Assembly (NCBI GenBank): GCA_002633115.1
Contig: NWBJ01000034.1
Span: 98,211 to 148,891, forward strand
Direction: 5' to 3'
Origin: Muribaculaceae bacterium Zag1
Lineage (GTDB): Bacteria > Bacteroidota > Bacteroidia > Bacteroidales > Muribaculaceae
DNA: 50,681 nucleotides
The notes under the pieces: model-generated
Told to the model about the DNA's origin: nothing
Seen by the model: the letters and a program-made list of their open reading frames with translations, nothing else
Databases searched by the model: none
In this document: in pieces, positions 1 through 50,681 of the stretch
How the letters are laid out: each line of letters starts with the position of its first letter
How positions within the stretch are numbered: position 1 is the first letter of the stretch
Position numbers and translations under genes: made by a program

Positions 1-151
1 ACAGGGGACAGGTCAGCGTGGGACTGAATTTTATCCTAAATTGTAGAAGGAATTTCATATTATGTGATGCAAAGATTAGGTGTCAGAGGCCAAAGGCAGG
101 TTGGATGTTGGCAAATTAACTGGGAATGGCTTAGAATTCAAGAATAAAAAA

Positions 152-179
152 CAGCCGATGATATCGGCATCCTCGGCTG
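152..179 (-). terminator. Rho-independent-type hairpin behind the truncated tail gene
   Basis: Arms CAGCCGA (152-158) and TCGGCTG (173-179) pair; an inner alternative GCCGAT/ATCGGC also forms. Read on the minus strand the hairpin is followed by a run of T (complement of the A-run at 146-151). It lies 23 bp past the stop of the remnant at 202-420, so it looks like that gene's old terminator, now serving the BspA-like gene. Bases 1-151 hold nothing I recognise. Confidence 0.6.
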
Positions 180-201
180 GTGGGTATAGGGTGATGATAG
201 T

Positions 202-420
202 TTATCTTATAAGGGTTTTCTTGCCATTGATGATATAGAGACCGGGTGCAAGGGTGCTGATATCCTTGCATGGTATCATCTGGCCATTGATGCGATAGAC
301 TTTGAGTTCGCCATTCTCATCAGCGAATATTGAATTTACACAAGCGAGAACGTTGAAAGTCTTTGATACTGGCTCGGCAGCTTCAAATCCAAGTACACCG
401 TCAGGTGTGTATCCGTCTTG
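202..420 (-). pseudogene. C-terminal remnant of a secreted protein (sorting tail only)
   Basis: About 73 codons remain, ending GLYIINGKKTLIR then TAA. There is no start: an in-frame TAA at 421-423 and TAG at 427-429 close the frame upstream. The peptide contains LKVYRINGQMI and the ending above, the layout of Bacteroidales C-terminal sorting tails (Y-x-x-x-G, then G-x-Y-I-x-N-G-x-K). The gene just upstream (433-2301) ends with its own tail of this type in the same frame, so two tails stand in tandem. I infer that recombination between tail-encoding sequences, or a deletion, removed the body of an older gene and left its 3' end and terminator. An assembly or frameshift artefact is less likely because both tails are complete. 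Confidence 0.65.
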
Positions 421-432
421 TTAGTGCTATCG

Positions 433-2301
433 TTATTTGATTATAACCTTTTGGGCTTTAGATCCTGTAACTTTTATGCAAATGGTGCCTACCTGAGGAT
501 TCATAACTTCTGTGCCTTGAAGGTTGAAGTAACGGTTTTCTTCATTTTCATCCATAGTTATCCCAGCTATGCTCAAGGTCTCAATGTACAAGAATTCTTT
601 CCATCCATTAGCCTTTTTATAAAGATCTAAGGAATTAGCGGGTACATGTAGCACACAACTCCATTTATCTATGCTTGACAAGGCATAAGATTCACAGGTA
701 GGAGGAGTGGGATTAAATGAATACAAATCTTTTAAATTGGAACAATTTGAAAAAGCATATTCTCCAATAGAGGATACAGACTGCCCTATTTCAACAGTAG
801 CAAGTTTGGTGTCATTAGCAAAAGCGTATTTCCCTATAGATGCTACATTGTCACCTATAGCGCATGCAGTTAGAGAATTACAACTTTCAAAAGCATAAGA
901 CCCTATATTTCCCCTATTATCCACAATTATAGACTCGAGGTTTGTACAGTTTTGTGCGAAATTGTCTCCTACTGAAGCATTGGTCTTATCTATATGGATG
1001 GTTTTGATATTGGGGTTGTTGTATAGAGTATACGGAGCTAGTTCTGTTATTGTAAAATCTATTTCTCGGTATGAGGATTCAGTGGGGATGTATATATTCT
1101 CAATTTGAGGAGTATAATAGCAATCGAGAGCCAGGCAGGTTCTATCTCCTAAGGACAGGGGTACATATATCACTCCGCCATTATCATAATAAGATGCAAT
1201 GTTTTCCAAAATTCGAATATCGCCCAATTTAGATGAGTAGGTTTCGTAACTATTATTAGGCACATAAGTAATGTTGTCCTTTAGTGTGTATTGAACGCTA
1301 AAATTCTTAATGCCCGTAGGTGGAGTGCTTGGGAGGAGAAGTAGTTTTCGCATAGAGTCTCCACCTATATCTCCAGTTGTTGTGACATTAGCGCCCATTA
1401 TGAGGGAAGAAAGATTGGTTCCATTACACTGAACCTTCACTGATTCTGCAGTCTCGCCCAAAATCAATTGGCGTAGAGAATTTGTTAAAATGTATGTTGT
1501 TGAGGAAAGTTCTGTGCAATTGATGGTTACGGTTTGCAGTTTCTCTGTGTCTTTAAAGGTGTCAGAGGAGGACGAAGTACCCCCTATTTTATAACATTTT
1601 TTCGGGAAGGTCAGAGAGGCCAAATTCCGATTACCATAGAATGCTCCCTCTACAATTATATAATCATAGGAATAGCCTGGCCATTCCTGCCCCACTTCAT
1701 ACTCTTCTCCCTCTTTGTTTGGAGGATAGAAATATAAATATCTATCAGTTAGATTTGTTTTCTTGAATAGTATTCCATCCTGTGTAAAATAATCACTGGT
1801 AAGAGATGAGGTCTTTTCTATCCTTCCTAAATTTGTACAACCCTTGAAAACCTGGTCTCCTAAAGTTTTAAGGTTCTTTGGAAGAGAGATTGTGGTCAAA
1901 GAACTGCAGTTCTGAAAAGCAGAGTAACCTATGGACTCTATTTCATCCGGCAACGATATGGAAGTAAGATTTGTGCAGCCTGAGAAAACTGAGTTCCCAA
2001 CGCTAGTGAGAGTGGATGGTAAGGAGATACTAGTCAATAGAGTACAATCCTTAAAGGAACTGGTTTGGAGACCAGTTACAGTCAATGACTTCCCTAAATT
2101 AGTGCAAAAGACCGAAGAAGGGATCGACAGATAACCAGAAGTGGTGGTTGGGACTTTATTCACCTTGCATGTGGTAGCAGTAGAGCTGGTGTACTCATAA
2201 GTTATGCCATCTACTTTAAATGTTAGAGCGGCAAAACTTTTTACACCCATTCCAAGAATAAGAAGGAACAGGAGTGTGTGGAGGTAGATCTTTCTGTTCA
2301 T
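433..2301 (-). CDS. BspA-like leucine-rich repeat (LRR_5) surface protein
   Basis: Predicted secreted protein of 622 residues. The start at 2301 (MNRKIYLHTLL) is preferred over an open frame reaching 2436 because it begins a classic signal peptide: a hydrophobic stretch LLFLLILGMGV, then cleavage near SFA-A. From about residue 75 it carries repeats of roughly 23 residues with the pattern C-x-x-L-x-x-I-x-L-P ... I-G-x-x-A-F, typical of the BspA/LRR_5 family, which mediates adhesion or host-protein binding; a second block of the same repeats lies near the C-terminus. It ends with a sorting-tail-like segment (YFNLQGTEV ... KVIIK). Base composition is clearly more AT-rich than the downstream genes, consistent with recent acquisition or a variable surface locus. 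Its ligand cannot be told from sequence. Confidence 0.85.
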   Translation of the reverse strand: MNRKIYLHTLLFLLILGMGVKSFAALTFKVDGITYEYTSSTATTCKVNKVPTTTSGYLSIPSSVFCTNLGKSLTVTGLQTSSFKDCTLLTSISLPSTLTSVGNSVFSGCTNLTSISLPDEIESIGYSAFQNCSSLTTISLPKNLKTLGDQVFKGCTNLGRIEKTSSLTSDYFTQDGILFKKTNLTDRYLYFYPPNKEGEEYEVGQEWPGYSYDYIIVEGAFYGNRNLASLTFPKKCYKIGGTSSSSDTFKDTEKLQTVTINCTELSSTTYILTNSLRQLILGETAESVKVQCNGTNLSSLIMGANVTTTGDIGGDSMRKLLLLPSTPPTGIKNFSVQYTLKDNITYVPNNSYETYSSKLGDIRILENIASYYDNGGVIYVPLSLGDRTCLALDCYYTPQIENIYIPTESSYREIDFTITELAPYTLYNNPNIKTIHIDKTNASVGDNFAQNCTNLESIIVDNRGNIGSYAFESCNSLTACAIGDNVASIGKYAFANDTKLATVEIGQSVSSIGEYAFSNCSNLKDLYSFNPTPPTCESYALSSIDKWSCVLHVPANSLDLYKKANGWKEFLYIETLSIAGITMDENEENRYFNLQGTEVMNPQVGTICIKVTGSKAQKVIIK

Positions 2302-2361
2302 TGCGTCTTTATGCAAAGCGGCCCTCTCTGCTTTAAACAATAAGACAAAAGAAATGCGTGG

Positions 2362-2519
2362 ACCGCTATGCCACGCCTTCTTCAGAGGCCCTGAGATTGC
2401 CTTCGTATACAGATGTGGGTATAGAAGCCCACGCATAGCCGGGTATGCGTGGATTCTACTATGCTTGTCCTTGTATACGATAGAAATTTCTCAGGTTTCT
2501 GAAGACAAGATAAGCATAG
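2362..2519. repeat. Long imperfect inverted repeat
   Basis: The centre is a perfect 9-bp stem, CCACGCATA (2429-2437) with TATGCGTGG (2444-2452), loop GCCGGG. Pairing continues outward with small bulges through AGAA/TTCT, CGTATACA/TGTATACG, CCTGAGA/TCTCAGG, TCTTCAGA/TCTGAAGA and CTATGC/GCATAG, giving arms of roughly 75-80 nt. It lies in the presumed leader of the BspA-like gene. It could be a non-autonomous mobile element (MITE-like), a decayed transposon end pair or a structured RNA. Confidence 0.6.
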
Positions 2520-2540
2520 ACGCTTTTCTTAATATGTATG

Positions 2541-2577
2541 TTAGATGGCCTCTGCCATCTAATGTTAGCAACGCTAA
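2541..2577. repeat. Two consecutive short hairpins
   Basis: TTAGATGGC (2541-2549) pairs with GCCATCTAA (2554-2562), loop CTCT; then TTAGC (2565-2569) pairs with GCTAA (2573-2577). They follow the long inverted repeat directly and may be part of the same element. No T-run follows on either strand, so they are not typical terminators. Confidence 0.5.
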
Positions 2578-2613
2578 GATAACTCCTACGCTATCTGCAT
2601 TGTGAAATCAAGG

Positions 2614-2621
2614 CAAAGTTA
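2614..2621 (-). promoter_or_regulatory. Possible -7 box (TAACTTTG) for the BspA-like gene
   Basis: The complement of 2614-2621 reads TAACTTTG, matching the Bacteroides consensus TAnnTTTG. It is about 310 bp ahead of the start at 2301, so the leader would include the long inverted repeat. No -33 TTTG at the usual distance was found, so the assignment is tentative. Confidence 0.35.
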
Positions 2622-2733
2622 AGAATTTTTTAGGGATTAAACTATATTTATCTCTCTTTTTAACACAATTATATTAAAAAGAAGTTCAAAATTTTACATT
2701 TGGGACTGAGTGGAATGGCATTTTAGCTCTTGA

Positions 2734-2840
2734 GGGCCGTGCTTACGCACTCATAGAGATGGGGGAGAAGGGATGGATACCCCACATTCCGTGCTACGCA
2801 CTGCATGTGGGGTTAATAGACAAGAGACGTGCTACGCACT
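2734..2840. repeat. REP-like GTGC-TAC-GCAC palindromes (three copies)
   Basis: Copies lie at 2734-2751 (GGGCCGTGCTTACGCACT), 2789-2802 (CCGTGCTACGCACT) and 2827-2840 (ACGTGCTACGCACT). The second sits inside a longer hairpin whose outer arms are CCCCACAT (2780-2787) and ATGTGGGG (2805-2812). A fourth copy is at 5616-5632. Shared bases extend beyond the palindrome (GGGCC before, T after), which argues for a repeat family rather than chance. Confidence 0.6.
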
Positions 2841-2856
2841 AGCCATCCGGATGGGA

Positions 2857-4374
2857 TTAGCCCAGGGATTTGTGGAGGTAGGGGAGAGGGGGGAGGTCGG
2901 AGGGGTAGTGGGAGACGATGATGAGGGTGTGGGAGGGATGGACCGAGCCTGGGATAGGGGATAGGTAGGGCTGGGAGGCTGAGGAATCGGTGGAAGAGGG
3001 ATAGGGTTGGTTGGTGGCGTAGCGGTGGATGAGGGTGCGGGCGAGGAGGGTGTTGGGGGCGTCGAGGGCATGGAAGGGCTCGTCGAGGATCATCAGGCGG
3101 GGCTGCTTGATGAAGGCGCGGGCGAGGAGGACCATCTGGCGTTCGCCAGATGAGAGGGTGCCGAGGGTGCGGTCGGCGAGGTGGGCGATGCCCATGAGGT
3201 CGAGCCAGCGGCGAGCCTCGGCCAGTTGGTCGGGGGTGACGGGCTGGAAGAGGGTATCCGTGAGACCTTGGGCCACGATGCGTTCGACGGTGCCAGTGGG
3301 ACGGAAATGGAGGGTGGATTCGGGCGAGATGTATGAGATCTGGCGCTTGATGTCCCAGATGGATTCGCCACTGCCGCGCTTGCGACCGAATAGCTCGATA
3401 TTGTTGCTGTAAGCTTGGGGATTGTCGGCATTGATGAGACTGAGCAGGGTGGATTTGCCGCTGCCGTTGGGGCCGGATAGCCACCAACATTCGCCCTCGC
3501 GGATATGCCAGTCGAGATGCTGGAGGATGGGGCGCACTCCGAATCTGACCGTGCAATCCCGCATTCGCAAAATATCGCTGCGCGAATACGGCTGCGCCGA
3601 ATATTCGGCCAAGGCCGAGATATCGCTACGCGAGATACCATCCGGATTGGGTTGATGAGAATTGCTGGGGAGGGAGGCTGTGGAGCCGGATGGTATCTCG
3701 CGTGGCGAATATTCGCGCAGCGATATCTCGGCTTCGCCGATATTGCCATCGGCCATCTTTATGATGGTCGATGGCATATTGGGTATGTCGCGGGGATTGG
3801 AGATGAGGAGCATGACGGAGAGGCCGTGGGCGACGAGCTGGGCGATGGCTTGGTTGAGGACATCGCGCGAGGGAGCATCGAGGCCGATATAGGGGTTGTC
3901 GAGGATGAGCAGGTCGACATCGGAGAGCAGGGTGTTGGCGATGAGGAATTTGCGCAATTGGCCAGAGGAGAGGAAGTTGATCCTGTGGGCCTCCAAGCCA
4001 CGGATGCCGAGCATCTCGGCGAGCTCAGGCCAACGGGGATGGTTCATGCGCTGACCGAGTACCTCGGCCACGGTGGGCACTGAGTCGTTCATCGTGGATT
4101 CGTAGCGCTGCTGGTAGTATGTGACAGAATCGCCAGCGAGCGAGTGTATATCGCTGAACTCAATCTTCTTGATTCTTGGTTTTTGGCCGGTGGTGGATTC
4201 GATGCGGTTGGTGCGGAAGTTCCAGCCACGCTCGATGATGCCTCCAAGGGTGGACTTGCCACTGCCGTTGGGGCCAATCACCACAGTGAGGCCAACGGAG
4301 ATATGGAGATGGTGTGGGTTGGAGAGGGATACGTCACCGGTGAAATATAGTTTGTCACTAAGTACTCGAATCAT
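2857..4374 (-). CDS. Tandem ABC ATPase, ModF/PhrA-like
   Basis: A soluble 505-residue protein with two fused ABC ATPase domains and no membrane part. Domain 1: Walker A GPNGSGKST (34-42), signature LSSGQ (135-139), Walker B LLILDN (155-160). The usual catalytic Glu is Asn160, and the switch His position is Asn193 (ISNPRDIP), so this site is probably degenerate. Domain 2: Walker A (301-309), signature LSSGE (407-411), Walker B with Glu432 and switch His489, so it looks competent. ModF-type proteins of this layout are tied to molybdate regulation or repair in other bacteria; no molybdate gene is nearby, so the role is open. Residues 211-270 are a linker encoded by a large DNA palindrome (separate entry), and a second Ser/Pro-rich insertion precedes the last strand (about 455-481). 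The C-terminus stops soon after the switch region, next to REP-like repeats. Confidence 0.8.
   Translation of the reverse strand: MIRVLSDKLYFTGDVSLSNPHHLHISVGLTVVIGPNGSGKSTLGGIIERGWNFRTNRIESTTGQKPRIKKIEFSDIHSLAGDSVTYYQQRYESTMNDSVPTVAEVLGQRMNHPRWPELAEMLGIRGLEAHRINFLSSGQLRKFLIANTLLSDVDLLILDNPYIGLDAPSRDVLNQAIAQLVAHGLSVMLLISNPRDIPNMPSTIIKMADGNIGEAEISLREYSPREIPSGSTASLPSNSHQPNPDGISRSDISALAEYSAQPYSRSDILRMRDCTVRFGVRPILQHLDWHIREGECWWLSGPNGSGKSTLLSLINADNPQAYSNNIELFGRKRGSGESIWDIKRQISYISPESTLHFRPTGTVERIVAQGLTDTLFQPVTPDQLAEARRWLDLMGIAHLADRTLGTLSSGERQMVLLARAFIKQPRLMILDEPFHALDAPNTLLARTLIHRYATNQPYPSSTDSSASQPYLSPIPGSVHPSHTLIIVSHYPSDLPPLPYLHKSLG
3571..3740. repeat. Palindromic element inside the ABC ATPase gene
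   Basis: Left arm 3613-3645 and right arm 3686-3732 are inverted copies: both contain GGCCGAGATATCGCT or its near-identical partner, and the block CGAGATACCATCCGG. The right arm has an extra 15-bp palindromic piece (ATATTCGC type). Further copies of the motif (CGCTGCGCG, GGCTGCGCC, AATATTCGG) fill 3571-3610. The reading frame stays open: on the minus strand it encodes linker residues of about 211-268 with recurring peptides such as AEISLREYS and SRSDISALAEYS. It lies exactly between the two ATPase domains, a position tolerant of insertion. Confidence 0.75.
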
Positions 4375-4378
4375 ATTA

Positions 4379-4430
4379 AAACCACAGATTACTTTCTAAA
4401 AACCACAGATTACACGGATTACACGGATTG
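4379..4430. repeat. ACCACAGATT dispersed repeat, two copies
   Basis: Copies of AAACCACAGATT begin at 4379 and 4400, the second followed by two ACACGGATT units. The same family occurs at 14056-14157 (as an inverted pair) and 20959-20990. It sits upstream of the ABC ATPase start and downstream of the PAP2 gene. Confidence 0.6.
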
Positions 4431-4474
4431 ATGAGGGCGATTGATACTGGAGCGACCGGGGTGGCTTGCCACCT

Positions 4475-5569
4475 TTAGAGGAAGACGCGGGTGACGAAGG
4501 AGAAGCCAAATTCGAAGTAGACTACGTTGTCGTCGAGATTGAGGGGGCGGAATCTATAAAAATTTATGTTGAGAGCCGGACCAATCGCGAGGCGGTCAGA
4601 GCAATATAGGCCGAATTCCCATTTGGTCATCACCTTGTAGGTCCATTTATTGCCGGGGAGGTCATAAAATAAATGGCTTGCTCCAATGCCTATGCCCGCC
4701 GAACCATAAGAGGGGCGCTTGGGTCCTCGGTAAATCAGATTGTAAGATAGCATGGCTCCCAAGTCAAGCCGAGTAAGGGGGCAGAGGTAATTTTCTCCAT
4801 AAGCGGTGAAGAGTTGGTAAGTAGTGATTCCCAGCATTGGGTCGATTGAAAAATAATTTTTTTGTTCGTTCTGGATTGGGATGCTGGCCGTGACGTAGGT
4901 GCCGTAGCCAAACATTTTCTCACGCACTAAGGGATAAAACTTGCCATCTATTATCGCTCCCTCATCGGGGGTGCAATAGGAGAAGTCTTCGGCTATCATC
5001 CCTTCGTTGGCAAAAGCTATCAGGGTGCTTACAGAGATAGAAAACCCCTCGTGAGGATGAATAGCAGAAGCCGGCGGGAAACGCTTTGGGCCGGGAAAGA
5101 CGAGACCTCCGAGCACTTGGCCGACAGTTGCGGCCGAGGCGCCGATGACCGACCCAACGAATACGTCGCTGCAGAAATGCTGGCGAGCCATCATGCGCTG
5201 TTCGCTGATTATTGACGCTCCGAGTTGGCAGGCTGAGGCCCAGAGAGGATTGTAGCTGTATAGTTGGCAAGCGGCGCGAGTGCCAAGATTCCAGGCCCAG
5301 GCGGCGTGGCGAGATGGCATGGAGTTGTAGTTACTGCCATCGGGGCGGAGTTTGTGGACGTTGTGTTTGATGAGTTGGACCGTGCCGGTGTTGAGGCCGA
5401 GAGAAATAAGGTTGGAGGCAATCATGCGTTTTTTGTCGAGCTTTGGCCGTACCCATACGGTATCGGGTGGCGCGAGCGAGTCGGGCACCTCGGTGGCCGA
5501 GGCGGAGATGACCGCAAGCACATAAGCAAGCATAAGGACATAAGGGCGTATGGAACAATTAAATTTCAT
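4475..5569 (-). CDS. PAP2-family phosphatase, exported
   Basis: Member of the type 2 phosphatidic acid phosphatase / acid phosphatase superfamily. The three active-site motifs are visible: KHNVHKLRP (K-x6-R-P), PSRHA (usually PSGH; here Arg replaces Gly) and RMMARQHFCSD (the R-x5-H-x3-D signature). The N-terminus from the ATG at 5569 (MKFNCSIRPYVLMLAYVLA) is a signal peptide, which is why this start is preferred to the open frame reaching 5608. The second half, rich in aromatic beta-strand-like segments and ending in F (FGFSFVTRVFL), resembles an outer-membrane beta-barrel, so the protein may be a PAP2 domain joined to an OM barrel, as in some Bacteroidota lipid A phosphatases. The substrate is not certain; lipid A or undecaprenyl pyrophosphate are plausible. 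Confidence 0.8.
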   Translation of the reverse strand: MKFNCSIRPYVLMLAYVLAVISASATEVPDSLAPPDTVWVRPKLDKKRMIASNLISLGLNTGTVQLIKHNVHKLRPDGSNYNSMPSRHAAWAWNLGTRAACQLYSYNPLWASACQLGASIISEQRMMARQHFCSDVFVGSVIGASAATVGQVLGGLVFPGPKRFPPASAIHPHEGFSISVSTLIAFANEGMIAEDFSYCTPDEGAIIDGKFYPLVREKMFGYGTYVTASIPIQNEQKNYFSIDPMLGITTYQLFTAYGENYLCPLTRLDLGAMLSYNLIYRGPKRPSYGSAGIGIGASHLFYDLPGNKWTYKVMTKWEFGLYCSDRLAIGPALNINFYRFRPLNLDDNVVYFEFGFSFVTRVFL

Positions 5570-5615
5570 AAAGGTAATGGGCATATCTGGATGGTGAGTG
5601 TGCAGCACGACTTCA

Positions 5616-5632
5616 GGGCCGTGCTACGCACT
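5616..5632. repeat. REP-like GTGC-TAC-GCAC palindrome, fourth copy
   Basis: GGGCCGTGCTACGCACT matches the copy at 2734-2751 except for one extra T there. It lies 47 bp upstream of the PAP2 start. The rest of this gap (5660-5718) has short direct repeats: CTTATGTTTAGG is present twice next to the end of the helicase gene. Confidence 0.55.
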
Positions 5633-5718
5633 GAAAAATGCATTATTGTTTAAATTTAATCTGACCATTTACTTATGTGCTTACGTTAAGTTTACGTGCT
5701 TATGTTTAGGGCTTATGT

Positions 5719-7107
5719 TTAGGAGTTGAAGCCGAGGATGTAGAGGCTCTGGCGAGCGCGGCTGACGGCAGTGTAGAGCCAGCGGTAGAATTCGAGGCCC
5801 ATAGCATCTGGCGGAATGTAAGCCATATCGACAAACACATTCTTCCACTGCCCGCCCTGCGCCTTGTGGCAAGTGACGGCATAAGCGTATTTGACTTGCA
5901 GCGCATTCCAGTGCGGATTAGTGCGCAGTGCTCGCAATCGGGCATCGGCTGGCACTGAGGCATCAAACAGCTCCGGGTCTTGCATTATCGAGTAGTATAG
6001 CTCAGTCAGGCGCTCATTGCTGACCGCCGCACTCTCAGATGCAAGAGTTTCAAGCATAATCTTGGCTGGAAATACAATCTCGGTGTCGGGAATGCGCAAC
6101 TCCACATCGGCAAACCGGAAACCGTAGCGGTCTTCGGTGCCGACAACCTTCTCCACGCTCACCACATCGCCATTGGCGATAAAGTCAAGCTCCTTGATCT
6201 TAGAGGCCCAGTGGTAGTTGTTTTTCGAGACGATGAGGAGTTCGCCCGGTGCGAGTTCTTCTTCGAGATACAGCACCGAGCCGCGAATCTCGCGGTTGAA
6301 TCCCGCGGCGCGTTGGTTGCTGCGGGTGATGACGATTGATTCCTGGATGCCGCTGTGGTTGTAGGCGTTGTACAGCTCCTCGGGCATATCCTCGCCAGCG
6401 ATCAGCTTGACATCGGGGAATCCTTGTGTGAAAATCTTAGGGGCTGGCAGCGGGTCGGTCTTCATAGCCCGACGCAGCCAAGTGGCATTGTATAGAATGC
6501 CAGAATATGAGGCTTGGCGCGCGGTCTCGGTGAGGGTGGCGCGAGTGACGCGCAAGCCATATTTTTTGAGCGAGTCGACATCCATGGCCGGTGAGAATGG
6601 ACTGCCCACAGGGGGGAGCTGTGCGGTGTCGCCAAGCAGAAGGAGGCGACAGTTGTCTCCAGTGTAGACGTATTGGATTAGGTCCTCAAGCACGCTGGCG
6701 CCAGTTGAGTCTTGGCCAGTGATCATCGAGGCCTCGTCGACTATGAAGATGGTATTCTTCATCTTATTTTCCATCACAGCCCTGACCGTGCTCGACATGT
6801 CGCCGATGCCGGGATGGCGGTAGATTTTGCGATGGATAGTGTAAGCCGGGTGTTGGGCGTAAGCCCCGAAAACCTTGGCAGCCCTGCCGGTTGGGGCGAG
6901 CAGCATGGTGCCGATGCCTTGGGCGGCGAGAGCCTTGACCAGGGCGCCGCAGATCGAGGTTTTGCCGGTGCCGGCGTAGCCGTTGAGCAGGAAAACGCTC
7001 TCTTCCGGGGTTCCGGGCGAGCAAAAGCGAGCCAAAGCCCCAATCACCAGCTCTTGCTGGCGATTGGGGGCGTATGGCAATGCTTGTATGATTTGCTCTG
7101 GTGTCAT
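5719..7107 (-). CDS. RecD-like / UvrD-fold ATP-dependent DNA helicase
   Basis: A 462-residue superfamily 1 helicase of the short RecD/Dda-like type common in Bacteroidota. Walker A is GYAGTGKT (43-50), followed by motif Ia LLAPTGRAAK. Walker B is IFIVDEASM, motif III is LLLLGDTAQLPPVG, and the C-terminal UvrD_C_2 part has AVTCHKAQGGQW and YTAVSRARQSLYIL. These give a nucleic-acid-dependent ATPase/translocase role in DNA repair or replication; without RecB/RecC partners nearby it probably acts alone. The ATG at 7107 is preferred to a TTG four codons upstream. It is followed on the same strand by the PAP2 gene after about 150 bp. Confidence 0.85.
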   Translation of the reverse strand: MTPEQIIQALPYAPNRQQELVIGALARFCSPGTPEESVFLLNGYAGTGKTSICGALVKALAAQGIGTMLLAPTGRAAKVFGAYAQHPAYTIHRKIYRHPGIGDMSSTVRAVMENKMKNTIFIVDEASMITGQDSTGASVLEDLIQYVYTGDNCRLLLLGDTAQLPPVGSPFSPAMDVDSLKKYGLRVTRATLTETARQASYSGILYNATWLRRAMKTDPLPAPKIFTQGFPDVKLIAGEDMPEELYNAYNHSGIQESIVITRSNQRAAGFNREIRGSVLYLEEELAPGELLIVSKNNYHWASKIKELDFIANGDVVSVEKVVGTEDRYGFRFADVELRIPDTEIVFPAKIMLETLASESAAVSNERLTELYYSIMQDPELFDASVPADARLRALRTNPHWNALQVKYAYAVTCHKAQGGQWKNVFVDMAYIPPDAMGLEFYRWLYTAVSRARQSLYILGFNS

Positions 7108-7127
7108 TGAATGAAACAACCCCTACG

Positions 7128-7210
7128 GGGTAGGAGGGTTGACGTAATCGAGGATAGTAATAGGAGCCGTATAGGGGCTTACTTATTACTCATTACTTAT
7201 TACTTATTAC
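7128..7210. repeat. Short hairpin and TTACTTATTA direct repeats
   Basis: CCCCTACGGGG (about 7130-7140) forms a small palindrome with the CTACG core also seen in the REP-like repeats. At 7179-7215 the unit TTACTTATTA or a variant recurs about four times up to the stop of cysS. This is probably slippage-prone spacer between cysS and the helicase gene. Confidence 0.45.
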
Positions 7211-8704
7211 TTATTTTAGGGTCCATTCGGCCCCGGTTTTGGTGTCTTTGACATCAAAGCCGATTTCGGAGAGGCGATTGCGGATGCGGTCGCTGGTAGC
7301 CCAGTCCTTATTAGCCTTGGCTTGGCTGCGGATTTCGAGCAGCAGGTCGATGGCTTGCTCAAAAGGCTTGAGCGCGTTGGTGCCACCTTGACCCTCAACC
7401 AGCTCGGTGCGGATACCGAGGATTTCGACCAAGAAAGTGTCCATCAGACGCTTCAGGGCATCGAGGTCGGATGCCGAGAGGGTAGCCTTGCCATCGTTGA
7501 CCTGGTTGATGATGCGGCAAGCCTCAAACAGGTTGGCAATCACCATGGGCGTGTTCAAGTCATCGTCCATAGCCTCGTAGCACTTTTGCTCGAGCGCGGC
7601 GATGTCGATGCCCTCAGATGTGGCATCGGCCGGTTTGAGCTCCTGTAGGCGGCGATAGCCGTCGAGCATGCGCTGCAGAGCCTTCTCTGAGGCTTGGAGA
7701 GCCTCGTTTGAGAAATCTACAGTACCGCGATAGTGGGCCTGTAGGATGAAGAAGCGGATTGTCATCGGCGAGTAGGCCTGAGCGAGCAGCTTGTGGTTGC
7801 CTGAGAAGAACTCATCGAGAGTGATGAAGTTGCCGAGGCTCTTGCCCATCTTGGTGCCGTTGATGGTGATCATGTTGTTGTGCATCCAATAGCGCACAGC
7901 GGGATGTCCCTGATGGGCTACCGACTGGGCGATTTCGCACTCGTGGTGGGGGAACTTCAGATCCATGCCACCGCCGTGGATGTCGAAGGTCTCGCCGAGA
8001 TATTTCTCGCTCATGGTCGAGCACTCGAGGTGCCAGCCGGGGAATCCCTCGCTCCAGGGACTCGGCCAGTGCATGATATGCTCGGGCGCAGCCTTTTTCC
8101 AGAGGGCGAAGTCGGCCGGGTTGCGCTTCTCGGTCTGGCCATCGAGTTCGCGAGTGGTAGCGAGCAATTCCTCGATGTTGCGGCCAGAGAGTTTGCCGTA
8201 GCCGTAGTCCTGGTTGAACTTAGGCACATCGAAATACACCGAGCCCTCGCTCACATAGGCGTAGCCAGCCTCGAGGATTTTCTTGATGTATTCGATTTGC
8301 TCGATGATGTGGCCCGAGGCGTGAGGCTCGATTGATGGCGGCAGCACATTCAGAGCCTCCATCGCCTTGTGGTAGCGATTGAGGTAGAATTGCACAACCT
8401 CCATCGGTTCGAGCTGCTCGAGGCGCGCCTTCTTAGCGATTTTGTCCTCGCCATCGTCGGCATCATGCTCGAGATGGCCAACATCGGTGATGTTGCGCAC
8501 GTAGCGCACCTTATACCCGAGATGGCGCAGATAGCGGAGCACGATGTCGAAGGTGATGGCCGGACGAGCGTGGCCCAGGTGGGCATCGCCGTAGACTGTG
8601 GGCCCGCACACGTACATGCCAACCATCTCGGGATGGAGAGGGCGGAAAGCCTCCTTCATCCTCGACATGGAGTTGTAGATGAGCAGGTTGTTGTCTTTGA
8701 TCAT
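7211..8704 (-). CDS. cysS: Cysteine--tRNA ligase
   Basis: Charges tRNA-Cys with cysteine in the cytoplasm. At 497 residues it has normal length. The class I HIGH motif appears as HLGH in [16 protein letters not shown], the zinc-binding Cys/His set is present (C in [17 protein letters not shown]), and KMSKS is KMGKS in [11 protein letters not shown]. The C-terminal helical DALR-type and anticodon regions are complete, ending AEWTLK. It follows the DUF3467 gene with a 6-bp gap, so the two are likely co-transcribed. Confidence 0.97.
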
Positions 8705-8710
8705 CGCTGA

Positions 8711-9016
8711 TTAGGCTGAGAAGTTGGTGCCTCCCTTGGGGCCTTTGTTGATGGGCTCTTTGCGAACGATTTCGCCGAATACGCTCTCATACTTGGTGAG
8801 GGCGTCGCGGAGGGCAAAGAGGAGATTCTTTGCATTCTCAGGAGCCATCACTACGCGGGTCTGCACGCGAGCCTGGGGCATGTTGGGCACGACCTGGATG
8901 AAGTCGAGAAAGAACTCATTGGGAGAGTGAGCGATAACAGCGAGGTTAGCGTAGTTGCCGCTGGCCACTTCGGGGCTCAGCTCGATTTTGATTTCGTTTT
9001 TGGGTTGATCTGCCAT
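8711..9016 (-). CDS. DUF3467 protein
   Basis: A 101-residue soluble protein of the DUF3467 family, found throughout Bacteroidota; function unknown. Visible features are the core IELSPEVASGNYANLAVI and the segment FLDFIQVVPNMPQARVQTRV, predicted beta-rich, then an amphipathic helix (NAKNLLFALRDALTKYESVFG). The tail is Lys/Gly-rich. It sits 6 bp ahead of cysS, so translation of the two may be coupled. Confidence 0.85.
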   Translation of the reverse strand: MADQPKNEIKIELSPEVASGNYANLAVIAHSPNEFFLDFIQVVPNMPQARVQTRVVMAPENAKNLLFALRDALTKYESVFGEIVRKEPINKGPKGGTNFSA

Positions 9017-9048
9017 AGTAGGTAATTTTTATGGGTTATTTATTAGGG

Positions 9049-9141
9049 TCGAGAATTATCAGAGAGGTCGAGAATTCTCGAGAATTATCGAGAAATCTCG
9101 AGAATTCTCGAATTATCGAGATTATCGAGATTATCGAGATT
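9049..9141. repeat. TCGAGAATTA-type tandem array
   Basis: About nine imperfect units of TCGAGA(A)(T)TA in about 93 bp between the NigD-like gene and DUF3467. Many units contain the palindrome CTCGAG or GAATTC, so the array can also fold on itself. A small stem GAGGC/GCCTC (9143-9155) overlaps the stop of the NigD-like gene. Confidence 0.6.
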
Positions 9142-9153
9142 GGAGGCAAAGCC

Positions 9154-9852
9154 TCAATTTGATGGCAAGAAGCCATTAGTCTTGGTAAATGTCATCGACT
9201 GTGTGCCCGAGCCAGTCATGTAGTTGACCACGATGCCCTTGCAAGATGACTGGTCCCAGACAGCGCTTACATCAAATGACGCATAAGCGCCGTAATAGTT
9301 CATGCCATCGGCCGTGGGGATGTAGATGAGGTTGATTTCGGGATATTCATTGCCCATCTTGAGCGAATCGGTAGCCATGTACAGGGCTTTGGGGAGCGAG
9401 GTGGTCTGGCAAGCCAGGTTGGCTTGGAGATTCACATACTCGCCGGTGCGGGTCAGGGTGATGAGCGAGATGTCGCCGCTCTGACGGATTGATGCGCCCA
9501 CCGAGTCGGTCAACACCAGATTATTCTGGGTCTGGTCGAGCAGACGGTAACCGTACAAGGTGATAGGCCCTGACAGGTAAGCGGTGCCATTTTGAGGGGC
9601 ATACATGATTATGAGGCGCTCGCCCACTGAGACATTGGCCGACGAAGGCAACTGTGAGGTGCAATAGTAGGTGACGAGTTCGGAATCTCCGCTCTTGCGC
9701 AGGGTAAACTCCGAGCCATTGCTGGTATAGCCCTCATAGGTTACGAAATCGTAGCAAACATCGGTGGGGAGAGAGGTGTCAGTGTCATTGTCTGAGCAAG
9801 CGGTTGCTGCGCAGGCTATAGCCGCTGCCATCAATAGTTGTGCAAATTTCAT
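9154..9852 (-). CDS. NigD-like lipoprotein
   Basis: A 232-residue exported lipoprotein. The N-terminus MKFAQLLMAAAIACAATAC is a lipoprotein signal with the modified Cys at position 19, followed by SDNDTDT, an acidic linker that in Bacteroidota often favours surface export. The body, predicted beta-rich, matches the NigD-like family (segments DFVTYEGYTSNGSEFTL and AYASFDVSAVWDQS), named from a Bacteroides bacteriocin-associated gene; family function is unknown. It lies behind lolD across a 44-bp tandem repeat. Confidence 0.75.
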   Translation of the reverse strand: MKFAQLLMAAAIACAATACSDNDTDTSLPTDVCYDFVTYEGYTSNGSEFTLRKSGDSELVTYYCTSQLPSSANVSVGERLIIMYAPQNGTAYLSGPITLYGYRLLDQTQNNLVLTDSVGASIRQSGDISLITLTRTGEYVNLQANLACQTTSLPKALYMATDSLKMGNEYPEINLIYIPTADGMNYYGAYASFDVSAVWDQSSCKGIVVNYMTGSGTQSMTFTKTNGFLPSN

Positions 9853-9856
9853 ATAT

Positions 9857-9977
9857 GGTCTTTGGTTTTTGGTCTTTGGCTTTTGGAAAAGTTAGTATAC
9901 GGTCTTTGGTTTTTGGTCTTTGGCTTTTGGAAAAGTTAGTATATGGTCTTTGGTTTTTGGTCTTTGGCTTTTGGAGG
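9857..9977. repeat. 44-bp tandem repeat, 2.75 copies
   Basis: Copies start at 9857, 9901 and 9945, each beginning GGTCTTTGGTTTTTGGTCTT. Copies 1 and 2 are identical apart from one base at the end (ATAC versus ATAT); copy 3 is cut after 33 bp by the end of lolD. A related string occurs at about 14021-14050. The array occupies the whole gap between lolD and the NigD-like gene, where it could vary in copy number. Confidence 0.85.
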
Positions 9978-9980
9978 ATG

Positions 9981-10631
9981 TTAGATGATTTTGCCATCTT
10001 TGAGATGGATTATGCGGTCGCAATTGGCCGACAGGCTCTCGTCGTGCGTGACGATGACAAAGGTGATGCCCATGTCGCGGCGCAGATCGAAGAAAAGCTG
10101 ATGCAGTTCCTGTCGGTTTTTGCTGTCGAGGCTGCCCGATGGCTCGTCGGCAAGCACAGCCTTGGGGCTATTGACCAAGGCTCGAGCCACGGCAGCCCGT
10201 TGACACTCGCCACCCGAGAGCTCATTTGGCTTATGGGTGAGACGAGAACCGAGGCCCATGTATTTGAGCAACTCTTCGGCGCGGGCCATCGATTGCTTGC
10301 GAGCCTTGCCTCCGATGAGGGCAGGCATAGCAACATTTTCGAGCAGGGTGAACTCGGGAAGCAAGCGGTGGAATTGGAAAACAAATCCAATGTTCTCGTT
10401 GCGAAACCTCGACAATTCATGGTCAGAAGCCTTGGCCAAGTCGGTACCGTCGTAGTTGACAGTGCCCGAATCGGCATGCTCGAGAGTGCCCATAATCTGG
10501 AGGAGAGTAGTCTTTCCAGCTCCGCTGGGGCCAACGATAGCCGCCACCTCGCCATTGGCAATCTGCAGCGAGATGCCCTTGAGCACAGATAGCGAACCAT
10601 AACTTTTGTATATATCGCGAAGCTGAATCAT
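9981..10631 (-). CDS. lolD: Lipoprotein-releasing ABC transporter ATPase LolD
   Basis: ATPase that, with LolC/E-type membrane partners, extracts lipoproteins from the inner membrane. At 216 residues it is slightly short but complete: Walker [10 protein letters not shown]-loop FVFQF, signature LSGGE, Walker B plus Glu in AVLADEPSG, and switch His in VTHD. The [13 protein letters not shown] and [10 protein letters not shown] segments are typical of the LolD/MacB subgroup. The permease is not in this window. It may be transcribed on into the NigD-like lipoprotein gene. Confidence 0.88.
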
Positions 10632-10715
10632 CAGAAAAAAGACTTACGGAGTGCGAAGTTACGAAAAAACGAGCAATAAACGTTCATTTTTACAGAATTT
10701 CACAGATTATAACCG

Positions 10716-10922
10716 TTATTTTTTGCTTTTTCTCTTTTTATGTGGATTTTTGGGGTCGTCACAAGTCTTGGCGAGCGGACAAGAAGAGGTGCAACCGCAA
10801 TTGCACGATATGCCACCCGAGTGCTCATCGCCCCGGGCATATTTGCGAATCTTCTTGACAATCCACCATGCGCAGACCGCAAGCACGATGGCTACCGCAA
10901 TGCCTTGTATTATATCATTCAT
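10716..10922 (-). CDS. Small Cys-rich membrane protein, FeoB-associated-like
   Basis: A 68-residue protein starting at ATG 10922 (MNDIIQGIAVAIVLAVCAWW); a longer open frame upstream overlaps topB and is not used. One N-terminal membrane helix is followed by a basic stretch and a cluster C-x-C-x-C-x4-C-x5-C (CNCGCTSSCPLAKTC), then a Lys-rich tail. This resembles the FeoB-associated Cys-rich membrane proteins, but no feoAB genes are near, so a role in metal handling is only possible. It starts 17 bp after topB ends and is probably co-transcribed with it. Confidence 0.7.
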   Translation of the reverse strand: MNDIIQGIAVAIVLAVCAWWIVKKIRKYARGDEHSGGISCNCGCTSSCPLAKTCDDPKNPHKKRKSKK

Positions 10923-10939
10923 ATTGAGGAGAAAGGGGA

Positions 10940-13150
10940 TTATTTCAACTTTTTGGCCAGTTGGGCCGGTGTCAGGTCGGCTGGATATTGGCTGAAATCG
11001 AGCCGGAAGTCGCAGCCCTCGCGGAAACAAGAGCAGCCGTATGCGGTGTGGCCCTTGAGCAGGTGGCCCTTGCCGCATCTGGGGCAGATGATGTCCTCGA
11101 GTTTGCGGATGGCTTTGGCGCGGGGCTTTTTGGGGGCGGTACCAGAACCAGCGGTGGAACCGCTGGGCACTCGACTGCCCTGGGAAGAGCCGCCGCTGGG
11201 CACTCGACTGTCCTGGGCGGAGCCGCCGCTGGGCACTCGACTGCCCTGGGCGAGGGATTTTTTTGAGGGGGCATCGGGCGGGACGACAATTTTGGCCATG
11301 GAGTTGTCGGCCATGACATTGTAGACCACATCGGTGACCATGGTTTTGAGCTCAGCGATAAACTCGGCGGGACTGTATTGGCCGCGCTCGATGCGACGCA
11401 GCTTGTTCTCCCATAGGCCGGTGAGCTTGGCGCTCTTTAGCAATTCCTCCTTGATGGTTGCAATCAGCGAGATGCCAGCCTGGGTGGGGAGGATGGTTTT
11501 GCGTTCGCGCACTATATATTTGCGCTTAAATAGCGTCTCGATGATGGCGGCGCGGGTAGAGGGGCGCCCGATGCCGTTTTCCTTCATAGCTTCGCGCAGC
11601 GCCTCGTCATCGACAGTCTTGCCAGCCGATTCCATGGCGCGGAGCAGCGTGCCCTCGGTGTATGGCTTGGGCGGCTGGGTTGTCTTTTTGACAAGAGCCG
11701 GGGCATGAGGACCAGACTCGCCTTTGGTGAAGGGCGGAAGGATAGTGTTTTCTGAGGTGTCAGAGCCGTCAGGGGCATCAGAGTTCTGATTGGGACTATC
11801 TTTTTTGTCAAACAATACGCGCCAACCCGGGTCGACAATCACCTTGCCAGTGACTTTGAAATCGACATCGCCAGCCTTGCCGAGCACCGTGGTGGTGTTG
11901 AAGATGCAGTCGGGATAGAAGGCCGCGATAAATCGCAGAGCGATCAGATGATACATCTGCCGCTCATTGCCAACAAGGCTCGTTGGCGCTACGCCAGTGG
12001 GTATGATGGCGTGGTGGTCGGTAACTTTGGAGTTGTCAAATACCTTTTTGCTTTTGGGAATCTTTGGCTGCGCCAAGATGGGAGCGGTGAGCGAGGCATA
12101 AGGCGTCATGTCATGCAGAATCTTTGGCACCTTTTTGTATATGTCATCGGTCAGGTAGGTAGTATCGACGCGAGGGTAGGTGGTGACCTTCTTTTCATAC
12201 AGCGACTGTATGAGGCGCAAAGTCTCGTCGGCGCTCCAGCCCCAGCGCTTGTTGCACTCTACCTGGAGCGAGGTCAGGTCGAACAGGCGCGGAGGCGCCT
12301 CGCGACCCTTCTTGTCGCTGACATCGGTGACAGTGAATGGCAGTGGGGCGATGGCATCGACCACTGCTTGGCCTTCGGCCTCGGTCTTGAATTTCTTGCC
12401 AATGGCCGAGAAAGTAACCTCGCGGTAGACGGTGCGCAATTCCCAATAATCCTCAGGCTTGAAATTGGCAATCTCCAAGTGGCGCTGCACCACCAAGGCG
12501 AGGGTCGGGGTCTGTACTCGGCCAATCGACAGCACATTGCCGGGTGAGGAGTATTTGAGCGTATATGCTCGGGTAGCATTCATGCCAAGCAGCCAGTCGC
12601 CAATGGCTCGCGACAGGCCGGCGAGATACAGATTCTGATAGTCGGCCTCGGGCTTAAGGTCGCCAAAGCCGGCACGGATGGAATCGTCGGTCAGCGAAGA
12701 AATCCACAGTCTCTTGACCGGACATTTGATGCCAGCTTTTTGCATAACCCAGCGCTGGATCAGTTCTCCCTCTTGTCCGGCGTCACCGCAGTTGATCACC
12801 TCATCGGCCTGGGCTATGAGGCGCTCGATGCAATGGAATTGGCGCTCGATCGACTCTTGAGGGATGATTTTGATTCCGAATTTAGGGGGAATCATGGGCA
12901 GCTGGCCAAGCGACCAACGCTTCCACATCGGCGTATAGTCGTGCGGTTCCTTTAGGCAGCAAAGATGGCCGTAGGTCCAAGTCACCTTGTATGGGCATGA
13001 GGGGTCGCCCTCGAAGAATCCTTCGCGGCGCACCGAGGCCCCAAGGAGCTGGGCTATGTCCTTGGCCACGCTGGGTTTCTCTGTGATGCAAACAATCAAA
13101 ATAGGAGTAATTTTTTCGGCCACAAACTGGCCGAACACGGTAGCCGCCAT
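10940..13150 (-). CDS. topB: DNA topoisomerase III (type IA)
   Basis: Cuts one DNA strand and passes the other, acting on recombination and replication intermediates. Toprim domain: ITEKPSVAKDIA near the N-terminus, and NCGDAGQEGELIQRW where many relatives have D-x-D-R-E-G-E. The active-site Tyr lies in TTYPRVDTTYL. A zinc-ribbon-like tail has four Cys (CPRCG ... CSCFREGC). Just before it lies a tandem repeat-encoded Gly/Ser/Arg linker (separate entry). The ATG at 13150 adds about 17 residues ahead of the usual family start; a TTG at 13099 would give a start resembling MIVCITEKP, so the true start may be there. No conjugation genes are nearby. Confidence 0.92.
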   Translation of the reverse strand: MAATVFGQFVAEKITPILIVCITEKPSVAKDIAQLLGASVRREGFFEGDPSCPYKVTWTYGHLCCLKEPHDYTPMWKRWSLGQLPMIPPKFGIKIIPQESIERQFHCIERLIAQADEVINCGDAGQEGELIQRWVMQKAGIKCPVKRLWISSLTDDSIRAGFGDLKPEADYQNLYLAGLSRAIGDWLLGMNATRAYTLKYSSPGNVLSIGRVQTPTLALVVQRHLEIANFKPEDYWELRTVYREVTFSAIGKKFKTEAEGQAVVDAIAPLPFTVTDVSDKKGREAPPRLFDLTSLQVECNKRWGWSADETLRLIQSLYEKKVTTYPRVDTTYLTDDIYKKVPKILHDMTPYASLTAPILAQPKIPKSKKVFDNSKVTDHHAIIPTGVAPTSLVGNERQMYHLIALRFIAAFYPDCIFNTTTVLGKAGDVDFKVTGKVIVDPGWRVLFDKKDSPNQNSDAPDGSDTSENTILPPFTKGESGPHAPALVKKTTQPPKPYTEGTLLRAMESAGKTVDDEALREAMKENGIGRPSTRAAIIETLFKRKYIVRERKTILPTQAGISLIATIKEELLKSAKLTGLWENKLRRIERGQYSPAEFIAELKTMVTDVVYNVMADNSMAKIVVPPDAPSKKSLAQGSRVPSGGSAQDSRVPSGGSSQGSRVPSGSTAGSGTAPKKPRAKAIRKLEDIICPRCGKGHLLKGHTAYGCSCFREGCDFRLDFSQYPADLTPAQLAKKLK
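11154..11252. repeat. 33-bp in-frame tandem repeat in topB
   Basis: Three units (11154-11186, 11187-11219, 11220-11252) each contain the hairpin-forming core GGGCACTCGACTGCCC or a one-base variant. The protein repeat is 11 residues, of the form QGSRVPSGGS. It falls between the topoisomerase core and the zinc tail, a spot where length can vary without harming the fold. Confidence 0.8.
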
Positions 13151-13226
13151 CCTGATGGCTGCTCTGATATTATTATTATTTCAAAGCCACCATAAGGATG
13201 GGCGGTTATTTTTCATTTTTAATTTT

Positions 13227-14009
13227 TCATTTTTCATTCTTGGCTTGTTGCCAGATGGCTTCCATCTCGTCGAGGGTGAGGGAGGTGAGGGGGCGCCCTT
13301 GGGCGCGGGCTGCAGCCTCGATGCGGTCAAAGCGCTGGCGGAATTTGCGGTTGGTGCGCTCGAGAGCGTTCTCCGGATTCACCTTGTAGAGGCGTGCCGC
13401 ATTGATTACCGAGAATAACAGGTCGCCAAACTCAGCCTCAATCTTGTCATGGTCGGCAGCCTTGATTTCAGTCTCGACTTCTCCGATTTCCTCCTTTACC
13501 TTGTCCCACACCTGGGCCGGTTCTTCCCAATCAAAGCCGGCGTTGGCAGCCTTTTCTTGCATTCTGAATGCCTTGATCAGGGCTGGCAGCGCATCAGGCA
13601 CACCCTCGAGCACGGTCTTGTTGCCGCCTTTCTCCTTGAGCTTGATCTGTTCCCAGTTTTGCTCGACCTGATGGGCAGTTTCGGCCTTTACATCGCCGAA
13701 GATATGGGGATGACGGAAAATCAGCTTTTGGTTTAGGCGGTCGCACACCTCGGCAATGTCAAAAGCCTCCTTCTCCTCGCCAATCTTAGAGTAGAACAGC
13801 ACATGGAGGAGCACATCACCGAGCTCCTTGCATATATTGGTGTTGTCCTCATCGAGCAGAGCTTGGGCCAGCTCATAGGTCTCTTCGATGGTGTTGGGGC
13901 GCAGGCTCTCGTTGGTCTGCTTAGCATCCCAGGGGCATTGCACCCTGAGGATATCGAGAGTGTCGAGGACGCGGCCAAAAGCCGCCAGCTTTTCTTCTTT
14001 AGATTTCAT
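13227..14009 (-). CDS. mazG: Nucleoside triphosphate pyrophosphohydrolase MazG
   Basis: Hydrolyses (d)NTPs to NMP and pyrophosphate, cleaning nucleotide pools. At 260 residues from ATG 14009 (MKSKEEKLAAFGRV), it has the usual two tandem MazG domains. Domain 1 shows EETYELAQALLDE then KELGDVLLHVLFY, the E-x-x-E ... E-x-x-D metal-binding pattern. Domain 2 shows KEEIGEVETEIK and AEFGDLLFSVIN. The 24-residue upstream extension in the open frame is translated spacer repeat and was rejected. topB begins about 75 bp downstream. Confidence 0.93.
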   Translation of the reverse strand: MKSKEEKLAAFGRVLDTLDILRVQCPWDAKQTNESLRPNTIEETYELAQALLDEDNTNICKELGDVLLHVLFYSKIGEEKEAFDIAEVCDRLNQKLIFRHPHIFGDVKAETAHQVEQNWEQIKLKEKGGNKTVLEGVPDALPALIKAFRMQEKAANAGFDWEEPAQVWDKVKEEIGEVETEIKAADHDKIEAEFGDLLFSVINAARLYKVNPENALERTNRKFRQRFDRIEAAARAQGRPLTSLTLDEMEAIWQQAKNEK

Positions 14010-14055
14010 TCTAACAAGATGTCTTTGGTCTTTAGTTTTTGGTTTTTGGAAATAA

Positions 14056-14157
14056 AACCACAGATTTCCACAGATTTCCACAGATTTTTTAGATGAGACA
14101 AAAAATCAATTGATAGGATTGTCTTTAATCTGTGAAAATCTGTGGAAATCTGTGGTT
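14056..14157. repeat. 31-bp inverted repeat of the ACCACAGATT family
   Basis: Left arm 14056-14086 (AACCACAGATTTCCACAGAT...) and right arm 14127-14157 are inverted copies matching at 30 of 31 positions, with a 40-bp spacer. Each arm contains three CACAGATT-type units. It separates dsbD from mazG, both minus strand, and would form a strong stem in the transcript, so it may act as a terminator or processing signal. Confidence 0.75.
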
Positions 14158-14178
14158 CCTTATCCTAAATGGAGAGGG

Positions 14179-16155
14179 TTATTTGCTGTAATTGGTGAGG
14201 CCAAGCTCAAGCCAATCAAGGAATTCTTGTACGTTTTCGTTGTAGTCGCGCGGCGCTGCCAGAGGCTTGCCATCATTGTCGAGCAGCACATAGTAGGGCT
14301 GAGAGTTGATTCCGAACTTGTAGCGCTGCAGATAGCTCCACTTGTCGCCAACGGTCTTGATCTTGGTGGTCTTGCCGTATTCCTCGACAGTGTAGGGCTG
14401 AGGCAGAGGAGCCTTCTCATCGACAAACAGACGAATCAGCACATAATCCTCGTCGATAATCTGCTTGACATCAGGGGTGTCAAATACGGCCATCTCCATC
14501 TTGCGGCAGTTGACGCATCCGTAGCCGGTGAAGTCGACAAACACCGGTTTGCCTTGCTCGCGAGCTACGCGCATTCCCTCTTCGAAATCCGAGAACTCAT
14601 GCTGCTCGCCGCCATAGAGGTTGAAATCCTGAGTGCTCAACGGCGGAGCGAATGCGCTGATGGTCTTGAGGGGTGCGCCCCACAGACCGGGCAGCAGATA
14701 CACGGCAAAGGCGAAGGAGATAGTGGCGAGGAAGAATCCAAACACTGAGGTATGTTTCTGTTCGCTGTCGTGCGAGAAGCGGAGTTTGCCGAGCAGGTAC
14801 ATGCCGAGCAGCGAGAAGAGCACAATCCAGAGGGCTACGAATACCTCGCGGTCGAGAATGCGCCAGCCATAAGCCAGGTCGGCAACCGAGAGGAACTTGA
14901 GCGAGAGGATAAGTTCGATAAAGCCAAGCACCACCTTGACCGAGTTGAGCCAGCCGCCGCTCTTGGGCATCCCTTGCAGGAAGCTGGGGAAGATGGCAAA
15001 CAGAGCAAATGGCAGAGCCAGACCCAGAGCAAAACCGCCCATGCCGACAGCTGGGCCGATGATGCTGCCCTCTGATGCTGCCTCGACCAGCAGGGTGCCG
15101 ATGATGGGGCCAGTGCAAGAGAATGATACCAGCACCAGGGTGAAAGCCATGAAGAAGATGCTGATAAAACCAGTGGTTGTCTCAGCTTTCTCATCAATAG
15201 CGTTGCTCCACTTTGAGGGTAGCTTGATCTCGAATGCTCCGAAAAAGGATATTGCGAACACCACAAGGAGCAAGAAGAAGAGGATATTGAATATCGCTGA
15301 GGTAGCCAGTTCGTTGAGCTTGCTGGCGCCGAATATCAGGGTGATGGCCAGACCGAGCACCAGGAAGATCACAACGATGCTGAGGCCGTAGATAATAGCG
15401 TTGATGATCGACTTGTGACGCTCCTTTGAAGTCTTGAGAAAGAAGCTGACCGTCATCGGGATCATGGGCCATACGCAGGGGGTGAGCAGAGCGAGCAGAC
15501 CGCCACCGAAACCCATCAGCAGGATGTACCACCAGGGCGAGGCGCTGACAGCAACCACTGCGGCATTGTTGAACTCCTCATCGACCGGTTCCCACCAAGC
15601 GTTGGGAGCATTCTCGAGAGCGGCAGATGCCGAGGGGGCTTCGATTACCTCAGTGGCAGCATAAGCGGCCACAGCCGGATTGCCAAAGGTGAGTGCAAAT
15701 TCCTCAGTCTCGGGCTTGGTGCATGAGGTAGCGTTGCAAGCCATGTAGGAAAATTCGCCTACCAGATTGGCACCTTGCACTCCATCGACCAGCTTGAACT
15801 CCTGGCGGAAGCTCACTTGGCCTTCCCACCAAGGAATTTCGGCATTCATGATTGGGTCGAGATGCACCTGCGAGGGCTTGGAAGGCACAACATCGCCAAC
15901 CAGCTCGAGGCCTGGCACCGAGTTGATGGTGAATGATGTGAGGGTCAGAGGTATGTCGAGACCCTTGGGCATCTCCATGCCGTAAATGTGCCAGCCGTCT
16001 TCGATATTGGCCGACCATACGATGGCGCCCTCGGTGGGAGACTTAGTCTCAAGCTCAGTATTCCACGTGACATGCACGGGCATAGGTGCGCCCTGAGCCG
16101 AAAAGCCCAAGGCACAGAATATGGCGAAAAACGCCAGTGAGAGGCGGTCACGCAT
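14179..16155 (-). CDS. dsbD: Thiol:disulfide interchange protein DsbD
   Basis: Passes reducing power from cytoplasmic thioredoxin across the inner membrane to periplasmic thiols. Order of parts: signal peptide (MRDRLSLAFFAIFCALGFSA); N-terminal DsbD-alpha domain (about 25-165) with the Cys pair in YMACNATSCTKP; about eight membrane helices with Cys in LLALLTPCVWPMIP and LVSFSCTGPIIG; and a C-terminal thioredoxin-fold domain with GYGCVNCRKME (about residue 547). All six redox Cys are present. At 658 residues it is longer than E. coli DsbD, as usual in Bacteroidota. It follows a lone DsbD-alpha-like gene after 3 bp. trxB, at 23.1-24.0 kb, could supply the electrons. Confidence 0.93.
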   Translation of the reverse strand: MRDRLSLAFFAIFCALGFSAQGAPMPVHVTWNTELETKSPTEGAIVWSANIEDGWHIYGMEMPKGLDIPLTLTSFTINSVPGLELVGDVVPSKPSQVHLDPIMNAEIPWWEGQVSFRQEFKLVDGVQGANLVGEFSYMACNATSCTKPETEEFALTFGNPAVAAYAATEVIEAPSASAALENAPNAWWEPVDEEFNNAAVVAVSASPWWYILLMGFGGGLLALLTPCVWPMIPMTVSFFLKTSKERHKSIINAIIYGLSIVVIFLVLGLAITLIFGASKLNELATSAIFNILFFLLLVVFAISFFGAFEIKLPSKWSNAIDEKAETTTGFISIFFMAFTLVLVSFSCTGPIIGTLLVEAASEGSIIGPAVGMGGFALGLALPFALFAIFPSFLQGMPKSGGWLNSVKVVLGFIELILSLKFLSVADLAYGWRILDREVFVALWIVLFSLLGMYLLGKLRFSHDSEQKHTSVFGFFLATISFAFAVYLLPGLWGAPLKTISAFAPPLSTQDFNLYGGEQHEFSDFEEGMRVAREQGKPVFVDFTGYGCVNCRKMEMAVFDTPDVKQIIDEDYVLIRLFVDEKAPLPQPYTVEEYGKTTKIKTVGDKWSYLQRYKFGINSQPYYVLLDNDGKPLAAPRDYNENVQEFLDWLELGLTNYSK

Positions 16156-16158
16156 ACC

Positions 16159-16623
16159 TTATTCTTTTTCTACTTTGAGAGTGAACGATTCGGTCTTTGG
16201 GGGACGGCAGCTGCTGTCGTTGCAGCACATAAAGCTGACCGATACTGTGATTTCGGCCTGGTCAGGATTGTCGCAGGTGAATCGGCGAGTGAAAGAGACA
16301 TTGTTCTCCCAATATGAGAGTTCGGCCTCAAACATCGGGTCCATCTCCTTGATGGGAGCGGGACGCATCTTGGCATTGCCGACCCAGGTGATGCCCTTGG
16401 CCGTGTACGACAGCTTGGTAGGCTGCGGGCCTACGTCGGGTAGCTGGGTGCTGTAGAGATGCCAGCCGGATTCGATTGTGCCGGTCAGGGTCACGATGCC
16501 CTCGGTGGCCGAGGTCATTTTGGCAGAGGCTTTCCAGCTCACAGGGTCCTGAGCCGATGCTGAGAAAGAGGCGAAAGCCATGATCAGCATGGCCAACACA
16601 GAATAGATAGCACGTTTTTTCAT
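16159..16623 (-). CDS. Lone DsbD-alpha-domain periplasmic protein
   Basis: A 154-residue exported protein: signal peptide MKKRAIYSVLAMLIMAFASF cut near SASA-Q, then one DsbD N-terminal (alpha) domain with IESGWHLYSTQLPDVG and the Cys-containing segment SFMCCNDSSCRPP. The alpha domain of DsbD carries the Cys pair that hands electrons to periplasmic partners. Here a second copy is encoded 3 bp ahead of dsbD, so the two are surely co-transcribed. It may be an extra electron acceptor or adapter; I cannot tell which partner it serves. Confidence 0.85.
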   Translation of the reverse strand: MKKRAIYSVLAMLIMAFASFSASAQDPVSWKASAKMTSATEGIVTLTGTIESGWHLYSTQLPDVGPQPTKLSYTAKGITWVGNAKMRPAPIKEMDPMFEAELSYWENNVSFTRRFTCDNPDQAEITVSVSFMCCNDSSCRPPKTESFTLKVEKE

Positions 16624-16680
16624 TTCGTATGGATTTATTAGGGTAACTTATTCTCTTTAGACAAATAAATTGATGATTGG

Positions 16681-16688
16681 CAAAGTTA
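16681..16688 (-). promoter_or_regulatory. -7 box (TAACTTTG) for the DsbD-alpha/dsbD operon
   Basis: The complement of CAAAGTTA matches the Bacteroides TAnnTTTG consensus, about 58 bp ahead of the start at 16623. A TTTG lies upstream at a gap of 25 bp, somewhat longer than the usual 19-21, so the -33 match is weak. Confidence 0.6.
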
Positions 16689-16762
16689 CGAAATTTTAAT
16701 TAATAGCGATTGTCAAAACGGGTAAAATATTATGTCAAAACCTACAATATTGGAAAAATATA

Positions 16763-16777
16763 TCCCAAATGTTGGGA
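16763..16777 (-). terminator. Hairpin after the CpsB-like gene
   Basis: Minus-strand TCCCAA-CAT-TTGGGA (16763-16777) lies 3 bp past the stop of the CpsB-like gene and is followed by an AT-rich run including TATTTTT. The stem is only 6 bp, so it is a modest terminator candidate. Confidence 0.5.
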
Positions 16778-16779
16778 AA

Positions 16780-17502
16780 TTACACCGTGCAATTGCCGAT
16801 AATCGAGGTTATGGCATCGATTTCTGCGCTCGACAGCGACTTTTTGCCAAGTGCGGCGAGCAACTGGCGGTGACGGTGGGTGTCGCTGCCGATGGCGTTG
16901 TAGTATCCCTTTTTGAGCAGTTTGCGAGCCTTTTCCTGCGCGGCCGGGCCATAGAGGCCGACCAAGGAATAGAGGTTGAGCTGGAATTTAATCTCGTCTT
17001 TTTTTAGACGGTCGTAATCCTTCTGGTCCATATAGACATAGCGCTCAGGATGAGCCAGGAGCGGAAAGAATCCAGCACTCTTGACGCGTACCAACTTGTC
17101 GTCCATGTCAAATGGGGGAGTGAAATAGCTGGTCTCGACCAGCAGGTGGTCGCCGCGTTCGCCAATAGGCGCAACTTCCTTTTTTGCCAAGCGCTCGTCA
17201 AACAGGTTGTCGAGCATATTTTCGGCCGCGAGGTGCAGCTTGACATTTCCGTTGTAGGCAGCCTTGACTTGCTCAAACTTGGGTTGGAGCGTGGCGGGGC
17301 TGTTTGGCACATCCTCCATCACATGGGGTGTAAACCACACATGAGCCACGCCGAGGCGGTCATAGTCGGCGAGGATTGCGAGCGTCTCTTCCAGCTCTTG
17401 CACGCCGTCGTCGACGCCGGGCAGCAGATGGCAGTGCCAGTCAGTGGCATCTTTGAGGAGACCGCTGTCCTCGAGGGTATATTTTTTGCTAAAGAACAAC
17501 AT
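16780..17502 (-). CDS. CpsB/YwqE-type PHP-fold tyrosine-protein phosphatase
   Basis: A 240-residue soluble protein of the PHP metal-dependent phosphatase family. Its first metal-binding motif is DWHCHLLPGVDDG near residue 21; others are WFTPHVM, LLVETSY, LLAHPERY and GSDTHRH, the set expected for the CpsB/CapC/YwqE group that dephosphorylates tyrosine kinases controlling capsule or exopolysaccharide synthesis. No kinase or polysaccharide cluster is adjacent in this window; the only glycosyltransferase is at 45.4 kb. It begins about 70 bp downstream of the tricorn-like gene, across an inverted repeat. Confidence 0.88.
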   Translation of the reverse strand: MLFFSKKYTLEDSGLLKDATDWHCHLLPGVDDGVQELEETLAILADYDRLGVAHVWFTPHVMEDVPNSPATLQPKFEQVKAAYNGNVKLHLAAENMLDNLFDERLAKKEVAPIGERGDHLLVETSYFTPPFDMDDKLVRVKSAGFFPLLAHPERYVYMDQKDYDRLKKDEIKFQLNLYSLVGLYGPAAQEKARKLLKKGYYNAIGSDTHRHRQLLAALGKKSLSSAEIDAITSIIGNCTV

Positions 17503-17516
17503 AGTCTTGAATGAAA

Positions 17517-17569
17517 AATGAAAAATGAAGAATGAGGAATGGGTGATTTTTCATTCTTCATTTTTCATT
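17517..17569. repeat. Perfect 19-bp AT-rich inverted repeat
   Basis: AATGAAAAATGAAGAATGA (17517-17535) and its exact complement at 17551-17569, with a 15-bp spacer. It starts 2 bp past the tricorn-like stop and ends 15 bp upstream of the CpsB-like start. Other GAAAAATGA islands occur near 13.2, 27.7, 40.6 and 46.3 kb, always between genes. It may act as a terminator or processing stem. Confidence 0.75.
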
Positions 17570-17570
17570 A

Positions 17571-20500
17571 TTAATTTTTAACTGTTTGGAGTAGGGTTTC
17601 GACGGCGCGGCGGAGCTGGGTGTCTTCGCCACGTACGATGTCGGCGGGATTGTTCTCGACTGGCACGTCAGGCTCGAGTTGGAAATTCTCAAGATAACGG
17701 CCCTCGGCGGTGCGATAGCCAATCACCGGAATTCCGAAATACAGGGTGGGGTCTTGGAGATATACCCAATTGACCGAGGTCATAGTGCCTGGCACGGGGC
17801 TGCCGACCACCTTACCGAGGCCCATGGTCTGGTATACCCAGGGTGTGCCGTGAGCATTGGAGTAGCACGATGGGTTGGTCACCATCACAGATGCCTTGTT
17901 CCAGCGGCGAGAAGGCATATCGCAGATATCTTGGCCGCGCAGCACCTGGGTCAGATACTTCTTGCCAGAGAATAGGATCTCGATGTCTTCGTGCATGCGG
18001 CCGCCGCCGTTGTTGCGGATGTCAATCACGATGCCGTCGCGGTCATTGTATTTGCCGAGGATATCGGCGTAGATGGGACGGAAACTGTCATCGCTCATCG
18101 ATTTGATGTGCACATAGCCCAGGCGCCCATTGCTCCAGCGGTCAACATCGGCAGCGCGGGCCTTGACCCAGCGGTCGTAGAGCAGGTTGGAGAATTTGGT
18201 CGCGGTGATGGGTTTGACTACTTCGTCCCAGAGCAGACCGGTGGCTGGGTCGCGGAAACTTACCAGCACCTTCTTGCCGCTTTGGTCGAGCAGGAGTTGG
18301 GTTAGGTCATTCTCGGGCGTAATCTCGATGCCGTTGATTTTCTCAACCAGCACGCCGGGCTTGACGCGGGTTGAGGCGTTGTCAAATGGCGATTTCTCAA
18401 CCACTTCGGCAACCTTCATGCCATCGCCATTGTATGTGAGGTCGTAGAGCAGACCGAGCGAAGCGGTAGATTCGCCAGTGGGTGAGGGACGGTAACCGGC
18501 TCCGGTGTGGCTCACGTTGAGTTCGCCGAGGAGCTCGCTGCCCATCTCTGCGAAGTCGTAATTATTATTAATGTAAGGCAGGAATCGGCGGTAGTTGTCG
18601 GTCAGGGCCTTCCAGTCCACGCCGTGCATCTTGGTGTCATAGAATCGGGCTTGCTCCTCGCGCACAATGTATTCGTACATGTATTCGCGCTCCTTGGCTG
18701 GATCGATGCGGTACGAGGCCGAATATTTCACCGGGGTGAGCTTGCAACCCGAGGGCTCAAATTTGTTGATAGTCTTTCCGCTGAGCAGCATGGTCTTGTA
18801 GTCGGGAGTGTAGTCAAATGCTTTCAGGCCCTTATTGATGGTCTTAGACATTTCGACTTCGCCCTCGCGCAGGTCGAGTTTCCAGAGCATATTGTCTGAC
18901 GACCCCTTGGTGATGAAATACAGGTTGTCGCCATCCTTATTAATAAAGGCATCGGCAAGGTCGGCCGAGAAGGGAGTCAGGCGCACCACGCGGTCCTGGA
19001 TGCCCTCGAGTTCGACAACGATGTCCTTGGGAGTGTCCTTCTTGTCTTTGTCTTTGTCATCTGATTTCTTGTCATCCGACTTCTTTTCATCTTTCTTTGC
19101 GTCCTTCTTGAGTTCGGCATCCTCTTTTGAGAGCTTGAAATCATCAAGAGCCTCTTGGTTGAGGAACGCGAGCATCACATCTTCTTGCGAACCCCACGAA
19201 GCCTGGTTGCGCATGCCGTAGCGGTCACTGAAGAAAAGGATGGCGTTGCCATCGAGGGCCCAACGCGGGTGAGCGTCAAAATAGCCGCTCTGTGATATGT
19301 TGGCAGATTCGCCCGTGGTGGCATTGAGGAGGATAATATCGTAATAGGGGGCGTGGAGGCGGTCGCAGCCGCACGTCACGATCCACTTGCTGTCGGGGCT
19401 CCATAGGATTGTCACATCGCCCTCGTAGTCATCAACCCAGGTGCCATCGGTGAGTTCGGTCACCTTGCCCGATTCCATATCGCGCACAGCCACCTTGCGG
19501 CGGTCGAGCAGGAAAGCCATCTTCTTGCCATCTGGCGAGATTTGGGGTTGGCAGCGCTCGTGTGAGTCGGCCTTGAATATAGCCTTCTCCTCAATCAGGG
19601 TAGCGTTGGGGAAGTTTGGGTCCTCGGTGCGGCCCATCTTGGCCTGGTAGATATTGTACTTGCCATCGCGCTCTGAGGTGTAGAATAGGCTATTGGAATC
19701 ATGGCCCCAAGCCACTTGCTTTTCGCCCTCGGGGGTCGAGGTGATTTGCTTGGTGGTCTGATGTTCGACCGAGGTCACGAACACATCGCCGCGATATACC
19801 ATCGCTACCGACTTGCCATCGGGCGAGAGTGCAACTTCGTCGGGATTGCCGAGCGAAATCTTGCGAGTGTCGTCAATCCAAGGGTCGACGAGCGAGATAG
19901 CGACCTTGGCCGGCTTGCCGCCTTGGGCCATGGTGTAGATTTCGCCATTGTAGGTGAAGCAGAGAGTGCCATTGTCGGCGCGAGACAGGAATCTCACTGG
20001 GTGAGTCTTGAATGTGGTCACTTGCTGCGGAGCCGAGGCGTCGGCCACTGAGGCGCGATACACATTCATCGAGCCGCCATTTCGCTCGCTCAAGAAATAA
20101 ATCTCGCTGTCAGATACGGCAACCGGATTGCGGTCCTCGCCAGCATGGGCAGTCACATTGGTGTGGGAGCACGAGGCTGGGTCGTACATCCAGATGTCGC
20201 GAGCTACTGACGAGGTATGATGCTTGCGCCATTCGTTTTCGTTGCCAGCCTTGTTCTCATACAGCATTTTGCCATCAGGCAGGAAGCTGACAGCAAGGGC
20301 CGGCGTGCCAAGCACTTGGCGCGTCTGGCCTCCGGTGACAGGCACCTGATACAGCTCAGTCATGCCGGCAGCCGGGAACATTGCCGAGGAGGCTGGGTCT
20401 TGGATTGAGGCTGAGAAAAGCACATACTTGCCATCGGCCGAGAAACCCTCGGGGAGCTCGCGAGCCGAATTATAGGTGAGGCGCTTGGGAGCACCGCCGG

Positions 20501-20777
20501 TGGCGGGGATGACGAATATGTCGAAATTGCCATAACGGTCGCCAGCGAAGGCAATCGTCTTGCCATCGGGGCTCCAGATTGGCGAAGTCTCATAATTATC
20601 GGTGGCAGTTAGGCGCTGAGCTTCGCCGCCAGCGGCGGCAACTTTCCAGATGTCGCCCTTGTAGGTAAAGGCGATTTGGGAGCCGTCGGGCGAAATTTGA
20701 GCGTCGCGGAGCCACAGAGGGGCCTCGGCCCAAGCGAGGGCCGGAAGCAGCAGAAGGGTGAGCAAAGAATGTTTCAT
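17571..20777 (-). CDS. Tricorn-like protease (S41 family), exported
   Basis: A 1068-residue protein with signal peptide MKHSLLTLLLLPALAWA. Residues of about 20-540 form WD40/TolB-like beta-propeller repeats (ISPDGSQIAFTYKGDIW, WSPDGKTIAFAGDRYG and similar). A tricorn C1-like part follows, with ELNVSHTGAGY supplying the candidate catalytic His, then a PDZ domain (about 770-850). The S41 protease core shows DIRNNGGGRMHED, the nucleophile Ser in NPSCYSNAHG, and Glu in GRYLENFQ. An odd feature is a low-complexity Lys/Asp insert at about residues 549-586 before the core. Tricorn-type enzymes degrade peptides; here the signal peptide puts it in the periplasm. The start has a promoter-like box immediately upstream. 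Confidence 0.9.
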   Translation of the reverse strand: MKHSLLTLLLLPALAWAEAPLWLRDAQISPDGSQIAFTYKGDIWKVAAAGGEAQRLTATDNYETSPIWSPDGKTIAFAGDRYGNFDIFVIPATGGAPKRLTYNSARELPEGFSADGKYVLFSASIQDPASSAMFPAAGMTELYQVPVTGGQTRQVLGTPALAVSFLPDGKMLYENKAGNENEWRKHHTSSVARDIWMYDPASCSHTNVTAHAGEDRNPVAVSDSEIYFLSERNGGSMNVYRASVADASAPQQVTTFKTHPVRFLSRADNGTLCFTYNGEIYTMAQGGKPAKVAISLVDPWIDDTRKISLGNPDEVALSPDGKSVAMVYRGDVFVTSVEHQTTKQITSTPEGEKQVAWGHDSNSLFYTSERDGKYNIYQAKMGRTEDPNFPNATLIEEKAIFKADSHERCQPQISPDGKKMAFLLDRRKVAVRDMESGKVTELTDGTWVDDYEGDVTILWSPDSKWIVTCGCDRLHAPYYDIILLNATTGESANISQSGYFDAHPRWALDGNAILFFSDRYGMRNQASWGSQEDVMLAFLNQEALDDFKLSKEDAELKKDAKKDEKKSDDKKSDDKDKDKKDTPKDIVVELEGIQDRVVRLTPFSADLADAFINKDGDNLYFITKGSSDNMLWKLDLREGEVEMSKTINKGLKAFDYTPDYKTMLLSGKTINKFEPSGCKLTPVKYSASYRIDPAKEREYMYEYIVREEQARFYDTKMHGVDWKALTDNYRRFLPYINNNYDFAEMGSELLGELNVSHTGAGYRPSPTGESTASLGLLYDLTYNGDGMKVAEVVEKSPFDNASTRVKPGVLVEKINGIEITPENDLTQLLLDQSGKKVLVSFRDPATGLLWDEVVKPITATKFSNLLYDRWVKARAADVDRWSNGRLGYVHIKSMSDDSFRPIYADILGKYNDRDGIVIDIRNNGGGRMHEDIEILFSGKKYLTQVLRGQDICDMPSRRWNKASVMVTNPSCYSNAHGTPWVYQTMGLGKVVGSPVPGTMTSVNWVYLQDPTLYFGIPVIGYRTAEGRYLENFQLEPDVPVENNPADIVRGEDTQLRRAVETLLQTVKN

Positions 20778-20781
20778 ACTA

Positions 20782-20789
20782 CAAAATTA
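20782..20789 (-). promoter_or_regulatory. -7-like box (TAATTTTG) abutting the tricorn-like start
   Basis: The complement of CAAAATTA fits TAnnTTTG and lies only 5 bp from the ATG. If used, transcription would begin at or next to the start codon, giving a leaderless or nearly leaderless mRNA. No supporting -33 box was confirmed. Confidence 0.35.
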
Positions 20790-20958
20790 CGAAAAAAATA
20801 TGAGATTATTTCGGGTTTGCACACAAAAAAGGAAAAATAGATGAAGAAATATTTGTTGAATAATTCAAAAATGGATAAATTTGCATAAAAATTACGATTT
20901 TTAGATTTCTAAAATAAATCTAAGCCCAGATAACGATTAAAAGACGCCAATGTATTTG

Positions 20959-20990
20959 AACCACAGATTTACACAGATTCACACAGATTC
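20959..20990. repeat. ACCACAGATT dispersed repeat upstream of the methyltransferase
   Basis: AACCACAGATTTACACAGAT followed by TCACACAGATTC, the family also at 4379-4430 and 14056-14157. It is in the 264-bp divergent gap between the tricorn-like protease and the methyltransferase, 52 bp upstream of the latter's ATG. Apart from this and the -7-like box at 20782 the gap is AT-rich without clear signals. Confidence 0.6.
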
Positions 20991-21041
20991 GGCCATGGAA
21001 TCTGGGAATATCCTTATAACTTTTACCTTGCAGATGCCATT

Positions 21042-23069
21042 ATGGTCATAGAGAACTTTAGATTTGTCGATCTCTTCTGTGGTATAGGCGGTTTTCACCA
21101 GGCCATGACGGCTCTTGGTGGTGAATGTGTCTTCGCTTGCGATATCGACGAGGCTTGCCGAGAGACATATTACAGCAACTACGGGTTGATGCCCGTAGGG
21201 GACATCAAGAAAGTAGACCCGGCCGACATACCCGAGCATGAGGTGCTGTGCGGGGGGTTCCCTTGCCAGGCCTTTTCGATAGCCGGCAAGCGCTTAGGAT
21301 TTGGCGATCCCACCAAGGGCACACTCTTTTTCGACATAATGCGCATTGTGCATTACCATCACCCCAAATACATACTGCTCGAGAATGTGCGCAATCTGGC
21401 CTCGCACGACCATGGCAATACCTGGAAGATAATCCACCAGAGCCTGATTGATGCCGGGTATAATGTGTCGGAGAAACCGGTAATCTTTTCACCCCACTAC
21501 ATAGGCATACCCCAGCATCGCGAGCGAGTGTTCATTATGGCGGTGAGGAAAGATGTAGGGCAGTTGCCCGAGTTTTTCTTCAATCGGCGCCGCGCCAAGC
21601 CCTGCTCTATCTACACTGTGCTGCAAGACGATAGCGAGATCAAGAATGTGCAACGCTACCGCATGAAGAAACACGACATCGAGATTGTAAACCTGTGGAA
21701 CGAGTTTCTTGCCGGAATACGCAAGAATGTCAAGAAGCTGCCGTGTTTTCCGGTGACTGACCTGTACCTCTTCCCCAATCTCGACCGCTTTGACATCCCC
21801 AATATGCACTATGAGAAGGCAATGTTTGCAAGGCGCAACGTTGAGCTATTCAACAAGGCTCCAGCCTTCATCACTCGCTGGTTGTCAAGGGCTTACGAGT
21901 TGCCAAAATTTCGAGGCTCAAAGCGAATGCTCGAGTGGCATGCCGGCAATCCTCAGAATCCCGACCTGTGGGAGACAGTGCTGCAATTTCGCCAGTCAGG
22001 CATCCGCGCTCGCGAGGCGCACGTATTTCCCACGCTCACGGCAGTTGTGCAAACCCCGATTGTGGGACGATTCAAACGCAAACTCACGCCGAGGGAGTGC
22101 GCCCGGTTGCAGAGTTTTCCGGATACCTTCAAGTGCAATCCCAAGGAGCATGAGGCATACAAGCAATTTGGCAACTCGGTCAATGTCGAGGTTGTGAAGC
22201 TGTTTGCCCGTTTCCTGCTCGGCGATGAGGAAATGCACAACATCTATCGCAAAACCGAGGAGGACCTGCTCGAGGAAATGCCCAAGAAGCGCGGCCGTCC
22301 GCGCAAGGTGTATTCGCCCGGCCAAGAGCCTAAGCGCGGTCGCCCACGCAAATATCCGTTGCCCGAAGATGGCGAACCCCAGCCCAAACGCAAACGCGGT
22401 CGTCCGAAGAAACAGCCAGTGGAGATGTCAGTGATGTTTGACGAGGACGGAAACCCCATAGTGCCGCCAAAGCGCAAACGCGGACGGCCGAGAAAGTATC
22501 CAATTCCTTCGCTCTTTGATGAGATTGCGCTAACCCCGGTACCAGTGATCGAGGAACCGCTGCCCGAACCAGAAGAGGAAGAACTTGACGATATTATCGA
22601 GCAGGCTGAGGAGATTGAAAAACTCGTGATGCTCGATGACTCGGATGTTGTGCATGAGAATACCGAGGATGTCGATGCCGAGGAGGCAGCCGAACTGCTT
22701 GAGGCCCTCAACGAAGAGGTCGAAGGCACTGATGCCCAGCCTGACGAGGACGACAACCTGGGCCATGACTTGGACTATTGGTTTGAAGAGCGCGAACGAC
22801 TTGAGGCCCTGAATCAAGTGCTGCTTGCCGAGGACAAAGAGCGTCGAGCCATAGCTCGCGCCAATGGCTATCGCAAGAAAGACCCGAATCAGCCGCCTCG
22901 CAAACGAGGGCGCCCAAGGAAATATCCTCTGCCTGAGGACGGAGGACCTCAACCCCCGCGCAAGCGAGGGCGACCCAAAAAAGAAACGCCCCAGCCAGTG
23001 GCTGGAGCGCTCGTGGAGGATGCGCCGCCTAAACGCAAGCGCGGACGTCCCAGGAAAAATCCTTTATGA
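21042..23069 (+). CDS. DNA cytosine-5 methyltransferase with seven C-terminal AT-hooks
   Basis: Transfers methyl groups from SAM to C5 of cytosine in DNA. The catalytic part (about 1-405) has motif I DLFCGIGGF (10-18), motif IV GGFPCQAFS with nucleophile Cys75, motif VI ENV (114-116), motif VIII QHRERVFI and motif X FGNSVNVEVV. The target-recognition region is about 190-330; specificity cannot be read off. Residues 410-675 are a tail unlike ordinary Dcm-type enzymes: seven AT-hook cores RGRP at 417, 432, 452, 480, 622, 642 and 667, in KRGRPRK contexts, four before and three after an acidic Glu/Asp-rich segment (about 490-590). AT-hooks bind the minor groove of AT-rich DNA. No restriction nuclease, Vsr or helicase lies beside it, so it is an orphan; a regulatory or chromatin-like role is my inference. 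It is the only plus-strand gene before 33.6 kb and overlaps trxB tail-to-tail by 6 bp. Confidence 0.93.
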   Translation: MVIENFRFVDLFCGIGGFHQAMTALGGECVFACDIDEACRETYYSNYGLMPVGDIKKVDPADIPEHEVLCGGFPCQAFSIAGKRLGFGDPTKGTLFFDIMRIVHYHHPKYILLENVRNLASHDHGNTWKIIHQSLIDAGYNVSEKPVIFSPHYIGIPQHRERVFIMAVRKDVGQLPEFFFNRRRAKPCSIYTVLQDDSEIKNVQRYRMKKHDIEIVNLWNEFLAGIRKNVKKLPCFPVTDLYLFPNLDRFDIPNMHYEKAMFARRNVELFNKAPAFITRWLSRAYELPKFRGSKRMLEWHAGNPQNPDLWETVLQFRQSGIRAREAHVFPTLTAVVQTPIVGRFKRKLTPRECARLQSFPDTFKCNPKEHEAYKQFGNSVNVEVVKLFARFLLGDEEMHNIYRKTEEDLLEEMPKKRGRPRKVYSPGQEPKRGRPRKYPLPEDGEPQPKRKRGRPKKQPVEMSVMFDEDGNPIVPPKRKRGRPRKYPIPSLFDEIALTPVPVIEEPLPEPEEEELDDIIEQAEEIEKLVMLDDSDVVHENTEDVDAEEAAELLEALNEEVEGTDAQPDEDDNLGHDLDYWFEERERLEALNQVLLAEDKERRAIARANGYRKKDPNQPPRKRGRPRKYPLPEDGGPQPPRKRGRPKKETPQPVAGALVEDAPPKRKRGRPRKNPL

Positions 23070-23996
23070 CTCGCGATTGAGCAAGAAACGCTCAACATCG
23101 AGTGCAGCTCGGCAGCCGCTACCGGCTGCCGATATTGCTTGCTGGTAGCTGGGGTCGCAGACGTCGCCAGCGGCGAATACGCCCTTGATGTTGGTAGCTT
23201 GAGTGCGGCCATGCAGGATGATGTAACCCTCGTCGTCGAGTTCGAGTTGGCCCTTGAATAGTTCGGTGTTTGGCTTGTGGCCGATGGCGAGGAAGAAGCC
23301 GTCGATGGCGATGTCAAAGAAACGCTCGTCGGGTTCGCCTTTGTACTCTACCAGGTGAGCGCCCTCGACATACTCTTCGCCGAAGAGGCCTACAGTGTTG
23401 GTGTTGAAGAGAACCTCGATTTTGTCGTTCTCAAACACGCGCTTTTGCATCACTTTTGAGGCGCGCAGGTAGTTTTTGCGCACGATCAGATACACCTTCT
23501 TGGCTAGGCCAGCCAGATAGCAGGCTTCTTCGCATGCTGTGTCGCCGCCGCCAACCACGGCAACCACGCGGTTGCGGTAGAAGAATCCATCGCAGGTGGC
23601 GCAGGTCGATACGCCCAGTCCGGCATACTTCTTCTCATCGGGGATGCCGAGATAACGGGCATAAGCGCCGGTGCAAACGATTACAGATTCGGCGTGCACC
23701 TCTTCGCGGCTGTCGATGGTGACTTTAAATGGATAATGCTCAAAATCTACGGCAGTTACGCGGCCAGCGCGGATGTCGGCGCCAAAGCGCATAGCTTGTT
23801 TGCGCAGGTCGGCCATCAGTTCCGGGCCGGTGATACCCTCGGGATAACCGGGGAAGTTCTCAACTTCGGTAGTAGTGGTGAGTTGACCTCCGGGCAGATG
23901 GCCCTCGTAGAGCACAGGCTGCAGATTGGCACGCGAGGTGTAAATAGCGGCAGTGAAGCCGGCGGGGCCAGAGCCGATAATAAGGCACTTAATCAT
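23064..23996 (-). CDS. trxB: Thioredoxin-disulfide reductase
   Basis: FAD enzyme that reduces thioredoxin with NADPH in the cytoplasm. At 310 residues: FAD motif GSGPAG (8-13), redox-active CATC (132-135) followed by DGFFYRN, NADPH motif VVGGGDTACEEA, and the C-terminal FAD motif GVFAAGDVCDPSYQQAISAA, all as in the family. It converges with the methyltransferase gene, the last 6 bp being shared. Reduced thioredoxin would feed DsbD (14179-16155). Confidence 0.96.
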   Translation of the reverse strand: MIKCLIIGSGPAGFTAAIYTSRANLQPVLYEGHLPGGQLTTTTEVENFPGYPEGITGPELMADLRKQAMRFGADIRAGRVTAVDFEHYPFKVTIDSREEVHAESVIVCTGAYARYLGIPDEKKYAGLGVSTCATCDGFFYRNRVVAVVGGGDTACEEACYLAGLAKKVYLIVRKNYLRASKVMQKRVFENDKIEVLFNTNTVGLFGEEYVEGAHLVEYKGEPDERFFDIAIDGFFLAIGHKPNTELFKGQLELDDEGYIILHGRTQATNIKGVFAAGDVCDPSYQQAISAAGSGCRAALDVERFLLNRES

Positions 23997-24035
23997 AAGG
24001 TGTTAGGTATTAGTTGTGAGTTAATTTTTTAGTGG

Positions 24036-24119
24036 GGTAGGAATCCTAGGATGCCTATGATTCCTAGTAGGGTAGGATTCCTAGTAGGGTAGGATTCCTA
24101 GGATGCCTACGATTCCTAT
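24036..24119. repeat. AGGATTCCTA direct/inverted repeat array
   Basis: Order A-B-A-A-B, where A is GTAGGATTCCTAG (first copy with AATCC) and B is GATGCCTAYGATTCCTA. A contains the near-palindrome GGATTCCTAG. The array fills the gap between the lolA-like gene and trxB. It has no coding potential and no T-run, so it is not a classic terminator. Confidence 0.65.
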
Positions 24120-24122
24120 AAT

Positions 24123-24737
24123 CTATCTCAGGTCTATTACTGAGGCTTTGGGGTAGGTGGAGTAGGGGAATTGGAATATTGTCTTGGCTGGGACCTTGTC
24201 GAGGCGCTGGTAGCCTGACACCGTGATGTCGAGCTTGGCGTTGTTGGCAAAAGTCGCATCTATCTCAATGGGCAACCAATCTGAGGTGTTGACGATAAGG
24301 GTGGCGCTTTTGACAGAGTTGTTTTTGGCCAGCGGTGTAAGCACGACAGTATAGGTGGTTGGGGTTGAGGTCTTGACCTCGGCCTTGTAATGCGAGGCGT
24401 AGTGATTGATGATGTCAAAGGGGTTGATTTCCATCAATTCCTCGGCAGTGGGTTCGCTCAGCGTCACCTCATTGGTCTTGGTTTGGTAGCTCCACAGCAC
24501 TTCGCCGTCGTACCAGGCGCCAAAGTCGCCGCTATTGACCGAAAATTTCTCTTGGGCCACGGTCAATGTGCCATTGACCTGGGTGCCATCGTTGGCTTTT
24601 GCCACATAGTTGACCGATAGGGCAGGGGAGGAGTCGATGGCTTTGGCGGTATTGGCCAGCACTTGGCTGGCCGTGTACTGGGCCATGGTGCAAATGGCGC
24701 TGAATATTAGGGTAAAGAGGAATAAACAGATTCTCAT
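24123..24737 (-). CDS. LolA-like periplasmic lipoprotein carrier
   Basis: A 204-residue exported protein; start ATG 24737 (MRICLFLFTLIFSAICTMAQ) gives a signal peptide, while the longer frame to 24830 would run into ftsK and was rejected. The mature part has the LolA-like layout: AKAIDSSPALSVNYV at the start, the central GDFGAWYDGEVLWSYQTKTNEV typical of lipoprotein-carrier half-barrels, and ITVSGYQRLDKVPAKTIFQF near the end. It would ferry lipoproteins across the periplasm, matching LolD at 10.0 kb. It starts 70 bp after ftsK and is probably in the same transcript, an arrangement common in Bacteroidales. Confidence 0.8.
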   Translation of the reverse strand: MRICLFLFTLIFSAICTMAQYTASQVLANTAKAIDSSPALSVNYVAKANDGTQVNGTLTVAQEKFSVNSGDFGAWYDGEVLWSYQTKTNEVTLSEPTAEELMEINPFDIINHYASHYKAEVKTSTPTTYTVVLTPLAKNNSVKSATLIVNTSDWLPIEIDATFANNAKLDITVSGYQRLDKVPAKTIFQFPYSTYPKASVIDLR

Positions 24738-24807
24738 TTTGGAGGGGGAATTATAATTGCGACAGGAATCGAGGGAATCGATATAGAGGGGAACGAGGAT
24801 GTGCGGA

Positions 24808-27705
24808 TCATTGTCCCAGCATTTGCTCAAGGCTCATTGAATCCATGAGGATGGCTCGGGGCTTGGAGCCGTTGACCGGGCCGATGATGCCGGCTGCCTC
24901 CATTTGGTCCATCAAGCGGCCAGCGCGGTTGTATCCAATGTTGAATTGTCGCTGTAAGCTTGAAGTAGACCCGATTTGGCGTTGCACCACAAAACGAGCT
25001 GCTTCGTCAAACAGCGCATCCCTCTCGCCAGTATTGGCACCGGCAGCGGCACCTTCGGCGCCCTCAGGTATGTATTCGGGCAGATAGTAGGCGTGCTCGA
25101 ATCCGACTTGCTGGTCGATGCTTTGGATAATGCTCTCAACTTCTTCAGTCGAAATGAAGGCGCATTGCACGCGCTCCATCGAGCCATTGTGGCTGAATAG
25201 CATGTCGCCACGGCCAATCAGTTGGTTTGCGCCCGGGCTGTCGAGGATTGTGCGGCTGTCGACCATCTGGATTACGCGGAAAGCGATGCGGCCGGGGAAA
25301 TTGGCCTTGATGATGCCCGTGATCACATTGGTCGAGGGTCGCTGGGTAGCGATAATCATGTGTATGCCCACAGCGCGAGCCTTCTGGGCAATACGCGCGA
25401 TTGGCGTCTCCACTTCCTTGCCAGCCGTCATAATCAAGTCGGCAAACTCATCGACGATAACCACTATGTATGGCAGATACTTGTGGCCATCGGACGGGAG
25501 CAAGCGGCGCTCGGTGAATTTCTTGTTGTACTCCTCAAGCGAACGCACACCGGCCTTGCGTAGCAGGGCATAACGGTCGTCCATCTCAACGCAAAGCGAG
25601 TTGAGCGTCTGGATTACCTTGCCCATATCAGTGATGATGGCATCATCCTCGTCGGGCAGTTTGGCCAGATAGTGTCGCTCAAGGCGCGAGTAGAGGCTGA
25701 ACTCAACCATCTTGGGGTCGATCAGCACAAATTTGAGTTCGGTTGGGTGCTTCTTGTACAGCAGCGATGCTATTATTGCGTTGAGGCCCACCGACTTACC
25801 CATACCAGTGGCACCAGCCACAAGCATGTGGGGCATCTTGGCCATGTCGGCGATGAAAATATCGTTGCTGATGGTGGCTCCCATAGCCATAGGCAGGGCC
25901 ATCTTGCACTCCTGGAATTTCTTGGAGGCGATGACTGAGCGCATCGATACCGTCTGCGGGTCGCGGTTAGGCACCTCGATGCCGACAGTGCCTTTGCCCG
26001 GGATTGGGGCTATGATGCGGATACCAAGGGCCGAGAGGCTGAGAGCGATGTCATCCTCAAGACGCTTGATCTGAGAGATGCGCACGCCTTCGGCTGGCAC
26101 TACCTCGTAAAGTGTGACAGTGGGACCTACCGTAGCCTCGATGCGCGAGATGGGTATATTGTAATCGCCGAGGGTCTTGACAATGCGGTCTTTGTTGGCC
26201 TGTTGCTCCTCCATGTCGATTACCGCTCCCGACTTGCGGTCCTCGAGCAGGTCGATGCTCGGGAAACGGTAGCGCGACAATTCGGCGCGATGGTCATAGA
26301 TGCCGGAGGGGTTTTCCGGGGTCTTTGCAATCTTGTCAGCGAGTTCAATCTCGGCAGCCTCGACAGTAAATTCCTCCAAGGCCGGGGGTTCTTCTTCCTC
26401 AGCTTGGGGTAAGTCTTTGATAGGCTCCTCAGCCTGAGGCAACTCTTTGATGGGTTCTTCCTCAATTGGGAATTCCTCAGCTTGTGGCTGTGGGAGAGCG
26501 GGAATTGTTTCCTCCTCCTTTGGCGCTTTGATTTCTTTGGCCTCAGGGGTTTCTTGCTGAACGTGGTCAGCTGGGGAATCGATGGCAAAGCCGGGTTCGT
26601 CATAGTCGGCAATGTCTTGCAATTGCCGACCGCCGATAGTGGCATGAGCCTCAGGCACAAGCGAGAATCCCTCGGCAATGGGCTTGGCAGCATCATCAGC
26701 CTCGGTGACCACAACCTCCATTGATGGGCGCTGAGCAGTTTCGTTTTCTTCTTGAGTCTCCGTGGCTTTCTCAGCGGCTTCGGCTGCAGCAGCGGCGCGG
26801 CTTTCCTCTTCGGCAGCCACTGCATCCTCAAGGTCGCGTTGGCGCTCTTTGCGCAGTTGCTCTTGCAAGCGGCGGCGATACACAGCCTCGCGCCACTTGA
26901 TCCAAGCGGTATGCAATTCGTTGAGATAAACGCAAGCGACAGCGGCGACCAGCAGGGCAGACACGCAGGCCGCGCCTATCCATGTGGCATTATCCATCAG
27001 GAATTTGTTGGCGTAATAGCCATGAGTGCCACCCCAATGGATTACGGATTCAGAGTTGAAGGTCACCAAACCAAGCACCATTGATATGGTGATGCCTACC
27101 AAAAGGCATTTAAAGGTTAGAGACCAGAAATGGCATTTCTTGAATCCAAGCAAGCCCATTGCCAGCAGCCACGCATAGATGATGAGCACTGCGCTGCCCA
27201 GGCCGAGCGAATCGCACAGCATCACATGGGTCAGCCAGGCTCCGAATCCTCCGCCCAGATTTTGTATCTGGCCACCAGCTGCCATTTCGGCAAATGTCGA
27301 GTTGAGCACTAAGCTCTGATCCAAGGCTCCAGTCTTGAAGTATGAAACCAGGGCTATGACAACGAATACGCACGACAATATCAGGGCGATGCCGAGGAAA
27401 ATCCTCAGACGCTCGTCGGTGAAGAAGCGTACAAATATATTGGGCCGATTCGACTTTTGTTTCGGTTTTTTCTTTACGCGAGACTGAGGTGGCGCTGGGG
27501 CTTCGGCTTGGGCCTGGGATGCCGATGCGTCAGAATCAGCTTCGTGAGTTTCGGGCGCAGGCGGCACGGCCACTGCTGTAGGCACCGTGCGAGCGGTGGC
27601 TCGGGCGGCGTTCATCGCAGCGCGTGTGCGTCGCTGAACACGCGTAAAGTTATCTTCGGGCTCAAACCCGTCGATATTCATGTCAAGATCTTCTGCTTGA
27701 GCCAT
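24808..27705 (-). CDS. ftsK: DNA translocase FtsK
   Basis: Hexameric DNA pump at the division septum that helps chromosome segregation and dimer resolution. The 965 residues comprise a short cytoplasmic N-terminus with a Lys/Arg stretch (RVKKKPKQKSNRPN), four membrane helices (about 95-265), a Glu/Pro/Ala-rich linker (about 280-480) containing repeats such as EEPIKELPQAEEPIKDLPQA, then alpha/beta motor domains with Walker A GATGMGKS and Walker B IVVIVDEFADL. The C-terminal winged-helix gamma domain (SSLQRQFNIGYNRAGRLMDQ) that reads KOPS-type sites is present. Length and order are normal for the family. Confidence 0.96.
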   Translation of the reverse strand: MAQAEDLDMNIDGFEPEDNFTRVQRRTRAAMNAARATARTVPTAVAVPPAPETHEADSDASASQAQAEAPAPPQSRVKKKPKQKSNRPNIFVRFFTDERLRIFLGIALILSCVFVVIALVSYFKTGALDQSLVLNSTFAEMAAGGQIQNLGGGFGAWLTHVMLCDSLGLGSAVLIIYAWLLAMGLLGFKKCHFWSLTFKCLLVGITISMVLGLVTFNSESVIHWGGTHGYYANKFLMDNATWIGAACVSALLVAAVACVYLNELHTAWIKWREAVYRRRLQEQLRKERQRDLEDAVAAEEESRAAAAAEAAEKATETQEENETAQRPSMEVVVTEADDAAKPIAEGFSLVPEAHATIGGRQLQDIADYDEPGFAIDSPADHVQQETPEAKEIKAPKEEETIPALPQPQAEEFPIEEEPIKELPQAEEPIKDLPQAEEEEPPALEEFTVEAAEIELADKIAKTPENPSGIYDHRAELSRYRFPSIDLLEDRKSGAVIDMEEQQANKDRIVKTLGDYNIPISRIEATVGPTVTLYEVVPAEGVRISQIKRLEDDIALSLSALGIRIIAPIPGKGTVGIEVPNRDPQTVSMRSVIASKKFQECKMALPMAMGATISNDIFIADMAKMPHMLVAGATGMGKSVGLNAIIASLLYKKHPTELKFVLIDPKMVEFSLYSRLERHYLAKLPDEDDAIITDMGKVIQTLNSLCVEMDDRYALLRKAGVRSLEEYNKKFTERRLLPSDGHKYLPYIVVIVDEFADLIMTAGKEVETPIARIAQKARAVGIHMIIATQRPSTNVITGIIKANFPGRIAFRVIQMVDSRTILDSPGANQLIGRGDMLFSHNGSMERVQCAFISTEEVESIIQSIDQQVGFEHAYYLPEYIPEGAEGAAAGANTGERDALFDEAARFVVQRQIGSTSSLQRQFNIGYNRAGRLMDQMEAAGIIGPVNGSKPRAILMDSMSLEQMLGQ

Positions 27706-27764
27706 ATATTAAATGAAAAGTGAAAAATGAAAAGTGAAAAATGAAAAGAGAGGGGAGGGGGAGG
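27706..27764. repeat. AAATGAAAAGTGA spacer repeats
   Basis: About four units of GAAAAATGAAAAGT between rpe and ftsK, one of the AT-rich islands of the GAAAAATGA family. Here the units are direct, not inverted, so a hairpin is not obvious. Confidence 0.5.
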
Positions 27765-28415
27765 TCACTTTTTCATTTCTTTGAGTTGGCGTATGTAAGC
27801 CTCGGGGTCTGGGGCCTGGAAGACAGCCGAACCGGCCACAAGCACATCGGCTCCAGCCTCGGCGAGCTGCTGGCCAGTCTCGAGGTTTACTCCTCCGTCT
27901 ATTTCGATCAGAGCCTTCGAACCTTGGCTGTCAATCAGTTCGCGCAGACGGCGCACCTTGTCGAGGGTATTGGGTATGAACTTCTGACCGCCGAATCCGG
28001 GGTTGACGCTCATTAGCAACACCATGTGCACCTCGGTGATAACATTGCGCAGCATCTCGACCGGGGTGGCAGGACACAGAGTGACAGCTGGGAACATTCC
28101 AGCCTCGGCAATCTGATGGATGGTGCGGTCAAGGTGGATGCAAGCCTCTTGGTGCACGTTCACGATTGATGCTCCGCAATCCTTGCACTCCTGGATGTAG
28201 CGCTCGGGTTGCACAATCATCAGATGCACGTCGAGAGGTTTCTTTGACTTAGCGGCAATGGCTTTCATCACGGGGAACCCGAATGAGATGTTGGGCACGA
28301 ACACACCGTCCATAACATCGATGTGCACCCAATCGGCCTCGCTGCGATTGAGCATCTCTACGTCTTTGTCTAGGCAGCCGAAGTTTGCGGCCAGAATCGA
28401 AGGAGATATAATCAT
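27765..28415 (-). CDS. rpe: Ribulose-phosphate 3-epimerase
   Basis: Interconverts ribulose-5-phosphate and xylulose-5-phosphate in the pentose phosphate pathway. At 216 residues from ATG 28415 (MIISPSILAANFG), it carries the family marks: ISPSILAANF, the metal-binding VHIDVMDGVFVPNISFG, DVHLMI, HQEACIHLDRT, MLRNVITEVHMVLLMSVNPGFGGQ and the phosphate-binding EIDGGVNLETG ... AGSAVF. The ATG overlaps the dedA stop (ATGA), showing coupled translation. A 59-residue upstream extension lies in dedA and was rejected. Confidence 0.96.
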   Translation of the reverse strand: MIISPSILAANFGCLDKDVEMLNRSEADWVHIDVMDGVFVPNISFGFPVMKAIAAKSKKPLDVHLMIVQPERYIQECKDCGASIVNVHQEACIHLDRTIHQIAEAGMFPAVTLCPATPVEMLRNVITEVHMVLLMSVNPGFGGQKFIPNTLDKVRRLRELIDSQGSKALIEIDGGVNLETGQQLAEAGADVLVAGSAVFQAPDPEAYIRQLKEMKK

Positions 28416-29083
28416 AAGGTAGGTTGTTTTTTGTGGAATGCGCGATAGAGGATAAAGAGGATGCAGCCCACGCCGATGGCGAGGCCAGCATAAGTCAGGT
28501 AGTCGTTGTATTGCTCCACTTGGGTCATCAAGTCCTCGAATGGCACAGTCTTGCCCAGCCAATAGCCCAGGGCAGCCAGCACGCAATTCCATACGCCAGC
28601 GCCGAGGCAGGTGAAGATGATGAATTTGCCAATGTTCATACGGGCCAGACCAGCCGGGATTGAGATCAGCTGTCGCACAGCAGGCACCAGACGGCCGAAG
28701 AATGTGGATGCGGCTCCGTGCTTGTCAAAGAATACCTCGGCTTTTTCGACCTTTTCTTTGTCCAATAGGCAGATATGGCCAAGCCGGGAATTGGCGAAAG
28801 CATACACGATGGGACGACCCAGCCACAGGGCCAGGTAGTAGTTGACCAGCGAACCAGCCAGAGCGCCAGCGGTAGCAACAACGACAATCAGGTAGACATT
28901 CATGTCGGCCACATGGTCGCCATGGGCAGTAGCCAAGTATGCGGCTGGAGGCACCACAAGCTCGGAGGGGAAAGGTATGAAGGAACTCTCGATGGCCATG
29001 AATATGAACACAAACCAATAATTGGCATGGTTCACAAACCAGTCAAAGAAAGTGGAAGCGTCAAAAATTGAGAGTAGTATCAT
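28412..29083 (-). CDS. DedA-family membrane protein
   Basis: A 223-residue inner-membrane protein of the DedA/SNARE-associated (VTT) family, linked to undecaprenyl-phosphate or phospholipid flipping and envelope stress. Features are the early segment ESSFIPFPSELVVPPAAYLA, the conserved GSLVNYYLALWLGRP, the basic-acidic FFGRLVPAVRQLISIPAGLARM (F-x-R-x-x-P-x-x-R-x-x-x-S-x-x-A-G), and closing membrane helices. Its stop overlaps the rpe start (ATGA). Confidence 0.92.
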   Translation of the reverse strand: MILLSIFDASTFFDWFVNHANYWFVFIFMAIESSFIPFPSELVVPPAAYLATAHGDHVADMNVYLIVVVATAGALAGSLVNYYLALWLGRPIVYAFANSRLGHICLLDKEKVEKAEVFFDKHGAASTFFGRLVPAVRQLISIPAGLARMNIGKFIIFTCLGAGVWNCVLAALGYWLGKTVPFEDLMTQVEQYNDYLTYAGLAIGVGCILFILYRAFHKKQPTL

Positions 29084-29114
29084 AAGTGTTTTTTAGGAAT
29101 AACATTATTCAGTG

Positions 29115-29122
29115 CAAAGTTA
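29115..29122 (-). promoter_or_regulatory. -7 box (TAACTTTG) for dedA-rpe
   Basis: The complement of CAAAGTTA, within GTGCAAAGTTACGG, fits TAnnTTTG and lies 31 bp ahead of the dedA start. It would drive dedA and rpe, perhaps reading on into ftsK. Confidence 0.6.
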
Positions 29123-29167
29123 CGGATAATTTTTGGCACATAAAAGATAAAAAACACAAAGCGGTAT

Positions 29168-29200
29168 AAAAAAAGCGAGGGCCCGGGTGAGGCTCTCGCT
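29168..29200 (-). terminator. Rho-independent terminator of the efflux operon
   Basis: Minus-strand stem AGCGAGAGCC/GGCCCTCGCT (29174-29200 region), one mismatch in ten pairs, followed by a run of seven or eight T. It starts 12 bp after the emrB-like stop. It cleanly separates the efflux operon from dedA's promoter. Confidence 0.88.
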
Positions 29201-29211
29201 GATTATGGCGG

Positions 29212-30804
29212 TTATGGAGTAGTGGTCGGATCGGGCGCTGTGGCGGGATTGAGTATCTGCCGAGCCACACCCACCAGACGCGGCACAAGGCGCGTGACGG
29301 TCATCTTGTAGTTGGAAATCAGCACAATAAGCAAGACAATCAACGTGGCATAGCACATCCAGCCGTAACATTCCTTCATGGCCACCGGCAGGGCGTGAGT
29401 GGTAACAAGGCGGCTAAACTCACTGGCATTGCCCGAGATGGCATCGAGGTTGCTGGCCAGGTCGGCAGTGGCCTTGGTGGTCTCAATTTGGAACAGGCGC
29501 TCGAGGATGGCGGCGCCAAGAGCCGTGCCGGGCCCGCAGCGCATGAATCCGAGTATACTGATGTTACAAAAGAAATGCGGCCAGGGGATGCGTTGCGACA
29601 TGGCGTAGGTGCCCAGGGTGTCGATGGTGCACTCGACGATGCCATAGCAGAAGACCGGCACGTACATGTAGATTTTCTCCGTCACCTCTTGCACTATGAA
29701 ATACATGCCCAGGTCATAAATCATGAGCAGGGTGAAAGTGGCGAAGAGCATCTGCCGCAAGCTCCATTTCAGCCTGATTATCATGTAGTAAGCAAAGATG
29801 CCGCCAGCTACGATGCCAAGCAACTCGGGATAGTTGAGGTCGATGGCGTTGATGGTGTCATAGCCGAGCACTGCGCTCACATAAGCTGGCTGAATGATGT
29901 GGATTGCTCCGGCGGTGAGCAGAAAGCCCAAGAACAGAATATAGAAATACCAAGTGATGCGGTATCCAAAGGCAGCCAAGGGGATGTAGGGGTCTTTTTT
30001 GAATCGCGACCAAATCAGCGTCACTGCCAACAAGCCGAGGGTAATCCAAGTAGCATTCCAGATTTCTTGGCCATCCCACCAATCATAGTGTTCGCCAAAG
30101 TTGAAGATATAGACTACGCCGATGGCTGTGGCGCTCCACAGCAGTTGGCCAATCCAGTCGACACCCTTGAGAGGCACGAATGGCCCAGAGCGGTGGTCGG
30201 GCTTCATCATGAAGTAGACGATGGCATCGATAAACATCATCATCACCACAATCACCAAGTACATCAGCTTCCAGTTGGTGAAATAGTCGACCCAGGTCGA
30301 GACTACGCCTGAGAGCATCACCGCGCCGCACACAAAGATGTAGATCACTGGAAGGAAGACGCCGAAGCTGCGCGTAGGGGTCATGTTGAGCTGGATGGTG
30401 GATACGCAGCTAAACATGCCCATCATCTTGAAATAGCCGCACAGATAGCAGATAATCCAAAATATCCATTGGTTGGTGCAATACATCGCCAGCACCGAGC
30501 AGCATAGGCAGCCAATGCTGGAGACAAAGAACATCTGACGGGTGAAGAAGTAGAACTTCCAGCGGAATAGCATGGGGAATATGATGTTGAGGCCCACGAG
30601 CGAGCAATAACTCGCCATGGTCACATCAGCGCTGATGTAGGCGAGTTCGCCTACGATCTGCGTAATCGAAGCCGCATACACGCCGCCAGTAAACTGGTAG
30701 AAGAGTATGAAAACAATCACGATCCAGAATCTGAACCGGTGAGGGCAATAGTCCTTGAACATCAAGAGCTGACGCATCACCCTCACAGGGGGCATTCCTG
30801 TCAT
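29212..30804 (-). CDS. MFS multidrug transporter, EmrB-like (DHA2)
   Basis: Inner-membrane component of a tripartite efflux pump. The 530 residues from ATG 30804 (a GTG at 30834 would add ten) carry about 14 predicted helices, as in the DHA2 drug:H+ antiporters, although the usual motif signatures are diverged. A large charged loop occurs in the middle (MMKPDHRSGPFVPLKGVDW). Context is decisive: it is third in a tolC-emrA-emrB order, all minus strand, and ends at a strong terminator. The C-terminal tail is Pro/Thr-rich. The substrate is unknown; toxic hydrophobic compounds such as bile acids are plausible for a gut organism. Confidence 0.85.
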   Translation of the reverse strand: MTGMPPVRVMRQLLMFKDYCPHRFRFWIVIVFILFYQFTGGVYAASITQIVGELAYISADVTMASYCSLVGLNIIFPMLFRWKFYFFTRQMFFVSSIGCLCCSVLAMYCTNQWIFWIICYLCGYFKMMGMFSCVSTIQLNMTPTRSFGVFLPVIYIFVCGAVMLSGVVSTWVDYFTNWKLMYLVIVVMMMFIDAIVYFMMKPDHRSGPFVPLKGVDWIGQLLWSATAIGVVYIFNFGEHYDWWDGQEIWNATWITLGLLAVTLIWSRFKKDPYIPLAAFGYRITWYFYILFLGFLLTAGAIHIIQPAYVSAVLGYDTINAIDLNYPELLGIVAGGIFAYYMIIRLKWSLRQMLFATFTLLMIYDLGMYFIVQEVTEKIYMYVPVFCYGIVECTIDTLGTYAMSQRIPWPHFFCNISILGFMRCGPGTALGAAILERLFQIETTKATADLASNLDAISGNASEFSRLVTTHALPVAMKECYGWMCYATLIVLLIVLISNYKMTVTRLVPRLVGVARQILNPATAPDPTTTP

Positions 30805-30880
30805 ATAGTTGAGATTTTTATGCCAGGGCCACACAGTGGCCCCGAACAGTAGCCGCCATCCGGATTAGGGATGGCGTATA

Positions 30881-31912
30881 TTATTTTAGTAATTTTACCT
30901 CGGCATTCATGCCGGAGCGGAGACGAGACATATCTTTAGGGGAGTTGCCCTTGAAGAGGATTTTGACGGGGATGCGCTGCTGGATCTTGACAAAATTGCC
31001 ATTGCTATTGTCGGTGGGGATGGGCGAGAACTGCGCACCGGTTGCTGGCGATATTTGCGAGATATAGCCGTGGAATGTGACACCGGGTATGGCATCGACA
31101 GTGATTTTCACCGAGTCGCCCTCGGCCATTCCGGCTGTCTGTTTCTCCTTGTAGTTGGCAATTACCCACACATCGCTGGTGTCAACTACTGAGAGGAGGG
31201 TTTGGCCTGGCTGCACGAGCTGGCCCGGCAATATGGCTTTGCGCGAGCAATAGCCGTCGCATGGAGCGGTGATGACTGTATATGACAAGTTGAGGCGAGC
31301 CAGGTCAATCTGGGCTTGCGCCAGGTCGACCATGGCATCGTTCTGGCCGAGGCGTACGGTCTGCTCTTGGCCCACGAGCGAAGTCGAGTGCTTTTGGCGC
31401 GAGAGCATATCATATTTGGCTTTCATAGCCTGGTAGTTGGTGGCTACGGCATCGTATTGCTGCTGGGTCACAGCCTCTTGGCGCAGCAACTCGGTGTATC
31501 GGTCGAGTTCTTTCTTGGCATTGTCCATCAGGGCCTTGACCTCGGCGACGGCTGCTTCGTTGACATTGACATTGCTGTTGGTGGTGGTGATTGCTTGGTG
31601 CATAGCTGAGCGGCCAGCCAGGGCGTTTTGCAGGTCGGCCTCGGCTTGGGCCAGGCGCAGCTGATATTCGGCATCCTCGATTACCACCAGGGTATCGCCC
31701 TTTTTGACTGGCGTGAAGTCGTCAAATCTAACCTCGGTCACAAAGCCCTGGACGCGGCTGTTGATTGGCACGATCAGTTGGCGCACTTGCGCATTGTCGG
31801 TATACGTCGATGAGGTAAAGCCGGCGAACATGTACACTACCCAGGCAAGGCCCAGGACAATGAGCACAATTACGCCTATATTTTGCAGCATGCGGCGAGT
31901 TTTCTGTTTCAT
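30881..31912 (-). CDS. HlyD/EmrA-family periplasmic adaptor
   Basis: Membrane-fusion protein that links the inner-membrane pump to the outer-membrane channel. It has a single N-terminal membrane helix (about 11-31), then the barrel-sandwich lipoyl half TDNAQVRQLIVPINSRVQGFV, two long coiled-coil helices (about 75-195), the second lipoyl half APCDGYCSRKAILPGQLVQPGQTLLSVV in successive segments, and a beta-barrel (KITVDAIPGVTFHGYI). 343 residues is standard. Its ATG overlaps the tolC stop by 4 bp (ATGA). Confidence 0.93.
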   Translation of the reverse strand: MKQKTRRMLQNIGVIVLIVLGLAWVVYMFAGFTSSTYTDNAQVRQLIVPINSRVQGFVTEVRFDDFTPVKKGDTLVVIEDAEYQLRLAQAEADLQNALAGRSAMHQAITTTNSNVNVNEAAVAEVKALMDNAKKELDRYTELLRQEAVTQQQYDAVATNYQAMKAKYDMLSRQKHSTSLVGQEQTVRLGQNDAMVDLAQAQIDLARLNLSYTVITAPCDGYCSRKAILPGQLVQPGQTLLSVVDTSDVWVIANYKEKQTAGMAEGDSVKITVDAIPGVTFHGYISQISPATGAQFSPIPTDNSNGNFVKIQQRIPVKILFKGNSPKDMSRLRSGMNAEVKLLK

Positions 31913-33213
31913 AATGTTCCAGAGATGTATTTGAGTTGGAAAAGTGAGATTAGGGTGTTGATGCGAGCGTTGACGAGGCGCGTCTCAGCATCGAGTTTTG
32001 CCGTTGAGGCATCGAGCATGTCGGTGAGCAGGGCAATGTCGTTGCGGAATCGGGTATCGACTATGCGATAGTTCTCGGTGGCGAGTTCGACATTTTTCTG
32101 CTCGGTGGCGAGCATCTCTTGGGCCTGGAGATACAGAGTGTAAGCCTCGTGGATTTTGCGTTCGAGTGCATCGGTGACGGCAGTGCGCTGTTCGGCGATT
32201 TGGGTTATATCCAGGTGCTGCTTCTTCTCGGCCTTGTTTGTCTTGAATAGCGATGACAGTTTGTAACTTACGTTTACGCCCACCAGCCAGTAGTTGTAAT
32301 TCTTGTTGATAGCCGGAATCTCAAATGTCACTGGCCCAGAGATTTGGTCGCGAGCGATAAGGCCGATAGCAGGAAATCGCTCGGCTCGTGTCAGGCGCAG
32401 GGCAGTGTTGGCAATCTCTTTTTGGGCATCGACGGCCTTGAGCTCATGATTGTTGGCCGAGGCGAGGTCGAGCCAGTAGCTTTCGCCTTGGTCGGGCAGG
32501 GGGGTGAGCAGCAGAGCGGAGTCAGGCACAATGCGCGTGTCGGGGCTGAGGCTCAGCATCGATGTCAGGTCGCGGTTGAGGATTGACAGCGAGTTGCGAA
32601 TCGATGTCAAGTCATAATTGAGCGAAGACAGGCGCAATTCGTATCGGGTGATGTCATTTTTCAGCACTGTGCCCTGCTCGTGTCGGGCGCGCATGCTCTC
32701 AAGCAGCTGGTTGGTTACGGCAATGTTCTCGACATACACGCGCTCGAGGTTGCGCATCTTGAAGAGATTCAGATAGGATTGCACCAGCGAGAATCTCATG
32801 CCCGAGCGCTCCATATCCACGCCGATTCCGGCCAGAGCATATTGCTGCTCGGCCATTTTGATGCCCCCAGATATGGCTCCGCCGGTGAATAGGGGTTGGT
32901 ATACATCGAGAGCGAGGGAGTTGCCAAAGTGGGGCAGCTTGTCGCGCATGGCATTTGAGAAATCGCGGTCGAGTATGGTGCCGTCGCCGAGATAATTGAG
33001 AGTCAGGTCGGCTGTAATTTCGGGCAGTCGGGCAGAGCGGGCCACATCGATGCCCTGCTTTGCCACGGCGGCGCGCGCTTGCGAGGCTCGCAGGTCGGCA
33101 TTGCTGCTTTCGGCCTGTTGGAATATCTCCTCGAGGCTGAGATACAGTTCTTGGGCTGGAGCATGTATAGAGAAACATGCCCATGCCGCCGCAAGAATCA
33201 TTTTCTTACGCAT
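31909..33213 (-). CDS. TolC-family outer-membrane efflux channel
   Basis: A 434-residue outer-membrane factor with signal peptide MRKKMILAAAWACFSIHAPA. It has the duplicated helical-coil layout of the TolC/OprM family: repeated long amphipathic helices with Ala/Gln/Glu/Leu heptads and two beta segments (GNSLALDVYQPLFTGGAISG and NYWLVGVNVSYKLSSLF). It is the first gene of the tolC-emrA-emrB operon; the presumed promoter at 33471-33478 gives a leader of about 250 nt that may hold a short peptide. Confidence 0.92.
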   Translation of the reverse strand: MRKKMILAAAWACFSIHAPAQELYLSLEEIFQQAESSNADLRASQARAAVAKQGIDVARSARLPEITADLTLNYLGDGTILDRDFSNAMRDKLPHFGNSLALDVYQPLFTGGAISGGIKMAEQQYALAGIGVDMERSGMRFSLVQSYLNLFKMRNLERVYVENIAVTNQLLESMRARHEQGTVLKNDITRYELRLSSLNYDLTSIRNSLSILNRDLTSMLSLSPDTRIVPDSALLLTPLPDQGESYWLDLASANNHELKAVDAQKEIANTALRLTRAERFPAIGLIARDQISGPVTFEIPAINKNYNYWLVGVNVSYKLSSLFKTNKAEKKQHLDITQIAEQRTAVTDALERKIHEAYTLYLQAQEMLATEQKNVELATENYRIVDTRFRNDIALLTDMLDASTAKLDAETRLVNARINTLISLFQLKYISGTL

Positions 33214-33341
33214 AGGGAATAGTGAAAATGTAAGGGTGAAAGATTTAGAAATAGAGGGGTAGTGGGGACAAGAAATATGAGGGAGCAGGGCCTGGCGGAC
33301 TCGATCCCATGATTGGAATTTGGCTCCTCTATTTGGCAGGC

Positions 33342-33434
33342 TTAAGCCAATGGCTGTATGATTTGCACAAAGTACCGACCACGGCGTATGTGCTTGGCGT
33401 TAATCTTGATGCGTTTAAATCTTTTTGAAGTCAT
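33342..33434 (-). CDS. Possible 30-residue leader peptide of the efflux operon
   Basis: ATG at 33434, TAA at 33342-33344. The peptide is strongly basic (starts MTSKRFKRIK, contains HIRRGRYF, ends IIQPLA) and has no matches I recognise. It begins about 30 nt after the presumed transcription start and ends inside a region that can form alternative stems, the arrangement of translation-attenuated resistance genes. It may also be an independent small protein, or chance; no Shine-Dalgarno is expected in this phylum, so the start cannot be checked that way. Confidence 0.4.
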   Translation of the reverse strand: MTSKRFKRIKINAKHIRRGRYFVQIIQPLA

Positions 33435-33470
33435 ATACCGCAAAGCGCTAGAAATACGCTTTTCCGACCG

Positions 33471-33478
33471 CAAAGTTA
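33471..33478 (-). promoter_or_regulatory. -7 box (TAACTTTG) for tolC-emrA-emrB
   Basis: The complement of CAAAGTTA fits TAnnTTTG. It lies 257 bp ahead of the tolC start, leaving a long leader, and 36 bp ahead of the small leader ORF. No clear -33 TTTG was found at the usual distance. Confidence 0.5.
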
Positions 33479-33504
33479 CGAATTATTTTCATATTTCGTA
33501 GGGC

Positions 33505-33534
33505 TTTGTTACAAATTTTATCTATATAGTTTTG
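33505..33534 (+). promoter_or_regulatory. Bacteroides-type promoter for the secreted-protein cluster
   Basis: -33 TTTG at 33505-33508 and -7 TAGTTTTG at 33527-33534, spaced 18 bp, close to the usual 19-21. It lies 56 bp upstream of the ATG at 33591. Confidence 0.6.
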
Positions 33535-33590
33535 TGGGAATCGAAATTTATTGGTAATTTCCCACACTTGCATACTATAATAAATAGAAA

Positions 33591-35447
33591 ATGAGAAAAC
33601 TTTGCTGCTTTGCGCTGCTCTCTGCTACCGCGCTGTCAATGTGGGCTGGAGACATCGCATTTACTTATTCGGCTGGTGGAGAAGCAACAGCCTACGGTAC
33701 CGGAAAAGGAGAAACTTACGAAGTAGGAATATGTCTGCCGGCTGCCGATTATGGATTGATTGGGAAGAAGATTACGGCTATGAGCGTGCCAGCCTCGCAA
33801 GCCGAGAATCTGACCGATTTTACCTGTTGGATTACCACTTCGCTTGATTTGGTCAAAGTCGATGGCAAGAACACCTTTGTTCCTGACTTGTCGTCCGACC
33901 CTATGCGTCCCGATGGCAATGGCATGCTGACTTGGACCCTCTCGGAGCCATACCTGATCGAGGCTGATGAGGTTTATGCCGGTTATGAAGTGGCTGTCGA
34001 TATCCTCGATGATGAGACCAAGTATCCAATCCTGGTTGAGAATGACACCTACGATGACAATGGATTCTGGATTCGCGCTACACGCTCTTACACCCGATTT
34101 ACCTCCCTGTCGGTGACCGAACGCAAGGTGCTCCCCTTGGTTTTGACCATCGAGGGCGACTTCACTGAGGCAAATGCCGTCATTGAGCTGCCCGAGACCC
34201 AGCGCGTGTCGGTAGGCGACCCAATGCTGCTGCCGGTGACAGTGCGCAATCGCTCGCTCGAACCCATCACCTCTCTTACCTATAAATATTCAGTGGCCGG
34301 CTTGGAAGGCGAGAATCAGATCGAGCTTGCCGACCCAATCCAGGTCAACTACAACTATCCCACCTCAGTCATTATAGAATTGCCCCGGGTAGAGCATGGC
34401 GAGTATGATGTAGAGGTAGCGCTTACGCAGGTTAACGGCGAAGACAATCTCTACACCCAATCGGCTGAGGGTGCAATCACAGTGCTGTCGTTTGTGCCAA
34501 AGAAGCGCCCATTGATGGAGGAGTTCACTGGCACTTGGTGCGGCTACTGTCCCAAGGGATTTGTAGCGCTTGAGAAAATGTCAGAGCTGTATCCCGACGA
34601 CTTTATCGGCGTGGCTTACCATGATGGCGACCCCATGCTGATGAAGGACGAATATCCCAATCTCGGCATCCCTGGTTTCCCGACTGGGGTTATGGATAGG
34701 GTGAATATGTTTGACCCTTACGAGGGAGAAGATGAGGTGAACTTCGGCATCGAGGCTACTTGGCTGAGATATGCCGCTCAGGATGTCGACTTTGACATAG
34801 ACCTTGACATAGAGTGGGATGAAGCCCAGCTCAACCTTACCTCAGAAATTACTTGGGCTGTTGCCCCTGAGGATGGCACAAAGTATATGGTTAACTATAT
34901 CCTTGTGGCCGATGGCTTGTATGGCGAGAATGAGCGCGACCGCAACTGGTGGCAATACAATTATTATTCCGGCGACACCTCGTATATGCCTTATATGGAG
35001 ATGTTCCAGGAGGGTGACAGCTATGTCGCCGGTCTTACCTTCAACCATGTGGCAGTGCTGATGGCCAGCAAATATGGCTTGTATCCCATCATCAAGAGCG
35101 ATGAGTTTGAGGTCGACGTGCCATACCAGCATACCTATACCCTTAACACCGATAATGCTGTCAACTCAGCCGGCACCCTACTGATCCAAGACTATGACCA
35201 GTTGCACGTAGTGGCAATGCTTATCGACCAGTCGAGCGGTTCTATCCTCAATGCTGTCAAGAAGTCATGTGGCAAGGCCCCCGAGGGCTTGGGAGGCGTG
35301 GCATCAGCCATCACCGATCGCCAAGCTGCATCATCAGTATATTATGACTTGCAGGGTCGCCCAGTGAACAACCCGACTGCCGGCATCTATATCCACACCG
35401 TCCGCTACACCGACGGCACCACCGAGTCAACCCTAATCAAGCATTGA
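33591..35447 (+). CDS. Omp28-like secreted protein with thioredoxin-like C-x-x-C
   Basis: A 618-residue exported protein: signal peptide MRKLCCFALLSATALSMWA, a beta-rich N-terminal half (about 20-300), then a thioredoxin-fold segment with EEFTGTWCGYCPKG (C-x-x-C near residue 317) and GIPGFPTGVMDR, as in the Omp28-related outer-membrane protein family. The C-terminus carries a sorting-type tail (YYDLQGRPVNNP, GIYIHTV, ending STLIKH). It is probably delivered to the cell surface or exported. Whether the C-x-x-C acts in redox or only as fold remnant is not known. First of three plus-strand secreted genes. Confidence 0.82.
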   Translation: MRKLCCFALLSATALSMWAGDIAFTYSAGGEATAYGTGKGETYEVGICLPAADYGLIGKKITAMSVPASQAENLTDFTCWITTSLDLVKVDGKNTFVPDLSSDPMRPDGNGMLTWTLSEPYLIEADEVYAGYEVAVDILDDETKYPILVENDTYDDNGFWIRATRSYTRFTSLSVTERKVLPLVLTIEGDFTEANAVIELPETQRVSVGDPMLLPVTVRNRSLEPITSLTYKYSVAGLEGENQIELADPIQVNYNYPTSVIIELPRVEHGEYDVEVALTQVNGEDNLYTQSAEGAITVLSFVPKKRPLMEEFTGTWCGYCPKGFVALEKMSELYPDDFIGVAYHDGDPMLMKDEYPNLGIPGFPTGVMDRVNMFDPYEGEDEVNFGIEATWLRYAAQDVDFDIDLDIEWDEAQLNLTSEITWAVAPEDGTKYMVNYILVADGLYGENERDRNWWQYNYYSGDTSYMPYMEMFQEGDSYVAGLTFNHVAVLMASKYGLYPIIKSDEFEVDVPYQHTYTLNTDNAVNSAGTLLIQDYDQLHVVAMLIDQSSGSILNAVKKSCGKAPEGLGGVASAITDRQAASSVYYDLQGRPVNNPTAGIYIHTVRYTDGTTESTLIKH

Positions 35448-35476
35448 TCGCAAAAAATTACCATAGCGCCACGGTC

Positions 35477-35497
35477 CCCCGCGCTTCGGGCGCGGGG
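35477..35497 (+). terminator. GC-rich hairpin between the first two secreted genes
   Basis: CCCCGCGC (35477-35484) pairs with GCGCGGGG (35490-35497), loop TTCGG. It begins 30 bp past the stop at 35447. Only a short T stretch follows (CCTATTTCC), so it may attenuate rather than fully stop read-through to the next gene. Confidence 0.6.
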
Positions 35498-35543
35498 CCT
35501 ATTTCCATTAAACCAATAAACCAAAAACCAATATAACCTGCTT

Positions 35544-38500
35544 ATGAGAAAATTAAACCTTGCATTGCTGATGCTCGGTGGAGCCGCTTTGACAGCGAGC
35601 GCAGCCGACACTGGCAACTATTACGCTCTGCCCGAGGGCGTGGGCATTTCCCTATCCCCCTCAGGGCAGTATGTGATAGGCTTTGAGTACGGCCAGCCCT
35701 ACAGTTCGTTTGTGATGGATATGACCACCAAGAGAGCTGACTGGTTTACCAACTACGCTTCTTCTGACGAAGAGAGCGGCCGCGCACGCGGTGTCAACGA
35801 CAATGGCACAGTTGTGGGCGATATGTACGACCCCGACTTTGTGTGCGAAGAGACAGATATCGAGTGGGATACCACTGGTCCGCATTACGATGTGCCTCTG
35901 CATACCGCTTTTGTCTACAAAGACGGCGTAAAGACCAAACTTGACCACTGCCCCAACAATACCGCTGACTGGGACTCGAATCATGAGAACCCTGATTACT
36001 ACAAGCATACAACTGATGGCTCGTATGCCGTAGCTATTAATAATGAAGAGACCTTGATTCTAGGTTATCTCAACTATTGCGGATATTCCTATCCTTGCTA
36101 TTGGGAGTGGGATGACGATGCTCAGGCTTGGGGTGCTGGCACATTGGCTCCTCAGGGTGAAATCCCGCAGTGCAGCGAGAACTACTATCGCTTTGACTGG
36201 ACCCCCGACGGCACCCGCGCTATCTTCGCGCCGATGTATGTCTACAAGCCCTACCAAATCTATACCTACGGTCAGGAGACTGTATCATTCAGCGCCAGCA
36301 ATGTCGGTTCGACTTGCGATGCCACTATCTCGCCTGATGGCAAACTGATGGCTTTTGCCACCTATGATTCTGACCTTACTGACGATTGGCACCTTGGCCT
36401 CCACGACTTTGAGACTGGCGAGACCCAACTGTTGGCTCTGCCCCAGGGCATGCGCGTGCAATTGCGTCCGACCTGCGTGACCAACGACCGCAAGATCTAT
36501 TTCTATCTCTTTGAGACCTCGCTCAAGTGGGCATTCTATATTTGCGACTTTGATAATCAGTCGTTCGTTTCGATAGATTCTTATGTTGATACTTATGAAA
36601 TTGGAGACCTGCCCTCGTCAGCCCTCAAATATTCGATTCCAATCCGCGTGAGCGATGATGGCAAGACCATCCTTGCCAGCTACACCAGCTCGACCCAGGT
36701 GAAGTCATCGTATGTGATTACCCTCCCCGATTATGAGGCAGTGATTCCATCATCAGCCAGCGATGCAGTGTTGTTCTACAGCAGTCCGTCGACTGCGGCT
36801 ATCGTTTGGAGTCCGGTTGAACTCTCAGGCGACTATGAGGTTGACCATTATCTGGTGACTGTCGATGATGTTGAGCAACCCGTGATTGCTCCGACTGTTG
36901 GCGCTGATGGCAAACTGCGTTGCGACTTTGACCTGGCAGCTGATGGCGCAACCCACACCGTGAATCTCTACACCGTGGTTAAGGTTGATGATAAGGAATA
37001 CATGTCAGAGGCAAGCCAGCGCACAGTGTGCATGTCGGCCGACACCAGTTGTTACTTCTTTGAAGATGTTGACTCGCGCAGCGGTTACACCTCGGCTGGC
37101 CAGTACTACTACACCGGCGACACCTGGATGGATTGCGGCGGCAATGGCGGCACTCGCTATTATGACGTATCCACCAACTCGGGCACCAATGGCAGCGTGA
37201 TTTATGAGGGCTTCTCCTACGGAGTTGACGACAGCGGAGAGGGCAATGACTGCTATCTCATCACTCGCTTCCTCGATGCCACCAACGCTTCGGGTCTGTT
37301 GCTGACCTTCTCTTATGCTCGCGGTTCTTCGTTCACCGACCTGCCTGCTGATGAGACTTGCTATTTCGCAGTTGAGTGCGCAAACGATGGCTACAACTGG
37401 GAGCGCGTGTTCAGCAAGGTCGCTACCGACATGCTCTACAATGCTTTCAGTTATGAGCTGATCGACATCTCGCAATATTGCGGCGATAACTTCCAGGTGC
37501 GCTTTGTGACCCACAACGGCGCAGCCGCATCCTACAGCGTGCTGCTCGACTATGTTGGCGTGATTGATCCCGCCGCCTTGGTTGAGGCTCCCGCTGGCCT
37601 GACTGCCATCAAGAACTCGACCGACGAGGTGACTTTGGCTTGGAAAGGCTCGACCGGCGAATACCAAGTAAGCTACTGCCCATGGCAATGGTCAGGCTGC
37701 TGGTACAGCTCGATTGGCCCCGACACCGAATCGCTCATCGTGGCTGTTGACATCACTCCCGAAATGCTCGAGCCTTATGTAGGCATGTACATGAACTCTG
37801 TCTTCGCCAACGTCTATGACAGCTACACCCCAGTTTGCAAAGGCCAAGCCATCATCTACGAGATGGTTGACGGCACTGCTGTTGAGATTGCCCGCGAGGA
37901 GTTTGACAACACCGCATTCGCAATGCTCAGCGACGATGCTACCTATATGCCTTCGAGCCACTGCTATCTGTCAGAGCCCAAGCAAATCGAGGCTGGCAAG
38001 ACCTACCGCGTGGCCCTGCGCATCTATGACTATGCCTCTGGCTCATGCCCTATCTGGTACAGCTCTACCCTCGACGGTTACAGCATTGGCGTGACCGACC
38101 TCTATTCTGAGGATGAAGGTCAGACGTGGGGTTCGCTCACCAAGGTATTTGGTTATGACGACGATGGCGACTATGCTTACAAGTGCATTTTGCCTCTGCG
38201 CCTTGGCATCGTTGAGGAGCCCAACGGCGAGAATCCTGTACTGGATTCAGCCCTGTATGCATTTGATGTGCTGCGCAATGGCGAGAAGATCAACGAGCGT
38301 CTCGTATCGTTCACCGAGCAGCAATACACCGACGAGGCTCCTCTGGCCGAGAATGCCGCTTACCAGGTGCGCGCTTACTATCGCGACGGCCGCATCAGCG
38401 ACCTGACCGAGGCTCTGAATGTCACAAGCGCATCAGTGAAATCTATCGAGAGCGAGCTCAAGAGCGTGGACGTGAAGGTTACTCGCGGCCTGATCACTCT

Positions 38501-38663
38501 CAATGGCCAATTTGAGGAGGCAGCTCTCTACACCGTGGCTGGCCAAAAGGTGCTGAGTACCAAGAAGGCTGCCATCTCGACCACTGGTATGACCCCTGGC
38601 GTGTATGTGCTGCGCATCAACACTGGCGCCTCTGCCGAGGTTACCAAGGTGCTTGTAAAGTAA
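35544..38663 (+). CDS. Large secreted protein with beta-propeller-like N-terminus and sorting tail
   Basis: A 1039-residue exported protein, not recognised as a named family overall. Signal peptide MRKLNLALLMLGGAALTASA. Residues of about 25-400 have HAF/propeller-like segments (SPSGQYVIGF, GVNDNGTVVGDMYD, WTPDGTRAIF, ISPDGKLMAFATYDS). Around 500-690 lies a concanavalin-like or choice-of-anchor-type domain (TCYFFEDVDSRSGY ... LLTFSYARG ... FQVRFVTHNG). It is followed by fibronectin-III-like segments (LTAIKNSTDEVTLAWKGS) and a tail with LYTVAGQKV and PGVYVLRI, ending KVLVK. Codon use is strongly C-ending, as in highly expressed genes. It is probably surface-exposed or released. Confidence 0.75.
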   Translation: MRKLNLALLMLGGAALTASAADTGNYYALPEGVGISLSPSGQYVIGFEYGQPYSSFVMDMTTKRADWFTNYASSDEESGRARGVNDNGTVVGDMYDPDFVCEETDIEWDTTGPHYDVPLHTAFVYKDGVKTKLDHCPNNTADWDSNHENPDYYKHTTDGSYAVAINNEETLILGYLNYCGYSYPCYWEWDDDAQAWGAGTLAPQGEIPQCSENYYRFDWTPDGTRAIFAPMYVYKPYQIYTYGQETVSFSASNVGSTCDATISPDGKLMAFATYDSDLTDDWHLGLHDFETGETQLLALPQGMRVQLRPTCVTNDRKIYFYLFETSLKWAFYICDFDNQSFVSIDSYVDTYEIGDLPSSALKYSIPIRVSDDGKTILASYTSSTQVKSSYVITLPDYEAVIPSSASDAVLFYSSPSTAAIVWSPVELSGDYEVDHYLVTVDDVEQPVIAPTVGADGKLRCDFDLAADGATHTVNLYTVVKVDDKEYMSEASQRTVCMSADTSCYFFEDVDSRSGYTSAGQYYYTGDTWMDCGGNGGTRYYDVSTNSGTNGSVIYEGFSYGVDDSGEGNDCYLITRFLDATNASGLLLTFSYARGSSFTDLPADETCYFAVECANDGYNWERVFSKVATDMLYNAFSYELIDISQYCGDNFQVRFVTHNGAAASYSVLLDYVGVIDPAALVEAPAGLTAIKNSTDEVTLAWKGSTGEYQVSYCPWQWSGCWYSSIGPDTESLIVAVDITPEMLEPYVGMYMNSVFANVYDSYTPVCKGQAIIYEMVDGTAVEIAREEFDNTAFAMLSDDATYMPSSHCYLSEPKQIEAGKTYRVALRIYDYASGSCPIWYSSTLDGYSIGVTDLYSEDEGQTWGSLTKVFGYDDDGDYAYKCILPLRLGIVEEPNGENPVLDSALYAFDVLRNGEKINERLVSFTEQQYTDEAPLAENAAYQVRAYYRDGRISDLTEALNVTSASVKSIESELKSVDVKVTRGLITLNGQFEEAALYTVAGQKVLSTKKAAISTTGMTPGVYVLRINTGASAEVTKVLVK

Positions 38664-38697
38664 TAAATCTCAATACTCAAAAAACTAATCATTGCAA

Positions 38698-40602
38698 ATG
38701 AAAAAAATTCTGACTGCAGCGGCTGCAAGCTTGGCGCTCATGGCGCCAGGCGCAGCTATTGCTGCCGATTGGGTTGAGCCTTCGCTCACCGTAATCGATG
38801 AAGAGAGCGGAATGCTCCAATGGCCCGAGGGCTATACCGTAGATGTTGATCTCAATGGCTATGCTTGGCTATCTGAGAATGGTTTCTGGATGGGCGATAT
38901 GCTGGCCGAGGATTCGCAGCTCTATCCCATGGGAAATGTGATGTATCTGATATTTCCCGAGTCTTTGACCGAGGGCTACAGCTATAACTTTTGCATGCCC
39001 GCTGACCAGTACACCTTGACTTGTGATGGCGAGAGCGTCGCCACTCAGGACCTTTCCATAGACTTCACTTATGGCACTTCTACCGGTGGGGATGATGGCT
39101 TAGAGATCACTTCGGCCTACGCCGACTGCGTGGCATCGTTCACCTTCCCGATGGGCTATGCTATCGAGGTGGCTCGCTCGGGCGCCGAGGTTGCCCTGTA
39201 TCGCGATGGCGAACTGGTAGCCAGCTATGGCAAGAGCGCACTCAGCGCAACTGGCGATGCCTCGTACACCTATACCTTGACTGCTACTATTTCGGCTGAC
39301 GACTGCGCTGCCGATGGCAATTACAAGGTGGTTGTGCCCGCATCGGCTTATACCATCACTAACCTCTTCACTATGAGCGGCGAGACCAGCGTTGAGCTGA
39401 CCGCAGAGTTCAAGGTTGGCGACGTGGCTGACCCGGTGGCTTACACATCACAGTACACTGACGACTGCGTAATCTTCACCTTCGACGGCTATCGCGTAGT
39501 TACTGCCGACGACATGGAGGCCATCCTCACCAAGGACGGTCAGGAAGTTGCTACCTTCACCCAGGACGACGAGGTTATCTATGAGAACAACTACAGCCTC
39601 AACGGCATGCTCTTGGTGCTGATTGATCCCGAGTTGGTGGCAGAGCAGGGCACCTATATGCTCTACATCTCAAAGGATGGATACACCTTGGTTGACAGCG
39701 AGGGCGAGGCTGGCGTAACCAGCGACCTGGTTTGCGAGTTCGTAGTTACCGCAGTTGAGCAACCCACAGAATACATATACAGCATCTATCCGACTCCCGG
39801 CGTGGTTGAGAGCCTGAGCGAGATTATCATCTCAGGTAACCGCCAGCTCAAGGCCGCTACGACATTTGGTTCGAGCGTGCTCTTCGGCGCTGCTACATTC
39901 GCCGACATCTGGGTGAACCAGACCATTTCGGAGGACAAACTGTCAGACACCCTCACCTTCAAGGATCTCAACACTAAGGAGGAAGGCTATGTGATCACTA
40001 CTCCAGGCTTCTATCAGGTTTATACCTGGGTTGAAGACAATTTCATCACCTTCGCCGATGGCTCGGGCTTCCCAGTGCTCAACTTCATCTATGAGATCAA
40101 GGGTGACTACGACTACACCCTGTCGCCCGTGGCTGGCACTGACCTTGGCGAGGCTGAAAGCTATCAGTTCACACTCAGCTTCCCGACCTTCAGCACTATC
40201 GCTGTAGCTGACGCTTCAGTTCAGGCTGTATTGGTAAGCGAGAGCGGCGCACAGTATGCCCTCACTGCTACCCCCAACGCTTATTCAGCTAAGGTGGTGT
40301 TCACTACCAGCGAGGCTATCACCGAGTCTGGCACATTCCAGCTCGTAGTGCCCGAGGGTATGTTCACCTTGACCTTCGACGCTTATGGCGACATCGAGGA
40401 TCCCACCACAGTGAACCAAGCCATCTCGGCTGCTTACACCATCACTACCTCGGGCATCTCTGCTATCGGCAGCGACAAGGGTGCTTATGATGTGTACAGC
40501 ATCACTGGTGTGAAGATGCTTGAGGGCGGCAGCCAAGCCGACCTTAAGGCTCTGCCTCGCGGCCTCTACATCGTGAATGGACAAAAGACCTTCATTAAAT
40601 GA
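38698..40602 (+). CDS. Secreted beta-sandwich repeat protein with sorting tail
   Basis: A 634-residue protein starting at ATG 38698 (MKKILTAAAASLALMAPGAA, signal peptide); a TTG two codons earlier is not needed. The body is a series of beta-rich modules of 90-110 residues sharing phrases such as GTYMLYISKDGYTL, GNYKVVVPASAYTI and GTFQLVVPEGMFTL, which suggest internal duplication. It ends with a tail (YDVYSITGVKML, then GLYIVNGQKTFIK) almost identical in style to the remnant at 202-420. It follows the preceding gene after 34 bp, so the two are co-transcribed. Function unknown; surface location likely. Confidence 0.75.
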   Translation: MKKILTAAAASLALMAPGAAIAADWVEPSLTVIDEESGMLQWPEGYTVDVDLNGYAWLSENGFWMGDMLAEDSQLYPMGNVMYLIFPESLTEGYSYNFCMPADQYTLTCDGESVATQDLSIDFTYGTSTGGDDGLEITSAYADCVASFTFPMGYAIEVARSGAEVALYRDGELVASYGKSALSATGDASYTYTLTATISADDCAADGNYKVVVPASAYTITNLFTMSGETSVELTAEFKVGDVADPVAYTSQYTDDCVIFTFDGYRVVTADDMEAILTKDGQEVATFTQDDEVIYENNYSLNGMLLVLIDPELVAEQGTYMLYISKDGYTLVDSEGEAGVTSDLVCEFVVTAVEQPTEYIYSIYPTPGVVESLSEIIISGNRQLKAATTFGSSVLFGAATFADIWVNQTISEDKLSDTLTFKDLNTKEEGYVITTPGFYQVYTWVEDNFITFADGSGFPVLNFIYEIKGDYDYTLSPVAGTDLGEAESYQFTLSFPTFSTIAVADASVQAVLVSESGAQYALTATPNAYSAKVVFTTSEAITESGTFQLVVPEGMFTLTFDAYGDIEDPTTVNQAISAAYTITTSGISAIGSDKGAYDVYSITGVKMLEGGSQADLKALPRGLYIVNGQKTFIK

Positions 40603-40643
40603 AGAATGAATAATGAAAAATTAAAAATTAAAAAAGAATAATG

Positions 40644-40678
40644 AAAAATGCCATCCGGGGACCCTGGATGGCATTTTT
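40644..40678. terminator. Bidirectional terminator
   Basis: A 13-bp perfect stem, AAAAATGCCATCC (40644-40656) with GGATGGCATTTTT (40666-40678). A-run on one side and T-run on the other make it work in both directions, serving the plus-strand secreted genes and the minus-strand TPR-like gene that converge here. AT-rich GAAAAATGA islands flank it on both sides (40603-40640, 40690-40727). Confidence 0.88.
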
Positions 40679-40720
40679 GTTACTCCGCTCTATAATTTTT
40701 CATTTTTCATTTTTCATTCT

Positions 40721-42223
40721 TCATTCCAGGGTCAAGGCTGCCCAGGTGTTGTCTTTGTTCTGGATGGCAAGCACTGTGGCTTGGCTGCCTTCGCTGCGGG
40801 AATAGAGCAGGGGCCCCGGCACGAAGACATCGTTGACGAATCCGTATAGCTTGCCATTGTCGGGACGCTTGATTTTGAGCATGCCAGTGACATGGCGCAG
40901 CCACGGCAGGTCTTCTTTCAGTTCGGCCTCGCGTATCCACACCACACGGCCGTTGTGGGCTTTGACCTCAAAGATAGTACCGTTGGGAGTACTGTAATCG
41001 AGGCGGAATGTGCGAGGCTTGAGCCAAATCGACTGGTCGACGTGGCGCAATTGCCACGACACCACGGCTTTGTTGCCAAAGGTGTCTTTCTTCTCCCAGG
41101 TCTTGACCATAAAAGCCGAGGGGAGGCCTGAGTAGATAAATTCGTCGGCAATCGACTTGAAGTGGGCGTAGAGGCCGCGATTGTCTACGGGGCGAGTGCC
41201 ACGCGGGATGCGCGTAGCCACGTTGTAGAAGCGGCGCTTCAGAGGCCAGCCTTTGTATTCGTGAGCTTTCTGATACAGATTGAGCTCAGTTTGGGCGTGG
41301 GAGTAGAGCTGGCGGTTGCACAGCAAGTCGGCCATGCGCAGGCGTATGTTGACCAGGAACTCATCGTTGGCTCCCGATGTCACAGCGGCGCATAGGAGAC
41401 CTAAGTGCAAGTCGGGCTCGCCGGTGAGCTCGGCCAGGTCATCCCAGAGGTAGAATTTGTCTGGAAGCTTGCGGATTAGCTGTTTGTAGGCATCCACGGC
41501 TTCTTGGGTGTGGCCCTTGCGAGCCAGGATTTGTGCGGCGTATCGAGGCAGATGGTTGTTTTTGGGGAAACGCTCGATAGCCTTGTTGAGGAGTTGGCAG
41601 AAGCCTTCTCCGGGGGTCAGATTTTCTTCGTGCATCTCTTTTACGCAGGCACAGATTACACGCTCCACTACCGATGGCAGGAGTTGTCCCTCTTTGTTGG
41701 TGCGCTGCTCCCAGTCTTCATCGCGAAATGAGTCGAAACCCCACATTTCGGTGAATTTCATGAAGAGGAAGTCGCCCTTGTGCGAGCCCTTGTCCATCTT
41801 GAGGGCTTCGGACATGAAGAGAGAGTGCAAGAGAGAAGGTTTCTTCAGCTCCAGTTTCAGGTATTGGAAAAGACGACGCTTGCGCATGTCCACCTCGTCG
41901 AGGCTGATTTGGCGCAGGATGTGATAGATCTCCCAACCCTGCTTCTCGGCTTGAGCTTCGGGTAGGAGCATGTGCTCAGCGATGGCGAGAACTTTCACCA
42001 TCATCTCATTGTTTGGCTCGTGCTCGGTGAGCAGAGTGCGCATGCGCTCTACCACGGCTTTCGCCTCGTTAGGTTCGCACCGCTTTGCGTCATCGTTAAG
42101 GCACCAAAATAGAGCCCCTGCAGTGTACTTGTTGGGAGTGAGTGCGTACTCCCGTTCGGCCTGTTGCAATGCTTCCTCAAGGTGTCCTGCCTTGCGCATT
42201 GCGTTGATTTCACTGTAAGCCAT
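40721..42223 (-). CDS. TPR-like helical-repeat protein with OB-like C-terminus
   Basis: A 500-residue soluble protein without signal peptide; not recognised as a named functional family. Residues 1-330 are alpha-helical with TPR-like pairs (AGHLEEALQQAEREYALTPN, ARKGHTQEAVDAYKQLIRKLP). From about 350 it becomes beta-rich, and the last 65 residues (GMLKIKRPDNGKLYGFV, NDVFVPGPLL, ATVLAIQNKDN, WAALTL) look like a cold-shock/S1-type OB fold with the G-F-V-x-D-V-F-V signature. I infer a scaffold that binds RNA or single-stranded nucleic acid. It stands alone with its own promoter and a 5' stem-loop. Similar OB-like segments occur in the giant protein at 46436-50479. Confidence 0.7.
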   Translation of the reverse strand: MAYSEINAMRKAGHLEEALQQAEREYALTPNKYTAGALFWCLNDDAKRCEPNEAKAVVERMRTLLTEHEPNNEMMVKVLAIAEHMLLPEAQAEKQGWEIYHILRQISLDEVDMRKRRLFQYLKLELKKPSLLHSLFMSEALKMDKGSHKGDFLFMKFTEMWGFDSFRDEDWEQRTNKEGQLLPSVVERVICACVKEMHEENLTPGEGFCQLLNKAIERFPKNNHLPRYAAQILARKGHTQEAVDAYKQLIRKLPDKFYLWDDLAELTGEPDLHLGLLCAAVTSGANDEFLVNIRLRMADLLCNRQLYSHAQTELNLYQKAHEYKGWPLKRRFYNVATRIPRGTRPVDNRGLYAHFKSIADEFIYSGLPSAFMVKTWEKKDTFGNKAVVSWQLRHVDQSIWLKPRTFRLDYSTPNGTIFEVKAHNGRVVWIREAELKEDLPWLRHVTGMLKIKRPDNGKLYGFVNDVFVPGPLLYSRSEGSQATVLAIQNKDNTWAALTLE

Positions 42224-42280
42224 GATGAATTATCATTTAGATAATAATGTGATTAAAAAGATCTCTTTAAGTAAATGTGA

Positions 42281-42297
42281 CGACAACTGGGTTGTCG
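42281..42297 (-). promoter_or_regulatory. 5' stem-loop in the leader of the TPR-like gene
   Basis: Minus-strand CGACAAC-CCA-GTTGTCG, a perfect 7-bp stem, located right where the transcript should begin given the -7 box at 42302-42309. Such stems at the extreme 5' end can protect an mRNA or mark a regulator site. Confidence 0.5.
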
Positions 42298-42301
42298 ATG
42301 G

Positions 42302-42334
42302 CAAATATACGGAAAAAATCCAACTTTCTCCAAA
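42302..42334 (-). promoter_or_regulatory. Promoter TTTG-N21-TATATTTG for the TPR-like gene
   Basis: On the minus strand, -33 TTTG (complement of 42331-42334) and -7 TATATTTG (complement of 42302-42309) with 21 bp between, a full match to the Bacteroides consensus. The start codon is about 80 bp downstream. Confidence 0.75.
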
Positions 42335-42361
42335 TTTTTTCCGCTAAAATTTAGGGGTGTG

Positions 42362-42411
42362 GCAAAAATAAAGTGCCGACTGCTCCGTTGTGGCGGTGCA
42401 GTCGGCGCTTT
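42362..42411 (-). terminator. Terminator of clpP
   Basis: Minus-strand stem GCGCCGACTGC with GCAGTCGGCAC around a 12-nt loop, followed by TTTATTTTTG. It lies about 20 bp after the clpP stop and just upstream of the TPR-like gene's promoter. Confidence 0.9.
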
Positions 42412-42430
42412 GGCTTAGTCTAGTGGGGGA

Positions 42431-43111
42431 TTATTTTTGCTGTTTTGTGAGCACTTTGTCGATCATGCCGTATTCTTTGGCCTCTTCGGCGGTCATCCAG
42501 TAGTCGCGGTCGCTGTCTTTCCAGACCTTGTCGAATGGCTGCCCTGAGTGGTCGGCGATGATTGAGTAGAGTTCTTTCTTCAGCTTCTGGATCTCGCGAG
42601 CTGTGATCTCGATGTCAGAGGCTTGTCCTTGTGCGCCGCCCATGGGCTGGTGGATCATGATGCGCGAGTGTGGCAGAGCGAAGCGCTTTCCGTGGGTGCC
42701 GGATACGAGGAGCACTGCGGCCATCGAGGCAGCCATGCCGGTGCAGATGGTGGCTACGTCGCAGCCGATGTATTGCATGGTGTCGTAGATGCCGAGACCG
42801 GCGTAGACCGAACCGCCAGGCGAGTTGATGTAGATAGAGATGTCCTTGCCGGGGTCAGCTGAATCGAGATACAGCAGCTGAGCTTGCACTACGTTGGCGC
42901 TGTAGTCGTTGACATCAGTGCCGAGGAATATGATGCGGTCCATCATAAGACGCGAGAACACGTCCATCTGAGCCACATTGAGCTGACGCTCTTCGATGAT
43001 TGTAGGTGAGATGTAGCTTGCGCGCACATCGGCGTTGGTAGCCGAGATGTATTGGTCGAGGGCCAAACCATTGAGCCCAAGATGCTTTACGCCATAATTT
43101 CTGAAGTCCAT
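42431..43111 (-). CDS. clpP: ATP-dependent Clp protease proteolytic subunit
   Basis: Serine peptidase that forms the barrel of the Clp protease. At 226 residues from ATG 43111 ([12 protein letters not shown]), it has nucleophile Ser129 in GMAASMA, His154 in MIHQPMGG, the acidic residue in KDSDRDYWM (198-206), and INSPGGSV. The N-terminal part is longer than in E. coli, as usual in Bacteroidota. An open frame continuing upstream to 43309 runs over the ndh 3' end and was rejected. No clpX or tig is adjacent here; the gene follows ndh after 32 bp. Confidence 0.95.
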
Positions 43112-43143
43112 AATTATATAGTTATGAGTTATTAGTTGACTTG

Positions 43144-44436
43144 CTAATGTTCGCCCCAGCGGGAGCGGAGTGGGTAGCGAGTGGTGTGGAGCAGGAGACG
43201 CAGCGAGGTGTTGTAGGTGAAGTAGGCCCAAATCCAATTGATGAGCACTGACACCTTGTTGCGCATGCCCAGGATCGATATCAAGTGGATAAACATCCAG
43301 ATTAGCCAAGCAAAGAATCCGCTGATATGTCCTTTTGGCAGGTCGGCAACGGCCAGGTTGCGTCCGATGGTCGCCATCGACCCCTTATCCTTATATACAA
43401 AAGTCTTGCCAAAGTCGCCCTTGTTGATTTGTTCTGCCAAGAGACGTGCTTGCTGGATGGCAACTTGTGCCAATTGCGGCAGTCCGCGCGGGAAATGCTC
43501 GGTGGGCAGATAGGCGATGTCGCCTACGGCGAAAACATCGTCAAGCCCCTTGACGCGATTGTAATCATCGACAGCAAAGCGGTTGCCCGGTGCTAGCCGG
43601 ATGTCAGCGCCCTTGAGCTCGAAGGTGATGCCAGTGATGCCGGCAGTCCAGATTACCGATTCAGAGTAGATGGTCGAGCCATCGTCGAGCGTCACCACAT
43701 TCTGGTCATAGCTCTTCATAATCTTGCCGAGTCGCACATCCACCATCAGGCGCTTGAGGTATTCCTTGGCATCCTCTGACGACTGCGGACTCATGGCCGA
43801 GAGCAAGCGGTTGCTGCCTTCGAGCAGGGTGATGGTGATTTCTTCGGGCTTGAGCGAGGTGTACTCGCGCGGCACGATGTCGCGCTTCATCTCGCCCAGG
43901 GCGCCGGCAATCTCCACGCCGGTGGGTCCGCCGCCCACCACGACAAAACTCAGCAGCTTTCGCCTCAGCTCCATATCGTGAGTGAGGCAGGCGCGCTCCA
44001 ATCGCTCAAGTATCTCATTGCGGCAACGCATAGCCTCGCTGGCTGTCTTGATGGTATAGACATACTTGATCATATCGGGATTGCCAAAGAAATTGTTGGT
44101 GCAACCGGCAGCGATGATGAGCTTGTCGTAGGGGAGAGTCTCAAACTGCGTCACCACCTCCTTGCGTGCAAAATCGATGGTGCGCACTTCGCCCATGTGG
44201 TAGCGCGTGCCCTTGGCTTTGTCCTTCTGCATCTCGCGGCGGAAGGGAAAGCAGATGCTGTCGGGGTCGAGGCCGCTCGACGCTATCTGGTAGAATAGAG
44301 GCGGAAAACTGTGATAGTTGTTGCGGTCGACAAGCACTATGTTGAATTTCTTCTTGTCGAGGCGCTTGACCAGGTTGAGGCCCGCAAATCCACCGCCAAT
44401 GATTACAATTTTTTCTCTCGTATCTCTGGTATCCAT
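43144..44436 (-). CDS. Type II NADH dehydrogenase (NDH-2)
   Basis: Single-subunit, non-proton-pumping NADH:quinone oxidoreductase on the inner face of the membrane. At 430 residues from ATG 44436 ([19 protein letters not shown]): FAD motif GGGFAG (14-19), NADH motif [19 protein letters not shown], the quinone-site region [13 protein letters not shown]-binding AVGDIAYLP, and a hydrophobic C-terminal membrane anchor ([20 protein letters not shown]). All expected marks are present. A frame extending 14 codons upstream was rejected. Confidence 0.93.
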
Positions 44437-44536
44437 AGTTGAAAACGCTCTGAGTGGGCGAGGCCCTGGGCCTCGCATCCCGGTTGTGGGGGAATGTCTG
44501 TCTTTGTGTTAATAACAACAGACAGGGGCGAAACGT

Positions 44537-45121
44537 TTACGAGCCAGAGATGAGTTTTCCGGGGTTTTTGGCGATGAACTCTTTCCAGCTTTTACAGCCC
44601 TTCTCGACCGTAGGGCGTTGGGATTCGTAGAAATGGCACAGGGCAGCTCCGAGGGCATCGGTGGCATCGAGCTCGGGCAACAGATTCTCCTTGGGGATAT
44701 TTAGCAGACGGCGCAACATCTCCCGCACTTGCTCCTTTGATGCGCTGCCGCTGCCGGTGATGGCCATCTTGATTTTGCGGGGTTCGTACTCCACAATCGG
44801 CACCTCGCGTGCCAGTGCGGCAGCGATGGCCACGCCCTGGGCGCGGCCAAGCTTGAGCATCGACTGCACGTTCTTGCCAAAGAATGGAGCCTCGATGGCC
44901 ATCTCGTCGGGCAGGTACTGCTCTACCAGCGACAACACTCGCTGGTAGATGCGGCTGAGCCTGAGATAGTGACTCTCAAATTTGTCGAGTTTGAGTACGC
45001 CCATGGCTATCATGTGAGGCTGCTTCTTCTTCACCCCGATCAGCCCGTACCCCATCACATTGGTACCGGGGTCGATGCCGATGATGATCTTGTCCCACTC
45101 GTTGGTGACGCTTCTCTCCAT
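44537..45121 (-). CDS. ruvC: Holliday junction endonuclease RuvC
   Basis: Resolves four-way DNA junctions in recombination. At 194 residues: the four acidic active-site residues are Asp17 (GIDPGT), Glu77 ([10 protein letters not shown]), Asp152 and Asp155 ([12 protein letters not shown]). Length is slightly above that of E. coli RuvC because of a short N- and C-terminal extension. The start overlaps the stop of the DUF4286 gene (TGATG), so translation is coupled. Confidence 0.96.
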
Positions 45122-45426
45122 CAGTCGATTACGTCAAGGAATGTGTGGAACGGCAACGCCTTTTCGCCCCAGCGCTGCAAGACCTGGCTGCGCAATAGTT
45201 CGCCCTCTTTCTTGTCCCAAGCTTGGGCAGTCTCCATATCTGGGAAAGTCAGATGCGTGGCATAGCTGGCCGCATCCGGCTGGTCGTGGCCGAGCACTCT
45301 TACCAGCACGGGGTTGGGGAGCGCGCCATGCTTCAGGCCGCTGGGTTGGAAGGTATTTTTGATCCATTTGAGCACATCATCTGCTACGGATGTGTGCACA
45401 TGAAAAGTAGTGTTTATGATGACCAT
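45121..45426 (-). CDS. DUF4286 protein
   Basis: A 101-residue soluble protein of the DUF4286 family, Bacteroidota-wide and often next to ruvC. It begins [14 protein letters not shown], which fits a ferredoxin-like (dimeric alpha-beta barrel) fold, and contains [20 protein letters not shown], also typical of that fold. Function unknown. Its stop is fused with the ruvC start and it begins 1 bp after the glycosyltransferase stop. Confidence 0.85.
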
Positions 45427-45427
45427 G

Positions 45428-46183
45428 TTATTGTATATTGGCTGAGGATTTGCGGCGAGCGAGATAGCGGAATAGGAAACCGATGTGGCGTATCACGGTG
45501 GGGAAGAACCCATAGTATGTGCACATGATTTTGAATCTTTCTTGCAGAGATTTGCGGTGGTTGCGAGTGGTGACGCCCTGGTCGAGGTAGTCGATCACCA
45601 CCTCGGGCAGGTAGATGTTTGCGCGCGAGTGCTGCAGGCACATGATGCACCATTCGTAGTCAGACGAATAGCGGTACTTGAGATTGTAGTATCTCGCTAT
45701 CTGGCGCAGCACGGCAAATGCTTGATGGCATACCACCATGCCCTGGCTGAAGCTCTTGAGCGTAAGCATCTCTGGGGCGCGCAGATGGCGCGGCCCGAGG
45801 CGCCGACCCTCGTCATCGACTATGTCGGTCTGGCCATAGACGATGCCGGGATAGTCGTTGTCCATAATGGCATTGGCATAGTGCTGCAGAGTGTGAGGTG
45901 AGTGGAACTTGTCGCCAGCGTTGAGAAAAATCACGTAGTCGCCCTTGCTTTTTGACAGGGCTTTGTTCATTGCATCATAAATTCCCTTATCCTTCTCTGA
46001 ATAGATGTCGATTTTGTCGTTGGGGTGATCCTGGGCGATATCGACAGTCGAGTCAGAGGAGGCTCCATCCATAATAATGTGTTCGTAGAGGCCGCACGTC
46101 TGTTCAGCTACGCTGTCGAGAGTGCGTTTGAGGGTGTGCTCCGCGTTGTAGGTAACGGTTATGATAGTAAAGAGCGGGGCCAT
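45428..46183 (-). CDS. Family 2 glycosyltransferase
   Basis: A 251-residue cytoplasmic transferase using nucleotide-sugars. The GT-A fold starts with FTIITVTYNAEHTLKRTLDS and EHIIMDGASSDST; FLNAGDKF supplies the metal/nucleotide-binding acid; SSDYEWCIMC is the acceptor-side acidic segment. This WcaA-like subgroup usually builds capsule or O-antigen sugars, but this copy is isolated from any polysaccharide cluster and heads an apparent operon with DUF4286 and ruvC. Donor and acceptor are unknown. Confidence 0.88.
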   Translation of the reverse strand: MAPLFTIITVTYNAEHTLKRTLDSVAEQTCGLYEHIIMDGASSDSTVDIAQDHPNDKIDIYSEKDKGIYDAMNKALSKSKGDYVIFLNAGDKFHSPHTLQHYANAIMDNDYPGIVYGQTDIVDDEGRRLGPRHLRAPEMLTLKSFSQGMVVCHQAFAVLRQIARYYNLKYRYSSDYEWCIMCLQHSRANIYLPEVVIDYLDQGVTTRNHRKSLQERFKIMCTYYGFFPTVIRHIGFLFRYLARRKSSANIQ

Positions 46184-46323
46184 AAAGTCACGTCAAATAG
46201 TCGGTAGTCAATATTTAATAATCGTAGTATAGAATCAGAGGCATGTGCGCGACCCAATAGGGCGAAACACACATTCCGTTAACAACAACAATGATTAATT
46301 AAGGAAAGTTTACAATTAATAAT

Positions 46324-46423
46324 GAAAAATGAATAATGAAAAATGAAAAATGAAAAAGAGTGAAGAATGAAAAATGAAAAATATCAAATGGAGGGATTTT
46401 TCATTTTTCATTATTCATTTTTC
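46324..46423. repeat. Perfect 28-bp AT-rich inverted repeat
   Basis: GAAAAATGAATAATGAAAAA and eight more bases (46324-46351) are exactly inverted at 46396-46423. The island sits between the giant protein's stop and the glycosyltransferase start, and the rest of this 252-bp gap (46184-46323) shows no clear signal. Same GAAAAATGA family as at 17517 and 40603. Confidence 0.75.
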
Positions 46424-46435
46424 ATTCTTCATTCC

Positions 46436-49400
46436 TTAGAATTTGCCGTAGAAGAGGTTGATGGCATCATCGACCGAGACCTTCGAGGTGGCTATGCCCT
46501 TGGCGAGGGAGCCAAGCTGGGTGCGCTTGAGGGTCGACGACTTGATGTGGTCAAACTCATGCACGCGGTTGGTGGGCACAGCCTCCCACATCGGGGTGTC
46601 GGCGCACTCGGCCTCCATCAGCCTGACAGGAGCCGAACCCATTGATGCTTGCGCTATGGCCTCGACCGGCGTGAATCGCTCGTAGACCGTGCCTTTTGAA
46701 TTGGTATGGATGCTGTAAAGGCCATCTTCGGCTCGCATTGGGCAAGCGAATATCAGTTTGCGGTCGTTGTAGTGGGTGTGGGGCACATTCTTCTTCTTTT
46801 GCTGCAGTTCGCGCATAGGCACCTTCAGAGCGTATTCGCCCTCATAGATCAGCACCAGGAAGGCATCGGTCTCATCGTTCTTGACAATCAAGTCGAGACG
46901 GTCGTTGTCCTCCTCGAGGCTCCACTCATCGGTTGTGATCATATATTCATGGTCGCCAACAAAGCGGATGTAGAAGCTGGCCGGCACGAAATGCTCCGGG
47001 TCGATATAGTCGTGGAGGATATTTTTGCGCAGCAGCGAGGTGAAGAGGCCCGATTCATTGGCCTTTACCTCCGGCACTGCCTCGGTTTGGCTCTTAGTGG
47101 GCTGCGTCTTGGTCTGCGGCACAGCCGGGGCTGGCATATTGGTTGGCAAAGCCGCATTGACATTGGCTTGCTGCTGAGTGAAGAGGCGAGTGCGGTCGGC
47201 AATGAACTGCTCAATCTCAGTCTTCTCGGTGAGCGGGGTGGTCTTGGCACTATGGCGCACAAAGATGGTGTTGTCGAGGTAAACTACGCGGGGACACGGG
47301 TCAACCTTGACCATCACCACGCCCTTGGTGCTCTCATCATCGATGTATGCCTTTGCGTAGTCGCCGGCGTTGGTGCCGAGGCTGAAAGCGCGGTCGATGA
47401 GATTCTGCAGATAGTTGGTGAGGTTGTCGAGCGACTTGATGCTGCGGCGGCGCGGATTGTTGCGTTCGCTTTGGTCGAGCTTGTAGAACTTGAAGTCCTC
47501 CTCCAGACCGCGTTCGTAGTGGTCATCATTGACGCCGATATATAGCGTACCGCCAGTGGTGTTGAGGAAACCAGCGATGATATGCAGTATCTCAAACTCT
47601 TGCTTGTCGGGGTCGGCCATTGATATGCCGCTGTTGCCCTTTTGAGCCGGGTACACGATGCTGCTCTTGAACTCGACGTACTGATTCTCAGAGCCATAGT
47701 ATTTCAGGCTGCGCTGTTCGCTGCTTACATTCAGCGTCTTGGCAATCTTGTCCTTGATGTTGGCAGCGGTAGCGTCGTCATGGTTGATGTTGAATAGCAG
47801 GTTGTACGACAGCACCATCTGGGCCAGCTCGCGCTCGGTCTCATTGTCTGAGTTGTTGGCAATGTCCCAGAGTATTGAGTTGTCATCGACCATGCCGAGG
47901 GATGTCACAATCATCAGGCGCGAAGCCATGCGGCGTATGAGTTGGTTGTTTTGCGGCACCTCGGCCACCACCTTGTTGATATCCTCGCGATAGATGGTCT
48001 TGTTTTTGGCATAGTGCTGGTGCAGCAGCAAGATGTCGCGATGGGCCTTGAGGGCAGCGGCGAGTTCGGTATCGCCGATAGTGCGAGCCAACAGGCGCGC
48101 ATAGCTCAGATAGTCAAAGGCTTGGATTATGTCGTCGCTCTTTGACACTGCCTTATAGCGCAGCACTTGTATGATTTCGCGCAGGTCCTCGCGAGGGATG
48201 AGATCCTCATCATCGAGCTCCATATCTTGGATGTCTTCCTCCTCCTTGATTGCGATAGCGCGCAGCAGATTTTGCAGCGACTTGGCATTGTTGAGCACCA
48301 CGCCGTCGAGGGGTCCTTCTTCGACCACCGATTGCACAGTGCCCTTGTCAAAGTCGGTGATAGTTACAAGCAGCACATTGCCGCAGTGGAAGGGCATCTT
48401 CTCGTGCAAATCCTTTTTGATGAAAAGGCCAAAGCCCTTGTCCGAGATAGCGCTGTAGCTGCGGCCATTGTCCTTGGTTACAACGGCGTGGCACTTGTCG
48501 CCCGAGTATGTGAGGTCGCGAATCGACATTCTCACAGTATCAATCAGTGAGAAGCGCAGACGGTCGTTTTGGTCTATGTCCTTGACGAGGGCATCGAAAT
48601 GCAAGGGTTCGCCATTGTCGTTGCGGAATGCGCCGACAGTCACGCCGTGCAGGTTATAGGATACCAAATCCTCGGCGAGCATAATGCCATCGCCCTCAAA
48701 GAAATGGTCGTCAACGATTTTGCAATGGAAAGCCTCGACACGGTTTTGGTCGTAAGGCGAGTATATCACTCGGTCGATCTCGATGCGCACTGTATCGTCA
48801 ATGTCGGGCATACGCTTGGCCGAGGTGTATTGTTCGGCCACCGCCTTGGGTTGGAACAGGGCAGTCTCTACCTCGCTCCAGAAATCGGTGTGACCTTCGA
48901 GGGTCTTCATCTTGGCGCGGGTGAGGGCATGCTCCAGGTTGACATTGACTTGCAGCCCCGGCCATGGCAGCATGCCGTTTGGCACCTGACCAATAGCGTC
49001 CTCGTCGGTGCGGGCGATTGAGATTCCCTCGTCGCTGACCTCGACTTCGACCTTGTCTGAGATGAAATATCTTGATGACTGAGGCACCACAGCGTTCTTT
49101 GGCGGGTCGACAGCGGCGCGTGTCATCATCATAGTAGGCTCCTTGATGTCGTTCCAGTTGAAATCTGTGGGGAGTTTCACGCCCATCAGGGTCAGATATG
49201 ACTTATGCAGCAGAGTGTCGGCCTTGGTGCTGCGCAGCAGCGACAAGCAACGGTAGAAGAGCGACAGGTTGAGGCGCAAGTCGATGTTGTCATTTTCGGT
49301 GGCCAGAGCTTGCTGGATGGCGATAGCGGTCAGCACCTTCTCGATGCGCTCGTTGTCCGGGCCGGTCTCGGGTATTAGGAATAGGTCAATCTCCTCGCGT

Positions 49401-50479
49401 GTCTCAGCGATGTAATATTCGAGTTGCTCAACAAATGCTTGGCGGAATGGCTCAGCTTTCCAGGTGTCGGGATACCACTCCATCAGGGCGTCAAATAGGT
49501 TGCCAAGGCTGGTGTTGACCAATTCCGGCGACTGGCGGAAGAGGATCATCAGAATTGCAAACTGAGTGTTGGGGTGGTAGATGTAGCCTGATTCCTTGAG
49601 GTGCTCGAGCAGGTCGTTGATGAAATCCTTTTGGCCTTTCTGATTGATGATTTCGAGGGCTTTGATGTAATTGTCGATGAGTTCGATTTGGGATGTGAGT
49701 TCGCCTTGCATATTGGCGCGCTCCGGGCCCTTGATGTTGCGCAGGAAGGCCGAACCCTCGAGCAGATGCAGCGAGACAGTGCGGGCGCCTTGCAGCACAT
49801 TGCGCACTTGCTCGTAAGGCATAGATGCCATTGATTGAGTGAACCAGCGCGGAATCAGGCTGCGCGAGGCTCTCAGGGCTGTAAAAATCCATGAGGGTTG
49901 GCCATTGTCAAGCTCTTCGATGGCTTTGGCGAACTCCGGGATCTCTCTCACCTGGCGGTCGAGTTTCTCCACGGCCCAGCCCTTGATATTGATTACGCGA
50001 GCTATGTCGCGCATCGTAAACATTTTCAATTGCGAGTCGGCATCGCTGCGACGCAGTATGTAAACCGTTGGGTCAAGAAATTCAAATTTGCATTTGACGC
50101 TCTGGCCAATAGCGAATTGGGTCTTCTGTTCTTGTAGTTTGAACTGCAAACCGTTTTGGTCCTCCAATCGGTAAAAGCCGTGGTTGTCATTAGGTCGGCT
50201 TACGACCTTGAACTCAAATTCTTGGCCTTTAGAGAAGCCGTCGGCGTAGAATTCGCTCACATACCGTGGCATATTGTGGCCGAGTACGAGGTTGGGGCCG
50301 TTGAAGCCCTTGAGGCGACAGCTCAGGGTATCGGGGAGGGGAGCGTTTTTCTGAAATGGCAGCTTCTTGAGGTGTATTTCTCCGTTAGGGGTTTGAATTC
50401 TGAAAAAATCCTCTTCGTTGCCGTAATCTTTAATTACAGGGAAATCTTGAAATTGAATCTTTTTTTCCGCGACAAACAT
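46436..50479 (-). CDS. 1347-residue protein with OB-like regions and a Schlafen-type AlbA_2 domain
   Basis: No signal peptide or membrane segment; predicted cytoplasmic. N-terminal part (1-150) is beta-rich with OB-like segments (GQEFEFKVVSRPNDNHGFYRL). Residues of about 160-450 are helical, TPR-like. Around 570-730 more OB/S1-like strands follow (DDTVRIEIDRVIYSP, HAVVTKDNGRSY, CGNVLLVTITDFDKG). Another helical block (about 740-920) leads to an AlbA_2 (Schlafen AAA-4-type) domain at about 930-1090, with ENQYVEFKSSIVYPAQKG, IIAGFLNTTGGTLYIGVNDD and GLEEDF. A Gln/Pro/Thr-rich linker (about 1095-1135) and a beta-rich C-terminus complete it. AlbA_2 domains bind nucleic acid, and Schlafen relatives cleave RNA; enzymatic activity here is unproven. 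It has its own promoter and no obvious partner gene. Confidence 0.75.
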   Translation of the reverse strand: MFVAEKKIQFQDFPVIKDYGNEEDFFRIQTPNGEIHLKKLPFQKNAPLPDTLSCRLKGFNGPNLVLGHNMPRYVSEFYADGFSKGQEFEFKVVSRPNDNHGFYRLEDQNGLQFKLQEQKTQFAIGQSVKCKFEFLDPTVYILRRSDADSQLKMFTMRDIARVINIKGWAVEKLDRQVREIPEFAKAIEELDNGQPSWIFTALRASRSLIPRWFTQSMASMPYEQVRNVLQGARTVSLHLLEGSAFLRNIKGPERANMQGELTSQIELIDNYIKALEIINQKGQKDFINDLLEHLKESGYIYHPNTQFAILMILFRQSPELVNTSLGNLFDALMEWYPDTWKAEPFRQAFVEQLEYYIAETREEIDLFLIPETGPDNERIEKVLTAIAIQQALATENDNIDLRLNLSLFYRCLSLLRSTKADTLLHKSYLTLMGVKLPTDFNWNDIKEPTMMMTRAAVDPPKNAVVPQSSRYFISDKVEVEVSDEGISIARTDEDAIGQVPNGMLPWPGLQVNVNLEHALTRAKMKTLEGHTDFWSEVETALFQPKAVAEQYTSAKRMPDIDDTVRIEIDRVIYSPYDQNRVEAFHCKIVDDHFFEGDGIMLAEDLVSYNLHGVTVGAFRNDNGEPLHFDALVKDIDQNDRLRFSLIDTVRMSIRDLTYSGDKCHAVVTKDNGRSYSAISDKGFGLFIKKDLHEKMPFHCGNVLLVTITDFDKGTVQSVVEEGPLDGVVLNNAKSLQNLLRAIAIKEEEDIQDMELDDEDLIPREDLREIIQVLRYKAVSKSDDIIQAFDYLSYARLLARTIGDTELAAALKAHRDILLLHQHYAKNKTIYREDINKVVAEVPQNNQLIRRMASRLMIVTSLGMVDDNSILWDIANNSDNETERELAQMVLSYNLLFNINHDDATAANIKDKIAKTLNVSSEQRSLKYYGSENQYVEFKSSIVYPAQKGNSGISMADPDKQEFEILHIIAGFLNTTGGTLYIGVNDDHYERGLEEDFKFYKLDQSERNNPRRRSIKSLDNLTNYLQNLIDRAFSLGTNAGDYAKAYIDDESTKGVVMVKVDPCPRVVYLDNTIFVRHSAKTTPLTEKTEIEQFIADRTRLFTQQQANVNAALPTNMPAPAVPQTKTQPTKSQTEAVPEVKANESGLFTSLLRKNILHDYIDPEHFVPASFYIRFVGDHEYMITTDEWSLEEDNDRLDLIVKNDETDAFLVLIYEGEYALKVPMRELQQKKKNVPHTHYNDRKLIFACPMRAEDGLYSIHTNSKGTVYERFTPVEAIAQASMGSAPVRLMEAECADTPMWEAVPTNRVHEFDHIKSSTLKRTQLGSLAKGIATSKVSVDDAINLFYGKF

Positions 50480-50595
50480 GGTACTTGCGCTGATAAGTAA
50501 GACAAAAATAAATTAACACATTCTGGCAGTGGGATAGGGGCCCCAATACCATCGAAAGATATCCGAATAGGAAGCTCGGCTTATGAATCAATGTG

Positions 50596-50628
50596 CAAAT
50601 TTACAAATAATTCTCCAAAAATCCCAAA
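50596..50628 (-). promoter_or_regulatory. Promoter TTTG-N21-TAAATTTG for the giant AlbA_2 protein
   Basis: On the minus strand, -33 TTTG (complement of 50625-50628) and -7 TAAATTTG (complement of 50596-50603), 21 bp apart, match the Bacteroides consensus. The leader is about 110 nt long. Past it, CCACTT-TAAA-AAGTGG at 50662-50677 forms a small palindrome at the window edge. Confidence 0.7.
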
Positions 50629-50681
50629 TTCTATGACATTTCTTATTCAATATAGGTGAGTCCACTTTAAAAAGTGGCATT

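Follow-up and report, generated by a model that had tools for sequence, protein, structure and literature searches.

A solitary C5 DNA methyltransferase with an AT-hook tail in a small clade of Bacteroidales

DNA methylation in bacteria is viewed as site-driven, with the recognition domain of the methyltransferase deciding the place of the mark. Dcm, CcrM and Dam, which are solitary, chromosomal and strongly constrained in their catalytic part, have these properties in common with the enzyme described here, and we know of no AT-hook tail on bacterial orphan methyltransferases such as these. HMGA proteins have no enzymatic domain, and HMGA2 carries three hooks. PMC4482583 describes eukaryotic HMGA as an unstructured chain that combines several AT-hooks with an acidic end. 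In PMC4374960, Myxococcus xanthus CarD joins a folded domain to an unfolded C-terminal region with an acidic segment and four RGRP hooks; this tail binds the minor groove of AT-rich DNA, is the probable mediator of nucleoid localisation and raises activity to its maximum. CarD differs from the enzyme described here in having a non-enzymatic folded part, which interacts with RNA polymerase and CarG. According to PMC7074111, H-NS and Lsr2 act through a related motif on DNA that is AT-rich and frequently acquired; they differ in relying on one hook-like loop and oligomerisation and in not methylating DNA.

Here we describe P0001, a predicted protein encoded in a 50,681-nucleotide stretch of DNA from Muribaculaceae bacterium Zag1 (the window; its genome, G000, is a 4.46-Mb assembly that is 99.97% complete), in which a C5 DNA methyltransferase is followed by a tail that has several hooks and an acidic stretch, as HMGA does. 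A search of the open-access literature, with subscription papers and general protein databases outside its scope, returned no description of an AT-hook-bearing bacterial DNA methyltransferase, and we provisionally regard a tail of this type on such an enzyme as new as far as found. The preliminary description of this DNA knew of no described bacterial example; for DNA methyltransferases this stands within the open-access literature, whereas bacterial proteins with multiple RGRP motifs are known, CarD with its four among them (PMC4374960). Among the readings weighed below, we lean slightly towards a restriction-type methylase that has become solitary and changed its specificity, and whose HMGA/CarD-like tether, maintained by selection, would bias methylation near AT-rich DNA.

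Catalytic domain and gene neighbourhood

P0001 scored 265 bits with the Pfam DNA_methylase profile over residues 6-389 and 262 bits with TIGR00675 (dcm) of NCBIfam, and its top match among solved structures was the HhaI methylase. By eye we read motif I as FVDLFCGIGGF (8-18), IV as GGFPCQ with Cys75, VI as ENV (114-116), VIII as QHRER (158-162), IX as RKLTPRECARLQSF and X as FGNSVN. Scores above the profile cut-off (PF00145/TIGR00675) and the presence of all six motifs place P0001 in the C5 cytosine methyltransferase class, confirming the earlier claim of a complete enzyme with motifs I, IV, VI, VIII and X. The intact motifs suggest that the catalytic domain methylates cytosine in a short site of its own. 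Its best PADLOC match was the DruM2 model PDLC00034 (327 bits); P0001 and DruM2 have the C5 domain in common, and the match most likely reflects this common domain because the Pfam assignments of the neighbours are not defence-like. The parts of the gene are listed in Table 1.

Table 1. Position in the window of the methyltransferase gene and its parts
Feature	Position	Strand	Remarks
Orphan C5 DNA methyltransferase with AT-hook tail (P0001)	21042..23069	+	675 aa; complete ORF; Pfam and NCBIfam profiles
Catalytic part 1, residues 1-175 (motifs I, IV with Cys75, VI, VIII)	21042..21566	+	
Target-recognition region, residues 176-345	21567..22076	+	Family alignment
Motifs IX-X, residues 346-392	22077..22217	+	
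C-terminal tail, residues 393-675	22218..23066	+	HMGA-like: basic hooks and acidic stretch
AT-hook cluster 1 (414-485)	22281..22496	+	RGRP at 417, 432, 452, 480
Acidic spacer, about residues 493-605	22518..22856	+	Missing in G824 orthologue
AT-hook cluster 2 (619-672)	22896..23057	+	RGRP at 622, 642, 667

On one side of the gene, Pfam assigned a tricorn-like S41 protease, a CpsB-like protein, DsbD-like proteins and MazG; on the other lie a thioredoxin-reductase-like gene, whose stop overlaps that of the methylase by 6 bp, LolA, FtsK, ribulose-phosphate epimerase and an efflux set. No nuclease or Vsr was recognised by Pfam in 12 neighbour proteins (13230-33213) or in one more at 436-2436, and the claim that neither stands beside the gene is thus borne out for the scanned window neighbours. 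At the loci of the orthologues in G824 and G035, no restriction nuclease was recognised by Pfam in 20 neighbouring ORFs, five of which had no match at all; for the G006 orthologue, whose contig begins 134 bp upstream of the methylase, the downstream side alone is known. Within the scanned neighbours of G000, G824 and G035, the enzyme is an orphan in the sense that no nuclease occupies the gene neighbourhood. Vsr (PF03852) had no match in G000 and one each in G006, G824 and G035, on contigs other than that of the methylase; the adjacent Vsr gene that marks a Dcm-Vsr pair is absent.

The MTaX1 nuclease (PF20296), which had no informative relative among solved structures or plasmids, was found once each in G000 (C69) and G006 (C81), on a different contig from the orphan and beside a methylase of its own, and had no match in G035 (94% complete) or G824 (99%). 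The orphan does not have the adjacent nuclease gene that marks an MTaX1-type restriction-modification system. The C69 methylase of G000 is 49% identical to it and, like the MTaX1-adjacent type II methylases of G377, G1020, G1147 and G935, has the catalytic domain and the family tree in common with it. The recognition regions can be aligned (40-42% identity for G377, G1020, G1147 and G935; 32% for C69), but these methylases differ in having a partner nuclease, in lacking hooks and in keeping the recognition consensus, from which the orphan clade departs at 9 of 28 positions. The orphan could be a protective or backup methylase: the chromosome would be guarded against the resident MTaX1 system, or against restriction-modification elements that enter the cell and have a related specificity. 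This would agree with the single nuclease beside a 49%-identical methylase in both G000 and G006 and with the four hook-less relatives in the orphan's own branch of the tree that adjoin the same nuclease. We consider this improbable, given that PF20296 was not found in two of the four carriers, that the orphan departs from nine of the 28 recognition positions common to 18 other family members, and that the hooks would be left unexplained. A site common to the orphan and the C69 or C81 nuclease appears unlikely because this nuclease adjoins its own methylase and the recognition region of the orphan is changed where 18 relatives agree. Because G000 has 19 C5-methylase matches, several of them in ordinary restriction systems (HpaII, HaeIII and BpuJI types), it may hold a nuclease of another family with the same site as the orphan. 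The proposal of a solitary enzyme therefore stands at its own locus and is qualified by the MTaX1 nuclease elsewhere in G000 and G006; a cognate nuclease elsewhere with a matching site, which the preliminary description had named as the finding that would speak against it, has a weak counterpart in this nuclease, which adjoins its own methylase.

The AT-hook tail and its carriers

All seven RGRP cores were found exactly at the positions first reported, in the last 283 residues of P0001. The AT_hook profile (PF02178) scored 30.2 bits against a curated cut-off of 17.4, with three stretches passing singly, and the seven KRGRP[RK]K cores have the basic-flanked GRP of this family. The form [KR]RGRP[RK]K is common to every hook of G000 (seven) and of G824 (five). 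When the tail's own residues were shuffled 100,000 times, 97,204 shuffles held no RGRP, 2,771 held one and 25 held two; three or more were never reached, and a chance origin of the hooks was rejected on this ground. Between the two hook clusters lies an acidic stretch (residues 493-592, with a net charge of -37), an arrangement absent from the preliminary description. Hooks and acidic block together would make the tail of G000 and G006 a candidate for an HMGA-like tail as in CarD; the acidic block is missing in G824. Judged from composition, the tail is probably disordered, and its hooks would be expected to bind the AT-rich minor groove.

Tandem Repeats Finder returned no array at score 30, and the seven RGRP cores of G000 are written in seven different 12-base codings, for which reasons a recent DNA repeat expansion in G000 was rejected. 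A repeat search showed the G000 hooks as diverged 37-base copies, 62-78% alike, and 147 codon pairs among the seven comprised 45 identical pairs, 92 synonymous pairs and 10 amino-acid changes. The hooks of G824 are more alike than those of G000, with three distinct codings among five. Hook-flank identity (maximum 15) was 2.19 within G000, 1.91 between the two and 3.80 within G824, and revealed no clear history.

A search with P0001 in 49 genomes of the genus (37 + 12), many of them incomplete and their absences therefore not all certain, gave a relative at E below 1e-150 in five: G000, G006, G824, G035 and G827. The orthologues of G000 and G006 have 675 aa and seven hooks each, that of G824 has 526 aa and five hooks (67% identity), and that of G035 has 427 aa and one degenerate hook, KKKGRPAK (66%); the G827 relative, of 437 aa and 57% identity, is hook-less. 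A 97%-identical protein is present in a public Bacteroidales MAG. Loss of the tail in most close relatives had been named as evidence against the first proposal, and it did not emerge, three of the four clade members having at least five hooks and one having the degenerate hook. Most of the genus, with a relative in 5 of 49 genomes, is without the gene.

Hooks were also sought further afield. The family sample (397 genomes) held five further relatives passing 1e-150, 56-58% identical and 390-434 aa long, in none of which a C-terminal hook was found, and a sixth (G1033) that is cut at a contig end. Fourteen genomes reached 1e-60 in the order sample (393 genomes), with no hooked frame in loci outside G000. 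In the phylum sample (395 genomes), queried with motif X and the first hooks, 44 matched at 1e-6 and none outside G000 aligned to the first RGRP, in a search that may miss a hook behind a very different linker. Among 175 distinct C5-methylase-like frames in the fetched loci, as counted by a simple motif pattern in frames of at least 200 aa that misses unusual methylases, C-terminal hooks occurred only in G000, G006, G824 and G035; two other RGRP/KGRP matches lay before or within the catalytic domain. At E up to 1, Rho was the only further G000 gene matched by PF02178; its one hook lies N-terminal to the RNA-binding domain. Viral contigs gave no match to a pattern made from one hook-plus-linker coding, and scanning with P0001 likewise yielded none. 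An alignment scan of the viral contigs confirmed at least 580 relatives; 80 loci were kept, and none of their 76 methylase frames has a C-terminal hook. Coverage of P0001 stayed below 80% in every phage or plasmid record. A phage or plasmid source of the tail was rejected, since the matches listed for these records end at residue 445 at most and the viral scans were hook-less.

The basic PKRKRGRPRK blocks of P0001 resemble nuclear localisation signals, and the protein might be a secreted enzyme acting in the nucleus of a eukaryotic host, with these blocks as entry signals. Bacterial nuclear effectors are described in the literature, and HlyD-like and outer-membrane-efflux genes, an ordinary efflux set, lie some 8-10 kb away (30881-33213). 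This possibility is barely conceivable to us, as no signal peptide is visible by eye, the N-terminus leads directly into motif I and the hooks vary among close species.

Gene history and the recognition region

The family alignment comprises 22 rows, and the tree was built on the first 430 residues. Left out were G231 (close to G317; its match counts a stop), the truncated G1033, G401 and G315 (matching residues 3-198 at most) and the G006 copy of the C69 methylase; the G967 and G1020 rows were kept although their matches count stops, with the open frames used as they stand (390 and 396 aa), and the G174 row was trimmed by seven residues ahead of the ATG. The four hook-bearing proteins form one clade with 100/100 support in a tree for which the tool flagged meeting long branches, the stem branch of this clade measuring 0.62. 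The family around it is hook-less and includes restriction methylases beside an MTaX1 nuclease (G377, G1020, G1147 and G935) and solitary methylases. Parsimony on five or more hooks required a minimum of two changes, with two gains equal to one gain and one loss (G035). Adjoining the methylase of G827 is a 295-aa gene to which searches gave no name.

The loci of G824 and G035 are alike, with a weak MptE-like match, the methylase, SurE and GMP synthase, and in G824 integrase and resolvase genes follow some 3-5 kb downstream of the methylase. In both G000 and G006, the gene lies beside the thioredoxin-reductase-like gene downstream; the latter is present in 46 of the 49 genus genomes (E up to 1e-90), and only in G000 and G006 does a methylase stand next to it (30 loci read, flanks up to 1.5 kb). 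Because the two halves of the clade carry the gene at different loci, we judge that it either changed place or was gained on more than one occasion. The conserved locus in G824 and G035 and the same downstream gene in G000 and G006 point to a stable chromosomal gene. Between G000 and G006, dS was 0.35 for the orphan, 0.35 for FtsK, 0.12-0.49 for ten nearby genes and 0.18 for the C69 restriction methylase. With a dS similar to that of FtsK and inside the span of the nearby genes, the orphan shows what vertical descent since this split would predict.

Twenty-eight recognition columns are invariant in the 18 non-hook members of the alignment, and at nine of them (P256, W258, N273, K296, Q300, P318, K324, A331 and V333) all four hook-clade proteins depart from the invariant residue, a result that comes from 22 sequences and one four-member clade and in which positions 256 and 258 are near alignment gaps. 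In the two catalytic parts, 1 of 63 and 0 of 12 invariant columns were changed (1/75 together; Fisher p=2e-5 for 9/28 vs 1/75). When the 18 other members were left out one at a time, 17 had no recognition change and one had 2 of 30; the held-out control clades gave 2/30 (C69+C23) and 1/29 (f93), both on longer branches, and 1/29 (G827+G955). At the deepest split of the family (nine rows vs nine), 12 of 48 recognition columns were changed. Change thus appears concentrated where the choice of site is expected to reside, and since the recognition region seems to have been rewritten, the site marked by the orphan is probably not that of its relatives. Of the relatives listed, none that has a named site could be aligned across the recognition region. 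If the reading holds, the shift would be a clean case of a restriction-type enzyme becoming something else.

Selection on the enzyme and the role of the tail

Non-synonymous and synonymous changes between G000 and G006 were counted with NG86. Residues 1-392 have 3 and 72 (dN/dS 0.009), with 0 and 42 in the recognition region, and the whole tail has 19 and 56 (dN/dS 0.084). Within the tail, the hook codons (77, at 11 per hook) have 0 and 12 and the other codons 19 and 44, a difference with p=0.003 per non-synonymous site and p=0.03 on the N:S counts. For scale, dN/dS was 0.040 for the whole orphan gene, 0.064 for the C69 restriction methylase, 0.092 for its nuclease and 0.035 for FtsK; nearby genes ranged from 0 to 0.135, two of them with no amino-acid change, and the 0.040 of the whole orphan is not lower than these. 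Residues 1-392 differed from the C69 methylase with p=0.002, where the very low 0.009 belongs to these residues alone and is compared with the entire C69 methylase. These counts indicate strong purifying selection on the enzyme and on the hooks.

The protein might be mainly a nucleoid or condensate component, its hooks and acidic stretch forming a multivalent polymer like the disordered region of Bacteroides Rho and methylation being secondary. Basic and acidic blocks do alternate in the tail, the Rho of G000 likewise has its one hook N-terminal to the RNA-binding domain, and the disordered region of Bacteroides Rho drives condensation in the account given by PMC13269538. We hold this to be highly improbable. 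Constraint is strongest on the catalytic and recognition regions, which argues that methylation is the kept function, and the acidic spacer is missing in G824.

In the tethered, solitary methylase that we favour, the ancestor would have belonged to a C5 methyltransferase family that includes restriction-modification methylases with an MTaX1-type partner nuclease, and the enzyme would now live on the chromosome as an orphan, in a single small clade within one Bacteroidales genus. The region that reads the target would have been rewritten, probably towards a different site, and the enzyme carries a probably disordered, HMGA/CarD-like tail with up to seven AT-hooks. Judging from the motif, several hooks together could grip AT-rich minor grooves and so tether the enzyme, and sites next to AT-rich stretches, for instance promoters or acquired DNA, might then be methylated first or most stably. 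The orphan locus, the selection and the recognition shift are read from sequence; AT-rich binding, uneven methylation and a regulatory outcome are what the tail would imply. A further-reaching version, which we advance only tentatively and regard as unlikely, is a domesticated restriction methylase whose changed site and multivalent HMGA-like tail would steer 5mC to AT-rich, largely acquired or promoter DNA, turning composition into a lasting methyl mark in the manner of a methylating xenogeneic-silencer-like protein.

The main rival of an AT-rich tether is a plain affinity clamp. The tail would then provide general affinity and processivity, allowing a solitary enzyme in short supply to methylate every one of its sites to the same extent, without targeting or regulation. 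Hook number varies (7, 7, 5 and 1) while the enzyme stays conserved, as a clamp would allow, and purifying selection on the hooks is predicted by a clamp too. What it leaves unexplained is why relatives with the same catalytic domain manage without hooks, and we think it doubtful. Also speaking against the tether, G035 keeps the enzyme with one degenerate hook, so that the enzyme can do without a large number of hooks; the acidic spacer present in G000 and G006 is missing in G824; the gene stands at different loci in the two halves of the clade; and an MTaX1 nuclease is present elsewhere in G000 and G006.

If the tether reading is true, a selected multi-hook tail would add a second, composition-driven layer to methylation, as in eukaryotic chromatin, and methylation near A/T tracts would depend on the tail; the four-species series of hook numbers would be a natural experiment. 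Around the gene, Rfam gave no family at gathering score in 20000-24500, and promoter-like sites (3 vs 1.8 in shuffles, sd 1.4) and terminator-like sites (4 vs 2.9, sd 1.7) were not in excess over chance. The 264 bp upstream of the methylase are 70% A+T; self-regulation through this region was rejected because other spacers in the window are equally AT-rich, at up to 72%.

Methylase content and Vsr genes of the hook-carrying genomes

The two genomes with a seven-hook methylase, that of the window (G000) and G006, constitute an enlarged, methylase-rich lineage: each yielded 19 matches to the C5 DNA methylase family PF00145, totals that count some split or partial frames, compared with 0–8 in 17 other genomes of the genus tested, and their assemblies measure 4.1–4.5 Mb, whereas the other genus genomes compared have 1.8–2.9 Mb. 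When G000 was searched for a Vsr gene alongside G006, G824 (five hooks) and G035 (one degenerate hook), none was found in G000 and one each was detected in the other three.

Neighbouring genes and a viral relative

The gene adjoining the hook-less, 57%-identical relative in G827 gave no convincing match in Pfam, PADLOC or PDB, and we consider it a candidate for a new nuclease partner. Phage-integrase and resolvase genes lie close downstream of the five-hook methylase of G824, and we therefore infer that a mobile element landed nearby. Within the window, G+C content of the first 2 kb, the region of the BspA-type gene, is 39%, compared with about 53% window-wide.

Among the phage matches listed, the top one to the window protein was a methylase from BK063679.1, 45.6% identical to residues 1–393. 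This record is Caudoviricetes sp. vir323, whose host is Methanobacteriales, and the methylase is of an archaeal virus.

Coordinates of features outside the hook-carrying methylase
Feature	Position	Strand	Remark
Rho	L063:3609-5684 (G000, contig C88)		Pfam Rho_N, Rho_RNA_bind
295-aa gene	L164:4347-5234 (G827)		directly downstream of hook-less methylase
Phage-integrase and resolvase genes	L163:13540-15581 (G824)		few kb downstream of five-hook methylase
BspA-type leucine-rich-repeat protein	window 433-2436	-	AT-rich stretch
Viral methylase	BK063679.1:14387-15541		

Other AT-hook matches

Rho of G000 contains one hook, KRKRGRPRK, placed between Rho_N and Rho_RNA_bind, and single AT_hook matches above the cut-off of the profile search were also present in G006, G016, G033 and G035.
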